Shown here: piece by piece, positions 1-37,647 of the stretch | Position numbering within the stretch: position 1 is the stretch's first letter | How the letters are laid out: the number at the start of each line of letters is the position of its first letter | Made by a program: the position numbers and the translations under genes | The notes under the pieces: generated by a model | The model's database searches: none | What the model was told of the DNA's origin: nothing | The model's input: the letters and a program-made list of their open reading frames with translations, nothing else | Source: Bacteroidota bacterium | GTDB lineage: Bacteria; Bacteroidota; Rhodothermia; Rhodothermales; Salinibacteraceae | Length of the DNA stretch: 37,647 bases | Assembly (NCBI GenBank): GCA_009908415.1 | Contig: JAAAPH010000338.1 | Span: forward strand, 1-37,647 | Direction of reading: 5' to 3'

Positions 1-2
1 CC

Positions 3-791
3 TCGCTTCACTACCAGGACACCGGTCCTCTGGCCCTCGGGCTGCATCGGAGCGATTGGGACGAGCAAGCCGCGTTCATCGGCATTGAGGGCGGGACCGC
101 TGGGGGTGCCCACGCGCACATGGACGCTGGCGCGTTCGTGATGGAGGCGGACGGCGTGCGGTGGGGCCTGGACCTGAAGCGCCCGGATTACCATCCCCTG
201 GAGGAAGCCGGCATCGCCCTGTGGAACTTCGAGCAGGATAGCGAACGCTGGTCGATCTATCGGCTGAACAACTTCAGTCACAACACGCTGGTGGTCAACG
301 GCGAACGGCAGCGGGTCGACGGCTTTGCCGACGTGGTGAAACACGAAGGCGAGGGCGCGACGCCGCACACGATTTTGGATCTGAGCGCGGTGTACGCGGG
401 CCAGCTGGCTGCGGCGCAGCGGGGCATCGCGCTGGTCGACGGGCAGGCGGTGCGGGTGCAGGACGAGATCGCCGCGCCCGCGGATGCGCCTGCCGCGGTG
501 CGCTGGGCCATGATGACGCGTGCCGACGTGCAGATCACGGGCGACCGCACGGCGACGCTCGCGCAGGACGGGCAGACGCTGTCGTTCCGCATCTTGGAGC
601 CCGCGGATGCTCGCGTGGAAACCTACGCGACGGAGCCCCCGGCGGCGTATGAACCCTCCAACGAAGGGGCACGCCTGGTCGGCTTCACGACGAACCTGGA
701 CGCTGGGGCCGAGGCGCGGCTGGTGGTCGCACTGCTCCCCGGTGACTACGACGGCCCCCTATTCCCTACTGACGCGCTCGCCGACTGGTAG
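3..791 (+). CDS. Heparinase II/III-like polysaccharide lyase, C-terminal part (5' end outside window)
   Basis: The frame is open from the window start. The translation ...GIEGGTAGGAHAHMDAGAFVMEADGVRWGLDLKRPDY... matches the heparinase II/III family pattern (GG..H.HxDxGxF...G..W..D). The ORF track's Met at 120 is internal. Confidence 0.85.
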   Translation, partial: SLHYQDTGPLALGLHRSDWDEQAAFIGIEGGTAGGAHAHMDAGAFVMEADGVRWGLDLKRPDYHPLEEAGIALWNFEQDSERWSIYRLNNFSHNTLVVNGERQRVDGFADVVKHEGEGATPHTILDLSAVYAGQLAAAQRGIALVDGQAVRVQDEIAAPADAPAAVRWAMMTRADVQITGDRTATLAQDGQTLSFRILEPADARVETYATEPPAAYEPSNEGARLVGFTTNLDAGAEARLVVALLPGDYDGPLFPTDALADW

Positions 792-825
792 GTTTTCCGC
801 AAGCCACCTGACTGAATCTCCGTTT

Positions 826-2517
826 ATGAAGGCTCCAATGGGCATCGCTTGGTCTCGACCCGTGCGCCGCGCGCTCGCTATGGTGATGTTACTGCTCGCC
901 GGGGGCGCGAACAGCGTGTTCGGGCAGGACAGGCCGTACGCGCCCGTCCCGCACCGAACCCTCGACGATCCGTTCCAGCAGGCCGCCTGGCGTGGCGCGC
1001 AGGCTCATCAGGCCCTGAAGCAGTCCCATCGGTTCGTCGAGGGGTGGCTTGCGTATGCGGACGAGGAGACCGGCCTGATTCCCCGCAACGTGGAGGAAAG
1101 CAGCCACTACTGGAATGGAAAAGATGCGGCCGCCGACAACTGGCCATTCATGGTCCTCACCACGGCGCTGACCGACCGGTCGCTCTACGACGGACGCATG
1201 CACGAGATGCTACAGACCGAAACGCGGCTCACGAGTCGCCGGGGGGCGCTGGTCGACCCGTACTCGTTTCGAAAGAACGACTTTCTGTACGAAGAGCCGG
1301 ACCGGGACCGGATGATCTTCGAGAGCGCCGAATACGTCAAGGACGGATTGATGCCCATCACGGAGTGGCTTGGGGCGACGCCCTTCTTGGACCGCATGAT
1401 CGACATCGTCGATGCCATTCTCGAGCACGGCACCCACGAAACCGCATTCGGCCGGCTCCCCGCGGACGACGTGGAAGTCAACGGGGAGATGATGCAAGTG
1501 ATGAGTCGCCTGCGCTTCATGACCGGCGAGGAGCGGTATCTGGACCGGGCGCTCCAGATTGCCGACTACTACCTGCTCGGCGATCATCACCCGACGCGCG
1601 ATCTCGATACGCTGCGCCTGCGCGATCACGGCAGCGAACTCATTTCCGGTCTGACCGAAGTGTACGCGGCCGCGCATTTTGCTCGTCGGGCGGAGCAGGT
1701 GGAGGCGTACCGCGCGCCGCTGCACGCCATGCTCGACCGCATCCTCGACGTAGGGGTGAACGCGCACGGCATGATGTACGACGAGATCAATCCCCGAACC
1801 GGTGCGGTTCATTCCGAGCACCTCGCGGACACGTGGGGCTACAACTACAACAGCTACTATACCGTTTATCTGCTCGATGGCGTCGAGCGCTACCGGCAGG
1901 CTGTACGTACGGCCCTGGCATCGCTCAACGAACACTATCGTGCGCACAATTGGGAGCGCGGCAGCGCCGATGGGATCGCGGACGCCGTGGAAAGCGCACT
2001 CAACCTGCACGCCCGCGAGGGCGATGTGACTGGCGTGGCGGCCTGGATGGACGCCAACATGCAGCGACTGCTGGCCAAGCAGCAACCCAGCGGACTCGTG
2101 GAGGGCTGGCATGGCGACGGAAACGTTGCACGCACGGCCATCATGTGGGCGCTTTGGAAACAGCAGGGTGTGACGCTTCGCCCTTGGCGCGAGGACGTGA
2201 CGCTCGGGGCCGTGCGCCGCGGCGATACGCTGTTCGTCCATGTGACGGCCGACGCGGATTGGTCGGGGTTGATCCGGTTCGACCCGCCGCGGCACGAGAC
2301 GGTGATGAACCTGCCGATGGACTACCCGCGCATCAATCAGTTTCCCGCGTGGTTCCCCGTCGCGCCGAAGGCCGCGTATCGCGTGGCGCCGGCTGGCAAG
2401 GGCGATGAGAGGGGCACGCACCCAGGAACCGCGCTGATTGAAGGGCTCGCGATGGACGTGGCGGCTGGAGAGGAAAAGCGGCTCGTCGTACACCCCGTTG
2501 CCGACCGGGACCGCTGA
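826..2517 (+). CDS. Secreted protein with (alpha/alpha)-toroid / six-hairpin glycosidase-like character, specificity unknown
   Basis: In-frame ATG at 826 gives a signal peptide (MKAPMGIAWSRPVRRALAMVMLLLAGGANSVFGQ), so the ORF-track start at 520 is too early. Helical-repeat sequence with W/Y/H-rich motifs (HYWNGKDAAADNWPF, HLADTWGYNYNSYY). Lies directly after the heparinase-like gene. Confidence 0.7.
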   Translation: MKAPMGIAWSRPVRRALAMVMLLLAGGANSVFGQDRPYAPVPHRTLDDPFQQAAWRGAQAHQALKQSHRFVEGWLAYADEETGLIPRNVEESSHYWNGKDAAADNWPFMVLTTALTDRSLYDGRMHEMLQTETRLTSRRGALVDPYSFRKNDFLYEEPDRDRMIFESAEYVKDGLMPITEWLGATPFLDRMIDIVDAILEHGTHETAFGRLPADDVEVNGEMMQVMSRLRFMTGEERYLDRALQIADYYLLGDHHPTRDLDTLRLRDHGSELISGLTEVYAAAHFARRAEQVEAYRAPLHAMLDRILDVGVNAHGMMYDEINPRTGAVHSEHLADTWGYNYNSYYTVYLLDGVERYRQAVRTALASLNEHYRAHNWERGSADGIADAVESALNLHAREGDVTGVAAWMDANMQRLLAKQQPSGLVEGWHGDGNVARTAIMWALWKQQGVTLRPWREDVTLGAVRRGDTLFVHVTADADWSGLIRFDPPRHETVMNLPMDYPRINQFPAWFPVAPKAAYRVAPAGKGDERGTHPGTALIEGLAMDVAAGEEKRLVVHPVADRDR

Positions 2518-2754
2518 GCACGCCCACCGCCGTTGCCGTTCTGAACCAACACCCTGGCTCCATCGGCTGCGCACAGCGTGCACCTCGCCGATCGTAGGAT
2601 CTCGCCGGGCGACCGGCAACCGGCTGCTCCGGTCCCGGGTCGTTGTCGCCGTCGCGGCAGGGATTCTCCCCGGTCGATGGAATCCGATCGCCTTCGATAG
2701 AGGAAATCGATTCACCGCTTCTTAACAATTGGAATTTGAAAGTATCGTTACGCC

Positions 2755-2801
2755 CGTGTTGGTTACAGTGGCTTAACCGGTGACTTCACACCGAATACAC
2801 G
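2755..2801 (+). promoter_or_regulatory. Putative three-way-junction RNA element in susC 5' leader
   Basis: CGTGT(2755-2759)/ACACG(2797-2801) encloses GGTTAcAG-tgg-CTTAACC (2761-2778) and GGTG-acttca-CACC (2779-2792), read by eye. Confidence 0.35.
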
Positions 2802-2935
2802 CAGGAGTTGATGCGCGGTCGCGTGAAGGCTCACCGCCTTGTCGATTGGGACGGGTTACACGAGGGAATACGGTGCATCAGCCTCACGCGTGGCCCCGTC
2901 GTGCGAATCAGAGCGAGCCTGTAGAGGGCTTTTAA

Positions 2936-2962
2936 CGCTTCGGGACACGGAAGCGCTTTTTT
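2936..2962 (+). terminator. Terminator-like hairpin with T-tract in susC leader (possible attenuator)
   Basis: CGCTTC-gggacacg-GAAGCG-c-TTTTTT, ending 42 nt before the susC ATG. Confidence 0.45.
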
Positions 2963-3004
2963 AAGGTTGAAACACTCCGTTTAATCGCGAAGAGGTATTC
3001 CGCT

Positions 3005-6000
3005 ATGAATCAATTGCAACGAATTGCGTGGTGCGCGATCGCCGCGTTCCTTTTTATCTTCGCCTTTTCGTCGCTGCCGGCTTGGGCGCAGTCCGGCAGC
3101 ATCACCGGCGTTGTGACCGATGCTGAGTCGCAGACGACCCTTCCCGGCGCCAGTGTGGTGATCGAAGGGACCAACCAGGGGGCGTCGACCAACAGCCGGG
3201 GCGAATACGAAATCCCGGATGTCGATCCTGGGTCCTACACGGTGGTTGTGAGCTTCGTGGGATACAGCACGCAGGCTCAAGAGGTGACCGTGGAGGCCGG
3301 AGAGGCGGCGACGCTCGACTTCGTGCTCCGCCCCTCGGCCATGCAGATGGACGAGATCGTAGCCATTGGGTACGGCCAGCAGGAGCGCCGCGACGTAACG
3401 GGGTCGGTCTCTTCGGTTAGCGGGGAAGATCTGCAGCAAGTTTCGAACACCTCGATCGATCTCGGGCTGCAGGGCCTCTCACCCGGGGTCTACGTTCAGC
3501 GCGGCCGCACCCGACCGGGCGACCAGGCAGCCCAGGTGCGCATCCGGGGGAACCGGTCGATCTCGGCCGGCAACGAGCCGCTGTACGTGGTGGACGGCGT
3601 ACCCATTACGGGGGGCCTGCAGGACATCAATCCGCAGAACGTCGAGTCGATTGAGGTGCTCAAAGACGCTTCGGCCACGGCCATCTACGGCGCACGCGGC
3701 GCGAACGGCGTGGTCCTGATCACGACGCAGCGCGGGTACGAAGGTCGCATGACCGTCAGTTACAACGGCTACGCCGGCGTCTCGTCAAAGTACCGAGAGG
3801 TGCCGGTCTTCAGTGGCACCGAGTTCGCCGAGTACAAGCGGGAGTCGCGCCGGACGACGGGCGACTACCCGGATGGCGTCAGCGCGGAGGCTGATGAGCA
3901 GCTCTTCGAACCGGTGGAGTTGGAGTCCCTCGGGCAGGGGCGGTCCACGGACTGGCAGGACCTGATGACCGAGCGCGGCACGGAGCAGAACCACCAGATC
4001 AGCGTGGCCGGCGGCACACAGGACGTGCAGTTTAACGTCTCGTTCGGGGCCTTGCTCGACGACGGCATCATTCCGCAGCAGAACTTCCAGCGGTACACCT
4101 CGCGGGTAAACCTGGACGTGACCGTAAACGACTGGCTCCAGGTCGGGACCTCGACGCTGGGGAGCTACAGCATCCAGAATCACGGCGACGAGAATCCGTA
4201 CTTCGAGGCCGTGCAGAACAATCCACTCGGTCCCGCCTTCTGCGATGAGACAGAGCTGCGCGCGTGCCAGGACGGTAACCTGATCTTCTTGCCGACCTCG
4301 GACGGGCTGCAGTACAACCCGCTCTACGACGTGCAGGACGACGCCATCATCGACGAGGAAAAGCGCTACCGCTTGCTGAGTAGCCTCTTCGCCGACGTGA
4401 GCGTGTTGGAGGGGCTGAACTATCGATTCAGCTTCAGCCCCGACCTGATCCAGCGCCGGGAAGGCAACTTCGCCGTGAGCCTCACGGGCCAGCAGCGTTT
4501 TGCCCCCCCCGACGGGTCGAAGCAGGAAGACTTCGTGCTGAATTACACGGTGGACAACCAGGTCAACTACAGCAATACCTTCTCCGACGTGCACGAGCTG
4601 AACGTGACGGGGCTGTTTAGCTACCAGCAGCGCGAAGAGGAGGCTTCCAGCCTTTCGGTGCGCGGCATCCCGGTGGAAGACATGCAGGACGACAACTTCG
4701 GCGCCGCTGAAGTCATCGAAGGCGTCGATAGCAATTTCGAACAATGGTCGCTCGTCTCCTACATGGGGCGCGTCAACTACGTCTACGACGACCGCTACCT
4801 GGCCACTTTCACGGGGCGGCTGGACGGCTCCTCGCGGTTCGGCGAGAACAACCGGTTCGGGGTCTTCCCCTCCTTTGCGCTCGCCTGGAATATCGACAAC
4901 GAAGCGTTCATGGCCGACAACGAGTTCTTCGACGCGTTGCGCGTGCGGTTCAGCTGGGGCCAAAGTGGAAACACGGCTATCGATCCGTACCAGACGCTCG
5001 GGCTGCTGGGCCGGACCACGTACGCGTTCGGCGGCAACGCTGGATTCGGGTATCGACCGGCGCAGCTCAGCAATCCGGACCTGAAGTGGGAGACCACGTC
5101 GACGTACAACCTGGGCGTCGAGTTTGAAGTGTTCAACGCGCGGCTCTCGGGCGCCGTCGATGCGTATCTGGCGAACACGACCGACCTGCTGCTGCAACGG
5201 CAGATTCCGTTCACGAGCGGGTTCGGGAGCGTGCTAGAAAACATTGGCGCCACGCGCAACAAAGGCATTGAGCTCTCGCTCACGTCGGTGAACATCGACA
5301 GCGAGGATCCCAATGGATTCCGCTGGACGACGAACTTCAATATGGCCTATAACGACGAGGAGATCGTCGAACTCTTTGGGGGTAAAGAGGACGACATCGG
5401 GAACGAGTGGTTCATCGGCGAAGCCATCGAGGTGTTCTACGATTACGAGCGCCTCGGCATCTGGCAGCAGGATGAGGCCTCGGAGGCCGCCGGGTACGAT
5501 CAGAACCCGGGCGAAATCAAAGTCCGTGATCAGGATGGAGACGGTGACATTGGCGGCTCAGACCGCGTCATTCTCGGGCAGGAACAGCCCAAGGTGACCG
5601 CCGGCCTCAACACGCAGTTCAGCTACCGCGGATGGGACCTGTCCGTCTACCTCGTCGGACGCTTCGGCAGCATGATCGACAGTGCGCCGCACACCAGTGG
5701 CGGCATCAACGGGCTGTTTGGGCGCTACAACAACCTGGCCGTGAACTACTGGACGCCGGACAATCCCACTAATCGGTACCCGCGTCCGAATCAGAACCAG
5801 GAGTTCCCGATCTACGGGTCGACGCTGGGCTACTTCAGCGGCAACTTCGTGAAGATCCGGAGCGCCACGCTGTCCTACAGCCTGCCGAGCTCCATCCTGG
5901 AGCAGGTGAACGCGCAAGCGCTGCGCTTCTACGTGACGGCCGAGCAGCCGTTCATCTTCGCTCCGTACGTGCAGAACCACCTGGGCATCGATCCTGAGTA

Positions 6001-6061
6001 TCCTGAAGTCAATACGCCGTCGACGCGGTCGTTCCGGCTGGGGGTGAACCTGACCCTATGA
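3005..6061 (+). CDS. SusC/RagA family TonB-linked outer membrane protein
   Basis: Signal peptide, carboxypeptidase-regulatory-like domain (GSITGVVTDAESQTTLPGASVVIEGTNQGASTNSRGEYEI), TonB plug (VAIGYGQQERRDVTGSVSSV; NVESIEVLKDASATAIYGARGANGVVLITTQRG); 1018 aa. Confidence 0.97.
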   Translation: MNQLQRIAWCAIAAFLFIFAFSSLPAWAQSGSITGVVTDAESQTTLPGASVVIEGTNQGASTNSRGEYEIPDVDPGSYTVVVSFVGYSTQAQEVTVEAGEAATLDFVLRPSAMQMDEIVAIGYGQQERRDVTGSVSSVSGEDLQQVSNTSIDLGLQGLSPGVYVQRGRTRPGDQAAQVRIRGNRSISAGNEPLYVVDGVPITGGLQDINPQNVESIEVLKDASATAIYGARGANGVVLITTQRGYEGRMTVSYNGYAGVSSKYREVPVFSGTEFAEYKRESRRTTGDYPDGVSAEADEQLFEPVELESLGQGRSTDWQDLMTERGTEQNHQISVAGGTQDVQFNVSFGALLDDGIIPQQNFQRYTSRVNLDVTVNDWLQVGTSTLGSYSIQNHGDENPYFEAVQNNPLGPAFCDETELRACQDGNLIFLPTSDGLQYNPLYDVQDDAIIDEEKRYRLLSSLFADVSVLEGLNYRFSFSPDLIQRREGNFAVSLTGQQRFAPPDGSKQEDFVLNYTVDNQVNYSNTFSDVHELNVTGLFSYQQREEEASSLSVRGIPVEDMQDDNFGAAEVIEGVDSNFEQWSLVSYMGRVNYVYDDRYLATFTGRLDGSSRFGENNRFGVFPSFALAWNIDNEAFMADNEFFDALRVRFSWGQSGNTAIDPYQTLGLLGRTTYAFGGNAGFGYRPAQLSNPDLKWETTSTYNLGVEFEVFNARLSGAVDAYLANTTDLLLQRQIPFTSGFGSVLENIGATRNKGIELSLTSVNIDSEDPNGFRWTTNFNMAYNDEEIVELFGGKEDDIGNEWFIGEAIEVFYDYERLGIWQQDEASEAAGYDQNPGEIKVRDQDGDGDIGGSDRVILGQEQPKVTAGLNTQFSYRGWDLSVYLVGRFGSMIDSAPHTSGGINGLFGRYNNLAVNYWTPDNPTNRYPRPNQNQEFPIYGSTLGYFSGNFVKIRSATLSYSLPSSILEQVNAQALRFYVTAEQPFIFAPYVQNHLGIDPEYPEVNTPSTRSFRLGVNLTL

Positions 6062-7785
6062 GTTATCCACCAATGCACCAACGTTCGACCCCCATGCAAT
6101 CAACGATACTCAGCCTGATGAAGCACTGGACTCGCTTTACCCTATTCGCTGTTCTTCTCGGACTGACGGTGGGCCTGACCGCCTGTGACTCGCTCGTCGA
6201 GCAGGAGGTGAAGTCGCAGGTGCCCTCCGGTTACTACGAAACCACGGCCGGCTTTGAGGCGGCAGTAAACGCCTCCTACGAGACGCTCCGCTCGTTCTAC
6301 GCGAAGGAGATCGGCGGGACGATGACTGTCTTCGGCACCGACACCTACCAACAGGGCTCGGATGGGTCGTGGAAGTTCTTCGACTCGTACGGGGGCCAGC
6401 TCGACCCCTCGGCGGGGTACATCAGCGGCCTCTGGAATAGCATGTACGAGGGCATCAATACGACCAACGCCGTCGTGGGGCGTGCCGGAAACGTGGAGGG
6501 CCTCTCGCAAGACGAGGTCACCGTGCGCGTCGCTGAAGCGCGGTTCCTGCGCGCACACTTCTACTTCATCCTCGTGCAGCAGTATGGTCCGGTCCACATC
6601 ACGCTCGAAGAAACCGAAGGTGTGGAAATCGAAGCCACGCGCTCGCCCATCGCGGATGTCTACAACGTGATCGTTGAAGACCTGGAGTTTGCAATCAGCA
6701 ACCTGCCGGTGGAGCCGCGCGAGTACGGGCGGGCCACGAAGCCGGCCGCCGAGCACATGCTGGCAAAAGTGCTGCTCACGCGGGGCTGGTCCGATGCCGC
6801 GCAGAGCAACGACTTCAGCCGGGCCGCTACGCTCGCGGAAGGCGTGATCAATAATTACAACTTCGAACTGCTGGATGACTTCGGCGATGTGTTTGCCTTC
6901 GGCAATGATCGGAATGCCGAGGTCGTGTGGTCGGTGCAGTACGATGCGAACCAGCTCATCAACGGCGGCGGGAATAACTTCCACCTGTACTTCCTGATGG
7001 AGTACGACGTGCTTCCGGGGATGAACCGGAACGTCCGCGACGGCCGGCCCTGGAAACGATTCCGGCCCACGGAGTTCACGCTGGAGACGCTCTTCGACCG
7101 CGACTTGCGGGATGAGGACGTCCGGTACGAGCGGAGCTTCAAAGACGCCTTCCTCACGTCGAACCCCGGCACGTACACCTGCAACGGCGTCGACTGCACC
7201 CTGGCCGAGGGCGACACGGCCCTCTACCTCCCGGGTGTCGACATGACCGAGCAGGAGAAGCAGGAGCGTCCCTTCCAGGTGTATACGCCGGACATGTACA
7301 CGGACAAGATCTACCCGACGCTCACGAAGCACCTGGACCCGGACCGGCCCAGCATTAACGACACGCGCGGCTCGCGCGACTTCTTGCTGATGCGCCTGGC
7401 CGAGACGTACCTCATCGCGGCCGAGGCCCGGCTGAGGAACGGTGAGCCCGGTATCGCCCGGCAGCACGTGAACACCGTGCGGGACCGGGCTGCACGTCCG
7501 GATGAGAACGGCGATAAGAGCGCGAATCAGGCGGCCTTGCGCGCCCTCGTTCCGGACCCGATCACCATCGACTTCATCCTCGACGAGCGCGGTCGCGAAC
7601 TGCTCGGCGAGATGCACCGGTGGTTCGACCTGGTGCGCACCGGTACGCTCGTGGAGCGAGTGCAGGCGCACAATCCGTTCGGCGGTCCGAACATCCAGGA
7701 GCATCATGCGCTGCGGCCGATTCCGCAGGACCAGATTGACCGGACCAGCACGGAGTTCCCGCAGAATCCGGACTATGGCACCTAA
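6058..7785 (+). CDS. RagB/SusD family nutrient-uptake lipoprotein
   Basis: Directly follows SusC. Lipobox LTVGLTAC|DS; RagB/SusD C-terminal pattern (DFLLMRLAETYLIAAEARLRNG; FILDERGRELLGEMHRWFDLVRTGTL). ORF start overlaps the SusC stop by 4 nt; alternative starts at 6094 and 6118. Confidence 0.96.
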   Translation: MSYPPMHQRSTPMQSTILSLMKHWTRFTLFAVLLGLTVGLTACDSLVEQEVKSQVPSGYYETTAGFEAAVNASYETLRSFYAKEIGGTMTVFGTDTYQQGSDGSWKFFDSYGGQLDPSAGYISGLWNSMYEGINTTNAVVGRAGNVEGLSQDEVTVRVAEARFLRAHFYFILVQQYGPVHITLEETEGVEIEATRSPIADVYNVIVEDLEFAISNLPVEPREYGRATKPAAEHMLAKVLLTRGWSDAAQSNDFSRAATLAEGVINNYNFELLDDFGDVFAFGNDRNAEVVWSVQYDANQLINGGGNNFHLYFLMEYDVLPGMNRNVRDGRPWKRFRPTEFTLETLFDRDLRDEDVRYERSFKDAFLTSNPGTYTCNGVDCTLAEGDTALYLPGVDMTEQEKQERPFQVYTPDMYTDKIYPTLTKHLDPDRPSINDTRGSRDFLLMRLAETYLIAAEARLRNGEPGIARQHVNTVRDRAARPDENGDKSANQAALRALVPDPITIDFILDERGRELLGEMHRWFDLVRTGTLVERVQAHNPFGGPNIQEHHALRPIPQDQIDRTSTEFPQNPDYGT

Positions 7786-7836
7786 GGGCACGCGATGCCG
7801 CACGCCTCACCCTGGAGTGGCCGTGTTGGCTCCGTA

Positions 7837-7903
7837 CGATGTGGATGCGCGCCGGCCTGCTGTAGGCGAATCTTGGACCTACGGCAGGCCGGCTTCCACG
7901 TCG
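7837..7903 (+). other. Very strong stem-loop in intergenic region downstream of susD
   Basis: CGATGTGGA(7837-7845)-tgcgc-GCCGGCCTGCTGTAGG(7851-7866)-cgaatcttgga-CCTACGGCAGGCCGGC(7878-7893)-t-TCCACGTCG(7895-7903). Both non-Watson-Crick positions (7840/7900 and 7861/7883) are G-U wobbles on the + strand. Confidence 0.7.
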
Positions 7904-8109
7904 AGACATCCTGGCTGTCTGGCAGCCGGGGCGGGAGCAGAAAGCGAGGATCTGCATTTATTGTGATCCGAACGTTTTGTACACTATAAGCTGATCGACA
8001 GGGAGCTTTGGGCCGTTAGCGTGCGTGCCTCGTAGGGCGGCTCGGTAAGCGCTGGCGCTCCCGATGGGCAATGTCTCCACCCTTTCTCCTCACCTTGAAA
8101 AGCAATACG

Positions 8110-8955
8110 ATGATGAAGGTACTTCTTCAGTATTCTAGCTCTGGCACAACAGCGGGTCGCCTCTTTACGACGCTGGCCGCGGTTTGTACCTTGGCGCTCG
8201 TCGTCGGCACGGTCGGCTGCACGTCCGAGAGCGATGAGGAGTCCGAGCCGACGCCGGCCCTCAACACGCTGACGGACGCGGAGCGCGCCGATGGATGGAC
8301 CCTGCTGTTCGACGGGGAGAGCTTCGACGGCTGGACCGGGCTCGGACGCGATGCCATCCCTCAAGAGCACTGGGTCATCGAGGACGGCACCATCCGGAAA
8401 ATGGAAAGCGATGACGTCCCGACGGCCGAGGACGGGCAACCGCTCGAAGGCGGCGACATCATGACGGAGGCGACCTACCGCGACTTCGAGCTGCAATTCG
8501 AGTGGAAGACCAGTGAGGTAGGCAACAGCGGCATCAAGTACAACGTGTCGGAGTCGCTTTCGACGGCGCATGAGCCGGCCTATGCGGCGCTCGGTTTCGA
8601 GTATCAGTTGCTGGATGACGACCGTCATCCGGACTCCGAGCTACCCAGCCACCGGGCGGCGGCCCTCTACGACCTGCTTCCGGCCAACGACCAGAAAGCA
8701 CTGCGGCCGGTGGGCGAGTGGAACCAGGCGCGCCTCGTGTTCAACGGCAACCGCGGCGAGCACTGGCTCAACGGGGCCAAGGTGGTGGAGTACGACCTGA
8801 GCTCCGCTCGCTTCGACTCGGCATTCGTGGCCAGCAAGTATGCGGACATCGAGGGCTTCCGGACGCGGCGTGCGGGACACATCGTGCTGCAGGATCACAG
8901 CGATGACTTCTGGTTCCGCAATATCAAGATTCGAGAGCTGCCGCCTCCGCAGTAG
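8110..8955 (+). CDS. DUF1080 domain lipoprotein (3-keto-disaccharide hydrolase/lyase-like)
   Basis: Lipobox LVVGTVGC|TS; DUF1080 motifs GWTLLFDGESFDGWTGLG, GGDIMTEATYRDFELQFEWKTSEVGNSGIKY, WNQARLVFNGNRGEHWLNGAKVVEYD, GHIVLQDHSDDFWFRNIKIREL. ORF opens at 8071; ATG at 8110 or 8113 preferred. Confidence 0.9.
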   Translation: MMKVLLQYSSSGTTAGRLFTTLAAVCTLALVVGTVGCTSESDEESEPTPALNTLTDAERADGWTLLFDGESFDGWTGLGRDAIPQEHWVIEDGTIRKMESDDVPTAEDGQPLEGGDIMTEATYRDFELQFEWKTSEVGNSGIKYNVSESLSTAHEPAYAALGFEYQLLDDDRHPDSELPSHRAAALYDLLPANDQKALRPVGEWNQARLVFNGNRGEHWLNGAKVVEYDLSSARFDSAFVASKYADIEGFRTRRAGHIVLQDHSDDFWFRNIKIRELPPPQ

Positions 8956-9031
8956 GTCCGTTTGTCCCCCGGCTCGCTGCCGACCGATCATCCACTGACT
9001 GACGACTTTCACCATCAAGCCTCTTGATCCC

Positions 9032-10411
9032 ATGAACGAAGACATGCAGCGTCGTACATTCATTAAGCGAGCGGCCGCCGCCGGCATTGGGCTGGGCATG
9101 GTCGGCCATCTTTCTCCCATCTACGGGCGTGGAGGACCCAATGACCGGGTCGTCGTCGCCGTGATGGGCGTCAACAGCCGTGGCCATGCGTTGGCCGAGG
9201 CCTTCGCGCGGGCCGAGGGCACCGAGGTGGGCTATATCTGCGACGTCGACGAACGGGCCATCGAGCGGTGCATCGCCGGCGTGAGCACGGCTCAAGACGG
9301 CAGCCCGCCGTTGCAAGAGCGCCGGCCTACGGGCGAGGTGGACGTGCGGCGCGCCTTGGACGATGACGAGGTGGATGCGCTGGTCATCGCTGCGCCGGAT
9401 CACTGGCACGCGCCCGCGACGCTCATGGCCATGGATGCGGGCAAGCACGTATATGTCGAGAAGCCGGCCAGTCACAACGCGCGCGAGGGCGAGATGCTCC
9501 TGGAGGCGCAGCAGAAACACTCGAATCTCGTGGTGCAGATGGGGAACCAGCAGCGGTCGTCGCCGCGGTCCATTCAGGCCGTTCAGGAAATCCGCGATGG
9601 CATCATCGGCCGGCCGTACTACGGGCGCGCTTGGTACGCCAACGCCCGCGGGCCCACCACCTTTGAGCCCGGCGCATCCGTGCCCGACTGGCTCGACTAC
9701 GAGCTGTGGCAGGGGCCGGCGCCGCGCCGTGCGTACCAGGAAAACCTCGTCCACTACAACTGGCACTGGCTCTGGCACTGGGGCACTGGCGAGATTTGCA
9801 ACAATGGGACGCACGAGATCGACGTCTGCCGCTGGGCGCTGGACGTCGACCATCCCATACGCGTCACCTCCAGCGGTGGGCGCTACCACTACGACGACGG
9901 GTGGGAGGCCTTCGACACGCAAGTTGCCAGCTTCGATTTCGAGGACAACAAGACCATCGTCTGGGAAGGACGCAGCTGCAATGCCAACCCCGTTAAGGGC
10001 GGACAAGGCCTGCCGGGCGGCGGACGCGGCGCCTCCATCCACGGCACCGAGGGCACCGTCATCATAGACCGCGGCGGGTACGTCGTCTATGACAACGACA
10101 ACAACCTCATCAAGTACGAGAACGAATCGCAGGCCGGCCAGCAGGTCAGTGGGACCGGCATCGTAGGGGCCGGGAATCTCACCGACCGGCACGTGGCCAA
10201 CTTTGTGGCGTCGATCCGTGGGGATGAGGAGCCACGGGCCCCTATCACGGACGGGCGCAAGAGCGTGCTGCTGTGCCACCTGGGCAACATCGCCCAACGC
10301 ACCGGTCATACGCTCGACGTCGACGCATCGACGGGGCGAATCCAAAACGATGACGCGGCCATGCAGCTCTGGGGGCGCGAGTATGAGTCCGGTTGGGAGC
10401 CGCAGGTGTAA
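9032..10411 (+). CDS. Exported (Tat) Gfo/Idh/MocA family oxidoreductase
   Basis: N-terminus MNEDMQRRTFIKRAAAAGIGLGMVG has a twin-arginine motif. Rossmann/Gfo-Idh motifs VVVAVMGVNSRG, ALVIAAPDHWHAPATLMAMDAGKHVYVEKPASHNAREGEML; WGTGEICNNGTHEIDVCRWAL. Confidence 0.93.
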   Translation: MNEDMQRRTFIKRAAAAGIGLGMVGHLSPIYGRGGPNDRVVVAVMGVNSRGHALAEAFARAEGTEVGYICDVDERAIERCIAGVSTAQDGSPPLQERRPTGEVDVRRALDDDEVDALVIAAPDHWHAPATLMAMDAGKHVYVEKPASHNAREGEMLLEAQQKHSNLVVQMGNQQRSSPRSIQAVQEIRDGIIGRPYYGRAWYANARGPTTFEPGASVPDWLDYELWQGPAPRRAYQENLVHYNWHWLWHWGTGEICNNGTHEIDVCRWALDVDHPIRVTSSGGRYHYDDGWEAFDTQVASFDFEDNKTIVWEGRSCNANPVKGGQGLPGGGRGASIHGTEGTVIIDRGGYVVYDNDNNLIKYENESQAGQQVSGTGIVGAGNLTDRHVANFVASIRGDEEPRAPITDGRKSVLLCHLGNIAQRTGHTLDVDASTGRIQNDDAAMQLWGREYESGWEPQV

Positions 10412-10447
10412 GCGGCGGCCTACCGTACATTGACCGTAGCCTGGACC

Positions 10448-10503
10448 AGGCTCTCATGGGGTCGGGTGCCCACGCGGGGGGCCTGCCCGGCGCCATGAGG
10501 CCT
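10448..10503 (+). other. Intergenic inverted repeat (stem-loop)
   Basis: AGGCtCTCATGG (10448-10459) pairs with CCATGAGGCCT (10493-10503), one bulged T, GC-rich interior. Lies between two CDS. Confidence 0.5.
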
Positions 10504-10553
10504 GCTGTCCGGCTGGTCGTAGCACATGCTGAGTAGACGTTGTCCCCTGCGCC

Positions 10554-12218
10554 ATGAACGAGGAACTGAGTCCACTTTCACGCCGCGAGTTCGTCACTCT
10601 GGGTGGCGCCGCGGCCGCCTCGCTGGTCGCCCCCCCGGTGGCTTCCTCGGCCCCGGAACCGCCGCCGCCGACCCGGGTCGACGGGTACGAGCAGGAGCAA
10701 TACAAGCGGCGCGCGCTCCGGGCTATGACGATGATTCACGACGGCGAGTACGACGCGGCCATCGATCATTTGCACCGCCAGCTCGAAGCGATCCCGGGCG
10801 ATCCGGAGTTCTTCTATGCATTGGCCGTTGCGCATGGCCAGAACGGCAACCCCGACACGGCCGTGGACTACGTGCGGCAAGCGTTGAACGCCGGTCTGCC
10901 GCCGAGTCGGTTTTTGGCGGGACCGCGCGAGCTGCTGGCGCCCCTGGCAACTACCCACGCCTTTCGCACGCTCGTCTACCGCCGGCACGAGGCCGACTAC
11001 GTGCACGGCCCGCTTCTCGGCGCGGTTACCGACACGCAGGCGCAGGTCTGGGTGCGCACGCCGAGCGAGGCCTCGCTTCAGGTCGTGATGCAGCCGGACG
11101 GCGGGAATCAGATGCACCGCTCCGCGAGGGTGCAGACGCGAGCGGATCGCGACTTCACGGCCGTGGCCCGGGTGGAAGGGCTCCAGCCCGACACGGCGTA
11201 CACGTACCGGCTGCACATCGACGGGCGCGAACAGCCGGACCAATGGACGTTTCGCACCTTTCCGGCGGCCGGCGAGGCGGCGTCGTTTGAAATCGGATTT
11301 GGCGCGTGCGCCGGATACACGCCGTGGCGGGAACGCATCTGGCAGCGCATTGCCTCGCACAACTTCCCCGCCTTCATGCTCCTGGGCGACAACGTGTACA
11401 TCGACCGGCCGGAGCGGCCTGCGCTGCAGCGATACTGCTATTACCGCCGCCAGTCGCGGCCCGAATTCCGCGCGTTGACGGCGACCACGTCGATCGCCGC
11501 CATCTGGGACGACCACGACTTCGGCGACAATGATAGCGAAGGCGGCCCGGACCGCTTTACCCCCGCTTGGAAGGTGGATGCGTGGAAGGTGTTTCGCAAC
11601 AACTGGAGCAACGTGGCCTACGGCGGCGGCGAGGAGCAGCCCGGCGTGTGGCACCGCTGGTCGATCGCCGATGTCGATGTGTTCATGCTCGACGGGCGCT
11701 ACTACCGCACAGATGTCAACATCGACGCGCCCAGCATGCTCGGCCCCGTGCAGAAGCAGTGGCTCTTCGATGCGCTGCGCGCGTCCACGGCCACGTTCAA
11801 GCTCATCGCCTCCCCCGTGCCGTTCCCCGACGGCGCGAAGCCCGGCGAGTGGGGCTGGCGCTCCGACACGTGGGAAGGCTATCCCGACGAGCGGGAAGAG
11901 ATCTTCGCACTCATCGCCGACCATCAGATTGATGGCGTCGTTTTGCTCACGGGCGACCGCCACCGCGCGGACGTATGGAAAATTGAGCGCACCGACAGCT
12001 ACGACCTGTACGAGTTTCAAAACGCGCGCCTCACCAACATCCACACCCACGACAGCGTCCCGGGTTCGCTGTTCAGTTACAACGACACGTGCCACTTCGG
12101 GCGGCTCCGCATCGATACAACGAAAGCCGACCCCACGATCACGTACGATATCATCAGCATCGACGGAGAAGTTGTGCACTCCGTCACGCTGCGGCGCAGT
12201 CAGCTTACGTCCGCATAG
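10554..12218 (+). CDS. TPR-containing PhoD-like alkaline phosphatase/phosphodiesterase, Tat-exported
   Basis: MNEELSPLSRREFVTLGGAAAASLVAPPVAS signal; TPR-like DGEYDAAIDHLHRQLEAIPGDPEFFYALAVAHGQNGNPDTAVDYVRQAL; PhoD metal motifs LLGDNVYID, WDDHDFGDND, LLTGDRHRADVW. Confidence 0.85.
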   Translation: MNEELSPLSRREFVTLGGAAAASLVAPPVASSAPEPPPPTRVDGYEQEQYKRRALRAMTMIHDGEYDAAIDHLHRQLEAIPGDPEFFYALAVAHGQNGNPDTAVDYVRQALNAGLPPSRFLAGPRELLAPLATTHAFRTLVYRRHEADYVHGPLLGAVTDTQAQVWVRTPSEASLQVVMQPDGGNQMHRSARVQTRADRDFTAVARVEGLQPDTAYTYRLHIDGREQPDQWTFRTFPAAGEAASFEIGFGACAGYTPWRERIWQRIASHNFPAFMLLGDNVYIDRPERPALQRYCYYRRQSRPEFRALTATTSIAAIWDDHDFGDNDSEGGPDRFTPAWKVDAWKVFRNNWSNVAYGGGEEQPGVWHRWSIADVDVFMLDGRYYRTDVNIDAPSMLGPVQKQWLFDALRASTATFKLIASPVPFPDGAKPGEWGWRSDTWEGYPDEREEIFALIADHQIDGVVLLTGDRHRADVWKIERTDSYDLYEFQNARLTNIHTHDSVPGSLFSYNDTCHFGRLRIDTTKADPTITYDIISIDGEVVHSVTLRRSQLTSA

Positions 12219-12257
12219 CCACGCGATTCCGTCAGCATTCTCAGCCCCCCTCCATTC

Positions 12258-12974
12258 ATGCATCGACCATCAATGAACCTTCGATCAGTCATGACGCATC
12301 CACGCGCATTTGTTGCTCTGCTTCTCCTCGCAGCGCTCGGCCTACCGGCCTGCAGTAGTCCGGACTCGTCCTCCCAAGACGCCGCGTCGGGGGAGTGGAC
12401 CTCCCTCTTTAACGGCGAGAACCTAAACGGATGGACGAACCCGTATGAATGGGGCGAGTCCTGGGTCGAAGACGGCGTGATCCACCTCCGTGCTGACGAT
12501 AAGTTCTTCCTCGTCACCGAGGACACGTACAGCGACTTTGTTTTCGAGGGGGAGATCCGGCTGCCCGATCGCGAGTCGAACTCCGGGTTCATGTTCCGCG
12601 CCAATGTCGACACAAACCGCGTGTATGGCTATCAGGCCGAGGTCGATCCGACGGATCGTGCATGGGCCGGTGGAATCTACGACGAAGGCCGTCGCGGCTG
12701 GCTCTATCCGCCCGATGGCGACTCGGCGGCGGGGCAGGCCTTCCGCGAGGGACCGGGGCAAGCCTTCAACCCGGATCAGTGGAACACGTATCGCATCCGC
12801 GCCGAAGGCGACAGCCTCAAGATATGGGTCAACGGCACCATGACCACGGCGTACCGCGACACGATGGACAGCGAGGGCGTGATTGGCATTCAGCATCACG
12901 GCGAGGACGGCAAGATTTATCGCTTCCGCGACCTGCGCATCCGTACGCTCAACGGCGCGGAAAGCGCGGACTGA
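12258..12974 (+). CDS. DUF1080 domain lipoprotein (second copy)
   Basis: Lipobox LAALGLPAC|SS; WTSLFNGENLNGWTNPYEWGESW, FVFEGEIRLPDRESNSGFMFRAN, WNTYRIRAEGDSLKIWVNGTMTTAYRD. Alternative starts at 12273 and 12291. Confidence 0.88.
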   Translation: MHRPSMNLRSVMTHPRAFVALLLLAALGLPACSSPDSSSQDAASGEWTSLFNGENLNGWTNPYEWGESWVEDGVIHLRADDKFFLVTEDTYSDFVFEGEIRLPDRESNSGFMFRANVDTNRVYGYQAEVDPTDRAWAGGIYDEGRRGWLYPPDGDSAAGQAFREGPGQAFNPDQWNTYRIRAEGDSLKIWVNGTMTTAYRDTMDSEGVIGIQHHGEDGKIYRFRDLRIRTLNGAESAD

Positions 12975-13013
12975 GCGGAGCTATGTGTTCTTCCCCAGTG
13001 TGGAGGGTATGCG

Positions 13014-14054
13014 ATGAATCGACGTGAGCTGCTGAAGCGCGGGGTAGCCCTGGCCGGCGCGGGTTGGTGGGGGCAATCCGCGTGGCTTCCAACGGTGTCG
13101 CGGTCGGGGGGGACCCCCTCATCCGCCGAGGGGCAGATTATGACCGTGACGGGGCCGGTGGATCCGGCTACGCTCGGGACGATCCTGCCGCACGAGCACG
13201 TCCTGTCGCGCTTCGGCGAGCCACCCGCCCGCCGTCCCGATTACGACCTCGCCCCGCTTTTCGACACGGTCGTCCCTATCCTGGAGCAGGTCAAGGCGCT
13301 CGGGTGCACGGCCGTCATGGATTGCACGGCGGCGTACTTCGGGCGCGACGCGCTCATCATGCGGCGGCTGGCCGAAATGAGCGGCCTCCACCTCGTGACC
13401 AACACGGGCTACTACGGCGCAGCCGACGACCGGTACGTACCGGCGCATGCCTACCAAGAGACGCCCGAGCAGCTGGCCGGCCGGTGGCTGGACGAATGGA
13501 CCGACGGCGTTGACGGCACCGGGATCCGGCCGGGGTTTGTCAAAACGGCTGTCGACGGCTCAGGCTTTTCGGACATCGACCGCAAGCTCGTGCGCGCCGC
13601 GGCGCTGACGCACCGGGAGAGCGGGCTCCCGCTGGCCGTGCATACGTCCGGCAACGTGCCGGCCGCGCAAGAGCAATTGGCCATTCTGCGCGAAGAAGGC
13701 GTGGCGCCCGAGGCCTGGATCTGGGTGCACGCGCACAACGTGGACGACCTCGACGCGCTGTCAGACGCTGCTGAGCAAGGGGCGTGGATCGAGTTCGACG
13801 CCATCCGGCCGGATACGATCGACCGGCACGTGGCCCTGACCCGCGCGATGAAGGAGCGCGGGCACCTCGGGCGCGTCTTGCTCTCGCATGATGGCAGCTC
13901 GTATCCGCCCGACGGTACCGCTCCGCGGCCGTACGACCTGCTCTTCACGCAGTTCATCCCGGCGCTGCGCGAGGCCGGCTTCAGTGCGGAGGAAGTGCGC
14001 ACGCTGACCGTCGACAACCCGCGTCAGGCGTTCACGGTGCGCGTGCGCACCTGA
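13014..14054 (+). CDS. Phosphotriesterase-family (PLL/lactonase-like) amidohydrolase-fold protein with Tat signal
   Basis: MNRRELLKRGVALAGAGWW twin-arginine N-terminus; VDPATLGTILPHEHVLSRFG, RPGFVKTAVDG, PLAVHTSGN, VLLSHDGS are PTE-family metal-site motifs. Confidence 0.85.
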   Translation: MNRRELLKRGVALAGAGWWGQSAWLPTVSRSGGTPSSAEGQIMTVTGPVDPATLGTILPHEHVLSRFGEPPARRPDYDLAPLFDTVVPILEQVKALGCTAVMDCTAAYFGRDALIMRRLAEMSGLHLVTNTGYYGAADDRYVPAHAYQETPEQLAGRWLDEWTDGVDGTGIRPGFVKTAVDGSGFSDIDRKLVRAAALTHRESGLPLAVHTSGNVPAAQEQLAILREEGVAPEAWIWVHAHNVDDLDALSDAAEQGAWIEFDAIRPDTIDRHVALTRAMKERGHLGRVLLSHDGSSYPPDGTAPRPYDLLFTQFIPALREAGFSAEEVRTLTVDNPRQAFTVRVRT

Positions 14055-14065
14055 AGGCACCCCGT

Positions 14066-15541
14066 GTGAAGCGCGCTCTTTTCTCTCCAACCACTGCTTA
14101 CGCTCTGATGACCGAAGACGTCGACGTCCGCCCGCTCGAACTGCACGACGATCGCTTTTTTGACCCTGCGCCTCCGGTGCGTCGCATCGCCCGCGCGATC
14201 TACGACGAGATCAAGGATCTGCCCATCGTGGGGCCGCATGGGCACGTCGAGCCCCGCCTTCTGGCCGAGGATGAGCCGTTTCCGGAGCCCACGGCGCTCA
14301 TCATTCAGCCCGACCACTACGTGTTCCGCCTGCTCTACTCGCAGGGCGTGTCGATGGAAGACCTCGGCATCCCGACGCAGGACGGAGCGCCCGTGGAAAC
14401 CGATCCGCGGGCCATCTGGCAGCGCTTCGGCGAGCACTACCACCTCTTCAATGGCACCCCGACGGGCGCGTGGCTCGATTACGAATTCTATCACGTGTTC
14501 GGCCTTCGGGAGAAGCTAACCGGCGACTCGGCGCAGCGCATCTACGATCAGATTCTCGACCAGCTTGAGCAGCCCGACTTCCGGCCGCGCGCGCTGTTCG
14601 AGCGCTTCGGCATCGAGGTGCTCACGACCACCGACCCGGCGCATTCCACCCTTGACCACCACCGCACGTTGCGGGAGGACGGCTGGGGCGATCGCGTGCG
14701 CCCCTGCTTCCGCCCCGACGCCGTCTTCGCCATCGCGTCGCCAGACTGGAACGAGCAGCTCGCCAAGCTCGAAGCCGCCGCGGACCGGTCCATCTCGGAC
14801 TACCCGACGTTCATCGATGTGCTGGAGGAGCGGCGCGCGTTCTTCAAGGAAATGGGCGCGACGAGCACCGACCACGCCGTCATCGAGCCCCACACGCACC
14901 GGCTTTCCGACGCGGAGGCGGGGCGGCTCTTCCAGGCGGCCCGGCAGGGCGACGCGGCCCGCGATGACGAGCGGGCCTTCCAGGCGCACATGCTCATGGA
15001 AATGGCCCGCATGTCCGTCGAGGACGGGCTCGTAATGCAGATCCATCCCGGCTCGCTGCGAAACCATAACCGCGCCATCTTCGAGCGCTTCGGGCCGGAC
15101 ATGGGCGGCGACATCCCGGTGCGTGCTGAGTTCACGCGCAACCTGCACGAGCTGCTCAACGCGTACGGCAACCACCCGGCCTTCCGGCTCGTGCTCTTTA
15201 CGCTCGATGAAACAACGTACAGCCGGGAGCTCGCGCCGCTGGCGGGGCATTACCCGGCGCTGCGCCTCGGGCCGCCATGGTGGTTCCACGACTCGATCGA
15301 AGGCATGATGCGCTTCCGCAAGCAAACGACCGAAACCGCCTCCATCTACAACACGGCAGGCTTCAACGACGACACGCGGGCCTTCTGCTCGATCCCGGCC
15401 CGCCACGACCTGTGCCGCCGCGTCGATGCCAACTACCTGGCTCAGCTTGTGGCGCGGCATCAGATCGACCTGGACGAGGCGCACCGTATGGCGCACGCGC
15501 TGACGTACGGGCTCGTCAAGGACACGTACCGGCTCCCGTAG
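14066..15541 (+). CDS. uxaC: Uronate (glucuronate) isomerase
   Basis: KDLPIVGPHGHVEPRLLAEDEPF, YYHVFGL-like YEFYHVFGLREKL, LTTTDPAHSTLDHHR, FRPDAVF, MQIHPGSLRNHN, WWFHDSIEGMMRFRKQTTE. ATG at 14108 is a plausible alternative start. Confidence 0.93.
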   Translation: MKRALFSPTTAYALMTEDVDVRPLELHDDRFFDPAPPVRRIARAIYDEIKDLPIVGPHGHVEPRLLAEDEPFPEPTALIIQPDHYVFRLLYSQGVSMEDLGIPTQDGAPVETDPRAIWQRFGEHYHLFNGTPTGAWLDYEFYHVFGLREKLTGDSAQRIYDQILDQLEQPDFRPRALFERFGIEVLTTTDPAHSTLDHHRTLREDGWGDRVRPCFRPDAVFAIASPDWNEQLAKLEAAADRSISDYPTFIDVLEERRAFFKEMGATSTDHAVIEPHTHRLSDAEAGRLFQAARQGDAARDDERAFQAHMLMEMARMSVEDGLVMQIHPGSLRNHNRAIFERFGPDMGGDIPVRAEFTRNLHELLNAYGNHPAFRLVLFTLDETTYSRELAPLAGHYPALRLGPPWWFHDSIEGMMRFRKQTTETASIYNTAGFNDDTRAFCSIPARHDLCRRVDANYLAQLVARHQIDLDEAHRMAHALTYGLVKDTYRLP

Positions 15542-15599
15542 CCGGCGATCAGTGGGTTGCCTCAGTCCGATGGGGACAAAAAGAGCACCCATTGTTGGC

Positions 15600-15609
15600 C
15601 AAACGTTTG
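15600..15609. promoter_or_regulatory. Perfect palindrome CAAACGTTTG, candidate LacI/PurR-type operator
   Basis: 10-bp perfect palindrome with central CG in the 187-bp gap between uxaC and gntK; resembles the LacI/PurR-family operator core. Confidence 0.3.
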
Positions 15610-15728
15610 TAGTTTCCACGTCCTGGATTCGAACAACTTCGCTACCGTTGCAGTAGGAGCCTGCCGCTGTCTCCGCACATGCGGCGCCGAAAGCAGCCCG
15701 GAGGCCATTCGGGCTCTGCGACGACGAA

Positions 15729-16277
15729 ATGCATACAGGGCAGAATAGGCACGTGGCATTTTACTCCAGTCATACCGTGGTCATCGTCCTGATGGGGGTT
15801 TCGGGGGCCGGCAAGACGACAATCGGGACGCAATTGGCTGACGACCTCGACTGGGAGTTCTTCGATGGCGACGAGTTTCATCCGGCCGCCAACATCGATA
15901 AGATGGCGGCGGGCATCCCGCTTGACGATGAGGACCGGTGGCCGTGGCTTCGGGCCCTGCACGATTTTATTCACGAGCGGCTTATCGTGGGTGCGCCGGC
16001 CGTGGTCGCCTGTTCGGCCCTGAAAGCCAGCTACCGGGACGTCTTGTTGGATGGCAACCAGGGCGCACGGCTCGTCTACCTGAAAGGCCCGCGCGAGCTC
16101 ATCCGTCGTCGCCTGGAGGCGCGGGCCGATCACTTCTTCGACGCGGAGCTGCTGGCGACCCAGTTCGACACGCTGGAGGAGCCGTGCCCCGACGAGGCGC
16201 TCACCGTTTCGATCGACCAGCCGCCCGAGGCCATCGTGCGCACCATCAAAGAGGCGCTCGTCGACAACGTGGCCTAA
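15729..16277 (+). CDS. gntK: Gluconokinase
   Basis: VIVLMGVSGAGKTTIGTQLADDLDWEFFDGDEFHPAANIDKMAAGIPLDDEDRWPWL, ACSALKASYRDVL, VYLKGPRELIRRRLEARADHFF. Confidence 0.95.
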   Translation: MHTGQNRHVAFYSSHTVVIVLMGVSGAGKTTIGTQLADDLDWEFFDGDEFHPAANIDKMAAGIPLDDEDRWPWLRALHDFIHERLIVGAPAVVACSALKASYRDVLLDGNQGARLVYLKGPRELIRRRLEARADHFFDAELLATQFDTLEEPCPDEALTVSIDQPPEAIVRTIKEALVDNVA

Positions 16278-16292
16278 CCGAGCGGTCAGCGG

Positions 16293-17645
16293 TCAGACGA
16301 AGAAGCTGAGGCCGAGGACCACCGCCAGGCCAATGAGGCCGACGAGCGTTTCCATCACTGTCCAGGCCCGCAGCGTCTGCTGCTCGTCCATCCCCAGGTA
16401 GCGGCTCACCAGCCAGAAGCCGGAATCGTTGACGTGGGAGAGCACCGTCGCCCCGGAGGCGATGGCGATGGCGATCAGCCCGACGAGGGGCGGAGCATAC
16501 GATCCGGCATCGAGGACGGGCGCGATGAGTCCCGCTGCCGTTACCATCGACACGGTGGCCGAGCCCTGCGAGACGCGCACCACCAGCGCGATCATGAAGG
16601 CGAGCAGGACGACGGGCATGTTGGAGGCGGCCATCGCTTGAGCCAGCGCATCCCCCACGCCCGTTTCGACGAGCACTTCGCCCAGCACGCCGCCGGCGCC
16701 GGTCACCAGGATGATGAGCCCCACCGGTTCGAGCGCCTTCGTTGCGATCTGCTGCACCTGCTGCATGGAGTACCCGCCGCGGATGCCGAGCACATAAAAG
16801 GCGAGGAGCACCGCCAGGGTCAGGGCCGTGAACGGATGGCCGATGAACCGCAATCCGCTCCGCAGCGGCGCGTCAGGGGCGAGGGCCACGTCGGACACCG
16901 TGCCCATCAAGATGAGCACGAGCGGCAGCGCGATAATCCCCACGGCTTGACTGAACGACGGGTGCGAGGTTACGCCATCATGTTCGGTCACCTCGGCCTC
17001 CTCCTGCATGGATTCCGGCACCTCGAGGTGGATGCGGTCGGCGATGTAGCGGCCGAAGATGACGCCGCCCACGATGATGGCCGGCACGCCCGCGATGAAG
17101 CCGAAGAGGATGACCCAGCCGAGGTCGGCGTCGAGCAAGCCGGCAACGGCCACCGGGCCTGGCGTGGGCGGGATGAAGCTATGCGCCACGGCCATCCCGG
17201 CCAGCAGCGGGATGGCATAGAAGAGCAGCGAGCGGCCGGTGCGCTCGGTCAGCGTGTAGACGAGCGGGATAAACAGAATCAGGGCGACGTCGAGGAACAC
17301 CGGGATGGAGACGAGCAGGCCGGTGAGGCTGAGTGCCCATGGCGAGCGCTCGTCGCTGAAGGTTTGGAGCAACGTGTTGGCGATGGTTTCCGCGCCGCCC
17401 GACACCCGCAGCAACTCACCAATCATGGCACCCAGCCCGATCACCACGGCGATGTACCCAAGCGTGCTCCCCATGCCCTCCTCAATGATGCCCGCGATGT
17501 CGGCGAGCGGGATGCCGCCCAGGATGGCCGCCAGCAGGCTGGTGAGAAGCAGCGCCACGAACGCGTGCACGCGGCCGACGAGTACCAGCAAGAGCAGCAC
17601 GGCCACCGCCAACACGACGAGGCCGACGAGAAGCAGGGGGGACAT
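16293..17645 (-). CDS. GntP-family gluconate:H+ symporter/permease
   Basis: 450 aa, many TM segments; LGGIPLADIAGIIEEGMGSTLGYIAVVIGLGAMIGELLRVSGGAETIA, HSFIPPTPGPVAVA, ILVTGAGGVLGEVLVETGVGD, SHVNDSGFWLVSRYLGM. Confidence 0.94.
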   Translation of the reverse strand: MSPLLLVGLVVLAVAVLLLLVLVGRVHAFVALLLTSLLAAILGGIPLADIAGIIEEGMGSTLGYIAVVIGLGAMIGELLRVSGGAETIANTLLQTFSDERSPWALSLTGLLVSIPVFLDVALILFIPLVYTLTERTGRSLLFYAIPLLAGMAVAHSFIPPTPGPVAVAGLLDADLGWVILFGFIAGVPAIIVGGVIFGRYIADRIHLEVPESMQEEAEVTEHDGVTSHPSFSQAVGIIALPLVLILMGTVSDVALAPDAPLRSGLRFIGHPFTALTLAVLLAFYVLGIRGGYSMQQVQQIATKALEPVGLIILVTGAGGVLGEVLVETGVGDALAQAMAASNMPVVLLAFMIALVVRVSQGSATVSMVTAAGLIAPVLDAGSYAPPLVGLIAIAIASGATVLSHVNDSGFWLVSRYLGMDEQQTLRAWTVMETLVGLIGLAVVLGLSFFV

Positions 17646-17738
17646 GGGGGAAGGCGGGTCGAGTGAAGGAGACTGCGCACCCTAACATACCGGATGCATC
17701 GCAGAGATGCGCAGCACGTCGCCGACCAGACGCCCTGA

Positions 17739-17765
17739 CCCAGCCGCCTCCCGAGGGGGGCTGGG
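17739..17765. other. Hairpin in divergent gntP / lipoprotein intergenic region
   Basis: CCCAGCC...GGCTGGG inverted repeat in the non-coding gap 17646-17884. Confidence 0.3.
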
Positions 17766-17884
17766 GTTAGCGCGGAGGGCGAACGGATAGACTTGCATCC
17801 GGTTCACAATCGGCCCTATACTTACCCTTCATCGCACGTACTATCAACCGTCTGCACGATCCGGCCAACCAGTAAGGAGGGGGA

Positions 17885-18226
17885 ATGCAAGGTCACGGGA
17901 GGACGACACTGTTGGGAATCATGGTTGCTGCCCTATTCATTGCCGGCTGTGTCCAGCAGCGAACCATGCGCCGCGTTGAGCAGCATATTGCTCTCTATCA
18001 GCATCCGCCTCACATCGAAGTGGCTCTCCTGCGCGGCCAAGCTGCGCCCGGCATGAGCCCGGCCGACGTGCGGGTTGCCCTGGGGGATCCGCTTCGCGTT
18101 CAGCGGACCGGCCCGCTGTATGCCTTGCCCCTCGCCGAAGCGTATCGCGTGCGCCGATACGGTCGAATCGATACCGTGTGGGTCTTCTTCGACCGGGATA
18201 GTACCGTCGTGCTCGTCGAGCGTTGA
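17885..18226 (+). CDS. Small lipoprotein, possibly SmpA/OmlA-like fold
   Basis: Lipobox AALFIAGC|VQQ; APGMSPADVRVALGDPLRVQRTG...DTVWVFFDRDSTVVLVER; upstream aaggaggggga looks like an SD. Confidence 0.65.
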   Translation: MQGHGRTTLLGIMVAALFIAGCVQQRTMRRVEQHIALYQHPPHIEVALLRGQAAPGMSPADVRVALGDPLRVQRTGPLYALPLAEAYRVRRYGRIDTVWVFFDRDSTVVLVER

Positions 18227-18256
18227 CCCTGCTCGCACGCCAGAGGTGCCTTCTGC

Positions 18257-18475
18257 TTAGGAACCCTCTGCTTCCAGGAAGTCGAGTTCATCGTACACGA
18301 GGTCGAGCTTCCGTTGGCTGCGCTTGATTTGCGCCTTGATGTGGGCGGCGCGCTCCGCGTCAAGCACCGCGTTCTTGCACAGGATCTCATCAAGTTGCAG
18401 CACGCGCTGTAACAGGCGGCTCAATTCGCGCTGATAGCGGCGCTGCCTGTAGTCTGATGTCATGTCGGGGCTCAT
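18257..18475 (-). CDS. Small coiled-coil hypothetical protein (72 aa)
   Basis: Fills the gap between neighbours; charged helical sequence RQRRYQRELSRLLQRVLQLDEILCKN...IKAQIKRSQRKLDLVYDELDFLEAEGS; not antisense to another gene. Confidence 0.5.
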   Translation of the reverse strand: MSPDMTSDYRQRRYQRELSRLLQRVLQLDEILCKNAVLDAERAAHIKAQIKRSQRKLDLVYDELDFLEAEGS

Positions 18476-18848
18476 TGGTGGGAAGAAAGCCTGGACGTCA
18501 TCAGTTTTCGGAGAGGGCGCGCCGGGTCTTTAGCACCCTTCTTCTTGGCAGAAGTGTGAGAATGTTGATGGGGAACGCCTCCCCTGGACGCTTGAGGAGT
18601 GAGGAGAATACCCTTTTTAACATCATTGCGCAGCGTAAAGGCGGTATGGCTGGAGGGCAATCGTCGGAAAGGAAAACAGCGCTGGAGGGCCGCACGGTCT
18701 TTGGGTTCACATTCAAGGCGCTGTGTCGTACTCTGTACGCTAATCCGTCGGGTACGCCGTATGGACCGGCGCGTCCGTGGCGCGTCTTCCGAGCGACGCG
18801 GATTCCTGCATACTGTACGGCCCCACCCATTGCCCCCAGGTTGAGCCG

Positions 18849-20183
18849 ATGAACGAAACGTCCGACGAGCCGGTGGCTTCCGTCGCTGCCTCCAAGCCGC
18901 CCGTGGTGCCGCGCCGCATGCTGTGGCCTTTCATCTTGCTGACGAGTTGCTTTGCGCTGTGGGGGTTGGCCAACAACATGACCGATACGCTTCTGGCAGC
19001 GTTCAAGCGCATCCTGAGCATGTCGGACTTTCAGACCTCGTGGGTGCAGGTCGCCTTCTATGGTGCGTACGGGGGCCTCGCGCTTCCGGCGGCGCTGTTC
19101 ATCCGGAGGTACACGTACAAGGCAGGCGTACTGCTCGGACTGGGCCTGTTTGTCGTTGGGGCGCTGCTGTTCTACCCGGCGAGCATCACGATGAACTACT
19201 TGCATTTTCTGGGGGCCCTCTACATCCTCGCCGGCGGCCTCTCGATCCTGGAGACGAGCGCGAACCCGTTTATCATTTCACTCGGCCCGGCGGCGACGGG
19301 GACGCAGCGGCTCAACCTGGCGCAGTCGTTCAACCCGCTCGGTTCCATCACGGGCGTCTTTCTCAGCCAGGTGTTCATTCTGTCCAACCTCAACCGGTCC
19401 ACCGCCCAGGAGCGGGCGCAGATGTCCGCGGAGCAGCTGCAGGCGATCCAGTCGGCCGAGCTGACGGCCGTCATGGGGCCGTATGTGGGCGTGGCCGTCG
19501 TGCTCGTCGTGGTCTGGGCGATGATCGCCGCCACCGATATGCCGGACGATTCGGATCGGACCCGCCAGATCAGTCTGTGGGCTACGCTGAAGCGGCTCGT
19601 CCGCCTCAAGCACTACCTGGGCGGCGTGGTCGCGCAGTTTTTCTACGTGGGCGCCCAGATCGGCGTATGGTCGTTCACCATCCGCTACGTGATGGACGAG
19701 CTGGGCCACACCGAAGCCCAGGCGGCCAGCTACTACATCGCGGCCTTGGTGCTCTTTACCGTCTCCCGGTTTCTCTGCACGTGGCTGATGAACTACGTCA
19801 AGTCCAGCACGATGCTGACGGTGCTGTCGGGCCTGGCCATTGTGCTGACGGCGGTCGTCATGCTGGGGGGCGGATACGTGGGGGTCATCGCGCTCATCGG
19901 CATCTCGGGATGCATGTCGCTGATGTTTCCGACCATCTTCGGGCTGGCCGTGCGCGGCCTGGGCGAAGATGCCAAGATCGGCGGCTCGGGGCTGATTATG
20001 GCCATCCTGGGCGGGGCGGCCCTGCCGGCCGTACAGGGGCTCATCTCGGATGCCACCGGCAGCATCAACCTGGCGTACGCGGTGCCGCTGATCTGCTTCG
20101 TCGTGGTGGCGCTCTACGGGCTTTTCTTCCTCGTCTTCGCCGAGCGGGTCGATCCGTCGGCGCCCGCCGGGCCGGCGTCGTGA
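18849..20183 (+). CDS. fucP: L-fucose:H+ symporter-like MFS permease
   Basis: MLWPFILLTSCFALWGLANNMTDTLLAAFKRILSMSDFQTSWVQVAFYGAYGGLALPAA, GGLSILETSANPFIISLGP, RLNLAQSFNPLGSITGV, FPTIFGLAVRGLGEDAKIGGSGLIMAILGGAALP. ATG at 18849 preferred over ORF start 18777. Confidence 0.93.
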   Translation: MNETSDEPVASVAASKPPVVPRRMLWPFILLTSCFALWGLANNMTDTLLAAFKRILSMSDFQTSWVQVAFYGAYGGLALPAALFIRRYTYKAGVLLGLGLFVVGALLFYPASITMNYLHFLGALYILAGGLSILETSANPFIISLGPAATGTQRLNLAQSFNPLGSITGVFLSQVFILSNLNRSTAQERAQMSAEQLQAIQSAELTAVMGPYVGVAVVLVVVWAMIAATDMPDDSDRTRQISLWATLKRLVRLKHYLGGVVAQFFYVGAQIGVWSFTIRYVMDELGHTEAQAASYYIAALVLFTVSRFLCTWLMNYVKSSTMLTVLSGLAIVLTAVVMLGGGYVGVIALIGISGCMSLMFPTIFGLAVRGLGEDAKIGGSGLIMAILGGAALPAVQGLISDATGSINLAYAVPLICFVVVALYGLFFLVFAERVDPSAPAGPAS

Positions 20184-20265
20184 CGTGAAGGTCGCCCCGG
20201 GGCGCGTACCGCGCCGGAGGGTCGCCGGGCGGCCACCGACGGCCACGTTGGGGACCCATGCGCCC

Positions 20266-21120
20266 CTAGCTCGACGGCCGGATGCGCTGCTGCGCCTGGC
20301 CGAGCCCGTCGATGCCCAGCTCCACGACATCGCCCGGTTTGAGGTACTGCGGCGGGTCCAGGCCGAGGCCCACACCGGCCGGCGTCCCCGTCGAAATGAT
20401 GTCGCCGGGCAGCAGCGTCATGAACTGACTCAGGTAGCTGACGAGCGTCGGCACGCCAAACACCATGTTCGACGTCGAGCCTTGCTGCATGAACGTGCCG
20501 TTGACCGTCAGCCACATGTCGAGGTCGTGTACGTCCTCGATGCTGTCCCGCGGGGTGAGCACGGGACCCAGCGGCGCGAACGTGTCGCAGCTTTTGCCCT
20601 TCACCCACTGGCCGCCCCGTTCCAGCTGAAAGGCGCGCTCCGAGTAGTCGTTGTGGAGCAGGTAGCCGGCCACGTGATCCATGGCGTCCTCCTCACTCAC
20701 GTACGAGGCCTGCTGCCCGATCACGACGCCGAGTTCCACTTCCCAGTCGGTCTTGGTGCTGCCGCGCGGCAGGAATACGTCGTCGTTGGGGCCGGCGATG
20801 GCGCTCGTGGCCTTGAAGAAGATGACGGGCTCCTCCGGCAGGTCGTTGCCGGACTCGCGCGCGTGATCTTCGTAGTTGAGCCCGATGCAGACGATCTTGC
20901 TGGGGCGGGCCAGCGGCGGCCCGAGCCGTGCGGCGTCCGGGAGGGTGGGGGCCGTGTCAGCGTTCGCATCGCACCATGCACGCAGGCGCGTGAGGCCGTC
21001 CCCGCCGAAGAACGACGCATCGTACTCGGAGAAGGCGGCGGAGACGTCGATGCGTCGGCCGTCGTCGAGGAGCACGCCGGGTTGTTCGTCGCCCGGCGCA
21101 CCGAATCGGATCAGTTGCAT
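20266..21120 (-). CDS. Fumarylacetoacetate hydrolase family protein (2,4-diketo-3-deoxy-L-fuconate hydrolase candidate)
   Basis: KIVCIGLNYEDHARESGNDLPEEPVIFFKATSAIAGPNDDVFLPRGSTKTDWEVELGVVIG; MTLLPGDIISTGTPAGVGLGLDPPQYLKPGDVVELGIDGLG. Confidence 0.92.
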   Translation of the reverse strand: MQLIRFGAPGDEQPGVLLDDGRRIDVSAAFSEYDASFFGGDGLTRLRAWCDANADTAPTLPDAARLGPPLARPSKIVCIGLNYEDHARESGNDLPEEPVIFFKATSAIAGPNDDVFLPRGSTKTDWEVELGVVIGQQASYVSEEDAMDHVAGYLLHNDYSERAFQLERGGQWVKGKSCDTFAPLGPVLTPRDSIEDVHDLDMWLTVNGTFMQQGSTSNMVFGVPTLVSYLSQFMTLLPGDIISTGTPAGVGLGLDPPQYLKPGDVVELGIDGLGQAQQRIRPSS

Positions 21121-21135
21121 ATCGAAGGGAGTGGG

Positions 21136-21912
21136 TCAGGGTTTGAGGGTGGTGAAGCCGCCGTCGATCGGAAAGTTGGAGCCGGTGATGAAGCCGGCGG
21201 CGTCGGAGCTGAGATACAGGGCAAGATGCGCGATCTCCTCCGGCGTGCCCATGCGTCCGATGGGTTGGGTCTGGGAGAGCTGCTCGAACATCTCGTCCTG
21301 CCGGTCCGGATAGTTCTCCGCGAGGAAGCCGTCCACGAAGGGCGTGTGCACGCGGGCCGGAGCGATGCTGTTGCACCGGATGTTGTCGTCGAGGTAGTCG
21401 CAGGCCACCGAGTACGTCATCGTGAGCACGGCGCCCTTGCTCATCGAGTAGGCAAACCGGTCCGGGATGCCCACGGTGGACACGACAGAGGCGATGTTCA
21501 CGATGCTGCCGCCTCCGTCGTCTTTCATGAGGGGAATACTCGCGTGTAGGCCGTTGTACACGCCTTTGACGTTCACGCGGTAGATGCGGTCGAAGTCTTC
21601 TTCCGTCGTGCTTTCAACATCGCCAATGTGCGCCACGCCAGCATTGTTAATCAGCACGTCCACGCCGCCGAACGTCTGGGCGATGGCGTCGAAGGTCGCC
21701 TGGACGGCAGACTGGTCGCTCACGTCGCATTCGAAGAAGGCGGCCGATCCGCCGGCTGCGGTGATGCGCTCCACCGTTTCCGCGCCGGCGGTCGTGTCGA
21801 CGTCGAGCACGGCCACGTCGGCGCCCTGCTCGGCGAAGAGGTCGGCGATGGCGGCCCCGATGCCCGATCCACTGCCGGTAATGATGGCGGTCTGCCCGTC
21901 GAGCGAGTACAT
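21136..21912 (-). CDS. SDR family oxidoreductase (L-fucose or 2-keto-3-deoxy-L-fuconate dehydrogenase candidate)
   Basis: MYSLDGQTAIITGSGSGIGAAIADLFAEQGADVAVLDVD; INNAGVAHIG; YSMSKGA active site; C-terminal GSNFPIDGGFTTL. ATG at 21912 preferred over 21957. Confidence 0.92.
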   Translation of the reverse strand: MYSLDGQTAIITGSGSGIGAAIADLFAEQGADVAVLDVDTTAGAETVERITAAGGSAAFFECDVSDQSAVQATFDAIAQTFGGVDVLINNAGVAHIGDVESTTEEDFDRIYRVNVKGVYNGLHASIPLMKDDGGGSIVNIASVVSTVGIPDRFAYSMSKGAVLTMTYSVACDYLDDNIRCNSIAPARVHTPFVDGFLAENYPDRQDEMFEQLSQTQPIGRMGTPEEIAHLALYLSSDAAGFITGSNFPIDGGFTTLKP

Positions 21913-22017
21913 CGAATCTTGATTTCTAGGAGGGGAGCATGTACCATGCGCGTGCAAATGGTAACTCTAATTGCCTACAAATGCGAATAGCATGACGTGG
22001 GCACAACGCCGTCGCGG

Positions 22018-22896
22018 ATGCTTCCTTTTCCCCTGATCGACACGCATCTTCACCTCTGGGATCTGGAGCGCTTCGCGTACGAATGGGTGCGGGAAGAGGC
22101 CGTCCTCCATCAGACGCACGACCTCGACGCGTTCGACGCCGTCCGGAGTGACGAGGTCGCGGTGGAACGGATGGTCTTCGTCGAGTGCACCGTCGCCTTC
22201 GACGATGCCGTCGCGCGCGACGAGGTGCGCTGGGTGCACCAGCTTGCCGAGCACGACGCGCGGCTGCAGGGCATTGTGGCGCATGCGTCGCTGGAGCGCG
22301 GCGCGGCCGTCCATTCCCACATCGAATGGCTCGCCGACCAGCCGCTCGTGCGCGGCGTGCGGCGTCTCCTACAGGACGAGCCGGATCCGGACTTCTGCCT
22401 GCAGCCGTCGTTCGTCGAGGGCGTGCAACGGCTGGCCGACTTCGACTTTACCTTCGACGTGTGCGTCTATCACCACCAGCTGCCGCAGGTCATCGAACTG
22501 GTCGATCAGTGCCCGGACGTGTCGTTCGTGCTCGACCACATCGGCAAGCCAGCGATCCGAGAGGGCCACCTGGACCCGTGGCGGGCGCACATCGACGCGC
22601 TGGCGGACCGCCCGAACGTGGTCTGCAAGGTCTCCGGCGTGCTCACCGAAGCCGACCCGGCGGCCTGGACGCCAGACGCCGTCCGGCCTTACCTGGAGCA
22701 TGCCATCGAGGCGTTCGGGTTCGACCGGGTCATGTTCGGCAGCGACTGGCCCGTATTGAAGCTGGCGAGCACGTATCCGGAATGGGTGCAGCTCGTGCGC
22801 GCCGTGGTCTATGATGCCTCGTCGGCCGAGCAGCACCAGCTCTTTCGGGGCACCGCCGAACGCGTGTATCGCCTCGGCGCCGCTGAAACCGCGTAA
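22018..22896 (+). CDS. Amidohydrolase 2 family protein, L-fuconolactonase-like
   Basis: MLPFPLIDTHLHLWDLERFAYEWV, RMVFVECTV, GVRRLLQDEPDPDFCLQPSFVEGVQRLADFDFTFDVCVYHHQLPQVIELVDQCPDVSFVLDHIGKPAI, FGSDWPVLKLASTY. ORF opens with GTG at 21997. Confidence 0.9.
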   Translation: MLPFPLIDTHLHLWDLERFAYEWVREEAVLHQTHDLDAFDAVRSDEVAVERMVFVECTVAFDDAVARDEVRWVHQLAEHDARLQGIVAHASLERGAAVHSHIEWLADQPLVRGVRRLLQDEPDPDFCLQPSFVEGVQRLADFDFTFDVCVYHHQLPQVIELVDQCPDVSFVLDHIGKPAIREGHLDPWRAHIDALADRPNVVCKVSGVLTEADPAAWTPDAVRPYLEHAIEAFGFDRVMFGSDWPVLKLASTYPEWVQLVRAVVYDASSAEQHQLFRGTAERVYRLGAAETA

Positions 22897-22922
22897 TCTG
22901 TTTGTCGGCTCCTTCTTCGTCG

Positions 22923-23687
22923 ATGCGTCTTCGAGACAAAACGGCCGTGATCACCGGAGCGGCGCTCGGCATCGGGCGGGCGTGCGCCGCGCGGTTTGCC
23001 GCCGAGGGCGCGCGCGTCGTCGTCGCGGACATCCGGCCTGAGGAGGGGCAGGCCGTTGCCGATGCGATCGAAGCGAAGGGCGGCGAGGCGCTCTTCGTAG
23101 AAACGGACGTGCGAAAGCGGGCCGACAACGAGCGGGCGATCGACACGTGTCTGGACGCGTTCGGGCGCCTCGACATCCTGTTTTGCAACGCGGGCGTGAC
23201 GCTCCCCAAGCGCCTTCCGGAGAGTTCGGACGAGGAGATCGACCGCGTGCTGGACGTCAACGTGAAGGCGCTCCTGTACGCAGCGCGCTACGCCCTCCCC
23301 ATCATGGAAGACCAGCCGGATCGGGGGGCGATGCTCTTCACGGCGAGCAAGACGGGGCTCGTCGCCCAGAAGAACTCCCCCGTGTACTGCGCCTCGAAAG
23401 GGGCGGCCGTCCTGCTGGCGAAGGCCCTCGCGCTCGACTATGCCGAGGCCGGCATCCGCGTCAACGCGCTGTGCCCCGGCATCATCGACACGCCCATGCT
23501 GGAGCGCTTCGCCGAGGCGATGCCCGACCCGGCGGCCGCGTGGCAGGCGTACAGCGCGGCGCAGCCGATGGGCCGGCTCGGCACGCCCGAGGAGTGTGCC
23601 GATGCGGCCCTCTGGCTCGTCTCGAACGAGGCCACGTTCGTCACCGGCGTGGCCCTTCCCATCGATGGCGGATTCACGGCGATGTAG
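22923..23687 (+). CDS. SDR family oxidoreductase (second fucose-pathway dehydrogenase candidate)
   Basis: MRLRDKTAVITGAALGIGRACAARFAAEGARVVVADI; LFCNAGVTLPK; YCASKGA; VALPIDGGFTAM. In-frame alternative start at 22902. Confidence 0.92.
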   Translation: MRLRDKTAVITGAALGIGRACAARFAAEGARVVVADIRPEEGQAVADAIEAKGGEALFVETDVRKRADNERAIDTCLDAFGRLDILFCNAGVTLPKRLPESSDEEIDRVLDVNVKALLYAARYALPIMEDQPDRGAMLFTASKTGLVAQKNSPVYCASKGAAVLLAKALALDYAEAGIRVNALCPGIIDTPMLERFAEAMPDPAAAWQAYSAAQPMGRLGTPEECADAALWLVSNEATFVTGVALPIDGGFTAM

Positions 23688-23805
23688 AGCGGGGCGGGGG
23701 GCGAATAGCCAAGGCTTCGCCACGCGTAACACACGCTTGCGCCATCCCCGATTCGGAAGAGGCCAGCAAGGTTTACGAGTTGAACCCACACCAGCCGACG
23801 CTCCC

Positions 23806-25116
23806 ATGCCCATCACCATCACCGACTGCACAGTCCATGACATCCGGTTTCCCACGTCGCGCACCCTCGACGGCTCGGACGCCATGCACACCGACCCCGA
23901 CTACTCGGCTGCCTACGTCGTGCTGCACACGAGCGGCGCCGGGGGGGCAGAAGGGCACGGGCTGGCCTTCACCATCGGGCGGGGCAATGAGCTCTGCGTC
24001 GCGGCCATCGAGTCGCTGGCGCCGCTTGTGGTCGGCCAGACGCTGGAGGCGATCACGGCCGATATGGCGGGCTTCTGGCGCACGCTCACCAGCGACAGCC
24101 AGCTCCGGTGGGTTGGGCCCGAGAAGGGGGTCATCCATCTGGCCACGGCTGCGCTCGTGAACGCCGTGTGGGACCTGTATGCGAAGGGGGAAGGCAAGCC
24201 CCTCTGGAAGCTGCTCGTCGACATGACGCCCGACGAGCTCGTGGCCTGTATCGACTTCCGCTACATCACCGATGCGATCACGCCGGAGGAGGCGCGAGCC
24301 CTTCTGGAGCGACGCGCCGCCACCCGCGACGAGCGGGAGGCCGAGCTCCGACGCACCGGCTACCCCGCATACACGACCTCGGTGGGCTGGCTCGGCTACG
24401 CCGACGACCGCATCCGCCAGCGGTGCCGCGAAGGGCTGGAGGCGGGATGGACGCACTTCAAGCTCAAGGTGGGCGCTGACCTTGACGACGACCGACGTCG
24501 GGCCGCGCTCATCCGTGAGGCGATCGGCCCGGACCGCTACCTCATGATGGACGCCAATCAGCGCTGGGGGGTGGACGAAGCCATCGCGTACATGGAGGCA
24601 TTGGCGGAATTTGATCCGTGGTGGATCGAGGAGCCCACGAGTCCGGATGACGTGCTCGGGCACGCCGCCATCGCCGAGGCCATTGCGCCGATCGGCGTGG
24701 CGACGGGCGAGCAGTGCCAGAATCGCGTCCTCTTCAAGCAATTCCTGCAGGCCGGGGCGATCGATTTCTGCCAGATCGATAGCTGCCGCCTGGGGGGCGT
24801 GAACGAGGTGTTAGCCGTTCTGCTCATGGCGGCGAAGTTCGACGTCCCGGTGTGCCCGCACGCGGGTGGTGTGGGACTGTGCGAGCATGTCCAGCATCTT
24901 GCGATGGTCGACTATATCGCTGTGAGCGCGTCGCTGGACCGGCGCATCGTCGAGTACGTCGACCACCTCCACGAGCACTTCGTCGATCCCGTCACCATCC
25001 GCGACGGGCACTACATGCCCCCGACGGCGCCCGGATACAGCATCACGATGAAGCCCGAGAGCCGCCGTCGATTTGCCTACCCCGACGGCCCCGTGTGGTC
25101 AGAGGGGGCGGCGTGA
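23806..25116 (+). CDS. L-fuconate dehydratase (enolase superfamily)
   Basis: MPITITDCTVHDIRFPTSRTLDGSDAMHTDPDYSAAYVVL, FKLKVGADLDDDRRRAALIREAIGPD, LMMDANQRWGVDEAI, WIEEPTSPDDVLGHAAIA, ATGEQCQNRVLFKQFLQAGAIDFCQIDSCRLGGVNE, VCPHAGGVGLCEHVQHL. Start at 23806; the ORF-track 23440 start overlaps the SDR gene. Confidence 0.95.
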   Translation: MPITITDCTVHDIRFPTSRTLDGSDAMHTDPDYSAAYVVLHTSGAGGAEGHGLAFTIGRGNELCVAAIESLAPLVVGQTLEAITADMAGFWRTLTSDSQLRWVGPEKGVIHLATAALVNAVWDLYAKGEGKPLWKLLVDMTPDELVACIDFRYITDAITPEEARALLERRAATRDEREAELRRTGYPAYTTSVGWLGYADDRIRQRCREGLEAGWTHFKLKVGADLDDDRRRAALIREAIGPDRYLMMDANQRWGVDEAIAYMEALAEFDPWWIEEPTSPDDVLGHAAIAEAIAPIGVATGEQCQNRVLFKQFLQAGAIDFCQIDSCRLGGVNEVLAVLLMAAKFDVPVCPHAGGVGLCEHVQHLAMVDYIAVSASLDRRIVEYVDHLHEHFVDPVTIRDGHYMPPTAPGYSITMKPESRRRFAYPDGPVWSEGAA

Positions 25117-25179
25117 TGCCGACCGACCGGGCGCGTGTGAAGATCTCTTGATGATGAGTGCGCGCTTTGCTATCATGGC

Positions 25180-25195
25180 GTGCACACGTGTGCAC
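25180..25195. promoter_or_regulatory. Perfect 16-bp palindrome GTGCACACGTGTGCAC, candidate operator of the adjacent LacI-family gene
   Basis: Exact inverted symmetry read directly; lies in the 157-bp gap between the fuconate dehydratase stop (25116) and the LacI ATG (25274). Confidence 0.65.
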
Positions 25196-25273
25196 TCTGC
25201 TCGCCATTACCTGGATGTCCGGCGCCGTACCGCCGGAGCCGATCCGGGCCCAATAGCCGCCACGCCGCCCTTC

Positions 25274-26311
25274 ATGGCCGACCGCGTTTCCATCAAAGAC
25301 ATTGCGAAAGCTGCAGACACGACGCACTCGACCGTGTCGCGGGCATTGCGCGACAGCCCGCTCATCAGCGACGCAACCCGCGAGCGGGTGAAGCGCCTGG
25401 CCCGCGAGATGGGCTACACGCCAAACGCCGTCGCGCAGAGCCTCCAGACGAACCGCACGAACGCCGTCGGCCTCGTGGTCACCTCCATCGCCGATCCGTT
25501 CTTGGCCGACGTGGTGAAAGGGGTGGAGGAGGTCGCTCAGCCCGTGGGGCTCAGCGTGTTTCTGAACGCATCCCACAACGATCCGAACCAGGAAATCCAG
25601 GTGATCGAGACCTTCCATCGGCGCCGGGTCGATGGTATTCTCGTCGCGTCCTCCCGCATCGGGAGCAACCACCTCGACCGGCTCGCGCGTATCGACGTGC
25701 CGGTCGTGCTCATCAACAGCGAGGCCGGTGAGGACAGTGACTTTCTGCATTCCGTTACGGTGGACGATCAGACGGGCGCGCGCCAGGCCGTGCGCCATCT
25801 GATCGACCGGGGCCACCGGCGGATCGGGTACCTGGGCGTTCGGAACCGTCCGCTCTCGAATGAGCGGCGGCGGCAGGGGTATCTGGACGCCCTGGCAGAA
25901 GCCGGCATCGAGCCGCAGGACGATTGGGTGGAGATCGCCGCGCCCGCGGGCATCGGGCGGGACCAGGACGTTACGGCAGCGGAAGCCCTGACGCCGAGCC
26001 TGCTGAGCGCCGGCGTGACCGCCATCTTTTGCTTCAACGACATGGTGGCCACGGGCGTGCTGCTGGCCTGCAAGCATCAGGACGTGCGCGTTCCGGACGC
26101 ATGCAGCGTCGTCGGGTTTGACGACATCGACCTCGCCCGCTACGTCACACCCTCGCTGACGACCGTGCACCAGCTCAAGCGGGAGATGGGCAGCATCGCC
26201 ATGCAAATGCTGCATGACCTGATCGAGGGAAAGACCGTGCAGAATCGGGTTCTTCCGCCCCGGTTCGTTCGGCGGGAGAGCACGGCCCCGCCCCCTCGCT
26301 CCGACGCCTAA
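25274..26311 (+). CDS. LacI family transcriptional regulator
   Basis: MADRVSIKDIAKAADTTHSTVSRALRDSPLISDATRERVKRLAREMGYTPNAVAQSL HTH; periplasmic-binding-like effector domain (NAVGLVVTSIADPFLADVVKGVEE; VVGFDDIDLARYVTPSLTTVHQ). Confidence 0.96.
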   Translation: MADRVSIKDIAKAADTTHSTVSRALRDSPLISDATRERVKRLAREMGYTPNAVAQSLQTNRTNAVGLVVTSIADPFLADVVKGVEEVAQPVGLSVFLNASHNDPNQEIQVIETFHRRRVDGILVASSRIGSNHLDRLARIDVPVVLINSEAGEDSDFLHSVTVDDQTGARQAVRHLIDRGHRRIGYLGVRNRPLSNERRRQGYLDALAEAGIEPQDDWVEIAAPAGIGRDQDVTAAEALTPSLLSAGVTAIFCFNDMVATGVLLACKHQDVRVPDACSVVGFDDIDLARYVTPSLTTVHQLKREMGSIAMQMLHDLIEGKTVQNRVLPPRFVRRESTAPPPRSDA

Positions 26312-26335
26312 CCAGGGCTTTACATCCGTTTTCGA

Positions 26336-27388
26336 ATGGCATCGTCAGCACTCAACATAGCGGTGATTGGCTTCGGGCGGATGGGGCGCATCTATGCGCG
26401 CACCATCGCCGATCGGGTCGAACGCGCCGCGCTGTACGCGATTGCCGACCCGGCGGTGCAGCCGGAAGACCCCGCCGTGGCGGCACTCGACGTGCCCCAC
26501 GTGGTCGGCGATCCAGCACAGGCATTGCAGCTGCCGGATCTGCACGCCGTTGTGATCGCGACGCCCACCAGCACGCATGCGGAGATCGTGATCGCTGCCG
26601 CGCAGGCCGGGGTAGCCATCTTCTGCGAGAAGCCGCTGGCCTTGTCGCTCGACGCCACCCGGGAGGCCGTCGCTGCGGCCGAGCAGGCCGGCGTGCCGCT
26701 ACAGGTGGGCTTCATGCGCCGCTTTGACCCGGCCTATCAGCGGGCGAAGCGGGCACTGGAGCAGGGGCAGATCGGACGGCCCATCACCTTTAAGGCCGTC
26801 GGGCGAGACCCGGGGTGCCCGGACCCCGCGTTTGCCGACCCGGCCACGAGCGGCGGGCTCATCCTCGACATGGCCATTCACGACTTCGACCTCGCGCGGT
26901 GGCTGATGGAGAGCGAGGTGAAGCGCGTGAGCGCGACGGGCGCCCTGCTGGCCTGCGATGATCTCCAGCCCGTGGGGGACATCGACAATGCCGTCATCAA
27001 CCTGCACTTCGCAAACGGCGCGCTCGGCAACATCGAGGTGAGCCGCAACGCGGTGTACGGCTACGACGTGCGCACCGAGGTGCTGGGCACGGATGGCGTC
27101 GTGCACGTGGGGGGCGACGAAGCGGCCGACGACGATTGCTGGATGCGCAAAGAAAGCGGTTCCAGCCGGGAAAACTATCTGATGGAGCGGTTCGGCACGG
27201 CCTACCGCGCGCAGATCCAAGACTTCGTCGCTTGCATCCAGGCGGGGCGCCCACCCGCCGTTACGGGGGCCGATGCGCTCGCCGCCTTCGAACTGGCCCT
27301 GGCCGCCACCTTCTCTGCCCGCCGGCACGAGCCGGTCTCCGTAGAGACGGTGCGCGCCGGCTGGACGCCCGATCTCGCGACCCCATGA
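26336..27388 (+). CDS. iolG: Gfo/Idh/MocA oxidoreductase, inositol 2-dehydrogenase-like
   Basis: LNIAVIGFGRMGRIYARTIADRV, VVIATPTSTHAEIVIAAAQAGVAIFCEKPLALSLD, QVGFMRRFDPAYQRAK, DMAIHDFDLARWLM; first gene of an iol cluster. Confidence 0.92.
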   Translation: MASSALNIAVIGFGRMGRIYARTIADRVERAALYAIADPAVQPEDPAVAALDVPHVVGDPAQALQLPDLHAVVIATPTSTHAEIVIAAAQAGVAIFCEKPLALSLDATREAVAAAEQAGVPLQVGFMRRFDPAYQRAKRALEQGQIGRPITFKAVGRDPGCPDPAFADPATSGGLILDMAIHDFDLARWLMESEVKRVSATGALLACDDLQPVGDIDNAVINLHFANGALGNIEVSRNAVYGYDVRTEVLGTDGVVHVGGDEAADDDCWMRKESGSSRENYLMERFGTAYRAQIQDFVACIQAGRPPAVTGADALAAFELALAATFSARRHEPVSVETVRAGWTPDLATP

Positions 27389-28320
27389 ATAGCCCAATAG
27401 CAACCGACTCTATGCAATACGACGCGGATAATTTGATCATCCATCCCAACGGTGCGACCGAGGAGGACGGCGGGGGCGTGCTCGCCGAGGTAACGCCGGA
27501 GACGGCCGGTTGGGACCTGATCCACTTTCAGGCGCGCCGCCTCTCTGGGGGCGCGACGTGGCAGGCCGAGACCGGCGGCCACGAGCTCGCGCTCGTTATG
27601 CTCGGCGGCACGGCAGATGTCGACTCAGACCGCGGCCGGTGGGAGGGCGTCGGCGGGCGGAGGGACGTGTTCGAGGGGCCGCCGCACGCGGTGTACCTGC
27701 CGCGCCAAACGACTTTCACCGTCGAGGCGCAGACCGACTGCGAGCTCGGCGTGGCGTGGGTGCCGACCGAGGCGGACCATCCACCCCGGCTTATCACGCC
27801 CGCAGACGTCAACGTCGAGATCCGGGGCGGCGACAACGTCACGCGGCAGATCAACGACATCATCCCGCCGGGCTTCGACTGCGACCGGCTGGTGCTCGTG
27901 GAGGTGTACACGCCGAGCGGGGGGTGGTCGAGCTATCCGCCGCACAAGCACGACGTGCACAAGACCGACGACGAGGGCAACGTCGTCGAGGCCGACCTCG
28001 AAGAGATCTACTACTACCGGATCGACAAGCCCGACGGGTTTGCCTACCAGCGGATCTACACCGATCCGGAGTCGCCGCTCCACGCGGCGGGCTATCCGAT
28101 CGACGAGGTGCTCCTCGCGCGCGATGGCGACATCGTGCTCGTCCCCGAGGGCTACCACCCGGTCGTCAGCGCGCCCGGCTACACGACCTACTACCTGAAC
28201 GTCTTGGCCGGCAGCGCGCAGTCGCTGGCCAACACCGACGACCCGGCCCACACCGGGGTCAAGGAGCAGTACACGACCCAGAATCCCGCCCTCCCGCTCT
28301 ACGAGATCCCAGGAACCTGA
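27385..28320 (+). CDS. iolB: 5-deoxy-glucuronate isomerase
   Basis: WDLIHFQARRLSGG, NVTRQINDIIPPGFDCDRLVLVEVYTPSGGWSSYPPHKHD, EEIYYYRIDKPDGFAYQRIYTD, LVPEGYHPVVSAPGYTTYYLNVLAG. ATG overlaps the iolG stop (ATGA); ORF-track start 27136 is too early. Confidence 0.96.
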   Translation: MNSPIATDSMQYDADNLIIHPNGATEEDGGGVLAEVTPETAGWDLIHFQARRLSGGATWQAETGGHELALVMLGGTADVDSDRGRWEGVGGRRDVFEGPPHAVYLPRQTTFTVEAQTDCELGVAWVPTEADHPPRLITPADVNVEIRGGDNVTRQINDIIPPGFDCDRLVLVEVYTPSGGWSSYPPHKHDVHKTDDEGNVVEADLEEIYYYRIDKPDGFAYQRIYTDPESPLHAAGYPIDEVLLARDGDIVLVPEGYHPVVSAPGYTTYYLNVLAGSAQSLANTDDPAHTGVKEQYTTQNPALPLYEIPGT

Positions 28321-28332
28321 CCTTCCAGGCGC

Positions 28333-29385
28333 ATGACTGCACCGGCCAACTCCCCCTCTGATGCGAGCCCGTCCTCCGGCGGCGGATACGACCTCCTCAC
28401 GATGGGGCGCTCGTCGATCGACCTGTATGCCAACGACGTGGGTGCGCCCTTCGAGGAGATCGAGAGCTTTGCCTCGTACGTGGGCGGCTCGCCGACCAAC
28501 ATCAGCGTGGGGGCGCAACGGCTCGGGTTGCGCGCCGCGCTCCTCACCGCGTTGGGCGAGGATCCGGTCGGCGACTTCATTCAGCGCTTTCTGGACGAGG
28601 AGGGCGTCGCGACGCAGTTCATCCCGCGGAAGGCGGGCCGGCGCACGAGCGCCGTGGTGCTCGGGATCGAGCCGCCGGACAAGTTTCCGCTCGTCTACTA
28701 TCGTGACAACTGCGCCGACATCGCGCTCACGATCGACGACGTGCTCGCCGCGCCGATCGACGGCGTGCAGGCCTTCGAGTTTGCGGGTACGAACCTGAGC
28801 GGTGAGCCGAGCCGCAGCGCGACGCTCTTTGCCGCCGAGCAGGCCCAGCAGGCCGGCGCCGAGGTCGTCTTCGACATCGACTTCCGGCCGGATCAGTGGC
28901 ACGACGCGCGCGCCTTTGGCGTGGCCGTGCGCTCGGCCTTGCGCTCGGTGGACGTTTTGGTCGGCACGCAGGACGAGATCAAGGCGGCCATGCTGGCGAG
29001 TCCCGACCAGGTGGCGCTTACGCACTCGCAAGTGTCCGATGCACACGTAGAAGGCGACCTCGACCAGGCAATTGAGGGCTTGCTGCAGCTCGGCCCGACG
29101 GCGCTCGTCGAGAAGCGGGGGCGCGAGGGGGCGCGCATCCACCGGCCCGGCCACTCGGCGATCGACGCGCCCGGCTTTCCCGTGGACGTGCACAACATCC
29201 TCGGGGCGGGCGATGCCTTTGCGGCGGGCTTTCTCTACGGCCGCGTGAAGGGATGGGACTGGCGGACGTCGGCCCGGCTCGGCAACGCGTGCGGCGCCAT
29301 CGTCGTCACCGCCCACGGGTGCGCCAACTTTATGCCGACCTACGACGAAGTGATGGCCTTCGCCGACGAGCGCGGGGGATTGTAG
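28333..29385 (+). CDS. iolC: 5-dehydro-2-deoxygluconokinase (PfkB family)
   Basis: YDLLTMGRSSIDLYANDVGAPFEEIESFASYVGGSPTNISVGAQRLGLRAALLTALGEDPVGDFI, FPLVYYRDNCADIAL, NILGAGDAFAAGFLYGRV. Confidence 0.95.
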   Translation: MTAPANSPSDASPSSGGGYDLLTMGRSSIDLYANDVGAPFEEIESFASYVGGSPTNISVGAQRLGLRAALLTALGEDPVGDFIQRFLDEEGVATQFIPRKAGRRTSAVVLGIEPPDKFPLVYYRDNCADIALTIDDVLAAPIDGVQAFEFAGTNLSGEPSRSATLFAAEQAQQAGAEVVFDIDFRPDQWHDARAFGVAVRSALRSVDVLVGTQDEIKAAMLASPDQVALTHSQVSDAHVEGDLDQAIEGLLQLGPTALVEKRGREGARIHRPGHSAIDAPGFPVDVHNILGAGDAFAAGFLYGRVKGWDWRTSARLGNACGAIVVTAHGCANFMPTYDEVMAFADERGGL

Positions 29386-29457
29386 CGTGTGGGCGTGTGG
29401 GCCGCTGTGAGGATGGGAGAGCGTCCACGCTCCCATGCCCTCACACCCCCACACGCT
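29384..29457 (+). repeat. Large imperfect inverted repeat (stem-loop) between iolC and iolD
   Basis: AGCGTGTGGG (29384-29393; also GCGTGTGGG at 29393-29401) pairs with CCCACACGC(T) (29448-29457). Inner arms TGTGAGG/CCTCACA and ATGGGA/TCCCAT, apex GCGTccACGC; followed by a CA-rich low-complexity tract. Confidence 0.65.
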
Positions 29458-29505
29458 CATACACACATACACACGCACACCAGAGCACCAACGGAGGTAC
29501 CGACC

Positions 29506-31410
29506 ATGAGCGACACGACGCGACTCACGACGGCGCAGGCCGTTGTCCGTTTTCTCAGCAATCAATACGTCGAGCGCGATGGAGAGCAGCAGCCGTTCTT
29601 CGCCGGATGCTTTGGCATCTTCGGGCACGGCAACGTCGCCGGCCTCGGCCAGGCGCTGCAGCAGGAGCCGGGGCTGCGCTACTACCAGGCCCGCAACGAG
29701 CAGGCCATGGTGCACACGGCGGCCGGCTTCGCCAAGATGCGCAACCGCCTGCAGACCTTCGCCTGCACCTCGTCGATCGGCCCGGGGGCGACGAACATGA
29801 TCACCGGCGCGGCGGTGGCGACGGTGAACCGGCTGCCGGTGCTGCTCTTGCCCGGCGACCTGTTTGCACGGCGCAACGTGGCGCCGGTGCTGCAACAGCT
29901 CGAATCGGAGCACACCCAGGACATCTCGGTCAACGACAGCTTCCGGGCGGTCAGTCGCTACTGGGACCGGATCAACCGGCCGGACCAGCTGCCGCGGGCG
30001 CTGATGGAGGCGATGCGAACGCTCACGAGCCCGGCCGACACGGGCGCCGTCACGCTCGCCATGCCGCAGGACGTGCAGGCCGAGGCGCACGACTACCCGA
30101 ACGCGCTTTTCGAGCGACGCGTCTGGCGCGTGCCGCGCAACCGCCCGGACCGCGCCGCGCTGGAGGAGGCCGCCGCGTGGATCCGTCAGAGCGAGCGGCC
30201 CCTCATCGTGGCCGGCGGCGGGGTCATCTACAGCGGGGCGACTGAGACGCTGGACCGCTTCACGCGCCAGACCGGCATCCCCGTCGGCGAGACGATGGCG
30301 GGCAAGGGCAGCCTCCGCTTCGACCACCCGATGAACCTCGGCGCCGTCGGCGTCACGGGCACCTCGGCGGCCAACCGCATCGCCAAGGAGGCCGATCTCG
30401 TGATCGGCATCGGCACGCGCTACAGCGACTTCACGACGGCGAGCAAGACGGCCTTCCAGCACCCCGACGTGCGCTTCATCAACATCAACGTGGCCGAGTT
30501 TGACGCCTACAAGCACGCGGCCCTCCCGCTCGTGGGCGATGCGCGGGCGACGCTCGACGAGCTCAGCGAGCTGGTGGAGGGGGGGACCGTGGCGCCCGCG
30601 TACCGGTCGCGCTGCGAACAGCTGCGCGCCGCGTGGGACGAAGAGGTCGACCGCATCTACGGCATCCGCCACGCGCCGCGGCCCAGCCAGGGCGAGCTCA
30701 TCGGTGCGGTGAACGAGGAGGGCGACCCGGAGGCGGTGATGATCTGCGCCTCGGGCAGCCTGCCGGGCGACCTGCACAAGCTCTGGCGGGCGCGCCACCC
30801 GAAGCAGTACCACCTCGAATACGGCTACAGCACGATGGGTTACGAGGTGGCCGGCGGGCTGGGCGTGAAGATGGCCGACCCCGACCGCGAGGTCTACGTG
30901 CTCATGGGCGACGGGAGCTACCTGATGCTCTCCTCCGAGATCGTGACGTCCATTCAGGAGGGTTACAAGCTGACGATCGTGCTCCTCGACAATGAGGGGT
31001 TCAAGAGCATCGGCGGGCTCAGCCGCTCGCTGGGGCAGGAGGGCTTCGGCACGCGCTATGCCTACCCGCAGGGCGACGCGCTGCCCGGCGACGACGAGGA
31101 GGTCGAGCTGCTCCCGGTGGACCTGGCGTCCAACGCCGAGACCCTCGGCGCCCACGTCATCCGGTGCGAGACGCGCAGCGACGTCGCCGAGGCGCTCGAT
31201 GAGGCGAAGGCGGCCGACCGGACGACGGTAATCTACGTGCAGAGCGACCGCTACGAGGACGTGCCCAGCTACGAGAGCTGGTGGGACGTGCCCGTGGCCG
31301 AGGTGAGCGCGATGCCGGCCGTCGACAACGCGCGGGCCGCGTGGGAAGAGGGGCGCGCCAAAGAGCGCGAGTTCCTCCAGCCCGGTCAGCACGACGCGGT
31401 CACGCGCTAG
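29506..31410 (+). CDS. iolD: 3D-(3,5/4)-trihydroxycyclohexane-1,2-dione hydrolase (ThDP-dependent)
   Basis: TTAQAVVRFLSNQYVERDGEQQPFFAGCFGIFGHGNVAGLGQAL, RNEQAMVHTAAGFAKM, CTSSIGPGATNMITGAAVATVNRLPVLLLPGD, YGYSTMGYEVAGGLGVKMADPDREVYVLMGDGSYLM. SD-like acggagg upstream of ATG 29506; ORF-track start 29389 includes the hairpin. Confidence 0.96.
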   Translation: MSDTTRLTTAQAVVRFLSNQYVERDGEQQPFFAGCFGIFGHGNVAGLGQALQQEPGLRYYQARNEQAMVHTAAGFAKMRNRLQTFACTSSIGPGATNMITGAAVATVNRLPVLLLPGDLFARRNVAPVLQQLESEHTQDISVNDSFRAVSRYWDRINRPDQLPRALMEAMRTLTSPADTGAVTLAMPQDVQAEAHDYPNALFERRVWRVPRNRPDRAALEEAAAWIRQSERPLIVAGGGVIYSGATETLDRFTRQTGIPVGETMAGKGSLRFDHPMNLGAVGVTGTSAANRIAKEADLVIGIGTRYSDFTTASKTAFQHPDVRFININVAEFDAYKHAALPLVGDARATLDELSELVEGGTVAPAYRSRCEQLRAAWDEEVDRIYGIRHAPRPSQGELIGAVNEEGDPEAVMICASGSLPGDLHKLWRARHPKQYHLEYGYSTMGYEVAGGLGVKMADPDREVYVLMGDGSYLMLSSEIVTSIQEGYKLTIVLLDNEGFKSIGGLSRSLGQEGFGTRYAYPQGDALPGDDEEVELLPVDLASNAETLGAHVIRCETRSDVAEALDEAKAADRTTVIYVQSDRYEDVPSYESWWDVPVAEVSAMPAVDNARAAWEEGRAKEREFLQPGQHDAVTR

Positions 31411-31443
31411 ATTGAAGTCCTTCCATCCAAAGCAAAACGTGTT

Positions 31444-32436
31444 ATGTACAATTCTTCGATTGGCCTTCGGGCCCTGCTCGTCGCCGCGCTGCTCCTGCTG
31501 GGCGGCTGCTCGGGCAACGACGCCGGCTCGGCCGGCGGGGCGGAGGCCGGTCCAGCGGATAATCTGCGCATTGTGTTCGTGACGCATGGCCAGGCGGCCG
31601 ACCCGTTCTGGTCCGTCGTGCAGAACGGGGCCCGTCAGGCGGCGCAAGAGGTTGGGGTGCGCGTCGAGTATCAGTCGCCCGACTCGTTCGACATGGTTGT
31701 CATGGGCCAGCTGATCGATGCCGCTATCGCCTCCAACCCGGACGGGTTGGTGGTGAGTCTGCCGGATCCCGACGCCCTGCGCCGGCCCATTCGGGAGGCC
31801 CTGGCCGCTGGGATCCCCGTCGTGTCGATCAATTCGGGATATGATGCGGCGCAGGAGCTGGGGGTGCTGACGCACGTCGGGCAAACCGAATACGAGGCCG
31901 GGTACCGGGCCGGCGAGCAGATGGCGGCCGCCGGCGTCCAGAGCGGCTTATGCGTCAACCAGGAAGTGGGCAATGCCGCCCTCGACCGGCGCTGTGAAGG
32001 GTTTGCCGATGCCATGGACGAAGCCGGAGCCACGACGGACGTGCTGGCCGTCGAGATGGGGGATCCCACCGAATCGCAGCAGCGCATTCAGGCCCGCTTC
32101 TCGGCCGATCCCGATGTCGATGGCTTATTGACGTTGGGGCCGTCGATGATCCAGCCGGCCCTTCGGGCGCTCGAAGAGGCGGGTCGGCACGATCAGGTGA
32201 CGATGGCGACGTGCGACCTCTCCCCTGAAATCCTGGAAGGCATCACGGACGGACGCATTCAGTTTGCGATCGACCAGCAACAGTACCTGCAGGGCTATCT
32301 CCCGGTCATGCTGTTGAGCCTGCATCTCCGCAACCAGAATACCTTCCCGGATGATGTGATCCGGACCGGGCCGGCCTTGGTCACCGCCGACAACGTCGAG
32401 GCGCTGCAGCGTTTGACCGAGCAAGGACGGCGCTGA
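31444..32436 (+). CDS. Sugar ABC transporter substrate-binding lipoprotein (ribose/inositol type)
   Basis: [16 protein letters not shown] lipobox; [59 protein letters not shown]. Confidence 0.93.
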
Positions 32437-32497
32437 ACGCACGCGGAGCAGGCCGCTTGAGGGTTTCACGGCATTCACTTCGGGCCACGGAGGGTCC

Positions 32498-33577
32498 ATG
32501 GCACACGCCCCACAGACCATAGAACAAGACGAAGCCGACACGCGCGATGCGTCGGCGGATGAACGCATCGTCGAGACCAGCTTCCTGCAGCGTCTCATCA
32601 GCCGGCCGGAGCTGGGGGCTGCGGGGGGCGCGCTGGTCGTCTGGATCTTTTTCGCCGTGCTGGCCGGCGATCAGGGCTTCCTGAGCCTTCGGGGAACGGC
32701 CACCTACCTGGAGGTGTCGGCCGAGCTCGGCATCTTGGCCATCGCGGTCGCGCTGCTCATGATCGGCGGCGAGTTCGACCTGTCGGTTGGGTCGATTATT
32801 GGCGCCAGCGGCATGATGACCACCATCCTCGCCGTCGAGTACGGATGGCCGTTGAGCGCCGTGCTCATCGCCGTGCTCGTCTTTGCCGTGCTCGTGGGGA
32901 GCTTCAACGGCTACCTCGTCCTGCGCACCGGGTTGCCGTCGTTTATCATCACACTCGCCTCGCTGTTCATCTTCCGCGGCGCGACGATCGGCGTCACCCG
33001 GCTCATCACCGGCCGCACGCAGGTCGGCGGACTGAGTGAGGCCGCCGGGTACGACTGGGCGTACACCCTCTTTGCGAGCGACGTCACCGTGTGGGGCGTA
33101 GGCTTTCCGGTGTCGATCCTGTGGTGGCTCGGCCTGGCGGCGCTGGCCGCGTGGGCCCTGCAACGCACCCCCTTCGGCAACTGGATCTACGGCGTGGGCG
33201 GCGATGCCGAGGCCGCACGCAACACGGGCGTGCCGGTCCGCACGGTGAAGCTGACGCTCTTCATCCTCACGGCCATCGCGGCGAGCTTGGTGGGGGTCAT
33301 CCAGGCGGTCTCCTTCTCGGGCGCCGACGTGCTCCGCGGCGAGCTGCGCGAGTTCTTCGCCATCATCGTGGTCGTCATCGGCGGCACGCTGCTGACCGGC
33401 GGCTACGGCACGGTGATCGGCGCCGTCTTTGGCGCGCTCATCTTTGGGATGGTACGCCAGGGCATCGTCTTCACCGGCGTCGACGCCGACTGGTTTCAGG
33501 TGTTCCTCGGTGGCATGTTGCTGGTTGCCGTGCTGGTGAATAACTGGGTGCGCCGCCAGGCCATGCAAAACCGTTGA
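32498..33577 (+). CDS. Sugar ABC transporter permease (RbsC/XylH-like)
   Basis: [89 protein letters not shown]; many TM segments. Confidence 0.94.
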
Positions 33578-33622
33578 GAGGTCCGCGACGCTACCCTGTT
33601 CGCTGAAAAACGAGAGGCCGAT

Positions 33623-34438
<816 letters not shown>

Positions 34439-34449
34439 GACCCCCATCC

Positions 34450-34502
34450 CACCAGACAACGCGATGGCGGCCTCGGCCTGTGCCCGGACGCGTCTGCTGG
34501 TG
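34450..34502 (+). other. Intergenic stem-loop between ABC ATPase and iolA
   Basis: CACCAG(34450-34455)..ACGCG / CGCGT..CTGGTG(34497-34502), with a 3x3 internal loop. Confidence 0.4.
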
Positions 34503-34543
34503 ACGCACCACGCTCGTCATCGTACAATGAGAAAGATCCCCTT

Positions 34544-36016
34544 ATGACCCGTCCCCTTTCCAATTACATCGACGGCGCCTGGCAGGCGTCGAAGAACGCC
34601 GATCCCCTCGACGTCACCAACCCGGCCACGGGTGACGTCCTCGCGACGGTCCCGATGACGCCGGCCGATGAGGTGGATACGGCCGTGCAGGCCGCCGCCG
34701 AAGCGTTCCCGGCGTGGCGCCGCGTGCCCGCGCCCGATCGCGTGCAGTACCTCTTCCACCTAAAGCAGCTCCTGGAGGACCACCTCGACGAGCTGGCGCG
34801 CACCATCACCGAGGAGTGCGGCAAGACGTACAACGAGAGCGTCGGGGAGCTGCGGCGTGGCATCGAGAACGTCGAGACGGCCTGCGGCATTCCCTCGCTC
34901 ATGCAAGGCGCGAATAACGAGGACATCGCGCGCGGCATCGACGAGCACATGATCCGCCAGCCGCTCGGGGTGGTGGCCGCCATCACGCCGTTCAACTTCC
35001 CGGGCATGATTCCGCTGTGGTTCCTGCCCTACGCCATTGCCACGGGCAACTGCTTCATCCTGAAGCCCAGCGAGAAGGTGCCCATGACGACCGTCCGGCT
35101 CTTCGAGCTGCTGGATGAGACCGACCTGCCCGGCGGCGTCGTCCAACTCGTCAACGGCGGCAAGGAGGCGGTGGACACGCTGCTCGACCACGATGCCGTT
35201 CGCGCGGTCAGCTTCGTGGGGTCGACGCCCGTGGCGCGCTACGTGTACCGCCGCGCCGCAGAGAACGGCAAGCGCGCGCAGTGCCAGGGCGGCGCGAAGA
35301 ACACGGTCGTCATCATGCCCGACGCCGAACTGGAGATGACCACCCGCATCGTGGCCGATTCGGCGTTTGGCTGTGCCGGACAGCGCTGCCTCGCCAACGC
35401 ACTCGCCATCACGGTGGGCGACGCGCGCGAGCCCTTCACCGAGTCCATCGCCGACGCGGCCGCTCAGCGCCACGTGGGCTACGGGTTGGACGACGACGTC
35501 GAGATGGGGCCGGTCATCACCGGCGACAGCCGGCAGCGCATCGAAGGGCTGATTGGGCAGGCCGAGCAGGAAGGGGCCCGCGTGCTCGTCGACGGGCGTG
35601 GCCAACAGGTGGACGGCTTCGAAAGCGGCCACTGGATGTTTCCGACGCTCCTGGACGGGGTGCCGCCGGCCGGTGACACGGCGCAGACGGAAATCTTCGG
35701 CCCCGTCTTCGGACTCATGCACGTCGACACCGTCGATGAGGCCATCGCGCTCATCAACAAAAAGTCGTACGGCAACATGGCCTGCCTCTTTACGAGCAGC
35801 GGCGCCGCCGCCCGGCAGTTTCGGCACGCGGTCGATGCCGGGAACGTCGGCATCAACATCGGCGTGGCTGCGCCCATGGCCTTCTTCCCCTTCAGCGGAT
35901 GGAAGGACAGCTTCTTCGGCGATCTGCACGCGCAGGGCCGGCACGGCGTCGAGTTCTACACGCAGACGAAGGTCGTCGTGGAGCGCTGGCCCGACACGTG
36001 GAGCCGCACGTTTTGA
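34544..36016 (+). CDS. iolA: CoA-acylating methylmalonate-semialdehyde dehydrogenase
   Basis: [140 protein letters not shown]. Confidence 0.96.
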
Positions 36017-36094
36017 GCGGCCGGCATCGCCCTCCTGCCGTTGCGCAACTCTCCTGCCTGACCCCGTATTCTGTAGACTGAACCGCCCGAACAC

Positions 36095-37045
36095 ATGCCT
36101 CCCCCCCCGGATCCATCGACGGCCTCGATTCGAGTGGCCAACGCGCCCTGCTCATGGGGCAGCCTGGAGTTTGAAGACATGGACGGCGAGGAGATCGGCT
36201 ACCAGCAGATGCTGGACGAGCTCGTCGCCACCGGCTACACCGGCACGGAGCTCGGAGACTGGGGCTACATGCCGACGGATCCGGCGGCGCTCCGCGACGA
36301 GTTGGAGCAGCGATCGCTCACGATGGTCGGCGCCTTCGTGCCCGTGGCGCTCCGCGATCCGCAGGCGCACGCCGGCGGCGAGGCGCATGCCCTGAAGGTG
36401 GCGCGGCTGCTCGCTGCGGTCAGCGACGAGGAGCAACCGTTTCTGATCCTCGCGGACGACAACGGCGCGGACCCGACGCGCACCCAGCACGCCGGGCGCA
36501 TCACCCCGGAAATGGGGTTGGACGCTGCGGCGTGGCCGACGTTCGCCGACGGCGCGAACCGGATCGCCCGCGCCGTGCGCGATGCGACGGGACTCCGCAC
36601 GGCGTTTCATCATCACTGCGCGGGGTATGTGGAGACGCCGCGCGAGATCGACCGCTTCCTCGACCGGACCGATCCAGAGTTGGTCGGGCTCGTCTTGGAC
36701 ACGGGCCATTATGCCTTTGGTGCGGGCCCGCAGGGATGCGAGGCGCTCGGCGAAGCCTTTGACCGCTTTGGAGGGCGCATCGGGCACGTCCACTTCAAGG
36801 ACTGCGATCCAGAGGTTGCCCGGCAGGCCCGGCAGCAGGGGTGGGATTACTTCGAGGCGGTGCGCCACGGCATCTTCTGCGAGCTGGGCGACGGATGCGT
36901 CGATTTCGAGGCCGTGATCGACACGCTCCGGGACCGGGCGTACGACGGCTGGATCGTCGTCGAGCAAGACGTGCTCCCCGGCATGGGGGCGCCCCGAGAG
37001 AGTGCCCAACGCAATCGTGAATATCTTCGAGAGGTAGGTTTATGA
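36095..37045 (+). CDS. TIM-barrel sugar phosphate isomerase/epimerase family, inosose dehydratase-like
   Basis: [84 protein letters not shown]; inside the iol cluster. Confidence 0.87.
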
Positions 37046-37647
37046 CCCCCACACTGAATGTTGGCATCATTGGCGCCGGCCGGATCGGCCGCGTGCACGC
37101 GAAGCATCTGGCCTACCAGATTCCGCGCGCCGCGCTCTCGGTGGTGGCCGACGTCGATGAAGCCGCCGCGCGAGACTGTGCACAACAAGTTGACGCCTCG
37201 GACGCCGTGCAGGATTACCGCGCCGTTCTGGAGGACGCCTCCATCGAGGCCGTCGTCATCTGCTCCTCGACGGACACGCACGCGGAGATCATCGAGGCGG
37301 CCGCGGCGGCGGGCAAGCACATCTTCTGCGAAAAGCCCATCGCGTTCGCGCTCCCCGAAATCGACCGGGCGCTGGAGGCCGTCGAGCGGGCCGGCGTCAA
37401 GTTTCAGGTGGGCTTCAACCGGCGGTTCGATCCGAGCTTTCGCCGGGTCCGTGAGGCCGTGGTGCAGGGGGAAGTGGGCGACCCGCATCTGCTGCACCTG
37501 ATCAGCCGCGATCCCGCGCCCCCGCCGATCGACTACATTCGAAGCTCGGGAGGGCTCTTCTTCGACATGACGATTCACGACTTCGACATGGCGCGGTTTC
37601 TGGTCGGGAGCGAGGTCGAGGAAGTGTACACGGCCGCCGCCGTGCGC
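37042..37647 (+). CDS. Second Gfo/Idh/MocA inositol dehydrogenase-like oxidoreductase (3' end outside window)
   Basis: [123 protein letters not shown] overlaps the preceding stop; open to the window end. Confidence 0.93.

Follow-up and report, generated by a model that had tools for sequence, protein, structure and literature searches.

Among the closest described counterparts of the gene cluster analyzed here is the 3-keto pathway of the BT2156-BT2160 type in Bacteroides thetaiotaomicron, with AL1-AL3 in Alistipes, which was reportedly described by Nasseri et al. in Nature in 2024. The BT2158 dehydrogenase has been reported to be periplasmic (PMC11300592). In the 3-ketolactose system of Caulobacter, periplasmic C3 oxidation by LacABC is followed by the action of a DUF1080 protein (PMC9007349), and the GlycDH-OGE-HYD-Gfo operon of Agrobacterium performs oxidation, beta-elimination, hydration and re-reduction (PMC10628242). 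Environmental Bacteroidota and Planctomycetota encode many DUF1080 proteins, for only a few of which the substrates are known. Here, we analyzed a 37,647-nt stretch of DNA (the window) from a member of the Salinibacteraceae (Bacteroidota), in which two DUF1080 proteins (D1 and D2) flank a Gfo/Idh/MocA oxidoreductase (GFO). These three proteins probably make up an exported module that uses oxidation and elimination to cleave glycosides containing hexuronic acid, imported by the adjacent SusC/SusD.

Organization of the locus

ORF and profile analysis of the window revealed five consecutive, intact ORFs, all on the + strand downstream of SusC/SusD. Their Pfam matches and motifs agree with an initial annotation of five adjacent genes with export-type N-termini; the gene order in its title was wrong, and the order along the strand is D1, GFO, TPR-PhoD, D2 and PTE-like. 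D1 (8071..8955, alternative start 8110) is an exported DUF1080 (3keto-disac_hyd) lipoprotein (PF06439, 155 bits), and GFO (9032..10411) is a Tat-type Gfo/Idh/MocA oxidoreductase (GFO_IDH_MocA, 55 bits; C2 domain, 61 bits). They are followed by a Tat-type protein with TPR and PhoD-like phosphoesterase domains (10554..12218; PF09423, 106 bits; TPR_14, 28 bits, above the cut-off), by D2, the second exported DUF1080 protein (12258..12974, alternative start 12273; PF06439, 143 bits), and by a Tat-type PTE-family metal-dependent hydrolase of the lactonase/phosphotriesterase-like kind (13014..14054; PF02126, 181 bits). The Pfam matches of all five proteins exceed the curated cut-offs, so these domain matches are not due to chance, and G+C content by codon position fits coding sequence (GC3 0.76-0.86).

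Both flanks had also been named correctly from the sequence, as profile matches confirm. Upstream (3005-7785) lie a SusC/RagA TonB-dependent transporter (3005..6061, + strand; TIGR04056, 820 bits) and a SusD-family outer-membrane glycan-binding lipoprotein (6058..7785, + strand; PF07980, 117 bits), and immediately downstream lies UxaC, a glucuronate/galacturonate isomerase (14066..15541, + strand; NF002794, 533 bits against a cut-off of 387; PF02614, 271 bits). Then come a gluconokinase of the GntK/IdnK type (15729..16277, + strand; TIGR01313, 179 bits) and a GntP-family permease on the - strand (16293..17645; TIGR00791, 426 bits). In addition, the window opens within a gene for a heparinase II/III-like polysaccharide lyase, of which the C-terminal part is present (3..791, + strand; PF07940, 52.8 bits). 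It is a possible depolymerase of the same locus, to which only its proximity assigns it. The cluster is unlikely to stem from contamination: GFO, D1, D2 and PTE each have relatives of 70-79% identity within the same family.

Signal peptides were assigned from sequence motifs only. The three twin-arginine N-termini noted earlier can be read directly in the sequences, as QRRTFIKR in GFO, SRREFVTL in PhoD and NRRELLKR in PTE. With TatC encoded in the genome (E=6e-59), GFO shows, by motif, the export features of a GFOR-like exported Gfo protein. Moreover, a twin-arginine motif is found in 84 of 94 GFO relatives, some of which represent the same locus fetched twice. This motif and the periplasmic precedent of BT2158 (PMC11300592) support the earlier suggestion that the oxidoreductase is exported. 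Of the two lipoboxes claimed, that of D1 (GTVGC) conforms to the PROSITE-style pattern; the hydrophobic stretch of D2 ends in LPAC, which fails the rule because of the Pro at position -2, although D2 orthologues carry LLVGC and LLTGC.

The Gfo/Idh/MocA oxidoreductase

The best NCBIfam family for GFO is the BT_2158 glycoside 3-dehydrogenase, at a score far below the cut-off: GFO reaches 130 bits against the 750 required by NF058561, over residues 6-288 only, and thus falls outside this equivalog. GH109 was also considered as an assignment and rejected, as its entries match GFO more weakly than AL3 does. In the AlphaFold model (pLDDT 87.8), the Rossmann fold is modelled with high confidence. A Foldseek search with this model placed the AL3 glucoside-3-dehydrogenase 8TDF first (20% identity across the fold match), with the glucuronide-3-dehydrogenase 8TDI close behind. 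We therefore predict that GFO is a glycoside (uronide) 3-dehydrogenase homologous to these enzymes. Family alignment revealed the invariant residues K144, N257, N258, H261 and D264. Asn257 occupies the position of the Asp in the canonical Gfo D-x-x-x-H motif and is Asn in all 90 aligned relatives, whereas AL3 and DgpA keep the Asp. Since the replacement extends throughout the aligned family members, catalysis may differ from that of the canonical enzymes.

It is also conceivable, if unlikely, that GFO alone is an NAD-dependent glycosidase, similar to GH109 or to an NAD-dependent sulfoquinovosidase, whose single active site would oxidise C3 transiently, eliminate, hydrate and reduce, leaving the DUF1080 proteins no more than a binding or assisting role. 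The matches do include GH109 proteins and an NAD-dependent glycoside hydrolase (8QC5/8QC6), all from the same superfamily, and export with a trapped cofactor would suit such enzymes as well. However, the nearest matches of GFO in both sequence and fold are 3-dehydrogenases rather than NAD-dependent hydrolases, D2 is dense in invariant polar positions, and D1 and D2 remain beside GFO, which would not be needed of a dispensable binding module.

The DUF1080 proteins

The Pfam family of both proteins, PF06439 (DUF1080), is now named '3-keto-disaccharide hydrolase'. Structural relatives of D1 include the second domain of PDB 4JQT, 3HBK, 8RR2, 3OSD (BT2157) and 8TDA, and D1 is predicted to be a 3-keto-glycoside eliminase and/or a 3-keto-2-hydroxy-glycal hydratase. 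D2 matches the first domain of 4JQT and belongs to the type that is usually fused N-terminally to D1. Its invariant positions comprise G-Y-Q, E-x-D-P, Y-D-E-x-R-R and Q-x-H, and its structure model has a pLDDT of 84.7. The initial annotation had recognized in Gfo and DUF1080 the pairing of 3-keto-glycoside metabolism, and the family name, the BT_2158 match and the nearest solved relatives of the two sides (8TDF/8TDH for GFO; 8TDA, 8RR2 and 3OSD for DUF1080) all point the same way. Homologues of eliminases/hydratases are thus present in the same locus as GFO.

The DUF1080 fold is common to CBM66, which ranks second among the fold matches of the D2 model, and the proteins may therefore serve in binding. 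On this basis, the DUF1080 domains could be mainly carbohydrate-binding, with GFO acting separately in the periplasm to oxidise or epimerise uronates in free form or other sugars; DUF1080 regions in Thermogutta do overlap CBM66 annotations (PMC5673643). We consider this about as unlikely as the single-enzyme reading, because the D1 relatives solved in complex with substrate or product (8RR2, 9FBE and 8TDA) have been described as eliminase/hydratases, and lactose use in Caulobacter requires a DUF1080 gene (PMC9007349).

Conservation of the locus

Conservation of gene order in relatives, which had been proposed as a check on the cluster as a whole, holds for D1, GFO and D2 but not for PhoD and PTE. 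The order D1-GFO-D2 is contiguous in two genomes of the same family (G016 and G020), and in a third (G007) D2 and D1 are fused and adjoin GFO. The D2-D1 fusion is widespread and is the usual form in Bacteroidota. One such fusion, BT3469 (PDB 4JQT), has been solved and matches the fused relatives end to end (660 bits). Gene-order comparison thus supports a conserved module of D1, GFO and D2, smaller than the five genes originally proposed.

It is only in this window that PhoD, lying between GFO and D2, adjoins the triad; in the other loci none was seen beside GFO, apart from a single one at the outer end of L041. PTE, whose metal-ligand motifs (HEH, K, H, H, D) align with those of 4RDY, adjoins D2 only here and in one relative, G018, in which D2 and UxaC have decayed. 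In G016 and G020, which carry both PTE and the triad, the two are far apart, and the neighbours of PTE are unrelated genes that give no hint of its function. We treat PhoD and PTE as local additions, with PTE loosely linked to the locus. A full five-gene module, with a PTE lactonase and a PhoD phosphoesterase acting on oxidised or phosphorylated products, fits the shared direction, export motifs and short spacers of the genes and the D2-PTE-UxaC order recurring in G018, but these placements make it very improbable.

Linkage to uronate catabolism

The proposed link to uronate catabolism was borne out by co-location and by the arrangement of genes in distant genomes. Of the 10 genomes tested, 8 have a D2 locus no more than 12 kb from UxaE/UxaC, compared with none of 95 other DUF1080 copies, and a wider sample of the phylum yielded 8 further D2D1 loci near UxaE/UxaC against 0.52 expected; the p-values for these co-locations ignore shared ancestry. 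In about 65 of the 73 genomes with D2D1 loci in the phylum sample, the loci are not near UxaE/UxaC, and uronides may therefore be only one substrate class. Gene orders include D2D1-GFO-UxaC-SDR-UxuA (L163), UxuA-SDR-UxaC-LacI-SusD-SusC-GFO-D2D1 (L164) and TRAP-UxaE-SDR-KDGK-UxaC-GFO-D2D1-LacI (L158). Further examination of the transporters showed that SusC of the window is 46-48% identical to the SusC beside GFO-D2D1-UxaC in the distant loci L164 and L168 (next best 35%), and its SusD is 44-46% identical to theirs (next best 29%). The arrangement expected of a locus for the use of hexuronate polysaccharides or oligosaccharides, SusC/SusD next to uronate catabolism genes, is thus present here and recurs as the same set in L164 and L168. 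Among loci with D1 but without D2, 19 of 24 contain NagA/NagB and none contains uronate genes, the six D2-containing uronate loci compared with them having been chosen through GFO and D2 searches of relatives. Our literature search found no paper linking 3-keto dehydrogenases with uronate isomerase.

Proposed pathway and implications

From homology to AL3/BT2158 and BT2157/AL2, we infer a route of C3 oxidation, elimination, hydration and re-reduction for the D1-GFO-D2 module. A uronide would reach the periplasm via SusCD, where GFO, exported folded through Tat with NAD(P) pre-bound, would oxidise C3 of the sugar to give a 3-keto-glycoside. One DUF1080 domain would then eliminate the aglycone to leave a 2-hydroxy-3-keto-glycal, and the other (or the same) domain would add water. 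GFO would re-reduce the 3-keto sugar with the retained hydride, so that no cofactor exchange would be needed. The free uronate would enter the cell and proceed through UxaC (UxaE in relatives), SDR mannonate dehydrogenase, UxuA and KDG kinase, UxaC serving as the entry of the released hexuronate into the isomerase pathway.

On present sequence evidence, the cluster probably splits uronic-acid-containing sugars by oxidation and elimination rather than by hydrolysis, which, if true, would explain how some bacteria that lack a matching hydrolase or lyase free uronic acids from glycosides. That the same set recurs next to genes for uronic-acid degradation in many relatives points to a substrate class for testing. 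The vague annotation 'putative glycosyl hydrolase' could accordingly give way to an assignment open to test, in which the D2-D1 type with a Tat-Gfo partner would act on uronides and the D1-only type goes with amino-sugar genes, and a role is suggested for the solved but uncharacterised BT3469 structure. More tentatively, the BT3469-type double DUF1080 protein and the Asn-variant Tat-Gfo subfamily might be a distinct, widespread enzyme pair specialised for uronides in Bacteroidota, offering a hydrolase-free route through the periplasm in place of glucuronidases and unsaturated glucuronyl hydrolases, in which D1 and D2 divide elimination and hydration or the Asp-to-Asn change alters the chemistry.

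Comparison with known systems

The overall interpretation in the initial annotation survives in its Gfo/DUF1080 pairing, its exported GFO (by motif) and its uronate link, with PhoD and PTE removed. The idea is less new than was implied there, as the glucuronide-3-dehydrogenase structure 8TDI was released in 2024. Since the known pathway already has this enzyme and a periplasmic BT2158, D1-GFO-D2 would be a uronide-associated variant of it. Like BT2156-BT2160 and AL1-AL3, the window has a homologue of the Gfo-family 3-dehydrogenase together with homologues of the DUF1080 hydratase/eliminase. Unlike in these systems, GFO belongs to another subfamily with Asn for the canonical Asp, is paired with two DUF1080 types, and is linked to UxaC/UxaE, whereas the known pathway includes disaccharide genes. 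The P2B11 glucuronide-3-dehydrogenase (PDB 8TDI; chain of about 380 residues), described as acting on glucuronide C3, shares the Gfo fold with GFO (TM about 0.6 to the query) but is absent from the GFO sequence matches at E <= 0.001. BT3469 carries D2-D1 in one chain, as the fused relatives do; the window and its two nearest relatives instead have separate D1 and D2 genes, one on each side of GFO. The Caulobacter system uses a membrane-bound LacABC dehydrogenase with lactose as the substrate, in contrast to the soluble Gfo protein of the window (PMC9007349). The Agrobacterium operon follows the same four steps as those proposed for D1-GFO-D2, but its eliminase and hydratase are annotated as sugar phosphate isomerases rather than DUF1080 proteins, and its GlycDH is a flavoenzyme (PMC10628242).

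Conserved core of the gene cluster

ORF and family searches confirmed the five genes and family assignments of the initial annotation, all intact and on the same strand, in the order D1 (8071 or 8110-8955; DUF1080), the Gfo/Idh/MocA oxidoreductase GFO (9032-10411), TPR-PhoD (10554-12218), D2 (12258-12974; DUF1080), and a PTE-like protein (13014-14054). SusC and SusD lie upstream of this run. The gaps between the five genes are 76, 142, 39, and 39 bases, and a further 11 bases precede the uronate pathway gene UxaC (start 14066), a spacing from D1 through UxaC that is compatible with an operon. By eye and pattern, three of the five proteins have twin-arginine motifs and D1 has a lipobox; that of D2 is weaker, and canonical in D2 orthologues. 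TatC is encoded in the source genome, which is fragmentary (544 contigs, 84.8% complete; the window is contig C402).

Family searches detected GFO orthologues in three other genomes of the family (61-76% identity). D1, GFO, and D2 are uninterrupted in genomes G016 and G020, and in G007 a single ORF comprising D2 and D1 adjoins GFO. Among 80 loci from named genomes, many have D1 beside or near GFO, and D2-D1 fusions occur in L095 and L105. In the phylum sample, a D2-like domain was found in 76 of 398 genomes, nearly always in frames of 450-500 residues that represent the D2-D1 fusion. PhoD and PTE, initially proposed as parts of an exported module, are not counted here because their neighbourhoods are not kept in relatives: among the loci compared, PhoD adjoins GFO solely in the window, apart from one copy at the far edge of L041, and PTE lies beside D2 only in the window and G018, being sited elsewhere in G016 and G020. 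The G018 locus (L151, G018:C83, 5175-7219) is decayed, with D2 lacking a start, an internal stop upstream, a truncated UxaC, and an intact PTE between. In four loci of Gemmatimonadota, Acidobacteria, and Rhodothermaceae MAGs (L028-L031; D1 present in three), an AP_endonuc_2 gene (sugar-isomerase fold) beside or near GFO takes the place of D2, and its product possibly replaces the second step.

Elsewhere in the window, a secreted-looking protein of ~550 residues (~850-2517; G+C of coding type), between a heparinase-like lyase and SusC, had no match in Pfam or NCBIfam. A FucP-type permease, L-fuconolactonase-like amidohydrolase, SDRs, and an enolase-superfamily protein (18777-25116) form a probable oxidative L-fucose route. 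Positions 25073-37647 hold a LacI regulator and, after it, a cluster for uptake and breakdown of myo-inositol, with IolB, IolC-like, and IolD-like proteins, a sugar-type ABC transporter, aldehyde dehydrogenase, and Gfo proteins.

Structural relatives of GFO, D1, and D2

The best NCBIfam family for GFO is the BT_2158 glycoside 3-dehydrogenase (130 bits, far below the 750-bit cut-off), and the nearest solved chains by sequence are 8TDF/8TDH. Its model (mean pLDDT 87.8) is closest in fold to 8TDF, the Alistipes glucoside-3-dehydrogenase AL3, with the P2B11 glucuronide-3-dehydrogenase (8TDI) near the top. The canonical Gfo Asp of AL3 and DgpA is replaced by Asn in each of the 90 GFO relatives aligned, with Lys144, His261, and Asp264 invariant; thus, the catalytic set differs from the characterised one.

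D1 best matches the second domain of 4JQT, and also 3-keto-glycoside eliminase/hydratase structures (8RR2, 9FBE, 8TDA, and 3OSD/BT2157). The 4JQT domain matched by D2 is the first; the D2 model ranks 4JQT/BT3469 first and CBM66 second, with the AL2 hydratase 8V31 lower down. Strong conservation of GYQxEVDPSDRAWSGGIYDExRRGW and of a QxH late in the sequence argues that D2 has an active site. BT3469 itself matches the fused D2-D1 profile over its full length.

Association with uronate catabolism

The proposed link to uronate catabolism was borne out by co-location. UxaE, UxaC, and all DUF1080 positions were located in 13 genomes, and the ten with UxaE or UxaC were used. Within 12 kb of these genes lay 8 of 10 D2 loci, versus none of the 95 DUF1080 copies that were neither D2 nor D1 (Fisher p = 1.6e-10, ignoring shared ancestry). 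In 71 further genomes, eight D2 loci lay within this distance, with 0.52 expected (Poisson P = 8e-8, shared ancestry again ignored); GFO was in the fetched stretch for seven, the exception being L161 (TRAP, D2-D1, UxaC). The order in G016 is KDG kinase, LacI, UxaE, D1, GFO, D2, and an SDR most similar to D-mannonate oxidoreductase. UxaE, SDR, TRAP, KDG kinase, or UxaC surround GFO and D2-D1 in G007, G038, G039, and G094, the G039 stretch also containing pectinesterase, GH28, GH10, and GH67. Gene orders of uronate-linked loci vary among clades, and the GFO tree places their members in no fewer than two distinct groups, and probably in three. SusC/SusD of L164 and L168 are 44-48% identical to the window pair (next best 35% and 29%).

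Among GFO loci with D1 and without D2, 19 of 24 contain NagA-like and NagB genes and none contains uronate genes, whereas six of eight D2-containing loci have uronate genes and none NagA/NagB, a descriptive contrast rather than an independent test, those six having been found via GFO/D2 searches of relatives. This contrast suggests that presence of D2 follows the uronide class of substrates. In Flavobacteriia and relatives (L050-L101), genes for Tat-Gfo, a second Gfo, D1, NagA-like, Nramp, and NagB proteins form a conserved block, apparently a counterpart of the 3-keto module for amino sugars that includes an Nramp-family transporter. In the phylum sample, the majority of D2-D1 loci lie away from UxaE/UxaC; therefore, D2-D1 loci likely have additional, non-uronide substrates.

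Proposed pathway and comparison with known systems

The 3-keto pathway was reportedly defined in a 2024 Nature paper. Here, SusCD would import a uronide, and Tat-exported GFO with trapped NAD(P) would oxidise C3. The DUF1080 proteins would split off the aglycone by elimination and add water to the glycal, GFO would return the hydride, and the uronate would pass into the cell to UxaC. Such a closed redox cycle would make cofactor exchange outside the cytoplasm unnecessary. The bound NAD(P) and the reactions of GFO, D1, and D2 are predicted as the best reading, the reactions by analogy with relatives.

Among precedents, BT2158 has been reported to be a glycoside 3-dehydrogenase of the periplasm (PMC11300592), Caulobacter lactose use requires a DUF1080 protein that carries a putative signal peptide (PMC9007349), elimination and hydration are apparently split between two proteins of an Agrobacterium operon (PMC10628242), and xanthan, which contains glucuronate, induces two DUF1080 proteins in Thermogutta (PMC5673643). 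This kind of system is already known, glucuronides included (8TDI). Within our literature search, what appears new is the pair of D2-D1 and Asn-variant Tat-Gfo, together with how widely it occurs and its statistical association with hexuronate catabolism and with one type of SusCD. The tie to hexuronate catabolism gives an uncharacterised solved structure a specific, testable substrate prediction.
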